Below are positions 1-54,376 of a DNA stretch of 54,376 bases, piece by piece. Position 1 is the stretch's first letter; every line of letters starts with the position of its first letter. The notes below the pieces were generated by a model that saw nothing but the letters and a program-made list of their open reading frames with translations, did not search any database and had not been told where the DNA came from. Location: the IMG/VR virus record IMGVR_UViG_3300020419_000019, positions 1 to 54,376 of that record; one strand, given 5' to 3'. This DNA is from a virus. A program made the position numbers and the translations under genes.

Positions 1-1560
1 ATAACTACATCCACACCTCATGGACTGAGAAAGGGATCTAAGTTTAGAGTCGTAGATACTAATAGTAATAATATAGGTGAGTTTTTGGTATCTACCATAG
101 CTGGAATTACTACATTTACTACAACTACTGTTAATGATATTAATTATGCTGCTGGACATAAAGTATATCAGCAAACATATACTGCACATAACCAGACAGT
201 ATCTATTGAAGAGACTATAGGTTCAAGATATCAAAACTTATATGCTGGTGAGACTGCAACATTAAAAGATGCAGTTACTAACCTATCTACTTCTATTAAA
301 ATACAAGTTCCTAACTCAGGTATTGGTACTGATCTAAGATTTAAACTAGGTGAGTATATTGAAATAGATAATGAGATTGTAAGAGTTGTAGAACAAGGAC
401 TAGTGGGTGCAGGTAATGATGCTCTTAATGTTGTTAGAGGTGTTCTTGGTACATTACCAGCAGATCATGTTAGTGGATCAATAATTAAAAAAGTAAATGC
501 TTTGGCTCTTGAGTTACGAAGACCATCTATACTTCGTGCATCAGGTCACACATTTGAATATCTTGGTTATGGTCCAGGTAACTACTCAACTGGTTTACCT
601 CAGGTACAAAACAGAACTCTATCAGATGATGAAGAGTACCTAGCACAGTCACAAGAAAGATCTGCTGGTGTAGTGGTCTACACTGGTTTGAATAACGAGG
701 GTGATTTCTATATTGGAAATAAGAGAATATCTTCTTCTAGTGGTAAAGAAACATCATTCAATATTCCTATTCCTAGTGTTACTGGTGAAGCAGTATCAAG
801 TAACTCTGTAGTATTTGATGAAGTTATTGTTCGTCAAAGAATTATCGTTGAGGGTGGTCCTCAACAAAATATACTATCTCAGTTTGATGGTCCTGTATCA
901 TTCTCTAATGATGTTAGTTTCACTGATGATATGGTCACAAGTGGAACTGTAGAACTTGGTGGAAGTATTAATATTATTGGTACATTCCCCACTGGTGCTA
1001 AGTTAAATTGTATTATTGCTGGTGTTGGTACTAATAAATCTGAAATTACTACTGATCCTGCATGTGGATCTGATCTTGTACTTAATGCTGCACCAGGTTT
1101 TGCTGTTGCGATTGCAACTGATACAAGATATACTGCTGATGTAGTATTTGATAATAAAGTTAATTTCAATGGATTTACATCATTCTCACAAAATGTATAT
1201 TCATCTGCAGGGTTTGTAACATTTGCAGGTGGTCCTTTACATGTGACTGATGATATCGTTGCATTCTATGGTCAATCATCTGATGCTACATTGAAAGATA
1301 ATATTTCTACCTTAGATAACCCACTTGCTAAGGTAATGCAAATTCGTGGTACTGAATTTGATTGGAAGGATGGTAATCCTAATTACAAAGGACATGACAT
1401 TGGAGTTATTGCTCAAGATGTTGAATCTGTACTTCCTGATGCAGTATCTACAAAACCAGATGGAACTAAAGGCGTTCATTATAACAAATTAATTCCTCTA
1501 CTCATTGAAGCAGTCAAGGATCTCTCCAAACAGGTAGATGATCTGAGCTCAGATAAATAA
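1..1560 (+). CDS. Tail fibre protein, 3' part, with C-terminal S74 self-cleaving chaperone domain
   Basis: The reading frame is open from base 1, so the true start lies outside the window; a TTG at 85 is not needed as a start. The body is Gly/Thr/Val-rich beta-structured sequence typical of phage fibres. The last 93 residues (from about 1279) form a peptidase S74 intramolecular chaperone: the signature SSDATLKDNI is seen, with the predicted nucleophile Ser at 1279-1281 and its Lys at 1294-1296, followed by the conserved HDIGVIAQDVE segment and a helical tail. In this family the domain drives trimer folding of a beta-helical fibre and then cuts itself off just before the Ser. The next gene is another fibre. 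The fibre body resembles the protein cut off at the right edge, but whether they are related cannot be settled here. S74 domain assignment is firm; the exact fibre type is inferred. Confidence 0.88.
   Translation: MTTSTPHGLRKGSKFRVVDTNSNNIGEFLVSTIAGITTFTTTTVNDINYAAGHKVYQQTYTAHNQTVSIEETIGSRYQNLYAGETATLKDAVTNLSTSIKIQVPNSGIGTDLRFKLGEYIEIDNEIVRVVEQGLVGAGNDALNVVRGVLGTLPADHVSGSIIKKVNALALELRRPSILRASGHTFEYLGYGPGNYSTGLPQVQNRTLSDDEEYLAQSQERSAGVVVYTGLNNEGDFYIGNKRISSSSGKETSFNIPIPSVTGEAVSSNSVVFDEVIVRQRIIVEGGPQQNILSQFDGPVSFSNDVSFTDDMVTSGTVELGGSINIIGTFPTGAKLNCIIAGVGTNKSEITTDPACGSDLVLNAAPGFAVAIATDTRYTADVVFDNKVNFNGFTSFSQNVYSSAGFVTFAGGPLHVTDDIVAFYGQSSDATLKDNISTLDNPLAKVMQIRGTEFDWKDGNPNYKGHDIGVIAQDVESVLPDAVSTKPDGTKGVHYNKLIPLLIEAVKDLSKQVDDLSSDK
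1552..1559 (+). promoter_or_regulatory. T4-type late promoter candidate (GATAAATA)
   Basis: The octamer differs from the T4 late consensus TATAAATA only at its first base. It overlaps the stop codon of the S74 fibre and lies 28 bases before the ATG at 1587, a spacing like that of the late promoters at 22603 and 39600. Overlap with coding sequence leaves chance occurrence possible. Confidence 0.4.
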
Positions 1561-1586
1561 TAAAAAGGTCTCCTTAGCATAAGATA

Positions 1587-4169
1587 ATGCCTACCAATTA
1601 TAAGACTATCATTAATTTTAGAGATGGTATTCAGGTTGATGCCAATGATCTAGTCTCCAATAATGGGCTGGTAGGTATCGGAACTACCATTCCAAGAGAG
1701 GAACTCGATGTTCGTGGTAACCTGATTGTTGAGAATCAGGCAAATTTTAGGGATGTAAATGTTGTCGGGCAGTCTACATTTTATGGTAATATTAATATTG
1801 CTGTTGGAAATTCGGTAGGTATAGGAACTACAATTCCTGAAGCTACATTTCAAGTTGGTGTTGGTACAACTGGTTTTACTGTTGATTCTAATGGTAATGT
1901 AACTGCTGCAACATTTGCTGGTTCAGGTGCTAATTTAACTGATTTACCTACTGCAGTATGGAATCTTCCTTATGCTGGAGCTGGTACTACAATTAATGCA
2001 TTTAGACCTGTTGGTGTTGCTGTAACAAATCCTCAAGCAGATTTTGCAGTCGGAGATATTATTCAACTTGATGCTGTTAGTGGTGTAGGTACATTTGAAG
2101 GATTAGTAGCAAAAAATATAACTGCGGTCAATGCTAGTGGATCTGGTCAAGGTAATATAAATGGAGAAGTTGGTACATTTTCAACTATAACTGCAACCAG
2201 TAATATCACAGGATCATTAATTGGTAATGCTGATACTGCTACACTTGCAACCAACGCACAGGGACTGACTGGTACACCTACTATAACTGTTAACAAGATT
2301 ATAGGTTCGGGTGGAACATTCTCCAACCTTACAGAGTTTGAGTCTATACAAGTATCAGGTGGAATCACAGCAAGCAATGGTATTGTTACTGCAACCACAT
2401 TTAGTGGAACTGCAACTACATCATTAAATGCGTCAGTAGCATATGCGATAGCTGGACAACCAGATATTGAAGCAGATAAGATAGATTCTTTAGGTATTAA
2501 TAGTATATTCATCAGAAATACTGGTGTATCTACATTTGGAGGAGAGGTCTCGGTAGGTAACTTCTTAGGTGTAGGTGCTACATCTTCTTCTCTAGGTAAG
2601 GGAATGGGTGTTATTGGTGCTGCTGACTTCTCAGGTAGTGGTACATTTGGTGGTGACTTAGCAGTTGAAGGTAACTTATCAATCGGTGGTACATTTGGTG
2701 GTGCAGTTAATGTTACTGATGTCACTGCTGGAGAAATTATTGCAACTGGTATTCTTTCTGCTACTACATCATCTAGTGTTGTGTTACATGATACAACTAT
2801 AACAGGAAATGTAGTACAGTCAGCAGGTAAAAATTTAACAGTCGGACAAAATCTTTCTATTGGTGGAACAACTACATTTGGATCACAGATAAACTTTGGT
2901 GATGCATCAACACAAGTTGCTGCTGCTGGCACATTATTTGCTAATTTGAGTGGTATTATTACCACTGGTGGTATTACTGTTGGCGATCTCGATGTTAGTG
3001 GTACTTTCTCATATACTGGTGGAAGTATAGCAACATTCGGTTCGATATTATTAAATAGCAACACTGGATTTGTATCCTGCTCATCTATTGAGGCAGGTAC
3101 AGGTATTATAAGTTGCACAGGATTAAATGCCAGAACTGGAGAAATTACTGGTGGTGGATTAAATCTTACAGGTCCTACTACATCTAATAACTTCTTCCAA
3201 TCAACATCTGGTGTATCTACATTCTTTGATCTTGATATAACTGGTGGTACAAATAGTAATCTTCAATTAACTAGATTAGGATTTAATACTTCTTTAGGTG
3301 CTTTAGGCATCACTGAGGGTATAGCTCTCTGGGATGATGCTGAGATATATGTAAATGATTCACCTGCAAGTGGTATTGGTATTGGTACTACCTCAGGTAA
3401 GAGAGACAGTAATGTTGCTTTATATGTTGGATATGGAAGAGACGGATCAGGTAACTTTATCAATGGTCAGTCAGTATTTGAAGGTGGTGTTGGTATCGGT
3501 ACAATGATGGGGAATGATGATGGTAATATGTTGGAAGTATATAAAGAAACAGTATTTCATTCATATCATACAGGTGTAGGTGGTACTGATGCTGGTCCTG
3601 CTCGTGTTGGATTTGAAACTAATAAACCACGCACAACTCTTGACTTAGGATTTGTTACTAGTGGATTCCTAAGAATACCAAGTTACTTTAATGATGATCC
3701 TAACAATACAGTACCAACAGGCGGTACTAGTGCAGGTACTGGTTCTCTATTCTTTGATACTGCAAGTAATACAGTTGCTGTTAAAAATTCCCAAGATAAT
3801 TGGGTTGGTCTTTCAACTGTATTGAATACAGGTGACGATCCTGCTCAATATGTGCAGGAACTTGGTTTCATAGGTGGTGTTACTACTCAGGCAGAGAGAT
3901 TATCTGCTGAACAAGGAGTTGCAAACATCATTCAACCTTATGATGAGGTAGGAGCTCAAGGAATTGGATGGGGTACTGCACACATGTGGTACAATAAGAC
4001 TTTCAATAAACACCAGTACAAAACCAACCAAGGAATTGGAGTTGCTACACATTATAGATCATATGTTTCTACAGGAACATCCGCTATAGATATTGAACTA
4101 GATAGTAGTGGTACTAAGGTTTACATCACACTACCTGGTATTGGATCTGCTACATTAAATCTAGTCTGA
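1587..4169 (+). CDS. Tail fibre-like structural protein with GIGTT repeats
   Basis: An 860-residue Gly/Thr/Ser-rich protein. The N-terminus (FRDGIQVDANDLV, then GLVGIGTTIPREELDVRGN) is the short repeat common in marine phage fibres, in which GIGTTxP is followed by LDVxG; it recurs near residues 75 and 680. The middle is built of FSG/FGG-T-T-F beta repeats with many ITGG and GTFGG turns, as expected for a triple beta-helix or beta-prism shaft. It has no S74 chaperone and no enzymatic motif, so it may rely on a separate chaperone or fold alone. The start ATG at 1587 follows a possible late promoter; no strong ribosome site is visible. It is probably co-expressed with the collagen-like gene, which starts 9 bases after its stop. 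Role in host recognition is inferred from type and position. Confidence 0.8.
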   Translation: MPTNYKTIINFRDGIQVDANDLVSNNGLVGIGTTIPREELDVRGNLIVENQANFRDVNVVGQSTFYGNINIAVGNSVGIGTTIPEATFQVGVGTTGFTVDSNGNVTAATFAGSGANLTDLPTAVWNLPYAGAGTTINAFRPVGVAVTNPQADFAVGDIIQLDAVSGVGTFEGLVAKNITAVNASGSGQGNINGEVGTFSTITATSNITGSLIGNADTATLATNAQGLTGTPTITVNKIIGSGGTFSNLTEFESIQVSGGITASNGIVTATTFSGTATTSLNASVAYAIAGQPDIEADKIDSLGINSIFIRNTGVSTFGGEVSVGNFLGVGATSSSLGKGMGVIGAADFSGSGTFGGDLAVEGNLSIGGTFGGAVNVTDVTAGEIIATGILSATTSSSVVLHDTTITGNVVQSAGKNLTVGQNLSIGGTTTFGSQINFGDASTQVAAAGTLFANLSGIITTGGITVGDLDVSGTFSYTGGSIATFGSILLNSNTGFVSCSSIEAGTGIISCTGLNARTGEITGGGLNLTGPTTSNNFFQSTSGVSTFFDLDITGGTNSNLQLTRLGFNTSLGALGITEGIALWDDAEIYVNDSPASGIGIGTTSGKRDSNVALYVGYGRDGSGNFINGQSVFEGGVGIGTMMGNDDGNMLEVYKETVFHSYHTGVGGTDAGPARVGFETNKPRTTLDLGFVTSGFLRIPSYFNDDPNNTVPTGGTSAGTGSLFFDTASNTVAVKNSQDNWVGLSTVLNTGDDPAQYVQELGFIGGVTTQAERLSAEQGVANIIQPYDEVGAQGIGWGTAHMWYNKTFNKHQYKTNQGIGVATHYRSYVSTGTSAIDIELDSSGTKVYITLPGIGSATLNLV

Positions 4170-4178
4170 GGAAAATAA

Positions 4179-5882
4179 ATGGCAGCAAATAATTGGAGTA
4201 AGACAACTCAACAGTTATTGACTGGTACACCTGGCACACAAATATCATTTGGTGAAATTCGTGCTGCTATAGGTGATACTAGTAAATCTATTTCTGCTTC
4301 AGAATTACACAGACAAACAGACCTTGATGCACCATATGATTTTAGTCAGGGTAAATATCCATCATCATCAGCACCACATCTACCTTATGTTTTAGATGCT
4401 ACTGAGAATGTTGGTGTACCTACCACTGGTGCAATTACACCACAGGATGTAAGAGGAGTCATAAAAGAATATGTGATTGAACAGGATACATTGACAGAGG
4501 AGGAGAACTTTAATGTTACTACTCTAAGTAGTCCTACAACACCTAGTATCAATGCTGATTGGAACTCAAACTTAAATAAAAATATATCAAAATTTCTCAA
4601 GATTAAAGGTAGACTAGTAAGTACTAATATATCAAATCCTGCTGCTGTTGCCGATCAACCATCATCTAACCTAACATTATTTGTTAACAATGCACCATCA
4701 TCTTATGGTGTATATGGTGCAGGTGGTACTATCAATCAACCTGGCGGACATGCTATTAGTATCAGTCAACCATCAGGTCCTGCGATTAGAAAAGTATTTG
4801 TAGAGTGTGAAGGTTCAGACGCTAGGATATATGGTGGAGGTGGAGGTGGAAAAGATGGTGTTGATGGTGTAGACGGTTCAAATGGCACTGGAGAGTCCAC
4901 TGGAGTACCTGGCACACCTGGTTCTGATGGTGGTACAGGTAGTGATGGATCAGATGGTGGTGCAGGTAGTGATGGATCAGATGGTTCAGATGGATCAGCA
5001 GGATCCACTGGTACACCTGGTATGCAAAGAACAACATTCCAACAAAGAGCCACAGTACAAAATAGGACAACAGCACAAAACAGGAGTTCTCGTCGTAGGA
5101 GATTTGGTGGGTGGCCTCGTAGTCGTCGTGGACAAATTCAAGGTAGAACATCATATCAAGCAACAAGTAGTGGACAAGCAAGGTCAGCAGCACAGTCAAA
5201 AATGGCATGTTTTGGTGGTGCAGCAGGTGGTGCAGGTTCTAAAGGTTTACATGGTAATTCTGGTGGCGGTGGTTCAGGTGGTCAAGGTGGATCTGGCGGT
5301 GGCGGTGGTCAGGGTGGAACTGGAGGACCTGCAGGTTATTCAGGACAAGGTGGAGTAAAAGGATTAGGTGGTACAGCAGCACCAGGTCGTGGCTGGAATT
5401 ATAAAACTGGTAACATAACAGGAACACCTGGTAGTTTCGGAACACCTGGCACACCTGGTGGTGGAGGAGGAGCAGGAACACCTGGTACACCTGGCGGAAG
5501 TGGACAACCAGGAACACCTGGTACACCTGGCGGAAGTGGAACACCTGGCAGTGGTGGTACACCTGGTACACCTGGTGGTGCTGCAAGTTGTAGTGCTGCT
5601 ACACCTGGTACACCTGGAACACCTGGTACACCTGGTACTTCTGGAACACCTGGTAGCGATGGTCAACCTGGTTCAAAGGGTAGCGATGGTCAACCTGGTC
5701 AACCTGGTACACCTGGCAATCCTGGTCAACCTGGTCAACCTGGTGGTCCTGGTCAACCTGGTGGTAATGGTGGTGACTGGGGTGAAGCAGGTGGTTCACA
5801 AGGTGGTGCTGCAGGTCGTGCAGTTGCTGGTAGTAAATATGAAGTTAAACCGAACAATGGAGATATTAAAGTAATTTACTAA
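4179..5882 (+). CDS. Collagen-like, glycine-rich adhesin or fibre tip protein
   Basis: A 567-residue protein. Residues 1-215 form a non-repetitive head starting MAANNWSKTTQQLLTG, likely the virion-attachment part. Residues about 216-281 are GGGGGGKDG followed by Gly-X-Asp triplets. Residues 282-345 are a Gln/Thr/Arg-rich spacer with a run of four Arg. Residues 346-405 are polyglycine-type sequence. Residues about 405-531 are collagen-like, with roughly 15 Gly-Thr-Pro and 7 Gly-Gln-Pro triplets, followed by a short non-repetitive tail. Proline is almost always in the third (Y) position. Glycine-rich stretches also recall the polyglycine-II loops of gp38-type phage adhesins. A TGAGGA site precedes the ATG by a few bases. 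The next gene is a prolyl-hydroxylase-like oxygenase, suggesting the Pro may be modified. The collagen repeat is directly visible; receptor binding is inferred. Confidence 0.82.
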   Translation: MAANNWSKTTQQLLTGTPGTQISFGEIRAAIGDTSKSISASELHRQTDLDAPYDFSQGKYPSSSAPHLPYVLDATENVGVPTTGAITPQDVRGVIKEYVIEQDTLTEEENFNVTTLSSPTTPSINADWNSNLNKNISKFLKIKGRLVSTNISNPAAVADQPSSNLTLFVNNAPSSYGVYGAGGTINQPGGHAISISQPSGPAIRKVFVECEGSDARIYGGGGGGKDGVDGVDGSNGTGESTGVPGTPGSDGGTGSDGSDGGAGSDGSDGSDGSAGSTGTPGMQRTTFQQRATVQNRTTAQNRSSRRRRFGGWPRSRRGQIQGRTSYQATSSGQARSAAQSKMACFGGAAGGAGSKGLHGNSGGGGSGGQGGSGGGGGQGGTGGPAGYSGQGGVKGLGGTAAPGRGWNYKTGNITGTPGSFGTPGTPGGGGGAGTPGTPGGSGQPGTPGTPGGSGTPGSGGTPGTPGGAASCSAATPGTPGTPGTPGTSGTPGSDGQPGSKGSDGQPGQPGTPGNPGQPGQPGGPGQPGGNGGDWGEAGGSQGGAAGRAVAGSKYEVKPNNGDIKVIY

Positions 5883-5890
5883 TTTTTATT

Positions 5891-6490
5891 ATGTCAATTT
5901 ACCCTTTGAGTCCGTCCCCTAATTTTCGGGGTGAGACACTATATCAAACATGGGAAGATGGTTTCACCTCAAACGAGTGCCATCGTATTATTAACTATGG
6001 TGAGTCTCTTTCACCAAAACCTGCTACAGTCGGTAATAATATTGATACCAATGTAGTGGATAGTATTCGTACATCTAAGACTGCATGGTTAGACTGCAAT
6101 AATGATACAAAATGGTTATATGAGCGTTTAGGTAATATATTGAGAGTAACTAATGGTATGTTCTGGAAGTTTGATATCCGAGGATTTCATGAGCATATTC
6201 AATACACAGTATATGAAGGAGAAGATCAAGGCTTTTATAGATGGCATGTAGATAATAATATGCAGTCAGATGTACCACCAAGAAAATTGAGTATGACTGT
6301 ACAATTATCTGATCCTAGTGACTATACTGGTGGTGAATTACAGTTGCATGATGGTGAAGTACAGACTGCAGTAAATAGTAGAGGACATGTAATAATATTT
6401 CCCAGTTATGTTTTACATAGGGTTAAACCTGTAACATCTGGAGTTAGAAGAAGTTTGGTAGTCTGGGCAAATGGTCCTGGATTCAAGTGA
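5891..6490 (+). CDS. 2-oxoglutarate/Fe(II)-dependent oxygenase, prolyl 4-hydroxylase-like
   Basis: A 199-residue protein close to the minimal catalytic size of the family. The iron-binding triad is visible: His119 and Asp121 in WHVDN and His176 in YVLHRV, with Arg186 or Arg187 ten residues later as the expected 2-oxoglutarate carboxylate ligand. The LSMTVQLSDPSDYTGGEL segment between them matches the core strands of prolyl 4-hydroxylases and PKHD-type hydroxylases. Such enzymes use O2 and 2-oxoglutarate to hydroxylate proline or other residues. It starts 8 bases after the stop of the collagen-like gene, whose prolines sit in the Y position that animal collagen hydroxylases prefer, so that protein is the obvious candidate substrate (inference). 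Oxygenases of this fold are common in marine T4-like phages, and other substrates such as host proteins or nucleic acid are possible. Confidence 0.88.
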   Translation: MSIYPLSPSPNFRGETLYQTWEDGFTSNECHRIINYGESLSPKPATVGNNIDTNVVDSIRTSKTAWLDCNNDTKWLYERLGNILRVTNGMFWKFDIRGFHEHIQYTVYEGEDQGFYRWHVDNNMQSDVPPRKLSMTVQLSDPSDYTGGELQLHDGEVQTAVNSRGHVIIFPSYVLHRVKPVTSGVRRSLVVWANGPGFK

Positions 6491-6512
6491 TAGACAGTGA
6501 TTTAAGTGTCTA
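6491..6512. promoter_or_regulatory. Inverted repeat, AGTGT/ACACT dyad family
   Basis: TAGACAGT and AGTGTCTA flank a 6-base spacer; the arms pair with one mismatch. The same arms recur at 17461-17482, and related AGTGT/ACACT dyads lie at 11511 and 16464, each before an early-type transcription unit. It could be an operator, an RNA processing hairpin or a weak terminator lacking a T run. Confidence 0.45.
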
Positions 6513-6535
6513 CTACATCCCCATTGTGAGGTAAA

Positions 6536-7717
6536 ATGGTGTATAATATAGGTATGAAGAATACCCATCTTGAACACTTAGAAGATGACATCCTCAACAG
6601 TGGTGCTGTTGGTGGATTCAATGTCGTTTCCGTACTCAGATCATTTGGTAATATGCTCACAGGCACTAAGTCTGATCTAAGTGTTACTACTAAGTGGGAT
6701 GGAGCTCCTGCAATTATTTGTGGCACTGACCCTGTTACTGGTAAATTCTTTGTTGGAACTAAATCAGTATTCAATAAGATTACACCTAAAGTATGTTATG
6801 ATAATGTTGATGTTGATCGTTTCTATGAGTCAGAAGTACTTCGTGCAAAGTTAAAAGATTGTCTTAAGTATCTTTCTCAATTAAATATCAAAGGTATTAT
6901 TCAAGGAGATTTATTATTCTCATCAGGAGACAAAAGATATGCGAGTATTGGTGGACATAGAGTTATTACATTTAATCCTAATGCCATTACCTATGCAGTA
7001 TCGTGTCAATCAAGTCAAGGTATAGCAGTAGAGAGAGCAAATATTGGTATTGTATTTCATACAGTATATCAAGGTAGTTCAATACAAGATTGCAAGGCAG
7101 TATATAAAGCACCCTTATTTGTAGGCACAGAAGATATATTCATACCTAATGCTAACTTCAATGATGCTAAAGGTATAAGTCGTTTCAATAATAGTCAGAA
7201 GATCAAGTATATTGCTACTATTAATCGTGCGGAGGGTTCACTCAAGAGAGCATCAAGATTTCTTGACATCATGCAAAGTCATGGTCAATCTAGATTCTTA
7301 ATGCCAACACTATTCAAGCAATTCTTTAATAACCAGATTCGTACTGGCAAAAGTATTCTAAACACTAGAAGAACAGTTGCACAGTTTGCTAAGTTTTATT
7401 CTGACAGACTAGATGCAGAAATGAATGCTAAAACAAGTGCTAAAGGTAAAGAGAGATATAAACAAATGAAGGCAGAAGGTCTTAACTTTATTGCTAGGTA
7501 TCAGAATGAGATATATTTTACATTTGCATCATACATTTCTATTCGTGATGCCAAGAGAATGGTCATAACACAGTTAAATAAGGTTGGTCAAATAAGAACA
7601 TACATAGGAAATACACCAACAAATCCAGAGGGATATGTTGTTTCTACCAACAACTATGCTATGAAGTTTGTTGATGATGACTTTAGAAAAGCAAACATTC
7701 TCTTTGGAATACAATGA
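6536..7717 (+). CDS. Ligase-fold (covalent nucleotidyltransferase-like) protein, function unknown
   Basis: A 393-residue protein with motifs in the order found in ATP-dependent DNA/RNA ligases and capping enzymes: KWDG at residues 53-56 (motif I, with Lys53 as the possible AMP-bearing residue), IIQGD at 121-125 (like motif III, Asp for Glu), EGYVV at 365-369 (motif IV) and AMKF at 375-378 (motif V). About 240 residues lie between motifs III and IV, far more than in minimal ligases, and include a basic, helical part. No OB-fold C-terminal domain follows. Similar proteins are known as uncharacterised in marine T4-like phages. ATG at 6536 has a GAGG site; ATG at 6554, just after a TATAAT, is an alternative. 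The stop overlaps the start of the halogenase gene (ATGA), so the two are translationally coupled. The fold is a moderately confident reading; the substrate is unknown. Confidence 0.6.
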   Translation: MVYNIGMKNTHLEHLEDDILNSGAVGGFNVVSVLRSFGNMLTGTKSDLSVTTKWDGAPAIICGTDPVTGKFFVGTKSVFNKITPKVCYDNVDVDRFYESEVLRAKLKDCLKYLSQLNIKGIIQGDLLFSSGDKRYASIGGHRVITFNPNAITYAVSCQSSQGIAVERANIGIVFHTVYQGSSIQDCKAVYKAPLFVGTEDIFIPNANFNDAKGISRFNNSQKIKYIATINRAEGSLKRASRFLDIMQSHGQSRFLMPTLFKQFFNNQIRTGKSILNTRRTVAQFAKFYSDRLDAEMNAKTSAKGKERYKQMKAEGLNFIARYQNEIYFTFASYISIRDAKRMVITQLNKVGQIRTYIGNTPTNPEGYVVSTNNYAMKFVDDDFRKANILFGIQ

Positions 7718-9021
7718 AAAAAATTGCTGTTATCGGTGCAGGTGTTATTGGTATCAACTCTATTCTACAGTTGATAGAAGAGCGAACTAATGCTGATGCA
7801 GAGAATGATTGTAGGATAGTATGGTTGTATGATACATCAATAGATATATTTGGTATTGGAGAGTCAACAACACCATCATTATCAGGACAAATTGCTAGTC
7901 CACCATCATATTTAAGATATGATTCTAAAGATTATTTTGATGCTACTATCAAGTTTGGTAATAGATTTGTAGGATGGGGTAAAAATGGGGGAGATTTTAC
8001 CAGATATTTTCCTATGAGTACTGCTGCTATTCATTTTGATACTAGATTATTCAGTAGTTTCTTTATTGAACATTTAACTGAAGAAAGTTGTTATAATTTT
8101 GAGTCAAGGGATACTAAAATAAGATCAATAAGTTTCGATCAAGACCCTATAGGTGGACATTGCTTCGGTGTTGTTATTGATGGAGAGACATATGATTTTG
8201 TATTAGATTGTAGTGGTGGCAAATCACTGGTGAATGATGATTATTACTTTGATTCACCCTTTGAGACTTGTAATACAGTTCTTGCTACTAGACTACCAGA
8301 ACCTGCAGATTGGGGTTATACATTGACACAGACCACTCGAAATGGTTGGATGTTTGGAATTCCATTACAAAGCAGGAGAACTTATGGTTATGCCTATAAT
8401 TCAAGTGTCACAACAGAAGAGGAAGCACAACAAGAGTTTAGAAGTCTAATTCCTCAGGAAGGATATCAATATAATAAGTTTACTTGGAAACCCAAATTCT
8501 CTAACTATGTACTACATCATAGTGGTAGATATGCTCGTAATGGAAATGCGTTGGGATTTCTTGACCCACTTGAAGCACTAGCAGGTATGTATTATGATAG
8601 TGTGACAGATAAGATGGCAAATTATGCTCTTGGCGATACATATAATAGTATAGACCTTATTAATAATATCAACAGTTGGTATTATCAGGAGGTTGTTGGA
8701 GATTGGTTATTAAATTCAGCATGGATGTATCATTTTGGTTCAGAACATGACACACCATTCTGGCAACAAGTCCAGAAAAATGCTAAAGATATATTAAATA
8801 ATAAGGAAATTAATCCTTGTCGTTTAATAAGTGATGAACAAACATTTACTGATGATTTGTTTAATATTATAGGGGATGACCCAGAAATGAGAAGGTTATT
8901 TGTTCATGATTTACTTGATGTTGAGTTTACTTTCGATTTCTGTCGTGATTACTATAACTTCAGTTCATTTACTAGAGGAATGAGTGCAGATTATGCTAAC
9001 AAGTTTCCTACATTTACATAA
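7714..9021 (+). CDS. Flavin-dependent halogenase (tryptophan halogenase-like, VirX1-type)
   Basis: A 435-residue FAD enzyme. It shows the Rossmann motif GAGVIG (residues 8-13), the GIGESTTPSL loop (47-56) typical of tryptophan halogenases, Lys80 in DATIKFGNRFVGWG (position of the essential Lys of PrnA), W212-M-F-G-I-P217 in place of WxWxIP, and GFLDPLEA (281-288) with Glu287 at the position of the catalytic Glu. These enzymes use reduced FAD, O2 and halide to make hypohalous acid, which Lys delivers to an aromatic substrate. A cyanophage halogenase, VirX1 from Syn10, is known to iodinate and brominate varied substrates; this protein is probably a relative. The Trp-to-Phe change in WxWxIP may reflect altered specificity. 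It overlaps the preceding gene by 4 bases and a degenerate paralogue starts 4 bases later. No flavin reductase is visible in the window. Confidence 0.82.
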   Translation: MKKIAVIGAGVIGINSILQLIEERTNADAENDCRIVWLYDTSIDIFGIGESTTPSLSGQIASPPSYLRYDSKDYFDATIKFGNRFVGWGKNGGDFTRYFPMSTAAIHFDTRLFSSFFIEHLTEESCYNFESRDTKIRSISFDQDPIGGHCFGVVIDGETYDFVLDCSGGKSLVNDDYYFDSPFETCNTVLATRLPEPADWGYTLTQTTRNGWMFGIPLQSRRTYGYAYNSSVTTEEEAQQEFRSLIPQEGYQYNKFTWKPKFSNYVLHHSGRYARNGNALGFLDPLEALAGMYYDSVTDKMANYALGDTYNSIDLINNINSWYYQEVVGDWLLNSAWMYHFGSEHDTPFWQQVQKNAKDILNNKEINPCRLISDEQTFTDDLFNIIGDDPEMRRLFVHDLLDVEFTFDFCRDYYNFSSFTRGMSADYANKFPTFT

Positions 9022-9024
9022 CTT

Positions 9025-10410
9025 ATGACTAGAAAAATTGCTATTATTGGTGGTACTGACGCAGTACAGGTATTATTGAATTGCGTGTCACATAGGGATA
9101 CTATGGATAGTGTATATCAGGATGATGAAATAGTTTGGATTCGTGATTGCTCTCATATTATTGATGACTATGGAATACAAACCGAGTCCGAGTGGGGAGA
9201 AATAGTCGGAGAGAATACTACATTAAATTCAATGCATCTATCAAAATTATTAGATGGTAAACAAAAATGGGGTAAAAAGTTTATTGGATTTGGTAATGAC
9301 ACACCACATAATTTTTATGTACTGTATGAACTAACTCATGTGGGTTGGCATTTAAACGGTAGAAAAATGGTAGATTTATTCTGGAATAGTTATACTAATA
9401 CTGCTAAAAATGTCAAGATGATAGATGCTCATGTAGAATATATTGATGTACAAAACGATCATGTTAAAATACTTGATGAGAAGTATGATTTTGTAATTGA
9501 TTGTACTAAAGGTGCATTATGGGATCATAATTCTTATAGTGAAGCATTATATAATCCAACAAATGCATCTCTAACAGTTCATAAAAAGGTAGAGGGTAAA
9601 TGGAATTATACTGCACATATTGCAGGTAAACATGGATATTTAACAGGCATTCCTATTAAAGATGCTCAAACATGGATATATTCATACGATAAAGATATAA
9701 CAACACTTGATGATGCTATTAAAGACTTTAATGACCATTGTGAAATAACAACAAATGAGTTGCCTAAGATAAGTGAGTATGATAAAATGTTATCAGACTA
9801 TTGTATTCATCCTAATAATAGGTATGCAAGATGTGGTCGTGCATTGGGGTTTAACGATGAGTTAAACAACTTTAAAAACTATCTTGAAGGAGATTTAGCA
9901 GAAGCAATAGCAGAATATCTGTTTGAAGATCCTGAGAGACAACAGACAGAATATCAAAGGTTAGATGTAGAGGACAGGTATCAAGATGGCAAAAAAGATT
10001 GTGCATCATCACTCGGTTTCTATCTACAGGAAGGTTCTCAATATAAAACTGAGTTCTGGAAACAAACTAGAACAAATGCTTGTTTATGTTTAGAGAACAG
10101 AGAACACTTTGATATATCTACAAATCTCATACAATATGAATATCTTAAAATGAATGAACTCATCCCACCAGAAGAGAATATTCGTTTAGATTATTTTAGG
10201 AGATTAGCAGATGATGAACAGCGTTTGAGACAAAAACAAACTGCTGTATCTGATGAACCTTACAGATTGTTAGGTAGTTATCAGATATTTACTGAGACTA
10301 CTAGAGGTCTCGGTTCACCTTATGCTCACCTATTTCCATTAATGACAGACATGTTACCACCATCATCCGAACCTTTCGGAGAAATCAACCTCGATCCAAT
10401 AACATGGTAA
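9025..10410 (+). CDS. Degenerate halogenase paralogue, probably non-halogenating
   Basis: A 461-residue protein that aligns along its length with the preceding halogenase: IAIIGGTDAV against IAVIGAGVIG, QKWGKKFIGFG against IKFGNRFVGWG, YDFVIDCTKG against YDFVLDCSGG, HGYLTGIPI against NGWMFGIPL, NRYARCGRALGF against GRYARNGNALGF. The Lys (Lys81) is kept, but the Rossmann glycines are lost (GGTDAV), the GIGEST loop reads GIQTES, the Trp motif is gone, and the catalytic Glu in DPLE is replaced (DELN, Asn280). FAD binding and halogenation are therefore doubtful. The conserved C-terminal pattern (FTETTRGLGSPYAHLFP against FSSFTRGMSADYANKFP) shows the fold is maintained, so a role as partner subunit or evolved binding protein is likely. 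It follows tandem duplication. The end overlaps the next gene by 7 bases. Confidence 0.75.
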   Translation: MTRKIAIIGGTDAVQVLLNCVSHRDTMDSVYQDDEIVWIRDCSHIIDDYGIQTESEWGEIVGENTTLNSMHLSKLLDGKQKWGKKFIGFGNDTPHNFYVLYELTHVGWHLNGRKMVDLFWNSYTNTAKNVKMIDAHVEYIDVQNDHVKILDEKYDFVIDCTKGALWDHNSYSEALYNPTNASLTVHKKVEGKWNYTAHIAGKHGYLTGIPIKDAQTWIYSYDKDITTLDDAIKDFNDHCEITTNELPKISEYDKMLSDYCIHPNNRYARCGRALGFNDELNNFKNYLEGDLAEAIAEYLFEDPERQQTEYQRLDVEDRYQDGKKDCASSLGFYLQEGSQYKTEFWKQTRTNACLCLENREHFDISTNLIQYEYLKMNELIPPEENIRLDYFRRLADDEQRLRQKQTAVSDEPYRLLGSYQIFTETTRGLGSPYAHLFPLMTDMLPPSSEPFGEINLDPITW

Positions 10411-10760
10411 GAACTTTAATTAAGGATTTCCCACTTACCGAGGTTATCAGAAAACCTATGAGTAAAGACACATACACAAAGGAAGAAGTGGATGCTCTCA
10501 TCAAGTATGCTATTGATGAAGCAAGAAAGATTGATGAAGAGTCAATGCGTAAACATAATCGTGATGCTACTGTTATCAGTATGATATTAGGGTTTACTGC
10601 ACTTGCGTTATTTGTTGATGGTCTGTTAAGATTATTAGGTATCATTCCACCTTTTATGGAGATTGATATAGATGTACTTGATAAGATTGTTGAGAGAGTG
10701 GAGACAGATGTAGTGGACAAACTGAAACAAGTGCCTATCCAAAAATTACTAAGAAGATGA
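10404..10760 (+). CDS. Small single-span membrane protein with coiled flanks
   Basis: A 118-residue protein I do not recognise. An acidic/basic helical N-terminal half (KDTYTKEEVDALIKYA) is followed by one membrane segment, roughly residues 52-73 (ISMILGFTALALFVDGLLRLLG), and an amphipathic C-terminal helix with heptad-like Ile/Val spacing. It starts inside the end of the degenerate halogenase gene; an internal ATG at 10458 could also be used. Its stop overlaps the start of the next membrane protein. A role at the virion or host inner membrane is possible, but nothing specific is seen. Confidence 0.7.
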   Translation: MVRTLIKDFPLTEVIRKPMSKDTYTKEEVDALIKYAIDEARKIDEESMRKHNRDATVISMILGFTALALFVDGLLRLLGIIPPFMEIDIDVLDKIVERVETDVVDKLKQVPIQKLLRR

Positions 10761-11044
10761 TTTCATTTTTACTTTCAATGGCAGGATTATTAAACCTGTT
10801 ATTTTATATCTTTGCTATTGGTTTTTTAATCTCACTAGGATTAGAACAATGGATTAAGTTTAGACCTTTATCTGTTGATGCATCAATGAATGAGAGAAAC
10901 AACTACATAGTTCAGAGCAACAGAAAATACTGTTGGAGACAAGCGTGGGTAGTTAACATTAACTGGTTCGCTTGTAATGTAGGTTTATATTTTGTATCAA
11001 GAAGTATGTTAAATCCAGTGGACAATTTTTGGAATGGGATGTAA
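10757..11044 (+). CDS. Small two-span membrane protein
   Basis: A 95-residue protein with a hydrophobic N-terminal helix (LLNLLFYIFAIGFLISLGL, about residues 10-28), a polar loop with Tyr-Cys-Trp-Arg-Gln, and a second weaker hydrophobic segment (WFACNVGLYFVS). ATGA overlap with the previous gene indicates coupled translation. It was not recognised; holin-like size and topology are noted, but no lysis gene lies next to it. Confidence 0.68.
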   Translation: MISFLLSMAGLLNLLFYIFAIGFLISLGLEQWIKFRPLSVDASMNERNNYIVQSNRKYCWRQAWVVNINWFACNVGLYFVSRSMLNPVDNFWNGM

Positions 11045-11047
11045 AAT

Positions 11048-11119
11048 ATGTGGTATGTTATATTCTGGACAATATTAACAATTTATCTTTTGAAACAAGT
11101 AGGAGTATTTAAAAAATGA
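11048..11119 (+). CDS. Possible 23-residue membrane peptide
   Basis: The frame encodes MWYVIFWTILTIYLLKQVGVFKK: a hydrophobic helix with a basic tail, the pattern of a membrane micro-peptide. It starts 4 bases after the previous stop and overlaps the next start (ATGA), filling the gap in a tightly packed series. The very short length means the call rests on context. Confidence 0.45.
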   Translation: MWYVIFWTILTIYLLKQVGVFKK

Positions 11120-11292
11120 CATTTCTATCATGCCCACCTGTATATCATTTACCAGGAACATGGACAGAGTGTAAAAAACCATTAATCAATCATCTTAATC
11201 TTGAACCAAGTACAGGATTTATGATAACCCTTGGATTACTCTTTATAGTATTAGTTGTTTATGGAATTACTAATTTAAACAAAGCAAAATGA
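11116..11292 (+). CDS. Small single-span membrane protein
   Basis: A 58-residue protein. A polar N-terminal part with two Cys (SCPPVYHLPGTWTECKKP) is followed by a strong membrane segment (FMITLGLLFIVLVVYGI, residues 35-51) and a short basic tail. It overlaps the previous and following genes by 4 bases each. An N-out arrangement by the positive-inside rule is likely. Function not recognised. Confidence 0.6.
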   Translation: MTFLSCPPVYHLPGTWTECKKPLINHLNLEPSTGFMITLGLLFIVLVVYGITNLNKAK

Positions 11293-11510
11293 AATTCGAC
11301 CCGAATAGCATCCCATTAAGGAATACATCACAAGAATTTGAATTCGAGAAAATATCAAGAGAAATTGATAGATGTAATGATGTAAAGGAGTTGCAGAATA
11401 TGTGTAAGTTTCTACTCAAATTAGAAATGAAAACTAGGGAGACATATAGTATTATGATTGCTGATACTATTGACGCAATGAATTTAGATATACCACAGGA
11501 CAATTTGTAA
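11289..11510 (+). CDS. Conserved small helical protein, function unknown
   Basis: A 73-residue protein starting MKFDPNSIPLRNTSQEFEFEKISREID, all-helical in appearance with a Cys-containing middle. Size and the E-F-E-K...L..L.LK...Y pattern faintly recall NblA phycobilisome-degradation adaptors, but key NblA positions cannot be aligned with confidence, so I do not assign it. It ends the compact operon; an AGTGTACACT palindrome and a promoter for a structured RNA follow immediately. Confidence 0.65.
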   Translation: MKFDPNSIPLRNTSQEFEFEKISREIDRCNDVKELQNMCKFLLKLEMKTRETYSIMIADTIDAMNLDIPQDNL

Positions 11511-11520
11511 AGTGTACACT
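11511..11520. promoter_or_regulatory. Perfect palindrome AGTGTACACT
   Basis: Ten-base perfect palindrome directly after the stop at 11510 and 6 bases before the -35 box of the ncRNA promoter. It is the tightest member of the AGTGT/ACACT dyad set (6491, 16464, 17461), placed as an operator would be. Confidence 0.45.
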
Positions 11521-11526
11521 AGTGGG

Positions 11527-11554
11527 TTGTCAGACATGTTAAATGATGTATAAT
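11527..11554 (+). promoter_or_regulatory. Sigma70-type promoter for the structured RNA
   Basis: TTGTCA (11527-11532), a 16-base spacer and a perfect TATAAT (11549-11554). The predicted start, 6-7 bases on, falls at about 11560-11561, exactly where the closing helix of the RNA begins. Agreement between promoter and RNA fold supports both. Confidence 0.72.
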
Positions 11555-11560
11555 AAGAAT

Positions 11561-11758
11561 GTCGAAACAAACCAACATAAGACTTTCAAGGTTGCGGACA
11601 CCCAAAGTGAAGTCATTAGATGACTACAAGATTTAACTAGAATAGTTAAAACCACTGGCATACGCATTTAAGTCGAACTTAAGCAGTTGAGTTTTGTTTC
11701 GACCCACCTCACACCAATTTAATTACTGTCACAAGAGACTTTCACAAGTCTCTTTTTT
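11561..11758 (+). ncRNA. Putative structured non-coding RNA, about 145-198 nt
   Basis: The stretch has no gene but strong secondary structure. GTCGAAACAAA (11561-11571) pairs perfectly over 11 bases with 11693-11703, closing a multi-branch domain. Inside are a GACTT(T)CA/TGAAGTC stem (11581-11588 with 11608-11614), an 8-bp hairpin TTTAACTA-GAA-TAGTTAAA (11632-11650) and a 6-bp hairpin TTAAGT-CGA-ACTTAA (11668-11682). A promoter ends 6 bases before it, and an intrinsic terminator ends it at 11733-11758. It does not fold like a tRNA, has no tmRNA tag frame that I can see, and is too branched for 6S RNA. It could be a trans-acting RNA or a leader regulating the zinc-ribbon gene at 11792. It may belong to one of the marine-metagenome RNA families, which I cannot check here. 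Confidence 0.65.
11733..11758 (+). terminator. Rho-independent terminator after the ncRNA
   Basis: AAGAGACT (11733-11740), loop TTCACA, AGTCTCTT (11747-11754), running into a T tract to 11758. Perfect 8-bp stem. Confidence 0.85.
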
Positions 11759-11791
11759 ATGTCATAATAATATTATACAAAGGAGTTAATT

Positions 11792-12043
11792 ATGTCATAC
11801 TGCGATTTATGTCATGTCTATGATGATGAGCATACCGATGGTGAACCTGATATGCAGACAGGGAGATATTATAAACCATTACTAGACTATTTCTATAGTG
11901 TAGAGGTCATGGGAGAAGATTGGTGCGACTATAACTGGGGAACTCTCAAAAACTCAGAAGGCGATGTAGTCACTTGTATGTGTCAAAGATGTTTCGGTTC
12001 TATGCAGAGGATGGGTAAAGTCAAATGGAAATGCTCATCATGA
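11792..12043 (+). CDS. Zinc-ribbon-like small protein
   Basis: An 83-residue protein with two Cys pairs, CDLC (residues 4-7) and CMCQRC (near 62-67), plus His8 and a terminal Cys, consistent with one structural zinc site. The middle is Tyr/Trp/Asp-rich. AGGAG lies 8 bases before the ATG, in a leader resembling those at 16540 and 17535. Its stop overlaps the next ATG (ATGA), coupling it to a putative nuclease; a DNA-binding or accessory role for that enzyme is an inference. Confidence 0.7.
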   Translation: MSYCDLCHVYDDEHTDGEPDMQTGRYYKPLLDYFYSVEVMGEDWCDYNWGTLKNSEGDVVTCMCQRCFGSMQRMGKVKWKCSS

Positions 12044-12744
12044 ATTCAGTAATATCAGGAACAAAAGCAAAGCAAGATGGACACAAGTATGAAGAAGAGT
12101 GTGTTCATCTTTTAAATGAACGATTTGGTGGAGACCACAAAACCGATGGCAGACCACAAACTAAGGTAGATGTATATGACAATGAAGGAACTAACAAATA
12201 TTCAGTAAAGAATGTATCTAAAAACCATACCCAAGTAGCATTGCTATCAAGCAAGAAGTTTATAGATTACTTTGGTATTAGTGATAGTCATTGCGAATAC
12301 TTTATAAAAATGTTCTTTGGATATCCAAATAAAAAACTAGTATCTATTGTTGAGAGCATACATCCATACTTAAATCTTAGTGATGCTGAAAAGAGACAAA
12401 ATAGAGTATATAGAGATAATATATCAGATGATATTGTTGAAAGTTTCTTATTATTCATGAATTCATATAAGATGGAGATATTTGATATTATTGTAAAAAG
12501 AGGATTTAGTGGGGATAGTATTAATCATATAGTATGGAGAAATAAGATAACAAACAATGTTGATATTATAAATGTTGATTCTCTCGTATCACTAGTTGAA
12601 AATGGTACATGGAAAATAAATAATACTACACTAGAGTTCAGAACTAGTGACAACTTTAAACTATTCCATTTACAAATGAAAGGAAGCGGTAAAAAATATA
12701 ATAGTGGTTATCATGGGATGATGTTTCACATGTATTGGAGGTAG
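12040..12744 (+). CDS. Putative PD-(D/E)XK-fold nuclease
   Basis: A 234-residue protein from the ATG at 12040, chosen over upstream in-frame ATGs because it overlaps the previous stop as ATGA. Residues 14-60 show GHKYEEECVHLLNERFGG (helix with acidic residues), then VDVYDNEGTNKYSVKN: Asp44 and Lys57 on adjacent strands match the D...xxK core of PD-(D/E)XK nucleases, with Ser replacing the second acidic residue. Thr/Gln-rich KNHTQVALLS would be the next helix. The C-terminal part (FHLQMKGSGKKYNSG) is basic and may bind DNA. Restriction-type endonucleases and host-genome nucleases share this fold. The match is by pattern only. A zinc-ribbon gene precedes it, and a 42-residue gene and an SF2 helicase follow. 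Confidence 0.52.
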   Translation: MNSVISGTKAKQDGHKYEEECVHLLNERFGGDHKTDGRPQTKVDVYDNEGTNKYSVKNVSKNHTQVALLSSKKFIDYFGISDSHCEYFIKMFFGYPNKKLVSIVESIHPYLNLSDAEKRQNRVYRDNISDDIVESFLLFMNSYKMEIFDIIVKRGFSGDSINHIVWRNKITNNVDIINVDSLVSLVENGTWKINNTTLEFRTSDNFKLFHLQMKGSGKKYNSGYHGMMFHMYWR

Positions 12745-12745
12745 T

Positions 12746-12874
12746 ATGAGAACGGATACCACACTTGAAAAGAAGGATGAAAAATGGTATAATAATCAAC
12801 ATATACATCCAAATGCTAGGGAAGATGTAGTGGACAGTAAGGAAAGTGACTACAAACCTGCATATTGGCAATAA
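12746..12874 (+). CDS. Hypothetical 42-residue charged protein
   Basis: MRTDTTLEKKDEKWYNNQ... ending in ESDYKPAYWQ. GGAGG lies 5 bases before the ATG, one of the best ribosome sites in this stretch, which supports translation despite the length. Highly charged, no membrane segment, no recognised family. Confidence 0.55.
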   Translation: MRTDTTLEKKDEKWYNNQHIHPNAREDVVDSKESDYKPAYWQ

Positions 12875-12913
12875 TTATACACTATACTGAATACATACGA
12901 AATTATTAAATCA

Positions 12914-14188
12914 TTGATTACACTAAGACCTCATCAAGAACGAACACTTGACAAACTAAAACAGTTCGATAAAGGTTGTGTGTATATTCCTACTGGTGGT
13001 GGTAAGACTATCATTATGTTGGAAGATTTAGTACAACGGATAGAAACTGCTGACGCTCCATTAACTGTTGTTATTGTTGCACCTCGTTTATTACTAGCAA
13101 ATCAATTATGTTCTGAATTTCTAGAATATACTCAGGACAATGATAACATAGTTCTCAATGACAACTTAAATATATTGCATGTTCATAGTGGAGAGACATC
13201 TTTCGATTCATCTACCAAACCTCGTTACATTCATGAGTGGATAGTTGATAGACAATTTCAATTACAGCATCAAATCATATTTTCTACATATCACTCACTA
13301 GGCAGACTAGATGATGCTATGATAGATGTTGATATCATGTATTGTGATGAAGCACATAACGCCACTCAGAAAAACCATTTTGTTGGAGTTGCTAATACAT
13401 CTACCAATGCATCTAACAGTTATTTTTTCACTGCTACACCAAAATACACTAGACAAGTAAATGGTAGAGGTATGAATAACACCGATGTATTTGGTAAGAC
13501 TCTAATTAGTGTTCCTGCACCCGAATTAATTGACAATGGTAGTATTATACCACCAAAACTTGTAATACATGAAACAGATCATGTAAGAACTAAACAAAAT
13601 GCACCTGATGTTGATCGGGAAATGATATTAGAAATACTAGACGATTTAACAGAAGAACAGAGTGCTAAAGTTTTAGTTGCTGCTCCTAATACTTCAATAT
13701 TGTGGAGAATATTATCACAGACAAATCTCTTATATGTCTTAAAGCAATTAGGTTATGATGTATTACATATTACATCAAAGCATGGTGCTTATGTCAATGA
13801 CAAGAAAGTTGGTCGGGATGTATTCTTTAATACTTTAACAGAGTGGGGAAGGGATGACAACAAAAAGTTTGTTGTATTTCATTACTCTATATTATCTGAA
13901 GGCATCAATGTTCCAGGATTAACTCATACAATACTATTGAGAAATCTACCTGTTATCGAAATGGCACAGACTATAGGAAGAGTCATAAGACTACATAAAG
14001 AAGATGCAGAAAATATTGCTAAAGGCAATATTCCAGTTGGTAATTATCAATTATATCGTAAATCTCATGGAGTGGTTACAGTTCCGTTATGTGGTAAAGC
14101 ATCACTCTCAACTAGGAATAGACTTCAAAAGTTAATAGAATTAATATTTGAAGATGGACTTCCTGCACATTCATTCGCTAACTCTTAA
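12914..14188 (+). CDS. SF2 DNA/RNA helicase, ResIII/UvsW-like
   Basis: A 424-residue helicase with ordered motifs: Q-like LRPHQERTL at the start, Walker A PTGGGKT (residues 26-32), APRLL (motif Ia), DEAH (145-148, motif II), FTATP (172-176, motif III), and QTIGRVIRLH near 355 (motif VI). It couples ATP hydrolysis to duplex unwinding or translocation. The core resembles phage UvsW and type III restriction R subunits, but it lacks the extra N-terminal domain of T4 UvsW, so I give no gene symbol. The start is odd: no ATG or GTG follows the in-frame stop at 12872, leaving TTG at 12914 as the likely start (ATT at 12902 otherwise), without a clear ribosome site. It lies after a nuclease-like gene, suggesting shared work in recombination, host DNA breakdown or exclusion. 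Confidence 0.85.
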   Translation: MITLRPHQERTLDKLKQFDKGCVYIPTGGGKTIIMLEDLVQRIETADAPLTVVIVAPRLLLANQLCSEFLEYTQDNDNIVLNDNLNILHVHSGETSFDSSTKPRYIHEWIVDRQFQLQHQIIFSTYHSLGRLDDAMIDVDIMYCDEAHNATQKNHFVGVANTSTNASNSYFFTATPKYTRQVNGRGMNNTDVFGKTLISVPAPELIDNGSIIPPKLVIHETDHVRTKQNAPDVDREMILEILDDLTEEQSAKVLVAAPNTSILWRILSQTNLLYVLKQLGYDVLHITSKHGAYVNDKKVGRDVFFNTLTEWGRDDNKKFVVFHYSILSEGINVPGLTHTILLRNLPVIEMAQTIGRVIRLHKEDAENIAKGNIPVGNYQLYRKSHGVVTVPLCGKASLSTRNRLQKLIELIFEDGLPAHSFANS

Positions 14189-14190
14189 CA

Positions 14191-14352
14191 ATGGCATTCC
14201 TACACACTATTTTCTATAAAAACAATGGTAGTGGTTCTATGTTAGAATCAACTATCATAGCATCATCCCCTGATGACGCTAAAACAACATTTCTATCAAC
14301 AAATCCTGATGCATATATTGATAGAATATTAACAACAGTACCTGCTAAGTAA
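14191..14352 (+). CDS. Hypothetical 53-residue protein
   Basis: MAFLHTIFYKNNGSGSMLESTIIASSPDDAKTTF...: strand-strand-helix pattern, with AxSPDDA as the helix start often seen in tiny phage beta-beta-alpha proteins. It starts 2 bases after the helicase stop. Similar in design to the next gene. Confidence 0.55.
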   Translation: MAFLHTIFYKNNGSGSMLESTIIASSPDDAKTTFLSTNPDAYIDRILTTVPAK

Positions 14353-14357
14353 ACATC

Positions 14358-14513
14358 ATGTTTTTTGAAATTCGCAAACAAGAAGTAATTTTCTATAGTC
14401 CAAACTTAGGACTTCAGAGTGTTATTGTAAATAGCAATAATCCTGATGGTGCTAGACAATTAATTCTAGAGCAATATGGCAATGTTGATATCAAGAGAGT
14501 TAATTCTCTATAG
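14358..14513 (+). CDS. Hypothetical 51-residue protein
   Basis: MFFEIRKQEVIFYSPNLGLQSVIVNSNNPDGARQLILEQYG...: two strands and a helix (NNPDGARQLILEQYG), like the preceding gene and possibly an ancient duplicate (inference). It starts 5 bases after the previous stop. Confidence 0.55.
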   Translation: MFFEIRKQEVIFYSPNLGLQSVIVNSNNPDGARQLILEQYGNVDIKRVNSL

Positions 14514-14522
14514 GAGGATATC

Positions 14523-14672
14523 ATGAAAATCCCAAACTGGCAACACCATAGCAAAAAAGAAAAGAAAAGGACATTAAGACCACAGGCACTTAGAAGTGCT
14601 AAAGAGCGATTGAGACACTTTAAAAAGAGGCACAAGCACCTGTCAAAAGGTGCTTTTTTGTTGCTATACTAG
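14523..14672 (+). CDS. Highly basic 49-residue protein whose 3' end contains a terminator
   Basis: About a third of residues are Lys, Arg or His (KKEKKRTLRP, RLRHFKKRHKH), suggesting nucleic-acid binding. TAGGAGG lies 6-12 bases before the ATG. The last codons are formed by an intrinsic terminator stem-loop, so the C-terminus SKGAFLLLY is dictated by RNA structure. Confidence 0.6.
   Translation: MKIPNWQHHSKKEKKRTLRPQALRSAKERLRHFKKRHKHLSKGAFLLLY
14634..14659 (+). terminator. Intrinsic terminator embedded in a reading frame
   Basis: AAGCACCT (14634-14641), loop GTCAAA, AGGTGCTT (14648-14655) and a run of six T. It probably ends the helicase unit; translating ribosomes would overlap it, since the stop codon is at 14670-14672. 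Confidence 0.75.
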
Positions 14673-14695
14673 ATGTATAAACAAAGAAATCAATT

Positions 14696-15169
14696 ATGCC
14701 AAACACACCACCAATTCAAATTGATGAACGAGTGATAACAACAGCACCAACTGATGCACAGGCAACTCAGGCAGATGTTTTAAACTATGCAGAATTTCTA
14801 ACTCAAATCCTAGAGCAACATTACAGACAGTACCATAGAAATATGTTGCTAAGAGGTAGTTCAGATTATTCTAATCAACAGTTGGAAGCAATGGATAATG
14901 GAACTGCAAACTTAATGAAGTTCAGAGTACAAAAAGGTAAGAAATACCTTAAGGTTATTCAACAAGAGTTCGATACATTCCAAAACAGAAATGAGTACAG
15001 AGACGGTTCAGTTCACGCATTCATAGACAAAAACACAGGCGATGTATATAAACCTGCAAGTTGGAAATCCCCTGCAAAGCATATTAGATACAACTTACTT
15101 GACCCCAAATCTCGTGAGTATTGCTACAAAGTTGCAGATTGGGTCGGTTCATATCTCTATCTAAGGTAA
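14696..15169 (+). CDS. Conserved phage protein, function unknown
   Basis: A 157-residue protein, the largest in this block. The second half, with DGSVHAFIDKNTGDVYKPASWK and HIRYNLLD, is a pattern seen repeatedly in hypothetical proteins of marine cyanophages and podoviruses. The first half is helical (LNYAEFLTQILEQHYRQYHRNMLL). No catalytic motif recognised. It opens a new unit after the terminator, with a leader like that of other early genes (ACAAAGAAATCAATT before ATG). Confidence 0.75.
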   Translation: MPNTPPIQIDERVITTAPTDAQATQADVLNYAEFLTQILEQHYRQYHRNMLLRGSSDYSNQQLEAMDNGTANLMKFRVQKGKKYLKVIQQEFDTFQNRNEYRDGSVHAFIDKNTGDVYKPASWKSPAKHIRYNLLDPKSREYCYKVADWVGSYLYLR

Positions 15170-15175
15170 TACAAA

Positions 15176-15427
15176 ATGATATCAATGTCAACCATAACTA
15201 AACAACAATTCATTCAAGGCAATTACACTATGAACAATCTCGATCTTTTAAGTGATGTATTAGAGGATTTTTGTACTAAGCACAAGTTACCATTTATGAG
15301 TGCTGATGATCTATTGTATGCTCATGTATATGCTGAGATCGATGCATTAACTCAGTATCAACAAAACTGGTTAAGCAATTATATCCAAGTGTGGGATTTA
15401 ACTCAAGATCAGGGGATTACATCATGA
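15176..15427 (+). CDS. Hypothetical 83-residue helical protein
   Basis: Acidic, helical; start could be the ATG at 15176 or 15185. It ends with ATGA overlap into the next gene. No family recognised. Confidence 0.6.
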   Translation: MISMSTITKQQFIQGNYTMNNLDLLSDVLEDFCTKHKLPFMSADDLLYAHVYAEIDALTQYQQNWLSNYIQVWDLTQDQGITS

Positions 15428-15642
15428 GACAAATTATCAATTATTCTTTTAGAATAGAAATTGTAGGTGACAACGATGATGCACCAAACCCAGTTCATTT
15501 ATGTGAGGAAATTCAAGCATATCTCAATGCTCATGTATGCATAGATGATGGCGGAAGCGGTCAATTTGTAGATGCTCAGGTAGTAGGATATAATGTTAAA
15601 AGAGACGATTTCAACCCATTTTATGCACAGGAGAATTATTAA
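15424..15642 (+). CDS. Hypothetical 72-residue beta-alpha-beta protein
   Basis: The ATG at 15424 is chosen because it overlaps the previous stop. MRQIINYSFRIEIVGDND (strand), HLCEEIQAYLNAHV (helix), GQFVDAQVVGYNVK (strand). It resembles small phage proteins that accompany mini-gene operons; function unknown. Confidence 0.6.
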   Translation: MRQIINYSFRIEIVGDNDDAPNPVHLCEEIQAYLNAHVCIDDGGSGQFVDAQVVGYNVKRDDFNPFYAQENY

Positions 15643-15899
15643 TGGACAAAGCACTAATCAAAGAACTAAAATCTTTTTTAGTTGAGCGAGTGGTTGATAA
15701 TATGTCAACCGAGGACTTAGTATCATATGTTACAGCAGACCTTGATGACCTATACAAAAACATGAGTGATGTTGAATTTATCAATGATGCTCAAAACTAT
15801 TGGGAAGATCATTTTGGCGAAGTTGTTGACGAGATTCAAGATTATATTAAGTGTGATTTCAAAAAACCATTAAGAGAATCATTCGAGGAGACAAATTAA
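15642..15899 (+). CDS. Hypothetical 85-residue acidic helical protein
   Basis: TAATG overlap with the previous gene. Acidic helices (STEDLVSYVTADLDDLY, VVDEIQDYIK). No family recognised. Confidence 0.6.
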   Translation: MDKALIKELKSFLVERVVDNMSTEDLVSYVTADLDDLYKNMSDVEFINDAQNYWEDHFGEVVDEIQDYIKCDFKKPLRESFEETN

Positions 15900-16066
15900 T
15901 GAACCAGTTTAAAGTTGAATGCTCAGAAGTAAATTACTTTACAGTTTTTGTTGAAGCAAATACTGAAGAGGAAGCAAGAAAACTTGCTAGAGCAGATATT
16001 AACTCATTTCCAGTTGAAGAAGAGTTCACAAGTGAGTGGACAATTGAAACTATAGAGGAGTTATAA
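15899..16066 (+). CDS. Small beta-beta-alpha protein, DpnD/HicB-like shape
   Basis: A 55-residue protein: FKVECSEVNYFTVFVEANTEEEARKLARADI is the two-strand, one-helix pattern of DpnD/PcfM-type and partial HicB proteins, followed by an acidic strand. TAATG overlaps at both ends place it directly upstream of a HicA-like gene, so an antitoxin-like role is possible but unproven. Confidence 0.55.
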   Translation: MNQFKVECSEVNYFTVFVEANTEEEARKLARADINSFPVEEEFTSEWTIETIEEL

Positions 16067-16254
16067 TGGCATTAAAGATGGACAAAGACCTTAGAAAGTT
16101 GATGAAAAAGTATGACTTTAAACTTGAAAAGGTCGGCAAACATTACACATGGCATGGTGCAAATGGTGCTATAATAGTAACATCCAAAACACCAGGAAAA
16201 GCAAGATATCTCAAAGAGATAGAATGCAACATTCGTAAACAACTCAGCAATTAA
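16066..16254 (+). CDS. HicA-like small RNA-binding protein
   Basis: A 62-residue protein with the compact alpha-beta-beta-beta-alpha layout of HicA/YcfA: DLRKLMKKYDFKLEKVGKH (helix-strand), HYTWHGANGAIIVTSKTP (strands), then LKEIECNIRKQL (helix). The His in GKHYTW sits where HicA has its catalytic GxHHxY/F His. HicA toxins cleave mRNA; phage homologues may act on host transcripts. Pattern-based and moderate. Confidence 0.5.
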   Translation: MALKMDKDLRKLMKKYDFKLEKVGKHYTWHGANGAIIVTSKTPGKARYLKEIECNIRKQLSN

Positions 16255-16256
16255 TC

Positions 16257-16466
16257 ATGACTAAAAGGCAATTTTTCCCATCACATTCTGATTCTATTAA
16301 TGATAACGAGGTAGGATATATGACCTACCTTGATTTACTAACAGAATTACAAAACTTTGATGATGATAAACTACTTCAGAGAGTAACAGTTTATGATACT
16401 CTAGATGATGTATTTTTACCAGTAGGTAGAATAATATCAAGATTTACAACTTGTTTAGAAGTATAG
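16257..16466 (+). CDS. Conserved small cyanophage-type protein
   Basis: A 69-residue protein. The part from Met22 (MTYLDLLTELQNFDDDKLLQRVTVYDTLDDVF) is a recurring phage pattern in which MTY is usually the N-terminus; the ATG at 16320 also has AGGTAGG upstream, so the true start may be 16320, giving 48 residues. Function unknown. Confidence 0.62.
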   Translation: MTKRQFFPSHSDSINDNEVGYMTYLDLLTELQNFDDDKLLQRVTVYDTLDDVFLPVGRIISRFTTCLEV

Positions 16467-16493
16467 TGTGACAGTTAAAGAGGTTGCACACTA
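16464..16493. promoter_or_regulatory. Inverted repeat TAGTGTG...CACACTA
   Basis: Seven-base perfect arms (16464-16470, 16487-16493) around a 16-base spacer, starting on the stop codon of the upstream gene and 28 bases before a TATAAT. A member of the AGTGT/ACACT dyad set. Confidence 0.42.
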
Positions 16494-16496
16494 ACA

Positions 16497-16557
16497 CCTG
16501 TTTCTTGTATCATTACCCATTATAATAGTAATATACAAACGAAGTTCAAAAATTATG
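16497..16557 (+). repeat. Promoter-leader cassette, copy 1
   Basis: This 61-base block matches 17489-17549 at 55 positions with no gaps. It holds TATAAT at 16521-16526, the shared leader AGTAATATACAAA and the ATG of the next gene. No TTGACA lies at the right distance, so it may be an activator-dependent (middle-type) promoter. Confidence 0.7.
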
Positions 16558-16743
16558 CGAAAAGGATTAAACATACAAGTCACCTCTAGTCAATATGATT
16601 ATCTCTATGATTTAATCATGTCAGCATACGATTTAGATGTTCCCGATCAAAAAGGTTGGGATATGCAAACTTTCGACAATCTTGTTGATAATGTATGCCA
16701 AGCAACATCAACAAATCTAACAAACAATGTAAAAGGAGTTTAA
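16555..16743 (+). CDS. Hypothetical 62-residue protein
   Basis: MRKGLNIQVTSSQYDYLYDLIMSAYD..., soluble and mainly helical. Expressed from cassette copy 1. Not homologous by eye to the gene behind copy 2. Function unknown. Confidence 0.62.
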   Translation: MRKGLNIQVTSSQYDYLYDLIMSAYDLDVPDQKGWDMQTFDNLVDNVCQATSTNLTNNVKGV

Positions 16744-16744
16744 C

Positions 16745-16939
16745 ATGAATTACAGAATGACTAAAAAACAAGCAGTTCAGCAATTTAGATGGGATTGGTC
16801 AGATTTCTTACAAAGCAATCCATCATACAGAGGAGATAGTATTGCTAAACGATGTGCATTTAATGACTATGTTGATGGTCTCAACAAAGATGGTCTAGTA
16901 ACAGATTATCAAGCATACAACTGGAGTAACCCATTCTAA
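16745..16939 (+). CDS. Hypothetical 64-residue protein
   Basis: Trp-rich (FRWDWSDFL, YNWSNPF), with KRCAFNDYVDGLNKDGLVTDYQAYNW, a pattern common in phage mini-proteins. AAAGGAG lies 7 bases before the ATG. TAATG overlap with the next gene. Confidence 0.62.
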   Translation: MNYRMTKKQAVQQFRWDWSDFLQSNPSYRGDSIAKRCAFNDYVDGLNKDGLVTDYQAYNWSNPF

Positions 16940-17274
16940 TGAGAACTTACATTTTTAAAGACTATCTTGCAATGGACAATGGCAAGTTTTTACCACTTCA
17001 AACAATAGAGAGCGAAGCATTCGGTAGGCACTTCTTTATTGATATTGGATTTAATTTCATATCAGCACCTAGTTTAATAACTGGTGGATATGATGAGTCG
17101 CAACTTGATTATGTTAGCAACTGGACAGACCTCGAAGGTGTTAACCTAAATGAGTTATTTGACATTAACAGGCAACTATGTTGGAAGCAATGGCAAGAAG
17201 ATAAAGACAAAGCACATTCTGATATGTGTGAATATATGGAAGCAGTTGAAAATGGCGAGATCGCATATCTATAA
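16939..17274 (+). CDS. Hypothetical 111-residue protein
   Basis: Strand-rich first half (MRTYIFKDYLAMDNGKFLPLQTIESEAFGR), acidic helical end. Coupled to the previous gene by TAATG. No catalytic motif recognised. Confidence 0.62.
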   Translation: MRTYIFKDYLAMDNGKFLPLQTIESEAFGRHFFIDIGFNFISAPSLITGGYDESQLDYVSNWTDLEGVNLNELFDINRQLCWKQWQEDKDKAHSDMCEYMEAVENGEIAYL

Positions 17275-17277
17275 ACA

Positions 17278-17463
17278 ATGTGCAAACAATTCACTAATCA
17301 TAAGATCATGAAACTAAAACCAAAAACAATTAAGGTAGAATTTACATTTGATGAATTATATCAAATGAACAAATTGTATGAAACAATGTTGGATATGGAT
17401 ATGACAGAAGACCTACCCAAAGAAATTGAAACTAGTTTTGATAAAATTCGAGAGGCAAAGTAG
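17278..17463 (+). CDS. Hypothetical 61-residue helical protein
   Basis: Basic N-terminus then acidic helix (FTFDELYQMNKLYETMLDMDM). An in-frame ATG at 17308 (MKLKPKTIKVEF) may be the real start. Its stop codon is the first half of an inverted repeat. Confidence 0.58.
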   Translation: MCKQFTNHKIMKLKPKTIKVEFTFDELYQMNKLYETMLDMDMTEDLPKEIETSFDKIREAK

Positions 17464-17482
17464 ACAGTTTAATTAGTGTCTA
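17461..17482. promoter_or_regulatory. Inverted repeat, same arms as at 6491
   Basis: TAGACAGT and AGTGTCTA with a 6-base spacer, arms identical to those at 6491-6512. It lies 31 bases before TATAAT of cassette copy 2. Confidence 0.45.
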
Positions 17483-17488
17483 CTCATG

Positions 17489-17549
17489 CCTGTTTTTGGT
17501 ATCATTACCTATTATAATAGTAATATACAAAGGAAATTCAGAAATTATG
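17489..17549 (+). repeat. Promoter-leader cassette, copy 2
   Basis: Gap-free near copy of 16497-16557 with six substitutions. TATAAT at 17513-17518; AAAGGAAA near 17530 improves the ribosome site compared with copy 1. It precedes the ATG at 17547. Confidence 0.7.
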
Positions 17550-17765
17550 AACAAAACTCAAACAGTTATGAACCGAATCGTACAGGTTGACAACTTTCAG
17601 AATATGGCATGTTGTTGTGCTAATTGGGATGAGTTCGTAATTGAGTTAGCAGAGTGGGGTGTTGACGGTTGTGCTAAGATCGATTTTGATGACCCAGAGT
17701 TAGATGTTGCTAGACTAGATGCATTCATCAAAGCAGAAAATGGTTACATAAGGGAGGTTGCATAA
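17547..17765 (+). CDS. Hypothetical 72-residue Cys-containing protein
   Basis: The start ATG at 17547 is chosen because the in-frame extension upstream runs through the promoter. CCCANWDEFVIELAEWGVDGCAKIDFDDPELDVARLDAF contains three adjacent Cys and a helix. TAATG overlap with the next gene. Function unknown. Confidence 0.6.
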   Translation: MNKTQTVMNRIVQVDNFQNMACCCANWDEFVIELAEWGVDGCAKIDFDDPELDVARLDAFIKAENGYIREVA

Positions 17766-18022
17766 TGACATTCAAAAGTGACCTAGAAGCAAAATTAGAG
17801 TATCTCAAGGCATGTCAAAGAGAGAATTTTAAAAGAGAACCAAATCATCCTCGAAACAAATTTGATTATGCTATAATAGTACCAAATCATCCCTTAGGAT
17901 ATCATGAACACTACGCAATGGACTTTGAAGTTGCAAAGCAATCGGCAAAAGAATGGTCTAAAGAGTATGGTCGGGTACAGGTCGAGGACAAAAACCTAAA
18001 CACAGTTTACGCTATTTTTTAA
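17765..18022 (+). CDS. Hypothetical 85-residue protein
   Basis: FDYAIIVPNHPLGYHEHYAMDFEVAKQSAKEWSKEYGRVQVED: a strand, His/Tyr-rich loop and helix-strand end, a layout seen in other phage mini-proteins. Function unknown. Confidence 0.6.
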   Translation: MTFKSDLEAKLEYLKACQRENFKREPNHPRNKFDYAIIVPNHPLGYHEHYAMDFEVAKQSAKEWSKEYGRVQVEDKNLNTVYAIF

Positions 18023-18024
18023 TT

Positions 18025-18192
18025 ATGCCACAAATCAATCTCACAATAGAAGAGCATCAATCACTTACAAGACTTTTAAGTCATCCTAAAACAGACAAGT
18101 ATCGAAACAACTTGTATGATAATCGAACATTTGACTCAATGGAGGATAAGGTATTTGATGCAGTAAACAATTTAACACTAGAGGATTTTTAA
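18025..18192 (+). CDS. Hypothetical 55-residue protein
   Basis: MPQINLTIEEHQSLTRLLSH... : INLTIEEHQSLxxLL is the short helix start of many phage mini-proteins; the end (FDSMEDKVFDAVNNL) is a second helix. It starts 2 bases after the previous stop. Confidence 0.58.
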   Translation: MPQINLTIEEHQSLTRLLSHPKTDKYRNNLYDNRTFDSMEDKVFDAVNNLTLEDF

Positions 18193-18197
18193 TCATC

Positions 18198-18386
18198 ATG
18201 AAAACATTTACTAGAAAAGAATACAACTTAGTTGCAAATGCACTTCAAAACTATAATCTGTATATGTCAGATAGTGAGAAGAAGATCGCTGAGATAATAC
18301 AAGATAAATTATATTATTTCAATGCAGATAAGGAAGTTGATAAGGCATCAACATCAAATGAAATCAAATCACTCAATTTTAGATAA
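18198..18386 (+). CDS. Hypothetical 62-residue protein
   Basis: MKTFTRKEYNLVANALQNYNLYMSDSEKKIAEIIQDKL: two helices, similar in layout to the previous gene (FT/LT start, helix, S-E/D-x-K helix) and perhaps related. TAATG overlap with the next gene. Confidence 0.58.
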   Translation: MKTFTRKEYNLVANALQNYNLYMSDSEKKIAEIIQDKLYYFNADKEVDKASTSNEIKSLNFR

Positions 18387-18568
18387 TGAGCAACATACAT
18401 AACGAGACAATCCTAGAAAACATCTATGACGAGGTGTGGGAAGAATACAGGATTAAACACAATTTAACCGATGACCAGTTATATGCACTTGAGCAAAATA
18501 CTGATACTGGCACTATAGTTGAGATTACAGTAGAAACTACCAGAAGATTTGATGCTATGTGCCAATAA
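18386..18568 (+). CDS. Hypothetical 60-residue protein
   Basis: MSNIHNETILENIYDEVWEEYRIKHNLTDDQLYALEQ...: acidic, helical, no recognised family. Last gene before a terminator. Confidence 0.58.
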   Translation: MSNIHNETILENIYDEVWEEYRIKHNLTDDQLYALEQNTDTGTIVEITVETTRRFDAMCQ

Positions 18569-18584
18569 TATTAGTGTCACAACA

Positions 18585-18608
18585 AACCCCTATTAGGGGG
18601 TTATTTTT
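18585..18608 (+). terminator. Rho-independent terminator
   Basis: AACCCC (18585-18590), loop TATTAG, GGGGTT (18597-18602), then ATTTTT. It closes the 16555-18568 unit. Confidence 0.75.
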
Positions 18609-18611
18609 GGT

Positions 18612-18617
18612 TATAAT
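18612..18617 (+). promoter_or_regulatory. TATAAT -10 box
   Basis: Perfect -10 hexamer 4 bases after the terminator T tract and 31 bases before the next ATG. No good -35 box, as in the duplicated cassettes. Confidence 0.5.
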
Positions 18618-18647
18618 AAGAGTAACAAACAAACACAGGTAACACAC

Positions 18648-18968
18648 ATGAGAAAAATTGAAAGAGACATGAACAGAGCAATCAGAACAGGCAACAATTT
18701 TTCATCATCAAATACAATGGTTAAGCAAGGTTGGGAAGGCGAAGCAGATGTATATTTACATGGCAATCACATAGCAACAGTTAAAAGCAATTCAATCATC
18801 ATCAAAGATGGCGGTTGGCAATCAAACACCACTAAAAGCAGACTAAACGCACTTTTAGATGAGTTTTCATACGGTATGAGAGTTTTTCAGAAAAACTTTG
18901 AGTGGTTCGTATCTTACAAAAATGTCAGCGAAGACTTCGTAAGCGGTATGGAACTAGCGATAGACTAA
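18648..18968 (+). CDS. Conserved phage protein of the MRKIExxMxxAI family
   Basis: A 106-residue protein. MRKIERDMNRAI, a Gly-Asn-Asn-Phe-x-S-x-N-T motif, DVYLHGNHIATV and TTKSRLNALL match, in order, a small protein found in many marine podo- and myoviruses. Its role is unknown; it is usually an early or middle gene. First gene after the terminator and -10 box. Confidence 0.78.
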   Translation: MRKIERDMNRAIRTGNNFSSSNTMVKQGWEGEADVYLHGNHIATVKSNSIIIKDGGWQSNTTKSRLNALLDEFSYGMRVFQKNFEWFVSYKNVSEDFVSGMELAID

Positions 18969-19048
18969 TGAAAACTACCGCTTATTTCTTTCTTTCAATC
19001 GTCCTTTATCATTCTTTAAATTATGTCAGCATACAGCAAACTTTTTGA
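18968..19048 (+). CDS. Possible 26-residue hydrophobic peptide
   Basis: MKTTAYFFLSIVLYHSLNYVS...: a short hydrophobic helix after a Lys, like a signal or membrane peptide. It starts with TAATG overlap but runs 26 bases into the next gene. Weak; the gap it fills is otherwise only 54 bases. Confidence 0.25.
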   Translation: MKTTAYFFLSIVLYHSLNYVSIQQTF

Positions 19049-19277
19049 ATTCGTAGATTACATTTGGTCATTCTACGGAACTGAAGACCCATTATATCCT
19101 ATTAAGGGATTAACAAAAAAGCACATCTTTGACGCTATTTTTATATACAGAGACAAAATAATTGAAGCAGAGAAAACTGGTAACCCCTATTACAGTTGGG
19201 GCGATGGCGATTCACTAGACAGAGAGAGAGTAAGGGATATAATTCTAGATGAGTTCAAACTTGAGTGGGTGGGTTAA
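19023..19277 (+). CDS. Conserved small phage protein
   Basis: An 84-residue protein with aromatic N-terminus (YSKLFEFVDYIWSFYG) and acidic helices (LTKKHIFDAIFIYRD, VRDIILDEF). GxGDSLDRERVRDI suggests an exposed loop. Function unknown. Confidence 0.62.
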   Translation: MSAYSKLFEFVDYIWSFYGTEDPLYPIKGLTKKHIFDAIFIYRDKIIEAEKTGNPYYSWGDGDSLDRERVRDIILDEFKLEWVG

Positions 19278-19279
19278 TC

Positions 19280-19537
19280 ATGAAAAATAACAAGTCACCA
19301 CAGTTGCCCGAATTCAACAAAAAGAAGAAAACACAGATCGAAAGAGATATTGCTTACTGTATAGACACACTAGGATTAAATAATGGTCAGATCGGGGAAA
19401 TGTTTAGAGCGTGTGAAGACTTAGGGAATATCTCAGTTCAGTATTTTTGTGAAGAGTTTATTTTTCTTGCTGAACCAGATGAATTAGAGAGGTATCACGA
19501 TAGTAACTATCTAACAATTAAGTGGGGGTTAATGTAA
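19280..19537 (+). CDS. Hypothetical 85-residue protein
   Basis: ATG at 19280 is used, 2 bases after the previous stop. Lys-rich start (FNKKKKTQIERDIAYCI) and acidic end. TAATG overlap with the next gene. Confidence 0.6.
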   Translation: MKNNKSPQLPEFNKKKKTQIERDIAYCIDTLGLNNGQIGEMFRACEDLGNISVQYFCEEFIFLAEPDELERYHDSNYLTIKWGLM

Positions 19538-19848
19538 TGCCGAGGAAAAGTAAATTGTCAATGGATAAGTTATCATCAGGCATCACATATTTCACTGGGG
19601 TTAGTGCTACTTTAGTTGTCGTATTTGCTGACAATTATAATAACTATTCAGTTGTTAATTTCCTTGCTAAATATCAAGATGAGTTGGGAATCGCCCTAAA
19701 AAATGATACATATCAAGAGGAATACGATGGTTGGTTATTACATACCGAGGCAAGTTCGGAAAAAGATATTGATAGAATATGTGCTATAATAGAGGAGGAT
19801 ATAGACATTGACGAGTGTTATGTTCTATCACTAACTAACAACAATTAA
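19537..19848 (+). CDS. Hypothetical 103-residue protein
   Basis: Start ATG 19537 overlaps the previous stop. Basic N-terminus (MPRKSKLSMDKL), then a hydrophobic strand ATLVVVFADNY and an acidic C-terminal half. Mixed alpha/beta. Function unknown. Confidence 0.6.
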   Translation: MPRKSKLSMDKLSSGITYFTGVSATLVVVFADNYNNYSVVNFLAKYQDELGIALKNDTYQEEYDGWLLHTEASSEKDIDRICAIIEEDIDIDECYVLSLTNNN

Positions 19849-19856
19849 ATACTATT

Positions 19857-20030
19857 ATGTTATACAATGTGCAACTTAGTCATGAACAGTTAAGTATACT
19901 TAGAGTGCTACTTATGAATTATAAAGTGAAGTGGGCAAAAAATAATACACCTCTACCTTTACATATAACAGACCTAATCGATTCAACTGATTATCAACTA
20001 AGATGCAATTTAACAAAGGAAACTATGTAG
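19857..20030 (+). CDS. Hypothetical 57-residue protein
   Basis: MLYNVQLSHEQLSILRVLLMNYKVKW...: L-S-x-E-Q-L-x-I-L is the same type of short helix start seen in neighbouring mini-genes. It runs 28 bases into the next gene, an overlap longer than is usual here, which lowers confidence. Confidence 0.48.
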   Translation: MLYNVQLSHEQLSILRVLLMNYKVKWAKNNTPLPLHITDLIDSTDYQLRCNLTKETM

Positions 20031-20239
20031 AATTCCCCGATAAAATGCGTGGTATTGTTGATTTTATAAGTGAACAATACATAACAGTTTGTGTTAGTGT
20101 AAAGAAAAATGTGTGTGGTCATTCTTTACAACCAATGACTAAGTGTTGCCTGTTAGTGTATCCTAGAGAACAAGAACAGTTAGTGTTAATTAAGGAAGAA
20201 AGTACCTTAGAAGATATATACAAACCTCACACAGATTAA
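20003..20239 (+). CDS. Hypothetical 78-residue beta-rich protein
   Basis: MQFNKGNYVEFPDKMRGIVDFISEQYITVCVSVKK...: the pattern of a small SH3-like or Tudor-like barrel (F-x-x-G-x-x-V-x-F...G-x-V-x-F-I...Y-I-T-V-x-V), which could bind nucleic acid. Three Cys in the middle. Last gene before a non-coding gap. Confidence 0.6.
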   Translation: MQFNKGNYVEFPDKMRGIVDFISEQYITVCVSVKKNVCGHSLQPMTKCCLLVYPREQEQLVLIKEESTLEDIYKPHTD

Positions 20240-20265
20240 CCCCTTCTGAGTGTCATTTAGAGGGC

Positions 20266-20379
20266 ATACATGAGTGTTTGTGAGTATATACGGAGAGTTA
20301 TTAAATACCTTTTTAAATATACATGAGTGTTTTATTCTTCTCTCAGTAAATGTTAATTAATGTGAGTAAATGTACGGAG
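20266..20379. repeat. Interspersed direct repeats A-B-A-B
   Basis: Element A (ATACATGAGTGTTT) is identical at 20266-20279 and 20319-20332. Element B is GAGTATATACGGAG at 20282-20295 and GAGTAAATGTACGGAG at 20364-20379. The arrangement resembles iterons or an operator array. Confidence 0.55.
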
Positions 20380-20493
20380 TTGTTGTTAGTTAAGCGAGTG
20401 TACTATGGATACAACTAAATGTCAAGTATCAGATCATAATATTACACAGAGGTCACAATTTCCTCACAGTTCTTGTTAATTAGGCACTGTAAT

Positions 20494-20522
20494 TTGACAT
20501 CTGCCAGTTACTTTGCTATAAT
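20494..20522 (+). promoter_or_regulatory. Perfect sigma70 consensus promoter
   Basis: TTGACA, 17-base spacer, TATAAT, with no mismatch. It lies 31 bases before the ATG of the 44-residue gene and would be read by host RNA polymerase immediately on infection. Confidence 0.8.
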
Positions 20523-20553
20523 ACAGTTAATAACACTGAGGAACTGCAATCGT

Positions 20554-20688
20554 ATGGCAGAGTATTACTTAACCCTTGAAGATTACCAGGAAAGTAACAA
20601 CAACTCAGAGTATAATGATGACCTTGATTATTACCCACGCACAGGCTATTATGAGACACTAAGTAATAACTATTATTGTAATTACTGA
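20554..20688 (+). CDS. Hypothetical 44-residue Tyr/Asn-rich early protein
   Basis: MAEYYLTLEDYQESNNNSEYNDD... contains 11 Tyr and 8 Asn in 44 residues, low complexity and acidic. The ATG at 20554 is chosen since the upstream in-frame extension crosses the promoter; GAGGA lies 10 bases ahead. A strong host-type promoter suggests early, high expression. Confidence 0.55.
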   Translation: MAEYYLTLEDYQESNNNSEYNDDLDYYPRTGYYETLSNNYYCNY

Positions 20689-20704
20689 CACTAAGTAACA
20701 CAAA

Positions 20705-20733
20705 TTGACAGGTTATTTCGTGCCTTATATGTT
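20705..20733 (+). promoter_or_regulatory. Possible sigma70 promoter TTGACA-17-TATGTT
   Basis: A consensus -35 with a weaker -10. It would give a leader of about 120 bases before the GTG at 20863, ending in the start-site hairpin. Confidence 0.45.
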
Positions 20734-20838
20734 ATCGTGTTATTGTGATGCGGTTTAAATCGAAGGAACCTTTGTAAGCTATAAACGACCCAATTCGACC
20801 TTGCTATATCTCTCTATAAAAAAATAATCCAATATATA

Positions 20839-20862
20839 AAAACGAACATCAGGATTCGTTTT
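20839..20862 (+). promoter_or_regulatory. Hairpin carrying the ribosome site before a GTG start
   Basis: AAAACGAA (20839-20846) pairs with TTCGTTTT (20855-20862); the 8-base loop ends in AGGA, the presumed ribosome site, and the stem touches the GTG. This is laid out like the translational operator hairpins of T4 and RNA phages. A weak terminator is the alternative. Confidence 0.5.
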
Positions 20863-21024
20863 GTGAAAAAAAATATCCAGAATATAAAAATTGCCATAAG
20901 GTTCGACCCTGTAGAAGACAAGTTAGTATTAGATCTGCCTGAGAGCATATGCAACCAGTTTGATTGGTATGAAGAGAGCGAGGTTACTATGACCGTGGAA
21001 AGTGACGGAGTGTTTCTAGAATAA
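20863..21024 (+). CDS. Small protein with AbrB/MazE-like pattern, GTG start
   Basis: A 53-residue protein: IKIAIRFDPVEDKLVLDLPESICNQFDWYEESEVTMTVESDGVFLE. Strand, LP-x-x-I-C-x-x-F-x-W-x-E-x-x-x-V, then two strands is the shape of AbrB/MazE swapped-hairpin DNA-binding domains, though the family match is weak. No ATG exists after the upstream in-frame stop, so GTG is likely, preceded by a hairpin-borne AGGA. Could be a DNA-binding regulator. Confidence 0.5.
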   Translation: MKKNIQNIKIAIRFDPVEDKLVLDLPESICNQFDWYEESEVTMTVESDGVFLE

Positions 21025-21035
21025 AATAGGGGTCG

Positions 21036-21064
21036 TTGACTGTACCTATATAATCTGTTATAAT
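21036..21064 (+). promoter_or_regulatory. Sigma70 promoter TTGACT-17-TATAAT
   Basis: One mismatch in the -35 box, perfect spacer and -10. The start of transcription would be about 14 bases before the glycosyltransferase ATG at 21086, so the leader is very short. Confidence 0.75.
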
Positions 21065-21085
21065 ATATGAAGTACATTATTCATT

Positions 21086-21841
21086 ATGGCTAAAGGATTT
21101 ACTGTTAAGGCGAAAACACCAAAGAAGACTAAAGAACCCGAATGGGATTATGATAAAGCATGGGAGATGTTGAAGGGCAAGGCAATTGTATTCTGTATGC
21201 CTGGTCGTGGATGCTCATTCCAGTTCTTAAAGAGTTTTGTTCAACTTTGTTTTGACTTAGTTCAGCATGGGGCGAGTATACAGATATCTCAAGACTATAG
21301 TAGTATGGTCAACTTTGCTCGTTGTAAGTGTCTAGGGGCGAATGTTCTCAGAGGACCTGATCAGATACCTTGGGATGGCAAACTAAACTACGACTACCAA
21401 TTATGGATTGATAGTGATATCGTCTATGGAACAGAGAAGTTCTTACAACTAGTTCTTATGGACAAGGACATTGCTGCAGGTTGGTATATGACAGAGGATG
21501 GTCGTACTACTAGTGTTGCTCACTGGTTAGATGAGGGCGACTTCCGTAACAATGGTGGAGTTATGAATCACGAAACAGGTGAGACCATGACTAAGCGTAA
21601 GAAACCATTTACTGTAGACTATACAGGTTTTGGTTGGTGTCTAATTAAGAAAGGAGTATTTGAACATGAGGGTTTGAAGTATCCTTGGTTTGCTCCTAAG
21701 ATGCAAGTATTTGAATCGGGCGATGTTCAAGATATGTGTGGGGAAGATGTGAGTTTCTGTCTCGATGCTATAGAAGCAGGATTTGAGATATGGTGTGATC
21801 CTCGTGTAAGAGTAGGTCACGAGAAGACAAGAGTTATATAA
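21086..21841 (+). CDS. GT-A type glycosyltransferase
   Basis: A 251-residue protein. DSD (residues 109-111, in LWIDSDIVYG) is the metal/nucleotide-sugar site of GT-A enzymes; GEDVSFCLDAIEAGFEIWCDPRVRVGHEK near the C-terminus contains the acidic acceptor-site motif and the late His that completes the metal site. The first 25 residues are Lys-rich and likely disordered. It should transfer a sugar from a nucleotide donor; the acceptor could be virion protein, phage DNA or a host glycan. No DNA-base modification gene is in the window. Its own sigma70 promoter points to early or middle expression. Followed by TAATG coupling to a 55-residue gene. Confidence 0.75.
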   Translation: MAKGFTVKAKTPKKTKEPEWDYDKAWEMLKGKAIVFCMPGRGCSFQFLKSFVQLCFDLVQHGASIQISQDYSSMVNFARCKCLGANVLRGPDQIPWDGKLNYDYQLWIDSDIVYGTEKFLQLVLMDKDIAAGWYMTEDGRTTSVAHWLDEGDFRNNGGVMNHETGETMTKRKKPFTVDYTGFGWCLIKKGVFEHEGLKYPWFAPKMQVFESGDVQDMCGEDVSFCLDAIEAGFEIWCDPRVRVGHEKTRVI

Positions 21842-22008
21842 TGTCAAAGACAGTTTACACAATCTATATCGGTGGAGTTGAGAAGCACACCGATATAAGT
21901 GAAACTGAATTTCTGGAATGTTTAGAGGACTATGCTTATTCGTATTATACAAAGAACTATCCAGACCCATCAACAATATCACATACTATGAAGGAGATTA
22001 ATGGCTAA
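21841..22008 (+). CDS. Hypothetical 55-residue acidic protein
   Basis: MSKTVYTIYIGGVEKHTDISETEFLECLEDYAYSYYTK...: a short hairpin then an acidic helix rich in Tyr. TAATG overlap with the glycosyltransferase; overlaps the next gene by 8 bases. Confidence 0.58.
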   Translation: MSKTVYTIYIGGVEKHTDISETEFLECLEDYAYSYYTKNYPDPSTISHTMKEING

Positions 22009-22147
22009 AACATTTACAAACTTATCAGGTGGTCAGTGGATTGAAAGAATCCCTAAAAAGACTCGTCAAGGACAAGGAAAACACTCAAAATTTTCTAGCA
22101 CCGCCCGAAACGCTGCTCGTAAACCATATAGAGGTCAAGGTAAATGA
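22001..22147 (+). CDS. Conserved basic 48-residue phage protein
   Basis: MAKTFTNLSGGQWIERIPKKTRQGQGKHSKFSSTARNAARK... is a short, Arg/Lys/Gly-rich sequence found in many cyanophages (pattern NLSGGQWIER.PKKTRQG). AAGGAG lies 5 bases before the ATG. Composition suggests nucleic-acid binding. Function unknown. Confidence 0.72.
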   Translation: MAKTFTNLSGGQWIERIPKKTRQGQGKHSKFSSTARNAARKPYRGQGK

Positions 22148-22287
22148 ACTTCTGGGAATTTTTACAGTGGGCATGGGAAACTCTAGGATGGGTTGAGGGT
22201 GCTTTATTTACCGTGTGGTTGTATGGAATGTATTGGGGTAAGAAAAGAATTGACGAACACTTCAGACGCAGAAGGAGCAAGGAATGA
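22144..22287 (+). CDS. Small membrane protein with basic tail
   Basis: A 47-residue protein. Trp-rich hydrophobic segment (VEGALFTVWLYGMYWG, about residues 17-32) and an Arg-rich tail RRRRSKE. ATGA overlaps at both ends. Confidence 0.58.
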   Translation: MNFWEFLQWAWETLGWVEGALFTVWLYGMYWGKKRIDEHFRRRRSKE

Positions 22288-22580
22288 CTGAGAAAAACAA
22301 AAGGCACCTACATCTAGTTAGTGATGATACACAATATAAGGACTATGCTATGGCTGCATTAGATGAAGCAATCTATGATGCCATTACTTCTGAAGCAGAT
22401 GAGTACGACATATACAATACTATAATGAATAGTATTAGAAAAAGAGGTAATGATCATGAAATTGCAGCAGAGAGATGTAAGAAGTTGTCAGATCTATTAG
22501 ATGGAGTAGATATAAAGAAAGAAAAAAAGGTTAATTATGATGAACCGAGTCCACCATATAACCCTAAAGAATGGGACTAA
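22284..22580 (+). CDS. Hypothetical 98-residue acidic protein
   Basis: MTEKNKRHLHLVSDDTQ..., helical, with DEAIYDAITSEADEYDIYNTI and a Pro-rich end (EPSPPYNPKEWD). Last gene before the late promoter; may belong to the preceding unit. Function unknown. Confidence 0.65.
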   Translation: MTEKNKRHLHLVSDDTQYKDYAMAALDEAIYDAITSEADEYDIYNTIMNSIRKRGNDHEIAAERCKKLSDLLDGVDIKKEKKVNYDEPSPPYNPKEWD

Positions 22581-22602
22581 TCTATAATCTCACGGAAACT
22601 GG

Positions 22603-22610
22603 TATAAATA
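22603..22610 (+). promoter_or_regulatory. T4-type late promoter TATAAATA
   Basis: Exact T4 late consensus, preceded by GG, 29 bases before the gp25 ATG. It heads the baseplate operon; gp55-type sigma would read it. Confidence 0.8.
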
Positions 22611-22638
22611 ATCGAGATACCTAGAGCCTCTGCATGGC

Positions 22639-23031
22639 ATGGCAACTTCCAAGGCATTTAAAGACATAGATCTTTCTTTTATGCCACACCCTGTTTCTGG
22701 AGATATACGAGTCCTTTCAAATGAGGAAGCGATTAAGAGAGCTGTAAGGAATTTAGTCCAAACAATAGATGGGGAAAGACCTTTTCAATCTAATCTTGGT
22801 ACTGATGTAACTAGGTCTTTGTTTGATTTTGTTGATTATGGTACTGCGAGTGTCATAACTCAGCAAATTTTTGATGTTTTAAGAGGGTTTGAGAGTCGTA
22901 TAGCAAATACTGTAGTAAGGGTAGACCCCAAACCTGACGAAAATACATTTGAAGTGTTTATTTCATATGATATTGTAGGTCAAAGTTTCCCAACTCAAGC
23001 ATTTGACTTTATGTTGGAATCATCTAGGTAA
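22639..23031 (+). CDS. gp25: Baseplate wedge protein gp25
   Basis: A 130-residue protein of the gp25/GPW family, similar in size to T4 gp25 (132). Typical features are DIDLSF at the start, NEEAIKRAVRNLVQTIDGERPFQSNLGTD and the LFDFVD helix. gp25 seeds sheath assembly in the wedge core with gp6 and gp7. Two nearby ATGs occur (22634 and 22639); only 22639 is in frame. The gp6 gene starts 6 bases after its stop. Confidence 0.92.
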   Translation: MATSKAFKDIDLSFMPHPVSGDIRVLSNEEAIKRAVRNLVQTIDGERPFQSNLGTDVTRSLFDFVDYGTASVITQQIFDVLRGFESRIANTVVRVDPKPDENTFEVFISYDIVGQSFPTQAFDFMLESSR

Positions 23032-23037
23032 TAAGGA

Positions 23038-24957
23038 ATGCCATTTACTAAATTTACTAACTTAAATTTCGCTGAAATTAAGGAATCTGTCAAAGATTAC
23101 CTAAGAGCTAACTCTGATTTTAAAGATTTTGACTTTGAAGGGTCAAATATGTCGATCATTGTTGATATATTAGCGTATAATTCGTATATAACTGCATTTA
23201 ATAGCAACATGGTTGCTAATGAATCCTTCTTGGACTCAGCAACATTAAGAGAAAATGTCGTTTCTTTAGCTCGAAACATAGGATATGTACCAAGATCACG
23301 AAAATCTGCTGAAGCAGTGGTTGATTTTCAATATAAATTTAATGGAGATAGTAATACTATCACTTTAAAGAAAGGTTTAGCATTAGTTGGTGCTGTAAAT
23401 AACACAAGTTATACTTTTTCTATTCCAGAAGATGTTACAGTTAACAGTCCTTTAGACGCTGGAGGAGTAGGTAATAATAATTCTCCTAGAACTGGGACAT
23501 TTTCTGGATTAACAGTATATCAAGGTACACTTTTAACTAAAAAATTCGTTATAAATGGTAGTTCTGACCAAAGATTCATTCTTGACAACTCATTTATTGA
23601 CTTAGATTCGCTCAGAGTAGAGGTTAGAAAGTCTGGATCGTCTGGAGGACTAAGATTTTCTAGAGTTGATAACATTATTGAGGTTACTCCTGTCTCAAAC
23701 ATCTATTTGATACAAGAAATTAAGAATGAGACCTATGAATTGCTTTTTGGAGATGGTCTTTTTGGTAAAAAACTAGAAATTGGAGATGTAGTTGATATTT
23801 CTTACATTATAACTGATGGTAAGGATGGAAATGAAGGTAAATTCTTTACTTTTTCTGGAAATATGGTAAATGATGCAGGAACTTCTATTGCATCTACAAA
23901 TAATGTGCAAGTAACTGCCACTCAAACCGCTAGAAATGGTACTGATATCGAACCAATTGACTCTATACGATATTTTGCCCCTAGAATGTACTCCGCACAG
24001 AACAGAGCAGTTACACCTAGGGATTATGAAGCAATAGTTCAGTCAATTTATCCAAATACGGAGTCTGTTTCTGTTGTTGGAGGTGAAGAATTAGATCCTC
24101 CTGAGTTTGGAACAGTAGTTTTGAGTATAAAACCTAAAAATGGTACATTCTTATCTGACTTTACTAAACAAAACATATTAAACAACCTAAAACAGTATGC
24201 AATTGCTGGAATTAACCAACGAATTGAAGATTTAAAGATTTTGTATGTAGAATTAGAATCTTTTGTCTATTATAACAACAGTATTACGGATGATAAAGAC
24301 CAACTTAAGGCAGAAGTCGTTACATCTCTTACTGAATATGGACAATCTTCTAATTTAAACGCATTTGGTGGCAGATTTAAGTATTCTGAGTCTCAACGAA
24401 TTATTGATCAAACAGATCCAGCAATTACTTCCAATATTACGAAGGTTACTATTCGTAGAGACCTAAAAGCACTTATAAATCAGTCTGCTCAGTATGAATT
24501 ATGCTTTGGTAATCAATTTAATTTAAAAAAAGGTGGTGGAACTATCAAATCTACTGGATTTGGTATTACTGGTGTTGAAGGTGAGGTGTATTTTACTGAT
24601 ATACCAAGAGATGATGGTCTAATGGGTGATATTGCTGTATTTAAACCTGCTACATCCGCAACAGAGGATGCAGTAGTTGTTGTTGGGTCAGCTGGTGTTG
24701 TAGATTATGTAAAAGGTGAAGTAATAATCAATACTATCAAGATTTCATCAACAGTTAAGGATAATAACATTATTGAAATACAAGCGTTTCCAGAATCTAA
24801 TGATATTATAGGATTAAAGGACATTTACCTTAATTTGGACATATCAAACACGACGATAAATATCGTTAGAGACACAATATCTTCTGGACAGCAAATTTCG
24901 GGCATAGGATACAAAGTCACCTCTAGTTACTCTAATGGATCGCTAATCAGACAGTAG
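23038..24957 (+). CDS. gp6: Baseplate wedge protein gp6
   Basis: A 639-residue protein, close to T4 gp6 (660). The N-terminal block VKDYLRANSDFKDFDFEGSN...ILAYNSYITAFNSNMVANESFLDSATLRENVVSLARNIGYVPRS is the gp6/J-like baseplate signature, and FAPRMYSAQNRAVTPRDYEAIV the conserved centre. It forms the ring of the inner baseplate with gp25 and gp7. AGG-AATG spacing, 6 bases after gp25; the giant gene begins 1 base after its stop. Confidence 0.92.
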   Translation: MPFTKFTNLNFAEIKESVKDYLRANSDFKDFDFEGSNMSIIVDILAYNSYITAFNSNMVANESFLDSATLRENVVSLARNIGYVPRSRKSAEAVVDFQYKFNGDSNTITLKKGLALVGAVNNTSYTFSIPEDVTVNSPLDAGGVGNNNSPRTGTFSGLTVYQGTLLTKKFVINGSSDQRFILDNSFIDLDSLRVEVRKSGSSGGLRFSRVDNIIEVTPVSNIYLIQEIKNETYELLFGDGLFGKKLEIGDVVDISYIITDGKDGNEGKFFTFSGNMVNDAGTSIASTNNVQVTATQTARNGTDIEPIDSIRYFAPRMYSAQNRAVTPRDYEAIVQSIYPNTESVSVVGGEELDPPEFGTVVLSIKPKNGTFLSDFTKQNILNNLKQYAIAGINQRIEDLKILYVELESFVYYNNSITDDKDQLKAEVVTSLTEYGQSSNLNAFGGRFKYSESQRIIDQTDPAITSNITKVTIRRDLKALINQSAQYELCFGNQFNLKKGGGTIKSTGFGITGVEGEVYFTDIPRDDGLMGDIAVFKPATSATEDAVVVVGSAGVVDYVKGEVIINTIKISSTVKDNNIIEIQAFPESNDIIGLKDIYLNLDISNTTINIVRDTISSGQQISGIGYKVTSSYSNGSLIRQ

Positions 24958-24958
24958 A

Positions 24959-27900
24959 ATGATCGAAACATATTCTCCCTTAAGTCCTAGGGTAAAAACT
25001 TATCAAGTCGTTAGCGAAATAATACCAGAATTTGCTAAATCAGAGAATCCTCTGTTTGAAAAATTCTTAAAACAGTATTATATCTCTCAAGACTTCCAAG
25101 GTGGACCTGCAGACATTGCGGAGAATATTGATGCGTATATTCAAGTTGATAATTTAACTACTGATGTAATAAGAGGGTCAACTACTCTTGTTGGCACTAT
25201 TTCAACTGCAGATACTACTGTAACTGTTGATAGTACTGATGGATATCCTCAAAAATACGGTCTTTTCAAGATTGACAATGAAATATTCAGTTATGCTGGT
25301 ATAACTACAAATAGTTTTACTGGTGTTTGGCGTGGTTTTAGTGGAATCTCTACATTTTCCAAACAAAACGATCCTGATCAGTTAGTATGGGAGCAAACTG
25401 TTGCTGGAATTCATACTAGTGGTGCAAATGTCCAAAATCTTAGTTCTTTATTCTTAAAAGAATTTTATAGGAACTTAAAAGCAATGTATGCTCCTGGTTT
25501 AGAAGGAGTAACGCTTTCACCTCAATTAGATGTTAGTAATTTTATAAAAGAAGCAAGAAGTTTGTATGAATCAAAGGGAACTAATGCTTCATTCAAAATT
25601 CTCTTCAAAGCACTCTTTGGAGTTGATCCAAAAATTAATGATTTAGAGAAATTTCTAATAAAACCGTCTTTTGCAAATTATTTGCGTAGAAAAACAGTTT
25701 CTGTAGAATTAATATCTGGAAATCCTCAAGCATTAGTTGGTCAGACACTTTTTCAAGATAATGACCCAACAAACCCTGAATTAAACGCAGCATCAGGTCC
25801 TATTTCTGAAGTATCACTAATTAGAGACAATTATTTCAAACTTTCTCTCTTTACAGGTTTTGATGAACGAGGTTTGACTGATGGTATCTTCTATGTACCT
25901 GGTAGAAGTCAAAATATTGGAACTATTGGTATTGGTGCGTCTGTTATTACTGTAGACTCTACAATTGGGTTTTCTAGTATTGGTACAATCAAAGTTGGTG
26001 AGATAGGAACCTCTTTTTATCAGACATTTGATTATAATTCAAAAAGTATCAATCAATTCTTTAATGTTAGTCCTCCAGTAAGTGTACCAATACCAAATAA
26101 CAGTACAGTATCTACTTTTAACATTGTTTATGGATATGAGGGTGGAGATCTTACTAAAAAGGTAGATATGCGTCTAACTGGCGTACTTTCTAAATTTAAT
26201 ACTGCTAGACCTCTCCGAAATTTAAAATCTACCTCGGATATCAAAGTAAAAAACTTAGGAAGGTATGTTGCTAACCCAAGTTTCAATAAAAGTTACGAAG
26301 AGGTATTTTTTAACAGTTGGGTTTATAATACTTCTACTAGATACCAAATTGGAAGTTTTTCAGGATCTACTTTTACACTTCTTGGTGATATTCAAAAAAG
26401 TAGTTTAAAAGTTGGTGATAAAATTGAAATTTTGCGTAGAAACAGTGAATTAGTTGTTGCTCCTCTATTAACAGTCTCTACTATCGATGTAACTTCATCA
26501 TCTATTAGTGTTGATGGTACTATTCCTACTCTTGACTCTATTTTGTTCTATGACATCCGAAGATTGCAAAATAAAGTCAAATCTTCTATTGTTCCAGTAA
26601 AAGGTGGACAAGATCAATTATTAACAGATATTAATAACACATATATTGTAGATGAGAATAAATCAGAGTCAGGTAAGAGAGAAGGTTTTGTTGCCTCTAG
26701 TTCTCTTCCTAGTTACACTATAGATTCCGATAGAATTCATGCGGAGTTGATAAATCCTTCTCTTGCTGGTGGAAACTGGGAAGGATATGATAGTGTAGAA
26801 AACAGATACAGTATTATTTCATTTTCTGCAGATGTTCCATTTGAAACTGGAGATGAAATCATATATGCTCCAGATCCAGGAACTGAAGTCATTGGTGCGT
26901 TAGATGCACCTAGTTATTTTGTAGAAGTATTAAGTGCAAAAAATAAGATAAAATTATATCGATCTCGTTCTTTTATTAAGGCAAATTTACCATCATTCTT
27001 TACTGCACCCACTTCTGCTACAGGTACACATGATTTTATACTTGCTAGTCAAGGAAAGAGAGATATATTCCCTGCGAGACCAATAAGACGATATGTTTTA
27101 GAGCAGCAACTTAAAAGTGGTAAAGAAGGTCAAACTACTTCTGAACTTACCGTAGATGGTAATACAGGAATGCTTGTAAATGGTATTGAGATATTAAACT
27201 ACAAAGGTGCGGACACACTCTTCTATGGTCCTGTCAAAACTTTAAATGTTCTAAACAGTGGTTTTGATTATGATGTACAAGCACCTCCAAACATCACTAT
27301 TAGTGATGAAACTGTTAGTGTAGGAAATACTGCAGGTGCAGTTCCAGTTTTAAGCGGAATTGTAACAAGTGTCGTTATTGACCCATTTGATTATGACCTT
27401 GAAAATGTTATTAGTGTAGAAATATATGGTGGTAATGGTAGTGGTGCCATTGGTAGAGCATTATTAGAAGAAAGATTTAGACAAGTATATTTTAACGGTA
27501 TTAGTACCAGTCTACAGGGTAATGTTAGTGGAACTTACAATTCATTCAATCTTGATAAAGCACATAATTTTATAACTGGAGATAGACTTGTATATGATAA
27601 TAATGGTGGTGATAACCTTGGTATTGCTACAACAGGAGGAATTGCTGACTCATTAACATTATTCAGTGGTCAAGATTATTATATCAATGTTATTAACTCA
27701 ACAGATTTTACTATTCATAATAATAAGCAAGATTCAATTGTTGGTATTAATACAATCTTAATTGACGAGAATGCTGCTTTACTTAACGGAGGTCTTCATA
27801 TTTTCCGTACTTTTGATAAAAGACTTACTATTAGTAGAATTAGTTTAGAAAATTGTGGTTCAGGTTACGCAAATAGAAATATACTTGTTAAACCAGTTGG

Positions 27901-30900
27901 AATTAATACTTTTAATGATTCGATTGAGTTCGTTGATCATGGACTTACTGATGGAGAAGTAGTTGAGTACGATAATGGTGCGAATGCTATCATAACAGGT
28001 CTCAGTACAACAAAACAGTATAAAGTACTAAAGATAGACAAAGATAAGTTTAGACTCGCTGAGGCAGGTAATAGGGGTGATAGAGAAACCATAGATACAA
28101 ACTACGATAATCGTCAGAATGTATTTTTAGATTCTGTTGGTGCTGGAAGCGGATACCACACTATTAAATATCCACCAATTGTATGTAAAGTTAAAGTATT
28201 AACTAAAAATCAGCAACAAGAAGAACCTACCGCAACCGCAGTTGTTAGAGGTCAGATTGATGATATTTTAATATATGATCATGGTTCAAACTATGGATCT
28301 AAAATTTTAAATTTCGCAAATCCGCCTATTATTAATGTTCCTACAGGACAATTGGGTCAGATTGGTCTTGTTGTTTCAAATGGTGCTATTACTGATGCAT
28401 TTGTTGCAAATGGAGGAGTTGGTTATGTAGGACCTCCTGATCTCACTGTTGTTAGTGTAGCAACTACAGCTCAAGGTGCAATCTTAAGAGCTGTTGTAAA
28501 TGATGCTGGAAAGATTACAGATGTTAAAGTTATATCTGGTGGTGTTGGATATGCAGGAACTAATACAAGTGTTAATGTTACACCTGTTGGTCAGGAGTTT
28601 AAAGCAGAAGCGACTGTAAGGTCTCTTACTGTTAATAAGGCGTATCGCTTAAATCCTTCTGAATTAGACTTCCTACAACCAATTGGAGAAGGTTTAGCGG
28701 TTAATATGGTTGGATATGGTAACTCTGTTCGGACTTTCTTCGATGATGATGGAACAGGTCACTCTCCTATCGTTGGTTGGGCATATGATGGCAATCCAAT
28801 TTACGGTGCTTATGGATCAGTTGACATTGATAATATTCAGTCTGATGTTAAAAAGATGGAGTCTAGTTATGAAATATCAGCAACTAATATTGTAAATAGA
28901 CCTGCTGCTGCAGAATTTCCATACGGATATTTTATAGATGATTATGTTTATACTGGAAATGGAGATTTAGATGAACATAACGGAAGATTTACTAAAACTC
29001 CTGATTTTCCTCAAGGATGCTATGCGTATTTTGCTACAGTAGATAATTTAGACAATCCACAATTCCCATTCTTTATTGGAGACACATATAGATCTTTTGC
29101 TGTTGAAGAAAATACTGTAAATGGTAAATTACTAGATCAAACTACTTTTGAGTTTTCTACCTCGGATCTTATAAGAAATACGCAACCATATAACCTATTT
29201 GGTGATAATGTTAGTTACGACTACTTATTCCAACCATACAGAATCAATAATCAGGTTTCAAATCCAGATAATTTATTAGAAGGTGCTATAGAGACTATTG
29301 ATGTTTTAAGTAGGGGTTCTGGTTATAGTCTTGGTGACAAATTAGTATTTGATAATACAGGAACTGGTGGTGTTGGATTAGATGCGGAAGTTCAAAAACT
29401 TCATGGAAAACCAATTGATAATATTAGTAGTTCTGTCATTACATTATCAAATCTTCCTCTTCAACATACTAGAGACGGAGTTGTATTTAAAGTAACTCCG
29501 TATCATGAATTTGATGGTTCTGATACTGTAAGAATAACTGGTATATCAACTTACATTAAAGGATTAGAAGGGTTTAAGAAAATCGCAGTTGCAGGTTATG
29601 GTGCATCTTTGACAGATAATGGTTATACTGGTATTATTACAGATATAAGAGTTAACTTTGTTCCTCCTAATGTTGCAGTAGGTGACTCTATTGGTATTGG
29701 CACAGAAATTGCTCGAATTCTTAAGTTCTTCCCTAGTGAAAAAATTGTTAGAATAGAAAGATATGCTGGTTTTACCACTGCTGCAGTAGGATCTGCGGTC
29801 ACATACTTTACTAGTGAGTTTATAGTTCCTGTAGAAACAGATCCTTTTGATTCTTTTTTCCAGAATTTAATATATTTTAACCCTAAAGAAGCAGTCGGTG
29901 TTGGAACAACTGTTGGAATCTCAACTACTGTCAATATATCTCTTAACGGAGTTACTAAACAAAGATCTATTCTTGCACAAACTCTATATCTACCTAATCA
30001 TGGTCTTCAAACTAATTCTAAGGTCACCTTCGACAAACGAGGTAATACTGACCTTTTTGTTACTGATTCCATAAGTCCGTATACTGCTCCAAGTGCTTTG
30101 AGTGGTGATTTCTATGTTATTAGTAACACACCCAATACAATTGGTCTTAAAACAAATACAGACGGTCCTGCTTTATTCTTTACTACAACAGGTGATGATA
30201 AGGCAAATTATTCACTAGTAACTAACTATAAACAAGAAACTGCAACTGTTAGAAGAAGTCAAGTAACTATTCAAACAACGGAAGATCATGGTTTAGAAGA
30301 AAAGGATAGATTTGATCTAATAGTTAAAACAGGATTAACTACTGGTATTGGTACTTCTACAAGAGCAACAGTCAAACTGATTGATGGTTACACTATTATT
30401 AATCCTTTAGATATTCCTACAAGCGGAGTCAATACTGTAACTAGTATATTTACTATTGAGGATCATGCTTTAGAAACAGGATTTAAAGTTTTAATGTATG
30501 GTTCTGGTGGAGATCCATCTCAACTTCCTGCGGGATTAGAACAAAGAACATATTTTGTTTTAAAGATTGACGCAGATAAATTCCAACTAGCAAATACAGA
30601 AAAACAACTTCGTGCGAATCCACCTGAAGTTGTTGGATTTACATCTGTGGGGTATAGCGGACAAAGTATTAATCCTATTAATCCACCAGTTACAGTATTC
30701 CGTGAAAATAATATTGTATTTGATCTCAATGATACTAGTCTACTAGGATCAAAACTTAAATTCTTCTATGATAGAAATAATTTTAATGAATATGTTGGAA
30801 CAGGACTCACATCAAATCTAGAAGTTGTTGGATTTGGCACAGTTGGTATTGGAACCACAAATGCTGCTGATATGCCATATAAGCAGATTAATTTCAGTGA

Positions 30901-33900
30901 AAATCTTAAAAACACTCTTTACTATGCGATAGAAAAAGGTGGGTATATTACAACTAGTGAAAATGATGTATTATATGGAAATGAAATTAAATATGCTGAT
31001 AGCGGATTTAATGCGAAAGGATATCTTGCAACTGGAGTAGCTGGAACTGTATTTACCGCTAATATTGCTTCTGAACCAGAAAAAGATCATTATACTCAAG
31101 AAGACTGCGAGGAATTATATTACACTCATATAGGTGCTGCTGCAACTGGCGGTGTATCAAAAATAAAAATTATTAACGGTGGATCTGGATATCAAAGACT
31201 TCCTGCGGTAACTTCTATAGGATCTAGCGGAATTAGTGCAGAATTAGAATTGTTTGGAACTAATGTTAACCTATTAGATGAAGTTAGTGTTCCTACAGAT
31301 GTTTTTGGATATCCTTCTGATAATACATTGAAACCAGATGCATTCTTACCTAGAATCTTGTTGATTAAGAATGCTAACAAAGTTCTTTCTGCGTCTGTTA
31401 CATTTGGAGGAAGATCTTATCTTAATGCACCTGCTCTTGCTGTATTTGATAAAACAACTGGAGAAATTATTACTAATGGTCTTCTTCTTGCAGAATTGAG
31501 TGATACTGCAGTAAACAGAGTAAATGTTGTTGTTGAACCTAGAGGATTGACTGCTAACGATTATGGTATTGCACCTTTAAGAAATAGTAATGGTATTAGT
31601 ATTCTTGAGGCATTTTCAGATGTAGGAATTCTTACTTGTAAAATTACTACTCCTGTTCTTGGTTATGATACGGAACCATTCCAAATTGGCGATATTGTTT
31701 ATCTTGAGGGAATAGATTATACTGCTGGATCAGGAGATGGATTCAACTCTGGAGATTATAAATTTATTGATTTTACAATTGCTGATTACAATAGTGCAAC
31801 TAATCCAAGACAAGTTACATTCACTTATACTGGATTAAGTACTAATCCTGGAATTGGTGCAACTGTAGTTCCTGGTTTTGGTCAAATTGTAAAATCTGAA
31901 GATCTTGCAAGATTTGAAGCGGTTAAATCGTTCTCAGAGTTTAGAAGCAATGAACCATTAAGAAGAAACAATGATTTATTTACAGATTTGATAATGACCG
32001 ATATTGATGTCAATACTGGCATCATGGTTGTTAGTGGATCTTTAAATATCCAGATTGATGACAAATTACTCGGAACTAATAGTGGTGATGTATGCGAAGT
32101 ACAAGATATAACAGAATTTGATGGATACTTTGATATTTCGTCTACAATTGATACAAATGTTGGTTGGTCAGATAATATTGGTTTAATTGGAGATAATAAT
32201 CAATTCTTACCAGATAATGATTACTATCAAAATATGTCTTATGCTATTGAGAGTGAAAAGACATATGAGGATTTAATTACTTATGTTAACGATATTGTAC
32301 ACCCTGCAGGATTTAAAAACTTTGCAAATACACAAGTTTTAGCAACAGGTAACGCTGGTGAAACATTTATTCCTGCTGATGATGCTGGTGGATTAGTTCT
32401 TGACTTTGTTAATGATCCTCTTAGAGTAGATGCTATTTACAATTTTGATGTTGCTAGAGATGTAAACTCTGCTGATAATTTATCTAAATTTATAGAAATT
32501 CAGCAAACAAGACTTGCAGACTTTATTCTATGTAAAACAAATAGAGTTTTATTGCATGATGATATTAGTCCTCAATTCATTAGTAATGAATCTAATGATT
32601 TAAGTGATAGTAGAGTTATTGCTGCTACTATTGCTGGTAGATATTTCTCAAGATATCTTGTACAAACAATACATGATGCACAAGATCCAACTAAAAATCA
32701 TTATCAATTAAATGAATTGATTCTTATTACATGTAATGAGGATACTTACTTAGTACAAAAAAGTGCTCTTAACAATACAAACCAAGTTGGTTTAGCAACT
32801 GGATACGGTGAGTTCTTTGCTCAGTATAATGTTAATAATGGACAAACACAAGTAAGAATTAAACCTTACGAACCATTTGATACAAACTATGATATTAAAG
32901 CATTCCAGCAAGGTTTTGCTGATAGTGTTGGTACTGGTCAAACTGAACTAGGTAATGCAGAAGTTAGAAGCGTTAATATTAGCGTAGGTACAGGAACAAC
33001 AACCGATATTGTAGGAATCGCTACTACTAGTTTAGTGGGTTATCATGGACATATTGTAGTTATTAACAAAAATGATAATAGAGTAGACTATCATGAATTA
33101 GTCGTGCAACATGATGGTGTTGACACTTACATGACTGAGGTTGGATCATTTAACAATAGGCAAAGTCTTGGTGGATTATCTTCTCCACAGTTTATGGGAA
33201 CATTTACTTCTGCTATTGATAGTGGAGTTGTTCAACTTAAGTATGTTCATAGTGAACCACAATCTGTAGATCTCAGATGCAAGTTCATGTCTTTCAGTCC
33301 TGTTGGAGTAGGAACTACATCAGTTAAGCATTTTAATATCCCATTTACACCTGAAGGATCGGAAAGAAGTGGAAGAATAGTTGTTGGTTCTTCTGCAACA
33401 ACAGGAATTGCAACTGTATGCGGAATTACATCATTTACTGATCTATCTTTTAAATCTACAGTTTCTGTAAGTTATGGAAGTACTCAAACATTCCATCAAA
33501 TATATGTTCTATCAGATCCTAATAAAGTAGATACATTCTTATCTCAAGGACCTATTGCTGCAGTAGGAACGACTACTGGTATTGGTACATTTGGTGCTGA
33601 GTTTAGTGGTAGTAATGTTAATTTGGAGTTTTATCCAGATTCAGGAGTTACTGGAATTGTTAGTATATTTTCTTATAATGAAATAATATACAAACAGAAT
33701 GATCCTAATGGACTTCTTGCTGGTATTGGATCATTTAACTATGGTCAAATATTTGAGAATCAAACTCAAAATACTTACTTGGGTATAAACAATAGAAACC
33801 TTAGAAAATTTGGATTAAAATATCAAAATACTCCAATTTATCAAAGAGCAATTAATCCACAAAATGTTAATGAAATTAATAAAGGAACAGGTCTAATTAC

Positions 33901-36900
33901 GGTAAAACATTTCTTCTCTAATACAGAAAAAGTAAGTTACCTTCCTGATTCTAATATTGTTGGACTTGCTGCAAGTGCTTTAGAATATTCTACTGGATAT
34001 GGATCAACTGTTCTTCCAAGTGAATGTTTTGTTGTTAAATCTAATAATAATCAATTCTTTATTTCTACATCAATTACTGATGCTAGAATTGGTAAAGGAG
34101 TTACTTTTGCACAGGATAAGGGTCAAGGTAACCTTCACAAGTTTACAATGGATAAGAGAGATTCTAAGTCTATGATCTCTATTAGTGGTCTTGTACAGAA
34201 ACCTTTATCACATACATCCATAACATATGAGTTAGATGTTGGTGTTAATGGTTTTGTTACTTGTTTTGCTTTGAGTGGATTAAGTACAATAAGATCTGGA
34301 GATTTACTCAGAATTGATGATGAGTATAGTATTGTTGAAACAGTTGGTTTTGGTAGTACAACTACAGGACCTATTACTGGTATTGGAACTTGGAGTCTTG
34401 TTGAAATAGAAAGAGGAACAGTTGGTAGTGCAGCAACAGTACACTCTGCTGGAGCAACTGCGAGAATCTATAGAGGTGCTTTCCAGATAGTTGATAGTGA
34501 TGTATATTTTACAGAAGCACCTCTCGGTGGTGACTTGGGTATGATTGACCCAAGCAATCTTCCTTACCCTAGAGCATCATTTGGTGGAAGAACTTACTTA
34601 AGACAAGACTATGATACTAACCAAATATTTGATGATAATTCAGATGAGTTTGATGGTTTAGAAAATATATTCCCATTAACATCTACAGGTGTTGCTGTAA
34701 CTGGTATTGGTTCAACTGGTGGTAACGGAGTTCTGTTTATTAACAGTATGTTCCAAGCACCATTTGGTGAAAACAATGAAGGTGTTGCAAACTTCAAGAT
34801 TATTGAACAAACTCTTGGTGGTATTGCTAGTGTTAACTATACAGGTATTACTTCGTTTGGATTTACGGATCTAATAATTGATGAAGATGATGTTAACCAA
34901 AATCAACTACCTAGAGGTGGCATCATAGTTTCTGTTGCATCTACACCAGGTCAAGGTTATGCTCCATTCAAAGGTGCTAAGGTTCAGGTAACTACTGGTA
35001 AAGATGGTACCATTACAGGCATTACTGGTATATCAACAACTAGTGATTTTATAGACATTGAAAGTGTTGATTATGATAAGACAACTGGATTTGCAACTGT
35101 ATCTACTGCAAAAGTACATAGATTTGGAGTTGAAGATTTTGCTAAGTTAGTTGGTTTAGAATTTACTTGTTCTGATTACATATCGGGAATAACAACTCTT
35201 GGTATTACATCATTCGTATATGATCATCTTGTTGGTATTGCTACAATAATTACAGACTCTACACATGGATTTACTGATCCAAATCTAGTAGGTATAGTAA
35301 CTAATGGATTGACCTTTACTTGTGATATGGATGGTTATAGAACTAATCACACATATCCAAGATCTACAGATCCTGCAAATAACAAATTCTTAGAAGTTAG
35401 AAATGTAACTAGAGATGAATTTGATGTAAATGTTGGTATATCAACTCAGGTGAGATATACACCTGTAGATGCGATTTATGATGCTGTTGCTGGTATTATG
35501 ACAGTGACTATTGGATCACATAATATCATGTCTGGAACTAGTGTCAAGATTGATCAAGAATCCATCAATTTCCAGTGTGCGATGGATGGTCTTTCTACTA
35601 CTAAGTCATATCCTAGAACAACTGATCCATATTTTGACAGAGCAATTTCAGTTGCATCTACCACTGCAACAGGTATTGCTATAACTGTGGGAACTTCTCC
35701 TATCGTTAATTATAGTATTACTACTGCAACTTACAATCCATCAACAGGTATTGTGACTGCTACTATTGGACAACACCCTCTAAAAGATGGAACTTCTATT
35801 AAGTTAAAAGAAGGTTCTCTAATCTTTAGATGTGAAACAGATAATTATATTTCAACTCATACATATCCACGCAATATTATTGATACTCAGACTATTAACG
35901 GTGCTGAATATGATGCTACTGCTGGTATTATGACAGTTACTGTAATACCTGGTGGTCGTTTAATACATGATGGAGATTTTGTAAGATTTGATAACGATTC
36001 TATTAGATTTACTTGTGATATGGATGGTGGAACATCTACTAAATCTTATCCAAGATCTACTGATCCTTATAGTGGTAAATGGGTACCAATTACAGGTATA
36101 GGAACTACTTCATTTGCAGTTAATGTGGGTAAATCACCTATACAACCTTTTGCTATCTCTAGTGCTATCTACGATCCTACTGCTGGTATTGTAACAGTGA
36201 GTATACCTGATCATCAATTCATGACTGGTACTAGTATAAGAATATCTCCTGAATCATTAGCATTTAGATGCGGTCTTGACACATACCAGAGTATACATTA
36301 CTATCCAAGGTCAACTGATACTGTTGGTTATAATACTGCAGTCTCTATTGCTTCTACTACAGTAAGCACTATTTCATTCCAGATACTTCCAACTCAACCA
36401 TCGAGTAATGTATCAACTCATCATCATGTTCCAAATGATAAGTTATCACCAATCAATGCAACATACGATTCTATTGTTGGTATTATGACTGTTACAGTCA
36501 ATAATCATGGACTTTCAAATGGAGATTATGTGAAGTTTGATGATGGGTCTGTTAACTTTACATGTACTAGAGATAATAATCAAAAAGTTTGTGGATATCC
36601 TAGACCTAAAGATCCTTATCATAATACATGGGTTAAAGTTTCTAATGTAACTACTAATACATTCAGAACTAATGGTATGAAGTCATATGATCATGCTACA
36701 CATACTTTTGTTTCTGGTACACCTAACAGTATTACTAGATCAGTAATCGTAGGTGGTGGTGCATATAATCACACATTCGTCAGTGCAGGTGTCGGTAGTA
36801 TGGATCAAAAGCGTGATAGAACATTTGATCAACCAGTTAAAATTACTGCTGGATATACTTTAGATACTGCAGAAGATATTGTTTATGATCCTGTTGCTGG

Positions 36901-39604
36901 TATTATGACAGTAACTGCTGCTGCTCATGGAATGATGAACGGCGATTATGTTCTTATTGAAAATAATTCAATAAAACTTGAATGTTCACAGGACAACTAT
37001 GTTACACCTCATCTATATCCAAGGATTACCGATCCAATTAGCGGTGATTGGGTAGCAGTTGCAAGCACAACAGTTAACTCATTTGCTATAGATGTTGGTA
37101 AGACTAATACTGGTGATCAATATGTTCATAGATTTGCTGGTGCGGTAGAGAATGGTATTAGAAAACAGAATGGAACTGTTACTTTCCAAGCAGGTATTTC
37201 AACTGATACTACTGAACATCGTTATGATATAATGGCAGGTCATGAGGCATCTAATGCAATTATTAGTGGTGGAAACTATGCCCATACTTTTGCTAGTGCA
37301 TCAACTGGAGCGATTAGAACTGGTGGTGGATTTAATCATAGACTTGTAAGTGCTGCTTCTAGCACTCTTTATATTGATTCTTGGACAGGTGCTGCTTTGA
37401 CTGTATCTAATGCAGTATATAATCCTGAGACTGGTATTGTTAGGTTTACTGCTAAGAATCATGGATTGGTTGCTCCAGAAAGTTTGAAACTAAGAGGTAT
37501 CGGTGTTACTTGTGCATATGGTACAAAGACTTATCCAACAGGAGAATTTGGTTATCACTTTAAAGTTAGATCTGTAGGAACTTCAACATCATTTGAAACA
37601 TTCGTTGGATTCTCTACTGTACAGCATGACTATACTGGTGGTGGAGTGGTACAAGTTGGTGTTACAAGTAATCTATTCCCAAGTTTTGATGAGGCGTATC
37701 CTATTTCAGGTATTGTTTCTGCTCGTACATTTGAAGTAAATGTCGGACCTAATACAATCGGACATACTTATGTGAAAGGTGGTACAGTTGCTGAATGGTA
37801 TCCTTTATCTTATGGTTCTGGATATAGAACTGGATTAGGAACTATTGGTATTGGAATATCATCTCCAACTAAGGGAGTGAATGCTGAACTAACTGCTATA
37901 GTTGGTGCTGGTGGATCTTTGATATTCAGTATTGGTGCTGGTGGAACTGGATACACTGGTGAATATGATTCTGTTTTTGCACCTGAACCAAATGGCGAAA
38001 ACTTGTCTATTGTTGGAGTATCTAGAATAGGTGGTGGAACAGAAACTGGTGTTGGTTGTTCTGTTAGTGTTCAAATTTCTGGTGTTAGCACAACTACTGG
38101 TATTGGATCAACTTTAGCTGAAGTTTCTGAATGGGAGTTTAGTAAGAAAGGATATGGATTTAAGCGTGGAGATGTATTTACTGTTGCTGGTCTTTCTACA
38201 GATCCTAATGCAGGTGATAACTTTAGAAACTTTGAATTAGAAGTTGTAGAAGTATTTTCTGATCAAGTTGCTTCTTGGCAGTTTGGTAATATTGATTATA
38301 TTGATAATATAAAACCAAATCAAAATGGAAATAACAAGAGATTCCCACTATACTATCAATCACAGTTAGTCAGTTTTGAAATTGATAGAAACGATCAAGA
38401 TTCTAGTGAAATTGATTTATCTACTGTTTTATTAGTATTCATTAACGGAGTAGTTCAAGAACCAAATATCAATTACATATTTACTGGTGGTTCTGTAATT
38501 GAATTCTCTAGTGCTCCAACTGTAAATGATAATGTTGTTATATTCTTCTATAGGGGAACAATAGGTCAAGATAGTTTTATCTTTGATATCAATGAGACTA
38601 TTAAAACTGGAGACACTCTAAGATTAGATAAGAGTGCCGAAATGCAATTTAATAGAGTTAACAAAGATCAGTCAAACTTTGCTCAGATTGATGATAGAAT
38701 TATTAAAAGGATTGATAGTGCTTCTACAGTAGAAACTCCATTCTATCAAGGTCCAGGTGTCAGTAATGATAATTTCAAACCTATGACATGGACTAAGCAA
38801 AAAGGAGATAGAGTTATTGATGGTTCTTTAGTTTCTAAAGCAAGAGATTCATATGTATCTCAAATAAATCCTAATGCAAATATTATTGGAGTTCTTACTT
38901 CAACAGATAATTTTGTATTTGTTGATAGTACTGCTAACTTTAAAGATACTGATAATCAATTAACAGAATCATTTGGATTACTTGCTATTGCTCCTGTTGG
39001 ATTTGGTACAACAGCAGCTACTGGAGTTAACTTTGAGAATATATCTGGTGTTGAACCATTAGTTGCTGATGTTGCTGGATATATAGGTGTGGTTACTGGT
39101 ATAGGAACTACTGCTGGTATTGGTACTGATTTAGCACTTGAGATTTTGGTTGATAACCAAGAATATGTTAATGCAGGTAATGATGCAACAGGATTCTCAA
39201 CAAACTATCCATTCAAATTATATGGAACAGGTATCAATACAGCAGGAATTGCAATAACGAGTATTGATACACATGACACTGATATAGTTTCTATCAGCAC
39301 ACATTATGGAGATAATATTTACTATGCGAGTGCCATTAGTTATCGTAATGGTGGTCGTCAAGGTATTATCACTGCTAACATAGCATCATATACTGACACT
39401 AGTGATATGGTTGGCGTAGGATCCACTGGATTTGCTTACGCTCACTTCACTTGGGGAAGATTTGGTAATGTAACCAGAGCTGGTGCTCCTATTGAACTAG
39501 ATGTTAAAGGACTATCTTATGATAGTCAACTTAGCAATTTCCCTCTAGTTATTAGAAGGGGCGTGGGACATAGAGGAACTGGAGCTCTGCCCAAACTTCT
39601 ATAA
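24959..39604 (+). CDS. gp7: Giant gp7-like baseplate wedge protein with fibre-like insertions (4881 aa)
   Basis: The position after gp6 and before gp8, and the N-terminus (SPRVKTYQVVSEIIPEFAKSENPLFEKFLKQYYISQ, then FIKEARSLYESKGTNASFKILFKALFGVDP near residue 200), mark it as the gp7 wedge initiator. T4 gp7 has 1032 residues, so this is nearly five times larger. Recurrent modules follow: GSGY-type glycine loops, H-x-L-x-x-G strands, a YHYH-like domain (GWAYDGNPIYGAYG at residues 1273-1286, then FPQGCYAYFATVDN), a YPR/DP repeat array (residues about 3416-4222), and a fibre-like C-terminal part. The frame is uninterrupted over 14.6 kb, so it is not an artefact of joined genes by eye. It may combine wedge and peripheral receptor-binding or capping functions (inference). 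Large gp7 homologues occur in marine phages. Confidence 0.82.
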   Translation: MIETYSPLSPRVKTYQVVSEIIPEFAKSENPLFEKFLKQYYISQDFQGGPADIAENIDAYIQVDNLTTDVIRGSTTLVGTISTADTTVTVDSTDGYPQKYGLFKIDNEIFSYAGITTNSFTGVWRGFSGISTFSKQNDPDQLVWEQTVAGIHTSGANVQNLSSLFLKEFYRNLKAMYAPGLEGVTLSPQLDVSNFIKEARSLYESKGTNASFKILFKALFGVDPKINDLEKFLIKPSFANYLRRKTVSVELISGNPQALVGQTLFQDNDPTNPELNAASGPISEVSLIRDNYFKLSLFTGFDERGLTDGIFYVPGRSQNIGTIGIGASVITVDSTIGFSSIGTIKVGEIGTSFYQTFDYNSKSINQFFNVSPPVSVPIPNNSTVSTFNIVYGYEGGDLTKKVDMRLTGVLSKFNTARPLRNLKSTSDIKVKNLGRYVANPSFNKSYEEVFFNSWVYNTSTRYQIGSFSGSTFTLLGDIQKSSLKVGDKIEILRRNSELVVAPLLTVSTIDVTSSSISVDGTIPTLDSILFYDIRRLQNKVKSSIVPVKGGQDQLLTDINNTYIVDENKSESGKREGFVASSSLPSYTIDSDRIHAELINPSLAGGNWEGYDSVENRYSIISFSADVPFETGDEIIYAPDPGTEVIGALDAPSYFVEVLSAKNKIKLYRSRSFIKANLPSFFTAPTSATGTHDFILASQGKRDIFPARPIRRYVLEQQLKSGKEGQTTSELTVDGNTGMLVNGIEILNYKGADTLFYGPVKTLNVLNSGFDYDVQAPPNITISDETVSVGNTAGAVPVLSGIVTSVVIDPFDYDLENVISVEIYGGNGSGAIGRALLEERFRQVYFNGISTSLQGNVSGTYNSFNLDKAHNFITGDRLVYDNNGGDNLGIATTGGIADSLTLFSGQDYYINVINSTDFTIHNNKQDSIVGINTILIDENAALLNGGLHIFRTFDKRLTISRISLENCGSGYANRNILVKPVGINTFNDSIEFVDHGLTDGEVVEYDNGANAIITGLSTTKQYKVLKIDKDKFRLAEAGNRGDRETIDTNYDNRQNVFLDSVGAGSGYHTIKYPPIVCKVKVLTKNQQQEEPTATAVVRGQIDDILIYDHGSNYGSKILNFANPPIINVPTGQLGQIGLVVSNGAITDAFVANGGVGYVGPPDLTVVSVATTAQGAILRAVVNDAGKITDVKVISGGVGYAGTNTSVNVTPVGQEFKAEATVRSLTVNKAYRLNPSELDFLQPIGEGLAVNMVGYGNSVRTFFDDDGTGHSPIVGWAYDGNPIYGAYGSVDIDNIQSDVKKMESSYEISATNIVNRPAAAEFPYGYFIDDYVYTGNGDLDEHNGRFTKTPDFPQGCYAYFATVDNLDNPQFPFFIGDTYRSFAVEENTVNGKLLDQTTFEFSTSDLIRNTQPYNLFGDNVSYDYLFQPYRINNQVSNPDNLLEGAIETIDVLSRGSGYSLGDKLVFDNTGTGGVGLDAEVQKLHGKPIDNISSSVITLSNLPLQHTRDGVVFKVTPYHEFDGSDTVRITGISTYIKGLEGFKKIAVAGYGASLTDNGYTGIITDIRVNFVPPNVAVGDSIGIGTEIARILKFFPSEKIVRIERYAGFTTAAVGSAVTYFTSEFIVPVETDPFDSFFQNLIYFNPKEAVGVGTTVGISTTVNISLNGVTKQRSILAQTLYLPNHGLQTNSKVTFDKRGNTDLFVTDSISPYTAPSALSGDFYVISNTPNTIGLKTNTDGPALFFTTTGDDKANYSLVTNYKQETATVRRSQVTIQTTEDHGLEEKDRFDLIVKTGLTTGIGTSTRATVKLIDGYTIINPLDIPTSGVNTVTSIFTIEDHALETGFKVLMYGSGGDPSQLPAGLEQRTYFVLKIDADKFQLANTEKQLRANPPEVVGFTSVGYSGQSINPINPPVTVFRENNIVFDLNDTSLLGSKLKFFYDRNNFNEYVGTGLTSNLEVVGFGTVGIGTTNAADMPYKQINFSENLKNTLYYAIEKGGYITTSENDVLYGNEIKYADSGFNAKGYLATGVAGTVFTANIASEPEKDHYTQEDCEELYYTHIGAAATGGVSKIKIINGGSGYQRLPAVTSIGSSGISAELELFGTNVNLLDEVSVPTDVFGYPSDNTLKPDAFLPRILLIKNANKVLSASVTFGGRSYLNAPALAVFDKTTGEIITNGLLLAELSDTAVNRVNVVVEPRGLTANDYGIAPLRNSNGISILEAFSDVGILTCKITTPVLGYDTEPFQIGDIVYLEGIDYTAGSGDGFNSGDYKFIDFTIADYNSATNPRQVTFTYTGLSTNPGIGATVVPGFGQIVKSEDLARFEAVKSFSEFRSNEPLRRNNDLFTDLIMTDIDVNTGIMVVSGSLNIQIDDKLLGTNSGDVCEVQDITEFDGYFDISSTIDTNVGWSDNIGLIGDNNQFLPDNDYYQNMSYAIESEKTYEDLITYVNDIVHPAGFKNFANTQVLATGNAGETFIPADDAGGLVLDFVNDPLRVDAIYNFDVARDVNSADNLSKFIEIQQTRLADFILCKTNRVLLHDDISPQFISNESNDLSDSRVIAATIAGRYFSRYLVQTIHDAQDPTKNHYQLNELILITCNEDTYLVQKSALNNTNQVGLATGYGEFFAQYNVNNGQTQVRIKPYEPFDTNYDIKAFQQGFADSVGTGQTELGNAEVRSVNISVGTGTTTDIVGIATTSLVGYHGHIVVINKNDNRVDYHELVVQHDGVDTYMTEVGSFNNRQSLGGLSSPQFMGTFTSAIDSGVVQLKYVHSEPQSVDLRCKFMSFSPVGVGTTSVKHFNIPFTPEGSERSGRIVVGSSATTGIATVCGITSFTDLSFKSTVSVSYGSTQTFHQIYVLSDPNKVDTFLSQGPIAAVGTTTGIGTFGAEFSGSNVNLEFYPDSGVTGIVSIFSYNEIIYKQNDPNGLLAGIGSFNYGQIFENQTQNTYLGINNRNLRKFGLKYQNTPIYQRAINPQNVNEINKGTGLITVKHFFSNTEKVSYLPDSNIVGLAASALEYSTGYGSTVLPSECFVVKSNNNQFFISTSITDARIGKGVTFAQDKGQGNLHKFTMDKRDSKSMISISGLVQKPLSHTSITYELDVGVNGFVTCFALSGLSTIRSGDLLRIDDEYSIVETVGFGSTTTGPITGIGTWSLVEIERGTVGSAATVHSAGATARIYRGAFQIVDSDVYFTEAPLGGDLGMIDPSNLPYPRASFGGRTYLRQDYDTNQIFDDNSDEFDGLENIFPLTSTGVAVTGIGSTGGNGVLFINSMFQAPFGENNEGVANFKIIEQTLGGIASVNYTGITSFGFTDLIIDEDDVNQNQLPRGGIIVSVASTPGQGYAPFKGAKVQVTTGKDGTITGITGISTTSDFIDIESVDYDKTTGFATVSTAKVHRFGVEDFAKLVGLEFTCSDYISGITTLGITSFVYDHLVGIATIITDSTHGFTDPNLVGIVTNGLTFTCDMDGYRTNHTYPRSTDPANNKFLEVRNVTRDEFDVNVGISTQVRYTPVDAIYDAVAGIMTVTIGSHNIMSGTSVKIDQESINFQCAMDGLSTTKSYPRTTDPYFDRAISVASTTATGIAITVGTSPIVNYSITTATYNPSTGIVTATIGQHPLKDGTSIKLKEGSLIFRCETDNYISTHTYPRNIIDTQTINGAEYDATAGIMTVTVIPGGRLIHDGDFVRFDNDSIRFTCDMDGGTSTKSYPRSTDPYSGKWVPITGIGTTSFAVNVGKSPIQPFAISSAIYDPTAGIVTVSIPDHQFMTGTSIRISPESLAFRCGLDTYQSIHYYPRSTDTVGYNTAVSIASTTVSTISFQILPTQPSSNVSTHHHVPNDKLSPINATYDSIVGIMTVTVNNHGLSNGDYVKFDDGSVNFTCTRDNNQKVCGYPRPKDPYHNTWVKVSNVTTNTFRTNGMKSYDHATHTFVSGTPNSITRSVIVGGGAYNHTFVSAGVGSMDQKRDRTFDQPVKITAGYTLDTAEDIVYDPVAGIMTVTAAAHGMMNGDYVLIENNSIKLECSQDNYVTPHLYPRITDPISGDWVAVASTTVNSFAIDVGKTNTGDQYVHRFAGAVENGIRKQNGTVTFQAGISTDTTEHRYDIMAGHEASNAIISGGNYAHTFASASTGAIRTGGGFNHRLVSAASSTLYIDSWTGAALTVSNAVYNPETGIVRFTAKNHGLVAPESLKLRGIGVTCAYGTKTYPTGEFGYHFKVRSVGTSTSFETFVGFSTVQHDYTGGGVVQVGVTSNLFPSFDEAYPISGIVSARTFEVNVGPNTIGHTYVKGGTVAEWYPLSYGSGYRTGLGTIGIGISSPTKGVNAELTAIVGAGGSLIFSIGAGGTGYTGEYDSVFAPEPNGENLSIVGVSRIGGGTETGVGCSVSVQISGVSTTTGIGSTLAEVSEWEFSKKGYGFKRGDVFTVAGLSTDPNAGDNFRNFELEVVEVFSDQVASWQFGNIDYIDNIKPNQNGNNKRFPLYYQSQLVSFEIDRNDQDSSEIDLSTVLLVFINGVVQEPNINYIFTGGSVIEFSSAPTVNDNVVIFFYRGTIGQDSFIFDINETIKTGDTLRLDKSAEMQFNRVNKDQSNFAQIDDRIIKRIDSASTVETPFYQGPGVSNDNFKPMTWTKQKGDRVIDGSLVSKARDSYVSQINPNANIIGVLTSTDNFVFVDSTANFKDTDNQLTESFGLLAIAPVGFGTTAATGVNFENISGVEPLVADVAGYIGVVTGIGTTAGIGTDLALEILVDNQEYVNAGNDATGFSTNYPFKLYGTGINTAGIAITSIDTHDTDIVSISTHYGDNIYYASAISYRNGGRQGIITANIASYTDTSDMVGVGSTGFAYAHFTWGRFGNVTRAGAPIELDVKGLSYDSQLSNFPLVIRRGVGHRGTGALPKLL
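35203..37625 (+). repeat. YPR-module tandem repeat array within the giant gene
   Basis: Seven clear copies and one degenerate copy of a unit of about 60-140 residues: YDPxxGIxTVTxxxHxxxxG, then FxCxxD, (T/S)xxYPRxTDP and FxVNVGxS. YPR codons lie near 35354, 35608, 35863, 36046, 36302, 36595 and 37016; the last unit (near 37510) has YPT. Spacing is 183-256 bases for the first five, 293-421 later, where other segments are inserted. Confidence 0.85.
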
Positions 39605-39607
39605 ATA
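39600..39607 (+). promoter_or_regulatory. T4-type late promoter TATAAATA
   Basis: Exact consensus overlapping the stop codon of the giant gene, 33 bases before the gp8 ATG. It lets gp8 and the downstream gene be expressed apart from the 14.6-kb gene. Confidence 0.78.
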
Positions 39608-39640
39608 CAAAAAAGTTAGACCTTTAGTGCTACAGATGTA

Positions 39641-41212
39641 ATGGCCGCAATTATCACAGATCAATTTAGAATAATAAATGCTAATAATTTCGTTGACTCC
39701 GTAATTAGTGGTGATAACTCCTATTATACTTTTTTAGGTCTGGCTAATCCAACAGAAACTGGATACGGAAGAACGAGTACATGGAACAGTACAACCGTTG
39801 AACCACCATCACCAACAGATAGTATTAGTTACATAGATCATGTATATGATACTATGATGTTTGGTAGAAAAGTTTTACCTGGTGATGTTCGTAGATTAGT
39901 AAGAAAAACTCAATGGACAAAAGGTACATCATATGATATGTTTCGTCATGATTATGATGTAACCAATAGATCATTAGTTTCTAACTCTAGTAGACTATAT
40001 TCTGCAAACTATTATGTAATCAATAAAGACTTTAGAGTTTATATTTGTATTGATAATGGATCTGCAGGTATTACATCTACTGCAGGTGCATCCCTTGATG
40101 AACCTACATTTACTGATCTTGAGCCATCTGCTGCTGGTGTTAGTGGTGATGGTTATTTGTGGAAGTATCTATTTACAGTTCCTCCTGCTGACATTGTAAA
40201 GTTTGACTCTACTGAGTATGTTGCTGTTCCTAACGAATGGTCAACAAGCACTGAGAATGAGATTAAAGTGGTTCGAGATAATGGAGACTCTACAGTAAAT
40301 AATAATCAAATTAAAGTTGTTTCTATTGATGGTCAGGGTGAGGGTTATTCTTTCCTTGCATCTCCGATAGAAGTTGATATACTAGGTGATGGAACTGGGG
40401 GTAAAGTCCGAGTTCAGACCAATACCAATGGTCAAATAATTTATGCAAAAGTTACTGCTGGAGGGCAAGGTTACAGTTTTGGTAGGGTTGATCTTTCTTC
40501 TATTAATGGTAGTGCTACAAAGTTTGCTAAATTAACACCTATCATTCCTCCTTCTAGAGGTCATGGATTTGATCTTTATAAAGAATTGGGAACTGACAAA
40601 GTTTTAATTTACACTAGATTTGATAATTCTACATATGACTTTATTTCTGATACAATATTCTCTCAAGTAGGAGTTGTTAAAAATCCTGTTGCTTCAGGTG
40701 CTGGATCTACTTCTGTTCTTAATACATCAGAATTTTCAGCAGCTAACGCTATGAAATTTACAGGAGATCTAACACAGACTCTTGTAGTTGGTGCAGAAAT
40801 AACACAAAATATACCTGGCATTGGAACTGCCAGAGGTTATGTTTCTTCATATGATGTGAATACAACTATAATCAAATATTTCCAAGATAGAAATCTTTAT
40901 CTTCATCCTTCATTGTATGATCAAACTGATAATATAGGTGTTGGTGGAGATGCAAAAGTTCTCGATTTTACTGCTGCTGGTGATGCTGTCATCTCTAGTG
41001 GATTTAGTGTAAACATAGATGGAGGTTTCTCAGGAATCTCAACAACTACACCATCTGGTAAAGTTGTAGATCTTGGAGTGCAGTTTACAAGTGGTCTCGC
41101 TGGACCTGAGATAAATAAAAGAACAGGTGAGATTATTTACCTTGATAATAGACCATCTATTACAAGAAATGAACGCCAAAAAGAAGACATCAAAATCGTA
41201 TTAGAATTCTAA
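39641..41212 (+). CDS. gp8: Baseplate wedge protein gp8
   Basis: A 523-residue protein (T4 gp8 has 334). The N-terminal ITDQFRIINANNFVDSV, YTFLGLANPTE and MMFGRKVLPGDVRRLVRK are the gp8 signature in marine T4-like phages, and DGYLWKYLFTVPPADIVKF the conserved centre. The C-terminal half is an extension with fibre-like strands. gp8 dimers join the wedge to gp7. Followed after 4 bases by the DUF4815-type gene. Confidence 0.88.
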   Translation: MAAIITDQFRIINANNFVDSVISGDNSYYTFLGLANPTETGYGRTSTWNSTTVEPPSPTDSISYIDHVYDTMMFGRKVLPGDVRRLVRKTQWTKGTSYDMFRHDYDVTNRSLVSNSSRLYSANYYVINKDFRVYICIDNGSAGITSTAGASLDEPTFTDLEPSAAGVSGDGYLWKYLFTVPPADIVKFDSTEYVAVPNEWSTSTENEIKVVRDNGDSTVNNNQIKVVSIDGQGEGYSFLASPIEVDILGDGTGGKVRVQTNTNGQIIYAKVTAGGQGYSFGRVDLSSINGSATKFAKLTPIIPPSRGHGFDLYKELGTDKVLIYTRFDNSTYDFISDTIFSQVGVVKNPVASGAGSTSVLNTSEFSAANAMKFTGDLTQTLVVGAEITQNIPGIGTARGYVSSYDVNTTIIKYFQDRNLYLHPSLYDQTDNIGVGGDAKVLDFTAAGDAVISSGFSVNIDGGFSGISTTTPSGKVVDLGVQFTSGLAGPEINKRTGEIIYLDNRPSITRNERQKEDIKIVLEF

Positions 41213-41216
41213 GAAG

Positions 41217-44200
41217 ATGCCACAACAGACCAATCTTAATGTAAGTCCCTATTACGACGATTTTGATCCTAGTAAAGGTTATCATCGTGTCTTATTCAAA
41301 CCTGGTTTCCCAGTTCAGGCTAGGGAACTATCTACTTTGCAATCTATTCTGCAAAATCAGATAGAAACTTATGGTAGTCATATATTTAAAGAAGGTGCGT
41401 TAGTAATACCTGGTTCAACAACATTTGATGGAAATTATTTTGCTGTTCAAGTTAATCCAACACATTTAGGTACTGATGTTTCTGTATATGCTAATAATAT
41501 AATAGGAAAAAGATTTAAAGGACAAAATAGCGGAGTTACTGCAAAGGTAATTAATTATATTACTGCTACAGAATCTGATCAAGATTACGATACTTTTTAT
41601 GTAAAATATATTGATTCGTCTACTGATGGAGATTTCTCATTCTTCCAAGATGGAGAAGTCCTTGTTGCAGAAGAACCAGTAACTTACGGTAATACAACAA
41701 TCAATATTGGTGGAACTCTTGCATCTACAATTGCATTAAACGCATGTACTACAGGTTCTGCTTGTTCTATTGATGAGGGTGTATACTTTATCAGAGGAAA
41801 TTTTGTAAAAGTAAATAAGCAAACAATTATATTAGATCAGTATAATCAATCCCCATCTTATAGGGTTGGACTTCAAGTTTTAGAAAACACTGTTAGTGCA
41901 AAAGGAGATGAGACTTTATATGATAATGCTAAAGGATTTTCTAACTTTGCTGCACCAGGTGCAGATAGATTACAAATAACACTTGTTTTAACTAAGAAAA
42001 GTATTAATGATTTTGATGATACTGATTTTGTAGAAATACTTAGAATTAAAGAAGGTGCAGTATTTTCAATAGGTAAAGATGTAAGTGAATATAATAAAAT
42101 AAGAGATTATTTTGCTAAAAGGACTTTTGATGAGTCTGGAAATTATACTGTTAATCCATTTGGTATTAATATTGCTGAGTCTCTTAATGATCGTCTTGGA
42201 AATGATGGTGTATATTTTAAAGGGCAAACTACATTTGATAGTAACGATCCATCAGAAGATCTTGCATGTTTAAAGGTAACTGCTGGTAAAGCATACATCT
42301 TTGGATATGATGTTGATGTAACTGCTCCAACTATAATTGATTTTGAGAAACCAAGATCATTTGAAACAGTTGAAAATCAAGCATTTAATTTTGAAATGGG
42401 GAATAGATTCCTCGTTAACAATGTAAGTGGTATTACTACACTTACTGAAAGAATAGAATTGATGGGAGGTCCTCTTGGTGGAACTGCGACTGCTGCTGGT
42501 ACTGCTGAAAAAATTGGTGATGCAAAAGTATATGGATTCTCTTTAAGAGATGCTGCATACGAAAATAACGGAACTGATTGGAACTTATATCTTTATGATA
42601 TTCAAACATATACATCATTAGAATTAAATGATAATGTAACTGCATCAGAACTTAATCAGTCTGGATTTATTGTCGGTAAAGAAAGTGGTGCTGAAGGATA
42701 TGCAGTTTCTGCAGGTGCTGGATCTAGTAGTATACAAGTTACTCAGACTGCAGGAACATTCAGGAGAGGAGAAAAAATTAGTATTAATGGTGATGAAACA
42801 GTATCACGAACTATTGAAAAAGTAACTTCATATGGTATTAATGATGTATATGAGTTTGCTCAGAGTGGAAATAGTTTCACTGCTAGTAAAAAATTAAATC
42901 AAGTAATTCCAGTTGGTTTTGGTGCTGGTCAATTTAATATTGCTGCTGATGGTACAGTTACTTCACCAAGAGCAGATAGTTTCTTAATTTTCAAACCTGG
43001 CGATATATTTTCTTACGGTGCTGCTAATGATACTTCTGGTTCCTCTCTTAATGTTCCTACTCGTAATGTGGTTCTAACGGTTGCTACTGATGGTCAATCG
43101 ATGAAAGTCGGTACAATGACAACAGTTTCCGATGTGTTTGATGGTGGAGTAAAAGCATTTGATGGTATTGGATACAGAGGTGTACAGGATGTTTCTTTAC
43201 TAAATTCATCTTTAATTTCTAGAATTCCAGACATAGGAGTTAATAATGTAGATTTTAGTAATTCTACTTTACTCCTTAGTTCTCAAGTACTTAATGAAAG
43301 CAGTAATGCATTAGGTCAATTAGTTCTCCCAATAACTTCAGTTGATCTTGACGATGTAAGTTTTGTTGCTTTTGATCAAGAAAGATATTCTGTTGCATAT
43401 TCAAATGGAACTATTCAATCTATTACTGAAGATCAAATTCAAATAACTGGAACTAGTATTACAATATTTGGATTAACTCCAAGTCAGAGTAATATTAGAG
43501 TAAATGTAACTGTTCAAAAATCAAATATTAAAAACAAAGTTAAAGAATTTAAGAGATGTCAACAAACAGAAATTACTAGATCTGCAAATCAAAGATCTGG
43601 AACTAATGCTGGCACCAGTATTAATGATGGATTGAATCATAGTGCTCTGTATGGTATTAGAGTTCAAGATAGAGAAATATGTCTAAACCATCCAGACGCT
43701 ACTGATATTATTGCAGTCTATGAGTCATTAGATACTAATACACCTGTTCTTGATAAATTAACCTTTACATCTACTGATGATATTTTTACCGAAGCAATTA
43801 TTGGTGAAAAAATTACAGGATCAGATAGTAAAGCAATTGCGAGAGTAATCTCTATTGATTCTGGTAATAATCAAATTAGTATTGTTTATCTTACTGATAA
43901 TAAATTTGTATTATTAGAGACATTAGAATTTGACGAATCATCTGCTGTTGCTACAGTTCAAGCAACAACACCTGGTAAGTATAATAATATTACTAGCAGT
44001 TATATGCTAGACAAAGGACAAAAAGATCAGTATTATGATTATTCTAAAATTGTTAGAAATGGTGGAGCATTTGTTCCTCATAGAAAACTATTAATTATCT
44101 ACAACAGATATGATGTTCCTAGTGGTGACACTGGAGATATATTTACTGTTAATAGTTACGAATTTGAAAGATATACGAATGATATACCAGCAATAGGACC

Positions 44201-47200
44201 ATCAAGAACTCCTGCACATGATGTATTAGATTTTAGACCACAAGTTCCTGTATACGATCCATCATCTGCTACAGTATCTCCATTCTTCTTTACTGCTAGA
44301 GATTTTACTGGAAAACCTGATAGACTTTTAACACCTAATGAGTCAATCGTATTTAACTACGATTTCTATCTTCCTAGAATAGACAAATTAGTTTTACACC
44401 AAAATGGCGAATTCATATTATTAGAAGGTACACCTTCTAGACAACCAATACCTCCAGAATCACAAGATAGAACTCTTGAACTTGCTACGATTCTTCTTCC
44501 TGCATATATGAAAAATGTAGAAGATGCAAGAGTGTTTCTAAAACAGAATCGTAGATACACTATGAAAGATATTGGTAAAATTGATGATAGAGTTAAAAAT
44601 TTAGAAGAAATAACTACCTTAAATCTTTTAGAAAAGAGTGCAGAATCTCTTCAAATTAGAGACGCACAAGGTTTTGACAGATTCAAATCTGGATTCTTTG
44701 TAGATGCATTCAACTCATTCAATTTCATGGCACCGAGTTCTCCTGCCGATATCGATACAGATCTGCAAGAACTCAGACCAATAAGAGAATTTGAATCTAT
44801 TGCTTTACAAATTGCTCCTAAAACAGATGTATCAGTACAACAATTAGATTTCAACACTGACTTTGAATTACTTGATGATGAAAATACACAAAAGACAGGT
44901 ACTCTTATTACACTAAAATATGAAGATGAACTTTATATTGAGCAGAATTTTGCAACTAAAACAAACAATATCAACCCATTTCATGTAGTATCATATACTG
45001 GAGAAGTTAGACTGCTTCCAACTGTTGATAGATGGATCAATACTCAAAGAACACAAAATGTTATTAGAGATACTATTGGTATTACTGTTTTCAACAATCA
45101 AGTTGCTGCTAATTTCAATGTAACTAGATCAGGAAATGGTGGTGGATCTGCAACAGTAACAACTGCGGAAGTAGGTAGAACTACACAAAGAGATGATATT
45201 AGATCTGAGAACACATTTATTGCTGAAGAAAACTTTGATCCATTCTGTCGTTCTAGAAATGTACAGTTCTCAGCATTAGGTTTAAAACCATTTACTAATT
45301 TCTATGCATTCTTTGATAATATTGGTGGTATAGATGTCATACCAAAACTTTTAGAAGTATATGATGTTACAGGATCATTCCAAGTTGGAGAAACAATAAG
45401 AGGAAATATTGGTGCAACTGCATTTGAGTTTAGATTATGTACTCCAAATCATAAGACAGGACCGTTTGCTAACCCTACAGAAACATATGATGTTAACCCA
45501 TATGATTCAAGTTCTACATTACCAAATGGATATTCACAGGCATCAACAATATTAAACATTGATACTGTTGGACTTTGCGAACAGGCACAAGGAGCATTCT
45601 TTGGATTTGCAGCAGCTCAAATGGTTCTTAGAGGAATAACTAGTGGTGCTCAAGCAAGAGTAGCAAGAGTAAGATTAGTATCTGATAACTTTGGTGATCT
45701 AACTGGTGCTATGTGGATTAGAGATCCTAATGCAACTCCTACTCCTCAGATAAGAATTAGATCTGGTAATAGAACCTTTAAATTAACATCTAGTGAAATA
45801 GACGCTACACCTGTACCAGGCAGCACATTAATTTCTAGTGGTGTTGCTAGATATACAGCAACTGGTACAACAAGACTTGTTCAAACTGATGTTAGAATTA
45901 CAACCTTAGCAACTACTACGGTTAACAATCTATCAACAATTGATATACAAAGATCTGATCCACCGCCCCCTCCACCTCCACCACCACCACCTCCTGTTAT
46001 CATTAACAATACAGTGGTTATTGATAGAACTAGAACTGTCATTAATAATGTATTAACTAGAAGAGGTCGTAGAGCTTTTGCAGGTAATAGTAGAAGTGGT
46101 GGAACTAGGGGATCCTTTAGAAGAAGGAGAAGAACTCGTAGTAGAAGAAGAGACCCTTTAGCACAGTCATTTGTAACGGGACCTGAGGGTGTATGGTTAA
46201 CTAAAGTTGAAGTTTTCTTCGCAACAGTTAACTCTGGCACAACACCAGTAAATCTTCAGATAAGAACAGTTGAGTTAGGTTTACCTACACTTGACATTGT
46301 ATCTCCTGATGCAATAGTAACCTTGCGTCCATCTGATATACAAACATCTACTGATGGTAGTGTACCAACCACATTCAAATTTCCAGCACCTGTTTACTTA
46401 GATCCTCAAGAAGCGTTCTGTGTAGTTCTGCTATCAGATAGTGATGAGTATACAGTATTCTGTGGAGAGATGGGTCAGAAAGCCATCAATCAACAGACTC
46501 TTCCTTCTGCTCAAGGTAAGATTTACTCACAGCAATTTGCTATGGGTTCACTCTTTAAATCTCAAAACGGATCTACTTGGACTCCAGCTCAGTTTGAAGA
46601 TATGACTTTCAAACTTTATAGAGCTAAGTATACCTCACAAAGAGGATTAATAACATTCTTTAATCCACCTATTGAACCTAACAATGGTCAGGTTCCTAGA
46701 CTAAACTTCAACCCTATTAGAGGTCTTCCTAAGAAAGCTAAAATTGGTATTACTACCACAACTAATGCTGGATTAATTGGAACTGTATTTACTCAGGGAA
46801 GAAAGATTGGTGAAAGTAACGAGACTTATCGTTACGCATTTGTTGATGATCAAGGCGGACCTGTCGATGGTACTGTTGGTATTTTAACTGGTGGTAAAGG
46901 ATATGGAACTCCTTCAAACCCAGTCAGTACTTACAATATTACTGGAGATGGTTCTGGATTAACTTTAAATGTTACTGTTTCAGCTGGACTGTCTGCTATT
47001 ACTGCTGCTACTGTAGTAAATGATGGTAATGGATACAAGGTCGGTGATATTGTTGGACTTGCAACTGCAGGTACTGGTAATGCTGGTTCTGGTGTTCGTG
47101 TTGCTATTAGTTCTATAGCAGGAGTTGATACTCTGTATCTAACAAATGTTCAGGCACAGGAATTTGATGTAACTTCTAATGATTTAACATATGTTCATAG

Positions 47201-48602
47201 CTCAGGTCAAGTTATAGATTCTGGACTTGATATATGGCAATATGATGAAGAAGGTGGAAACTACACAGGTGAATACTTTAAAGTAGATCACAGAAATCAT
47301 GGAATGTATGGAACTGGTAATAAGGTTCTTATTTCTGATGTAGCATCTGATGTTCTTCCTACAGAATTAAGTGTTGATGTTGCTTCTAATGAAACTAGCA
47401 TTTCTGTTGCATCAACTAGTCAGTTTGCTGAATTTGAAGGTGCTGTTGTTAGTGCTGCTAATACTGGATATGCTTTCTTGAATAGTGAGCTTTTATCTTA
47501 CACTAGCGTTGGTATTTCTAGTCTCGGTGGTGTTACAAGAGGAATTGATGGAACTAATGCACTAAATCATTTTAAAGGTGATGCTATTAGTAAATATGAA
47601 TTAAATGGTGTTTCTCTTGCAAAGATTAATACAGAGCATACTGTAGAAACTTCTCTGGTTGGTATTGATGAATATTACATCAAGATCAATAGAGGATCTA
47701 GCAGAGGTTCTGATGATACCACTAATAATATCCCACAACTATCATTTGCTGAAGAAGCTTCTGGAGGTGGTAATTCAGTTTACGCATCTAAGAATATTCA
47801 GTATGATGCTATAAGGACTAATATTGATGCAACAACTTTCGGACCTACAGATTTTGTTTCCCTCACATTAAGGAGTGTTACAGGTACATCTGTTGACGGT
47901 AATGAGGCATCATTTGTAGATCAGGGATTTGAAAACATAGAACTCAATAGAGATAATCAGTTGGCATCAACAAGAATTATCGCTTCTAGAGTTAATGAAC
48001 AGAATCAATTAGGTTCTTTGGACAGATCTAAATCACATACAATTACTGTTGAATTTGATAATGGTGGAGATGATTTCAACTCACCCACTATTAATCTTGA
48101 AGGTGCTTCTTCTTTACTCTATGAGAATAGAATTAATGCACCAATAAGTAATTATCTAACTGATCCTAGGGTCAAGCAGAGATTTAATGATCCACATTCT
48201 GCATACTATATGTCGAATCCAATCTATATTAAGAATCCTGCAACATCTATAAGAGTTATATTTGAAGCTCGTAGACCAGCTGAAACTGATTTTAGAGTTC
48301 TATATAGTACTTTAAGAGCAGATTCTAGTGAAGTTACACCTGGCTTTGAACTATTTCCTGGTTATTTAAACCTTTTAGATATAGATGGAGATGGTGTTGG
48401 TGATCAAATTATTGATCCTAATAATAATAGCGGTTTACCCGACCAATTTATCTCACCTGATGCTACTACATACCGTGAATACCAATACACGGTAGATAAC
48501 CTTCCTAGTTTTACTGGATTCCAGATTAAGATAGTCTTCACAGGGACTGACCAATCTAAACATCCTGTAATTAAAAACCTTAGAGCAATCGCAGTAGCAT
48601 GA
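41217..48602 (+). CDS. Large DUF4815-type tail/baseplate structural protein (2461 aa)
   Basis: The N-terminus (LNVSPYYDDFDPSKGYHRVLFKPGFPVQARELSTLQSILQNQIE) is the DUF4815 signature found in marine T4-like phages, in the position held by gp9/gp10 in T4. About 1100 residues of that domain are followed by linker sequence, a run of 12 Pro (residues 1582-1593), an Arg-rich segment (about 1615-1646, including RRRRRTRSRRR), then a second conserved domain starting DPLAQSFVTGPEGVWLTKVEVFF and a glycine-rich C-terminal part. It most likely forms the outer baseplate and a fibre attachment site (inference). The stop overlaps the next start. No catalytic motif recognised. Confidence 0.82.
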   Translation: MPQQTNLNVSPYYDDFDPSKGYHRVLFKPGFPVQARELSTLQSILQNQIETYGSHIFKEGALVIPGSTTFDGNYFAVQVNPTHLGTDVSVYANNIIGKRFKGQNSGVTAKVINYITATESDQDYDTFYVKYIDSSTDGDFSFFQDGEVLVAEEPVTYGNTTINIGGTLASTIALNACTTGSACSIDEGVYFIRGNFVKVNKQTIILDQYNQSPSYRVGLQVLENTVSAKGDETLYDNAKGFSNFAAPGADRLQITLVLTKKSINDFDDTDFVEILRIKEGAVFSIGKDVSEYNKIRDYFAKRTFDESGNYTVNPFGINIAESLNDRLGNDGVYFKGQTTFDSNDPSEDLACLKVTAGKAYIFGYDVDVTAPTIIDFEKPRSFETVENQAFNFEMGNRFLVNNVSGITTLTERIELMGGPLGGTATAAGTAEKIGDAKVYGFSLRDAAYENNGTDWNLYLYDIQTYTSLELNDNVTASELNQSGFIVGKESGAEGYAVSAGAGSSSIQVTQTAGTFRRGEKISINGDETVSRTIEKVTSYGINDVYEFAQSGNSFTASKKLNQVIPVGFGAGQFNIAADGTVTSPRADSFLIFKPGDIFSYGAANDTSGSSLNVPTRNVVLTVATDGQSMKVGTMTTVSDVFDGGVKAFDGIGYRGVQDVSLLNSSLISRIPDIGVNNVDFSNSTLLLSSQVLNESSNALGQLVLPITSVDLDDVSFVAFDQERYSVAYSNGTIQSITEDQIQITGTSITIFGLTPSQSNIRVNVTVQKSNIKNKVKEFKRCQQTEITRSANQRSGTNAGTSINDGLNHSALYGIRVQDREICLNHPDATDIIAVYESLDTNTPVLDKLTFTSTDDIFTEAIIGEKITGSDSKAIARVISIDSGNNQISIVYLTDNKFVLLETLEFDESSAVATVQATTPGKYNNITSSYMLDKGQKDQYYDYSKIVRNGGAFVPHRKLLIIYNRYDVPSGDTGDIFTVNSYEFERYTNDIPAIGPSRTPAHDVLDFRPQVPVYDPSSATVSPFFFTARDFTGKPDRLLTPNESIVFNYDFYLPRIDKLVLHQNGEFILLEGTPSRQPIPPESQDRTLELATILLPAYMKNVEDARVFLKQNRRYTMKDIGKIDDRVKNLEEITTLNLLEKSAESLQIRDAQGFDRFKSGFFVDAFNSFNFMAPSSPADIDTDLQELRPIREFESIALQIAPKTDVSVQQLDFNTDFELLDDENTQKTGTLITLKYEDELYIEQNFATKTNNINPFHVVSYTGEVRLLPTVDRWINTQRTQNVIRDTIGITVFNNQVAANFNVTRSGNGGGSATVTTAEVGRTTQRDDIRSENTFIAEENFDPFCRSRNVQFSALGLKPFTNFYAFFDNIGGIDVIPKLLEVYDVTGSFQVGETIRGNIGATAFEFRLCTPNHKTGPFANPTETYDVNPYDSSSTLPNGYSQASTILNIDTVGLCEQAQGAFFGFAAAQMVLRGITSGAQARVARVRLVSDNFGDLTGAMWIRDPNATPTPQIRIRSGNRTFKLTSSEIDATPVPGSTLISSGVARYTATGTTRLVQTDVRITTLATTTVNNLSTIDIQRSDPPPPPPPPPPPPVIINNTVVIDRTRTVINNVLTRRGRRAFAGNSRSGGTRGSFRRRRRTRSRRRDPLAQSFVTGPEGVWLTKVEVFFATVNSGTTPVNLQIRTVELGLPTLDIVSPDAIVTLRPSDIQTSTDGSVPTTFKFPAPVYLDPQEAFCVVLLSDSDEYTVFCGEMGQKAINQQTLPSAQGKIYSQQFAMGSLFKSQNGSTWTPAQFEDMTFKLYRAKYTSQRGLITFFNPPIEPNNGQVPRLNFNPIRGLPKKAKIGITTTTNAGLIGTVFTQGRKIGESNETYRYAFVDDQGGPVDGTVGILTGGKGYGTPSNPVSTYNITGDGSGLTLNVTVSAGLSAITAATVVNDGNGYKVGDIVGLATAGTGNAGSGVRVAISSIAGVDTLYLTNVQAQEFDVTSNDLTYVHSSGQVIDSGLDIWQYDEEGGNYTGEYFKVDHRNHGMYGTGNKVLISDVASDVLPTELSVDVASNETSISVASTSQFAEFEGAVVSAANTGYAFLNSELLSYTSVGISSLGGVTRGIDGTNALNHFKGDAISKYELNGVSLAKINTEHTVETSLVGIDEYYIKINRGSSRGSDDTTNNIPQLSFAEEASGGGNSVYASKNIQYDAIRTNIDATTFGPTDFVSLTLRSVTGTSVDGNEASFVDQGFENIELNRDNQLASTRIIASRVNEQNQLGSLDRSKSHTITVEFDNGGDDFNSPTINLEGASSLLYENRINAPISNYLTDPRVKQRFNDPHSAYYMSNPIYIKNPATSIRVIFEARRPAETDFRVLYSTLRADSSEVTPGFELFPGYLNLLDIDGDGVGDQIIDPNNNSGLPDQFISPDATTYREYQYTVDNLPSFTGFQIKIVFTGTDQSKHPVIKNLRAIAVA
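45960..45995 (+). repeat. Polyproline codon run (12 Pro)
   Basis: Twelve consecutive Pro codons (CCN) within the 2461-residue gene, the most C-rich stretch in the AT-rich window. Forms a stiff PPII rod ahead of an Arg-rich linker. Confidence 0.9.
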
Positions 48603-48811
48603 CAAACTCATCTTTAATCCCAGTTGAAGGACATCCTAATTTTTGTAGAGATAAAAACACAGGAGCTATCATTAATACTGATAGTTCCTCTTTCGCTGCT
48701 TACCACCAAAGGAATTCCCAAAAAAAGATGGAAAGATTAGAGATAGAGGAGATGAAGAACGACATCGCTGAGATGAAACAAATGATGAGGGCATTAATGG
48801 CAAAGTTATGA
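48599..48811 (+). CDS. Small virion-associated coiled-coil protein
   Basis: A 70-residue protein. The pattern VEGHPNFCRDKNTGAIINTDSSSFAAYHQR is common in small T4-like marine phage proteins near structural genes; the end (EEMKNDIAEMKQMMRALMAKL) is a coiled coil. Likely structural or an assembly factor. It overlaps the previous gene (ATGA) and the next. Confidence 0.72.
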   Translation: MTNSSLIPVEGHPNFCRDKNTGAIINTDSSSFAAYHQRNSQKKMERLEIEEMKNDIAEMKQMMRALMAKL

Positions 48812-48960
48812 AACTAAGACTGCCCAATAAAAAATTATTTGGTGAGCGACTTAAAATGAATAAGTGGCCAGTGAATTGGTTTGATGACAAAAAAAAGTTA
48901 AAAGAAGAGAAAGAAAGAAAAAGACAAGAAAAAATTAAAAAACTATATCCAAAAATATGA
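48808..48960 (+). CDS. Very basic 50-residue protein
   Basis: MKLRLPNKKLFGERLKMNKWPVNWFDDKKKLKEEKERKRQEKIKKLYPKI: Lys/Arg-rich helix, ATGA overlap at both ends. Found among structural genes; binding to nucleic acid or acidic scaffold is only a guess. Confidence 0.55.
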   Translation: MKLRLPNKKLFGERLKMNKWPVNWFDDKKKLKEEKERKRQEKIKKLYPKI

Positions 48961-49121
48961 GTAGAAATCCACACTCTGAATTCTTGAAATACCACGGTTT
49001 TACTGAGGTTGATACACCAAGAAAAGAAGAAACTGACATGGCAGCATTAAAATCTGAAATGGCAGAAATAAAAATTACGATGCTTCAAGTCCTGCAGGAG
49101 TTGCAGAAACTAAATACATAA
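48957..49121 (+). CDS. Small coiled-coil protein related to the gene at 48599
   Basis: A 54-residue protein: MSRNPHSEFLKYHGFTEVDTPR... with coiled-coil end EMAEIKITMLQVLQEL. The end resembles that of the 48599 protein (DIAEMKQMMRALMAKL), so the two may be paralogues. ATGA overlap. Confidence 0.58.
   Translation: MSRNPHSEFLKYHGFTEVDTPRKEETDMAALKSEMAEIKITMLQVLQELQKLNT
49110..49117 (+). promoter_or_regulatory. Possible late promoter (CTAAATAC)
   Basis: Imperfect match to the late consensus, 30 bases before the ATG at 49148, within the end of the previous gene. Position is right, sequence is marginal. Confidence 0.3.
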
Positions 49122-49147
49122 TAGGATAATCCGAGTGTTGTTAACAG

Positions 49148-49486
49148 ATGGCCGTCTACATTGCAAATCTTCAAATAGAAGCTGGTGTGGACTTTCAGCA
49201 CGGTTTCAGCTTAGGTGATAGTGATACAGGAACATATTTGAACCTGAACAACTACACCGTCACTTCTCAAATGAGAAAATGGGCTGGATCAACTACATCT
49301 GTTTCCTTCGCAGCTACAATTACCGACCCTGATGAGGGTCAACTCGAAGTTTCTTTGGGTTCGACTCAGACAGTTGATATTAAACCTGGCCGTTATGTTT
49401 ATGATGTTTTATTGAGTGACGCATCTGGTTACAAATATAAGGTCGTTGAGGGAATGATCCTAGTTAGAGTAGGAGTCACAAGGTAA
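49148..49486 (+). CDS. Conserved small phage structural protein
   Basis: A 112-residue all-beta protein: MAVYIANLQIEAGVDFQHGFSLGDSDTGTYLNLNNYTVTSQMRKWAGST, ending DGMILVRVG-type strands. This strand pattern (a donated N-terminal strand, then an Ig-like barrel) is found just before fibre genes in many marine phages. Likely a fibre adaptor or baseplate protein (inference). Next gene starts 2 bases after its stop. Confidence 0.7.
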   Translation: MAVYIANLQIEAGVDFQHGFSLGDSDTGTYLNLNNYTVTSQMRKWAGSTTSVSFAATITDPDEGQLEVSLGSTQTVDIKPGRYVYDVLLSDASGYKYKVVEGMILVRVGVTR

Positions 49487-49488
49487 CC

Positions 49489-49701
49489 ATGCCATCTCTC
49501 AGAATAGGTACAGGCAATCAAGTAAAAGTAATCGCTAGTGGATCTCTTGGTGGAGGTTCTGGTGGTCGCTTGTCTTTACTGTCTGATGTTAACTCAAGTA
49601 ATCTTCAAGATGGAAGTTTGCTTGTATATGATGCTGCGACAAGTAATTTCGTAGCCACTAAGAATTTCCCTGCAGCAATCATTGATGGAGGTATCTACTA
49701 G
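49489..49701 (+). CDS. Small Gly-rich fibre-linked protein
   Basis: A 70-residue protein. RLSLLSDVNSSNLQDGSLLVYDAATSNFVATKNF is the short fibre hinge repeat (LSDV...DGxLLVYD...FVA) of phage tail fibres. It overlaps the next start by one base, so a small chaperone or hinge partner of the distal fibre is possible. Confidence 0.62.
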   Translation: MPSLRIGTGNQVKVIASGSLGGGSGGRLSLLSDVNSSNLQDGSLLVYDAATSNFVATKNFPAAIIDGGIY

Positions 49702-52700
49702 TGTCAGCTACCCTATTATTAAAACGAACTCTAGGAACTTCACCTCCTAATATTGCACCAGTCGGTACTGGTGTATCTTTTGGTGAACTTGTTTATACTT
49801 ACGATACCAGCGATGTTGGTGCTGGTAAATCCTATAAGAAATTATATATTGGTAACCCTGCAGGTCCTACAGCAGCTCCAATTGTAATCGGTGGTGAATA
49901 TTATACTAGTCTAATACCAGAAAGTCCTGCCAATTACGGTAATAGGGAGGCATCTAAAGCACTTATCTTAGATTCAAATGCTAAGGTAAAATCTTGGTCT
50001 GTAGTAACTGATTTCCATAACGCTGGAGTTGGTACTAACCAAGGAGATTTTTATGTTGGTGGTAACTTAAATGTTACTGGAGATTTAGTATATGACGAAG
50101 TAACTGGTAGAAATATTAATATAACAGGTGTTGGTACAATTGCCACCATCTTCAATACTAAAGCAACCATTATTGATGGTGCAATTGATAATCTGTATAC
50201 AGTATCAGGACTTGTTACCACTCTGACAGGTACAAGTGCTAATTACACTCAGGTCAATGTAGGACATGCTCTTACTGCTAATAATGTACAAATTACTGGT
50301 ATAACTACACTTACCAATAATCTTGACTTCTCTAGAAATTTAATTAAGATTGGTCGTGAGACTGCATCTGGTATCAGTAGTGCTGATGGATCAATATTCA
50401 TTGGTGACTATGCTGCCACTGGTATGGGTCAATCGACTTCTAATAGAAGAAACATAGCGATTGGTGCCAGTGCATTACAATTTGGTGGTGTTGGAAATAA
50501 TGCTGATGAATTAGAATCTAACATCGTTATGGGTAACTTTGCAGGTTATAGACTGCAAGGTACTAAAAACTTAATGGTTGGTGATAAAGTAGGTTTTGCT
50601 TTATCATCTAGTGGTAACGATGAAAACATTGCTTTGGGTAATCAGGCAATGTATGGTGACACTTTCCCTGTTGTGGATGGTGTTACTTTAAGTATTACAG
50701 TTGGTCAACAAACTGCTATTGCTAATCATGACGAATCTACTGATGTAACAGAAACAAGTGGATCTGGTCAAGGTTTGATAGTAAGACTTCAAACTGGTGG
50801 TACTGGTTTAGTTACACTAATTGATGTAATATCACCAGGCGACGGATATGTTTTAGGTGACACATTTACCATACCATTTGGATTCCAAACTCTTACTGGT
50901 TCTGTTACTAGTATTAATGGTCGTTTCCTAAGTGGTGGTACTGGTGCTAGACAACAAAGTAAAAACATTGCCATAGGTCCATATTCATTATTCAGTGTAG
51001 ATGGTAGTAGAAATATTGCGATTGGTTATTCTGCTGGTGATGTTACGACTGGTAGTGGTAATATTATAATTGGATATGAACGAGATGTTGCAATTGCTAA
51101 TAGTGATAATCAACTTACTATTGGTAGTTCACTTATCAACTGGATTGATGGTAATCAACTAGGTTATGTTGGAATAGGAACTACAAGACCATTCGGATTA
51201 CTCGATGCTGGTGGTGTATTCATTGTAGATAAAGGAACAGGTAATACTGTTATTTCTGGTGTTACAACTGTACCAACTCTTGATGTAGATAATCTTGGTA
51301 TAGAGGACATCAAAGTAACTGCTGGTTTAGCAACTGACTTTGCAATTACAAATGCTAAGATTCAATCTGGTATCATCACAGATACTGTTGGTACTGCTGC
51401 GACAATTACTAATGTAGATTTTGTAAATGCAGATATTTTAGCAGCTAAGATAACAGCAGGTATCGTCACAGACCTTGTTGGTACTGGTGCTACAATAGCA
51501 ATATTTGATACCGAGACTGCTGATCTTTCTGATGTAAAAATTACAACTGGTGTCATAACATCTTTAGTTGGTACATACGCAACTATCACTACATTCGATG
51601 CTGATGATGCAGATATAAATGTACTAAAAACTGTAACTGGTGTTGTAACATCTCTTACTGGTTTTGGTGTAACTTACAATACAGCAGACTTTGAGTTTGT
51701 TGATGCTTCTGATATCAAGATTACAACTGGTCTAGTAACATCTTTAGTTGGTACATATGTAACCTTCCAAGATGCTGACTTCCAAGATGATGTTCGTGTT
51801 GGTGGTGCTCTTACAGTTGTTGGTGATCTTACAGTTCAGGGTAATACAAGTTTTGTTCAGAGTTCTGTAATTCAGGTTACTGATAAGAACATTGAACTTG
51901 GTTTTAGTTCCACTGGTAATCATGCAGATGCTACTGCAGATAATGGTGGTATTATTCTTAAGGGTACTACCGATAAAACTATTCAATATAATACAGCAAG
52001 AGAAGCATGGGAGTCTAATCTTAAGTGGAATCCTACTACTGACAATACTCTTGATATTGGTGAACCTACTGTACAGTGGAAAGATATTTACATTAACGGT
52101 ACTGCACATTTAGATGCTGCAGATATCTTAGATGCTAAAATTACTGCTGGTATTATCACTGATATTGTTGGTACTCATGCAACTATTACCGTTGCTGATT
52201 TTAGTCAGACAGATATAGTTAGTGCAAACATCACTGGTCTTGCTGTAACTGATATAGTTGGAACTGCTGCGACAATTACCACAATCGATGCAACAGATGG
52301 AGATATAGTTAATGCTAAAATTACTGCTGGTGTTGTTACATCATTAGTAGGTACTTACTCTACAATTGGTGATGTAGATGTTACTTATGATATTAGAGTT
52401 GGTGGAGCACTAACAATTACTGGTGATATTGATGCGAACAAAGACTTAATTGTATCTGGTGTATCTACATTTAATAGTAGACTTGATATTAATGCAAACA
52501 TAGATGTATCAGGTGTTGGAACAATACCAACTTTTGATACAGAGACTGCTGATCTTAAGAATGTTAAAATTACTGCTGGTATCATTACTGATATCGTTGG
52601 TACTGCTGCTACAATCACAACTATTGATGCAACAGAAGGTGACATAGTTAACGCCAAAATTACTGCTGGTGTTGTTACATCATTAGTTGGTACTTATGCT

Positions 52701-54376
52701 ACTATTACAACTGCACACATTGACACTTTAAGTGTTGATGTTATGTCTATGGTTGGTGTGGCAGTTACTGATGTAGTTGTTTCCACTGCAGCAACCTTTA
52801 CAGGTGTTATTGATGTTAATGATGCTGATATTCTGAATGCCAAAATCACTACTGGTATTATAACCTCTCTGGTTGGCACCTACGCTACTATTACAAATTT
52901 TGATACTGAGACTGCTGATCTTAAGGATGTCAAGATTACTTCTGGTATCATTACTGATATTGTTGGTACTGCTGCTACAATCACTACGATTGATGCTGCT
53001 AACTTTGATGCAGTCAATGCAAAAATAAACGCTGGTTATATAACTTCTCTATATGATTCTGGTGGAGTTGTTGGAGTCAATACTCAACATATTTTAAGCA
53101 CCAATCCTGACGGAACAATTACTTGGCGTGAACCAGCACAAATTGGTATTGGAACTATTAATCCTGGTATAGATGTATGGTTTGTTGACTCACATGGTGT
53201 TGATGATAACGAACCTTCTCGTGGTCGTACAGATGATAGACCATTTAAAACTATCAAGTACGCTCTATCAAGAATTTCTAATAAGTATCCACATACTTAT
53301 AATGGTGGAACTGCTACTGATGCAGTTAATGTTCAGAGTGGTGCTGAGTCTGGTAATCAAAAATCACCTAATGGAGCAACCTACGATGAGCATACTGGAG
53401 TATTAGTATTATCATTTGCTTCTGCTCACGGATTATCAACTAACGATACAATAACTCTTGATAATAATTCAATATCATTTACATGTACAAAGGATAACAA
53501 TGCGACTTCACACACTTATCCTCGTGCTACTGATCCTATTGCAGGAGTAACAACTGCTGTTACTGTAATTAACACTACATCATTTAGTATTAATGTTGGT
53601 GTTTCTCCTCTTATCACAGGAGAAAATGAGACATTGAATATTGGTGGTGGTGTTTATGAAGAAATATTCCCATTATATGTTCCTGCAGGTGTTACAGTTA
53701 AAGGTAATGGTCTTCGTGCTACTAAAGTAGTTCCAACTGATGCTACTAAGCAAAAGGATGCTTTCTTATTGAATGATAGATCAGTCGTTGAAGACATGAC
53801 TATTGCTGACATGTTCTTTGATACTGCAAACAATCAAGGTTGGGCATTTAGATATGAACCTGGTATTGCTATTACATCAAGATCACCATATGTACAGCGT
53901 GTAACTGTATTCAACAAAGGTAGTAATCCAACTGCAACTGACCCATATGGTTATGCATCTGCTGATTCACCACCTTCATCATACATCTCTGGTGGTGGTG
54001 CATACATTGATGGATCTGAGGTGCAGTCAGGATCGCTTGAGGCAGCGATGTTGTTCAATGAGGCAACATTCATTGTTCCTAACAGTCAAGGTGTTGTAAT
54101 GACTAACGGTGCTCGTGTTGAGTACCTAAACTGTTTTACATATTTTGCAGCTGAAGCACTTAAGGGTGTATCTGGATCTGCTGGTATTTCATCTACTGGT
54201 CAAACTAGATTAAGACTATCAGGCATTACAACAGTTGGTGTTGGTAATACTATTACTGTATTTGATACTGATGGATCTACTGGATTAGGTACTGCTGTCG
54301 TTGCATCTTATGATGGAACTTACTTAGGTGTAACTGGTAAGCAACTTGGATTTGAAGTTCTTAATGCTAGGACTGC
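49701..54376 (+). CDS. Large tail fibre protein, 5' part (runs off the window)
   Basis: GTG start at 49701 (tagtg overlap with the previous stop), open to 54376 (1558 residues, incomplete). The start (SATLLLKRTLGTSPPNIAPVGTGVSFGELVYTYD) is the usual fibre attachment block of marine T4-like phages. It is followed by a NIAIG/NIVMG head-like repeat stretch (about 50440-51130, as in YadA-type stalks), a long array of KITAGIxTSLVGTYATI repeats (51300-53060), and a beta-helix domain opening with DVWFVDSHGVDDNEPSRGRTDDRPFKTIKYAL, related to pectin-lyase fold fibres. A YPR module lies inside that domain. Its normal role is the distal or long fibre that meets the host surface. The 3' end, possibly with an S74 domain, is outside. 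Confidence 0.82.
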   Translation, partial: MSATLLLKRTLGTSPPNIAPVGTGVSFGELVYTYDTSDVGAGKSYKKLYIGNPAGPTAAPIVIGGEYYTSLIPESPANYGNREASKALILDSNAKVKSWSVVTDFHNAGVGTNQGDFYVGGNLNVTGDLVYDEVTGRNINITGVGTIATIFNTKATIIDGAIDNLYTVSGLVTTLTGTSANYTQVNVGHALTANNVQITGITTLTNNLDFSRNLIKIGRETASGISSADGSIFIGDYAATGMGQSTSNRRNIAIGASALQFGGVGNNADELESNIVMGNFAGYRLQGTKNLMVGDKVGFALSSSGNDENIALGNQAMYGDTFPVVDGVTLSITVGQQTAIANHDESTDVTETSGSGQGLIVRLQTGGTGLVTLIDVISPGDGYVLGDTFTIPFGFQTLTGSVTSINGRFLSGGTGARQQSKNIAIGPYSLFSVDGSRNIAIGYSAGDVTTGSGNIIIGYERDVAIANSDNQLTIGSSLINWIDGNQLGYVGIGTTRPFGLLDAGGVFIVDKGTGNTVISGVTTVPTLDVDNLGIEDIKVTAGLATDFAITNAKIQSGIITDTVGTAATITNVDFVNADILAAKITAGIVTDLVGTGATIAIFDTETADLSDVKITTGVITSLVGTYATITTFDADDADINVLKTVTGVVTSLTGFGVTYNTADFEFVDASDIKITTGLVTSLVGTYVTFQDADFQDDVRVGGALTVVGDLTVQGNTSFVQSSVIQVTDKNIELGFSSTGNHADATADNGGIILKGTTDKTIQYNTAREAWESNLKWNPTTDNTLDIGEPTVQWKDIYINGTAHLDAADILDAKITAGIITDIVGTHATITVADFSQTDIVSANITGLAVTDIVGTAATITTIDATDGDIVNAKITAGVVTSLVGTYSTIGDVDVTYDIRVGGALTITGDIDANKDLIVSGVSTFNSRLDINANIDVSGVGTIPTFDTETADLKNVKITAGIITDIVGTAATITTIDATEGDIVNAKITAGVVTSLVGTYATITTAHIDTLSVDVMSMVGVAVTDVVVSTAATFTGVIDVNDADILNAKITTGIITSLVGTYATITNFDTETADLKDVKITSGIITDIVGTAATITTIDAANFDAVNAKINAGYITSLYDSGGVVGVNTQHILSTNPDGTITWREPAQIGIGTINPGIDVWFVDSHGVDDNEPSRGRTDDRPFKTIKYALSRISNKYPHTYNGGTATDAVNVQSGAESGNQKSPNGATYDEHTGVLVLSFASAHGLSTNDTITLDNNSISFTCTKDNNATSHTYPRATDPIAGVTTAVTVINTTSFSINVGVSPLITGENETLNIGGGVYEEIFPLYVPAGVTVKGNGLRATKVVPTDATKQKDAFLLNDRSVVEDMTIADMFFDTANNQGWAFRYEPGIAITSRSPYVQRVTVFNKGSNPTATDPYGYASADSPPSSYISGGGAYIDGSEVQSGSLEAAMLFNEATFIVPNSQGVVMTNGARVEYLNCFTYFAAEALKGVSGSAGISSTGQTRLRLSGITTVGVGNTITVFDTDGSTGLGTAVVASYDGTYLGVTGKQLGFEVLNART
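51300..53060 (+). repeat. Degenerate tandem repeats of a fibre beta-strand motif
   Basis: About 13 copies of a roughly 30-residue unit with core (A/D)xKIT(A/T)GIxT(S/D)xVGTxATITTxD. A non-repeat insert (about 51780-52110, with TFVQSSVIQVTDKNIELG) divides it. It probably forms a shaft of stacked beta-hairpins. Confidence 0.8.

What the first reader, a model, noticed from the sequence alone, without database searches (positions are those of the whole stretch)
4179..6490. Collagen-like adhesin next to a prolyl-hydroxylase-like oxygenase
The collagen-like protein carries about 15 Gly-Thr-Pro and 7 Gly-Gln-Pro triplets in which Pro takes the Y position, the position hydroxylated in animal collagen. 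The next gene, 8 bases on, is a complete Fe(II)/2-oxoglutarate oxygenase with His119, Asp121, His176 and an Arg. Phage collagens are known and so are phage oxygenases; a dedicated enzyme-substrate pair that would stabilise or mark the fibre is the new suggestion.
Basis: partly seen in the sequence, partly recalled or inferred. Interest (0 to 1): 0.8.

Follow-up and report, generated by a model that had tools for sequence, protein, structure and literature searches.

The report
Phage collagen with own prolyl hydroxylase
A marine phage gene for a collagen-like tail adhesin is followed directly by a gene for an enzyme that looks like a prolyl hydroxylase, and across related phages the type of enzyme predicts where proline sits in the neighbouring collagen, which suggests that bacterial viruses chemically modify their own collagens as animals do.

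Summary
A 567-aa collagen-like protein (75 GXY triplets; Pro 27 times in Y, once in X) lies 8 nt before a 199-aa Fe(II)/2OG oxygenase with H119, D121, H176 and R186. The predicted fold is nearest to protein prolyl-4-hydroxylases (PPHD, PHD2).
All 33 IMG/VR loci with this adhesin scaffold have the oxygenase directly downstream. The same oxygenase clade sits beside a second, unrelated Gly-rich scaffold that also has Y-position Pro.
The oxygenase clade predicts Pro position. Of clusters with a collagen within 1.5 kb, the window clade has 23 of 25 Y and 0 X, a sister clade 22 of 26 X and 1 Y, and a Lys-type P4H clade mostly X or mixed X+Y. A positive control turned up: phages with a GT25–PLOD-GT–2OG fusion (LH3-like) have collagens rich in Y-position Lys (0.22 against 0.04). 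Cultured phages such as S-CAM9 carry it.
Activity is not shown. Distant and bacterial homologues occur without collagen, and the X/Y contrast rests on few evolutionary events. Most likely this is a phage prolyl hydroxylase maturing a tail-tip adhesin. I found no published account of such a phage system.

The parts
4179..5882 (+). collagen-like (GxP) phage tail adhesin, 567 aa
   Evidence: ORF; 75 GXY triplets, Pro 27 in Y and 1 in X; Pfam Collagen 4.6e-5 and PHROG tail proteins; weak relative annotated 'adhesin tip complex' in Synechococcus phage S-SRM01
4179..4823 (+). N-terminal non-collagenous domain (scaffold 1), aa 1-215
   Evidence: conserved in 33 IMG/VR loci
4839..5027 (+). first GXY stretch, aa 221-283
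5028..5216 (+). Gln/Arg-rich insert that breaks the GXY pattern, aa 284-346
   Evidence: conserved in alignment A2; function unknown
5217..5378 (+). second, Gly-rich GXY stretch, aa 347-400
5421..5582 (+). third GXY stretch, rich in GTP, aa 415-468
5607..5777 (+). fourth GXY stretch, GTP and GQP, aa 477-533
5778..5879 (+). C-terminal cap, aa 534-567 (...GDIKVIY)
   Evidence: conserved in alignments A2 and A8
5891..6490 (+). Fe(II)/2-oxoglutarate oxygenase, prolyl-hydroxylase-like, 199 aa
   Evidence: PF13640 7.6e-16; AlphaFold2 pLDDT 85.5, pTM 0.83; Foldseek best hits P. putida prolyl-4-hydroxylase 4iw3 and PHD2
6245..6253 (+). HxD motif codons, His119 and Asp121
   Evidence: invariant in 44 aligned sequences
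6416..6418 (+). distal iron-ligand codon, His176
   Evidence: invariant
6446..6448 (+). presumed 2OG-binding codon, Arg186 (+10 from His176)

Best explanation
The oxygenase is a phage-encoded protein prolyl hydroxylase (PPHD/PHD2-like fold) dedicated to the collagen-like adhesin made from the gene just before it. Most likely it acts in the infected cell on the still-unfolded chain and hydroxylates proline in the Y position of Gly-X-Pro triplets, so that the adhesin folds into a more stable fibre before it joins the tail. Shown here: the gene pair, the intact catalytic residues, the predicted fold, two-way linkage across many phages, linkage to two unrelated scaffolds, and clade-specific matching of Pro position. 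Inferred: catalytic activity, Pro in Y as the target, the timing, and the benefit (stability or receptor binding).
For: Scaffold-centred scan: 33 of 33 loci have the oxygenase directly downstream, all with Pro in Y. Oxygenase-centred scan: of 39 window-type (A4) clusters at 80% identity, 25 have a collagen within 1.5 kb; these are 23 Y, 1 mixed, 1 without Pro, 0 X. The sister clade A5 has 22 X, 1 Y, 3 without Pro; Fisher p 6e-12, not corrected for shared ancestry. On the tree, collagen-linked members of the window clade are Y and those of the A5 core are X, with few exceptions. Window-clade enzymes sit by two unrelated scaffolds, both Y-Pro. In L396, L409 and L410, which also carry an X-Pro fibre, this enzyme lies beside the Y-Pro gene. 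Fold: nearest to prolyl-4-hydroxylases. Positive control: loci with the LH3-like GT25-PLOD-2OG fusion have Lys in Y 0.219 against 0.043, and almost none in X (p 7e-22, loci not de-duplicated). The P4H-like Lys-type clade, nearest to B. anthracis P4H, sits by collagens with Pro in X and Y; that enzyme hydroxylates both positions in peptides (PMC8968730).
Against: No biochemical or mass-spectrometric evidence. Exceptions in the window clade: L415/L416 have no collagen gene in reach, L429/L441 only a Gly-rich protein with 3 Pro triplets, and L397 has a Gly-rich fragment without Pro. Bacterial relatives at 40-43% (L648-L650) and distant phage relatives (L023-L025, L604-L607, L609) have no collagen neighbour. 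The X/Y contrast between the two Arg-type clades may rest on one or two evolutionary changes, and the clade seeds were picked from collagen loci. Twelve of 20 long Y-Pro loci from the pattern scan show no 2OG gene in the fetched stretch, several of them cut by contig ends. The second scaffold is poorer in Pro. A PDB rich in PHD2 entries inflates that part of the fold list.
Confidence: 0.72

Rival explanations
1. The oxygenase modifies the adhesin, but at another residue (for example Thr, Asn or Ser in X), perhaps to prepare a sugar attachment; Pro in Y is kept only for chain geometry.
For: X positions in window-clade partners are rich in Thr (0.23) or Asn (0.34). Phage loci do pair collagens with glycosyltransferases.
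Against: The X residues differ between the two scaffolds while Pro in Y is the shared feature. The fold is nearest to prolyl hydroxylases. Clade tracks Pro position.
Confidence: 0.12
2. The oxygenase is a PPHD-like regulator that hydroxylates a host or phage protein such as EF-Tu; its place beside the adhesin only reflects gene order in the tail region.
For: The best fold match is the EF-Tu prolyl-4-hydroxylase of P. putida. Bacterial relatives exist without collagen. Distant cyanophage 2OG genes are scattered through genomes.
Against: 33 of 33 linkage with the scaffold, adjacency to an unrelated scaffold with other downstream genes, and the match of enzyme clade to Pro position are not expected from gene order alone.
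Confidence: 0.1
3. The enzyme draws on 2-oxoglutarate or repairs nucleic acid, as proposed for cyanophage 2OG oxygenases in general.
For: Proposed by Sullivan et al. 2010 for the many 2OG genes of cyanophages (PMC3037559).
Against: The predicted fold is nearest to protein prolyl hydroxylases, and the linkage to GXY proteins is specific. A metabolic role predicts no such linkage.
Confidence: 0.04

Closest known systems
Pseudomonas putida PPHD and human PHD2/EGLN1 (protein prolyl-4-hydroxylases with Arg for 2OG)
   Same: Predicted fold (best Foldseek hits, TM 0.71-0.73), HxD...H triad, Arg for 2OG.
   Different: Known substrates are EF-Tu and HIF; here the presumed substrate is a phage Gly-X-Pro adhesin. 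Identity about 20%.
PKHD-type hydroxylases (PiuC, Sbal_3634)
   Same: Best sequence matches among solved structures (4.7e-11 to 1e-10).
   Different: Lower structural similarity than PPHD/PHD2; no collagen context known to me.
Collagen prolyl-4-hydroxylases (B. anthracis P4H, Chlamydomonas P4H, animal C-P4H)
   Same: Presumed reaction and X-Pro-Gly target. A different phage clade (A6) matches B. anthracis P4H at 1.8e-16.
   Different: The window enzyme has Arg, not Lys, at +10 from the distal His and only weak sequence similarity (E about 0.009).
Mimivirus collagen modification (L230, R699)
   Same: A virus that carries collagens together with collagen-modifying enzymes (PMC8968730, PMC9546862).
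   Different: A giant virus of amoebae, with Lys hydroxylation and glycosylation characterised. The window module is in a tailed phage and is Pro-type; related phage loci have an LH3/L230/COLGALT1-like fusion.
Bacterial and phage collagens (Scl, BclA, EPcl)
   Same: GXY repeats in surface or tail proteins.
   Different: Described as lacking Pro preference in Y and lacking prolyl hydroxylase (PMC3368898); here Pro is almost only in Y and an oxygenase is adjacent.

Membership tests
Fe(II)/2OG oxygenase superfamily (PF13640) | HxD...H iron triad and a basic 2OG-binding residue | tested here: met
   H119, D121, H176, R186, invariant in 44 aligned sequences; PF13640 7.6e-16
Protein prolyl hydroxylase, PPHD/PHD2 class | overall fold | tested here: met
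   AlphaFold2 model pLDDT 85.5; best Foldseek hits 4iw3 and PHD2, E 5e-12 to 1e-10
Protein prolyl hydroxylase, PPHD/PHD2 class | hydroxylates Pro in a protein | not testable with these tools
   needs an assay or mass spectrometry
Collagen prolyl-4-hydroxylase (C-P4H type) | Lys as the 2OG-binding residue about 10 after the distal His (criterion from my own knowledge) | tested here: not met
   Arg at +10 in the window clade; Lys in the separate A6 clade
Collagen prolyl-4-hydroxylase (C-P4H type) | substrate holds X-Pro-Gly triplets | tested here: inconclusive
   27 of 28 Pro in the GXY runs of the neighbour are in Y, but the substrate is inferred from position only
Collagen-like protein | GXY repeat matching Pfam Collagen above its curated cut-off | tested here: not met
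   23.5 bits against a cut-off of 27.2; GXY runs up to 19 triplets in relatives and window
Collagen-like protein | forms a triple helix | tested here: inconclusive
   AlphaFold2 monomer pLDDT 45; triple helix and polyglycine-II bundle both remain possible
Mimivirus-type / LH3 collagen lysyl modification | PLOD GT or lysyl hydroxylase domain in the locus | tested here: not met
   absent among the window genes scanned; none of the 25 window-clade clusters with a collagen partner has the fusion in its locus; present in A5-type loci

The most novel reading that the evidence does not exclude
Tailed phages carry a full animal-style collagen maturation system in several matched versions: prolyl hydroxylase clades specialised for Pro in Y, in X or in both, and a single-chain galactosyltransferase, glucosyltransferase and lysyl hydroxylase for Lys in Y, each encoded beside its own virion fibre. 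Much of the abundant and unexplained viral 'P4HA' and 2OG gene pool in water would then serve virion maturation, not host metabolism.
Probability: 0.55. Interest if true: 0.9.

Novelty: new variant of a known kind. Interest (0 to 1): 0.8.

Why it matters
[quoted passage not shown] It also states that the use of the very common viral prolyl 4-hydroxylase genes in water (found at 62% of Baltic water stations) 'remains cryptic' (PMC9301287). This pair and its relatives break the first rule and offer a direct, testable answer to the second. It would tie assembly of a phage adhesin to oxygen, iron and 2-oxoglutarate in the host, and give small bacterial-virus enzymes with different Pro-position preferences for making hydroxylated collagens. 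Cultured phages with the sister module (S-CAM9, S-PRM1, S-8S53/55/56, CRP-6) make the idea testable now.

Tried and rejected
The first GxP pattern was dominated by GC-rich chance hits; AT-ending versions were better. AlphaFold2 of the adhesin: pLDDT 45, uninformative. The best PDB match of the GXY region, 8zxl/9ius 'spindlefibril | axialfibril', reflects a shared Gly-X-Pro/Gly-X-Y repeat, not homology I can defend. Considered and rejected: DNA-repeat slippage as the source of the Pro pattern (synonymous codon changes at kept Pro); an asparaginyl or aspartyl hydroxylase reading (not among the top fold hits); mimivirus-type lysyl modification for the window (no such domain, few Lys in Y). Literature searches found no paper that links phage collagens to dedicated prolyl or lysyl hydroxylases; most subscription journals and preprints are not in that library.

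Full report
Observation. The window is a 54,376-base uncultivated virus record with tail genes of T4-like marine phage type. ORF 4179-5882 encodes a 567-aa protein with a non-collagenous N-terminal domain, GXY stretches, a Gln/Arg-rich insert and a short C-terminal cap. Eight bases later, ORF 5891-6490 encodes a 199-aa Fe(II)/2OG oxygenase. There are 75 GXY triplets in runs of five or more, with Pro 27 times in Y and once in X, and 18 GTP and 7 GQP. H119, D121, H176 and R186 are present and invariant in an alignment of 44 sequences.

More than chance. Pro is second only to Gly in conservation of the GXY protein. Against L014 (66% identity), 31 of 43 Pro are kept, 7 with a different codon, against about half of Thr and Ser. 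This is selection on protein sequence, not repeat slippage.

Two-way linkage. A scan of IMG/VR with the oxygenase gave 21 loci at 63-100% identity; wherever the sequence reaches upstream, the GxP gene lies just before it. A scan with the adhesin N-terminal domain gave 33 loci; all 33 have the oxygenase directly downstream (gap about 12 nt or less) and all have Pro in Y (22-43 Y, 0-2 X). A wider oxygenase scan (A4, relatives down to 45%) again found GxP or Gly-rich neighbours in most loci. These neighbours fall into two main unrelated scaffolds, one ending GDIKVIY and one ending VSWNRQ-like; both put Pro in Y and almost never in X. In freshwater loci one extra gene can lie between the two. In L396, L409 and L410, which also carry an X-Pro fibre, the window-type oxygenase lies beside the Y-Pro gene.

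Forward view. Pattern scans for GxP and GPx repeats gave 233 collagen-like loci. Of 31 oxygenases in them, 13 lie within 100 nt of the collagen ORF, against 1.6 expected from uniform placement. Among long collagens, Y-Pro loci have a 2OG gene in the fetched stretch in 8 of 20, X-Pro loci in 8 of 63 (Fisher p 0.019).

Clade and Pro position. Three oxygenase clades were compared by oxygenase-centred scans, counting one row per 80% cluster with a collagen within 1.5 kb. Window clade A4: 23 Y, 1 mixed, 1 without Pro, 0 X. Clade A5: 22 X, 1 Y, 3 without Pro. Clade A6: 11 mixed, 9 X, 3 Y, 2 without Pro. The tree agrees: in the window clade (27 rows, SH-aLRT 94) collagen-linked rows are Y apart from one mixed and one without Pro; in the A5 core (45 rows, 96) they are X apart from two without Pro. 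Caveats: seeds came from collagen loci, each scan keeps the 80 nearest loci, and the number of independent X/Y changes between A4 and A5 is small, so the Fisher value of 6e-12 overstates the independence.

Fold and family. The oxygenase model is good (pLDDT 85.5, pTM 0.83). The best structural neighbours are the P. putida prolyl-4-hydroxylase bound to EF-Tu and PHD2 (TM 0.71-0.73). By sequence the nearest solved structures are PKHD-type hydroxylases, with collagen-type P4Hs only at E about 0.009. It has Arg, as in PHD2 (own knowledge), at +10 from the distal His. Clade A6 has Lys there and matches B. anthracis P4H at 1.8e-16. That enzyme is reported to hydroxylate both X and Y Pro in (PPG)n peptides (PMC8968730), which fits the mixed collagens beside clade A6.

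Positive control: lysine. Large ORFs beside many X-Pro collagens carry GT25, PLOD-GT and 2OG domains in one chain. They match human LH3 (1e-39), mimivirus R699 (7e-24), COLGALT1 (4e-19) and the mimivirus-type lysyl hydroxylase domain 6ax6 (9e-9). Loci with this fusion have collagens with Lys in Y at 0.219 against 0.043 elsewhere, and Lys almost never in X (p 7e-22; loci not de-duplicated). Animal lysyl hydroxylase also acts on Lys in Y (established knowledge). So in phages at large, 2OG enzymes coded beside collagens do match the collagen's residues. Cultured phages S-CAM9, S-PRM1, S-8S53/55/56 and CRP-6 carry the fusion; in S-CAM9, S-PRM1 and S-8S55 it lies near a tail-fibre gene with Lys in Y and X-Pro. 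The window itself has no such fusion among the genes scanned.

Counter-evidence. Within the window clade, L415/L416 have no collagen in reach and L429/L441 only a weak Gly-rich one. Distant 2OG homologues in cyanophages, a Roseobacter phage and others lack a collagen neighbour. Bacterial relatives at 40-43% lack one too (L648-L650); L647 is a phage-like contig in a bacterial MAG with the same pair. The family as a whole is therefore not tied to collagen; particular clades are.

Reading. The best-supported mechanism is a dedicated prolyl hydroxylase for the adhesin next door, acting on Y-position Pro before the fibre folds. Activity, target residue, timing and benefit are inferred. Whether the repeat is a triple helix or a polyglycine-II bundle is open.

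Known or new. Viral collagen modification is known for mimivirus and a viral P4H for a chlorella virus (PMC8968730, PMC9546862, PMC9301287). Bacteria and viruses are said to lack prolyl hydroxylase and Y-Pro preference (PMC3368898), cyanophage 2OG genes were given metabolic roles (PMC3037559), and the use of viral P4HA in water is called cryptic (PMC9301287). I found no paper describing the phage pairing, so I rate it a new variant of a known kind.

Noticed in passing
7714-9021 and 9025-10410: Two flavin-dependent halogenase-like genes lie just after the pair and DUF6267. The first matches VirX1 and tryptophan halogenases in the PDB (6.6e-10 for VirX1); the second is more degenerate. In S-SRM01 (L444) a halogenase lies directly before an adhesin related to this one, so halogenases may also belong to tail-tip modification.
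   Followed up: partly
L524:2576-4396, L536:6549-8408, L610 (S-CAM9), L611 (S-PRM1), L612 (CRP-6): Single-chain GT25 + PLOD-GT + 2OG proteins (LH3/COLGALT1/L230-like) in phages beside collagens with Lys in Y; annotated 'hypothetical protein' or '2OG-Fe(II) oxygenase'.
   Followed up: partly
5028-5216: A Gln/Arg-rich insert with about six-residue spacing (QRTTFQ QRATVQ NRTTAQ) interrupts the GXY region and is conserved; function unknown.
   Followed up: no
41217-48602 (about 45,900-46,250): A 2461-aa structural ORF holds a run of about a dozen prolines followed by an Arg-rich stretch; poly-Pro could be another substrate of a prolyl hydroxylase.
   Followed up: no
24959-39604: A 4881-aa ORF, unusually long, in the structural region.
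   Followed up: no
6536-7717: DUF6267 protein with a KWDGAPAI motif that resembles the KxDG motif of nucleotidyltransferases/ligases; it follows the oxygenase in relatives with the same scaffold.
   Followed up: no
L053:1-6897: Marine phage protein of at least 2299 aa with 614 GXY triplets, 373 Pro in Y and none in X; a 2OG gene lies about 2.2 kb downstream.
   Followed up: partly
L390:91-6051: After the window-type oxygenase come a second 2OG-like gene, DUF6267, a third 2OG gene and two halogenase-like genes in a row, which looks like an enlarged modification cassette.
   Followed up: no
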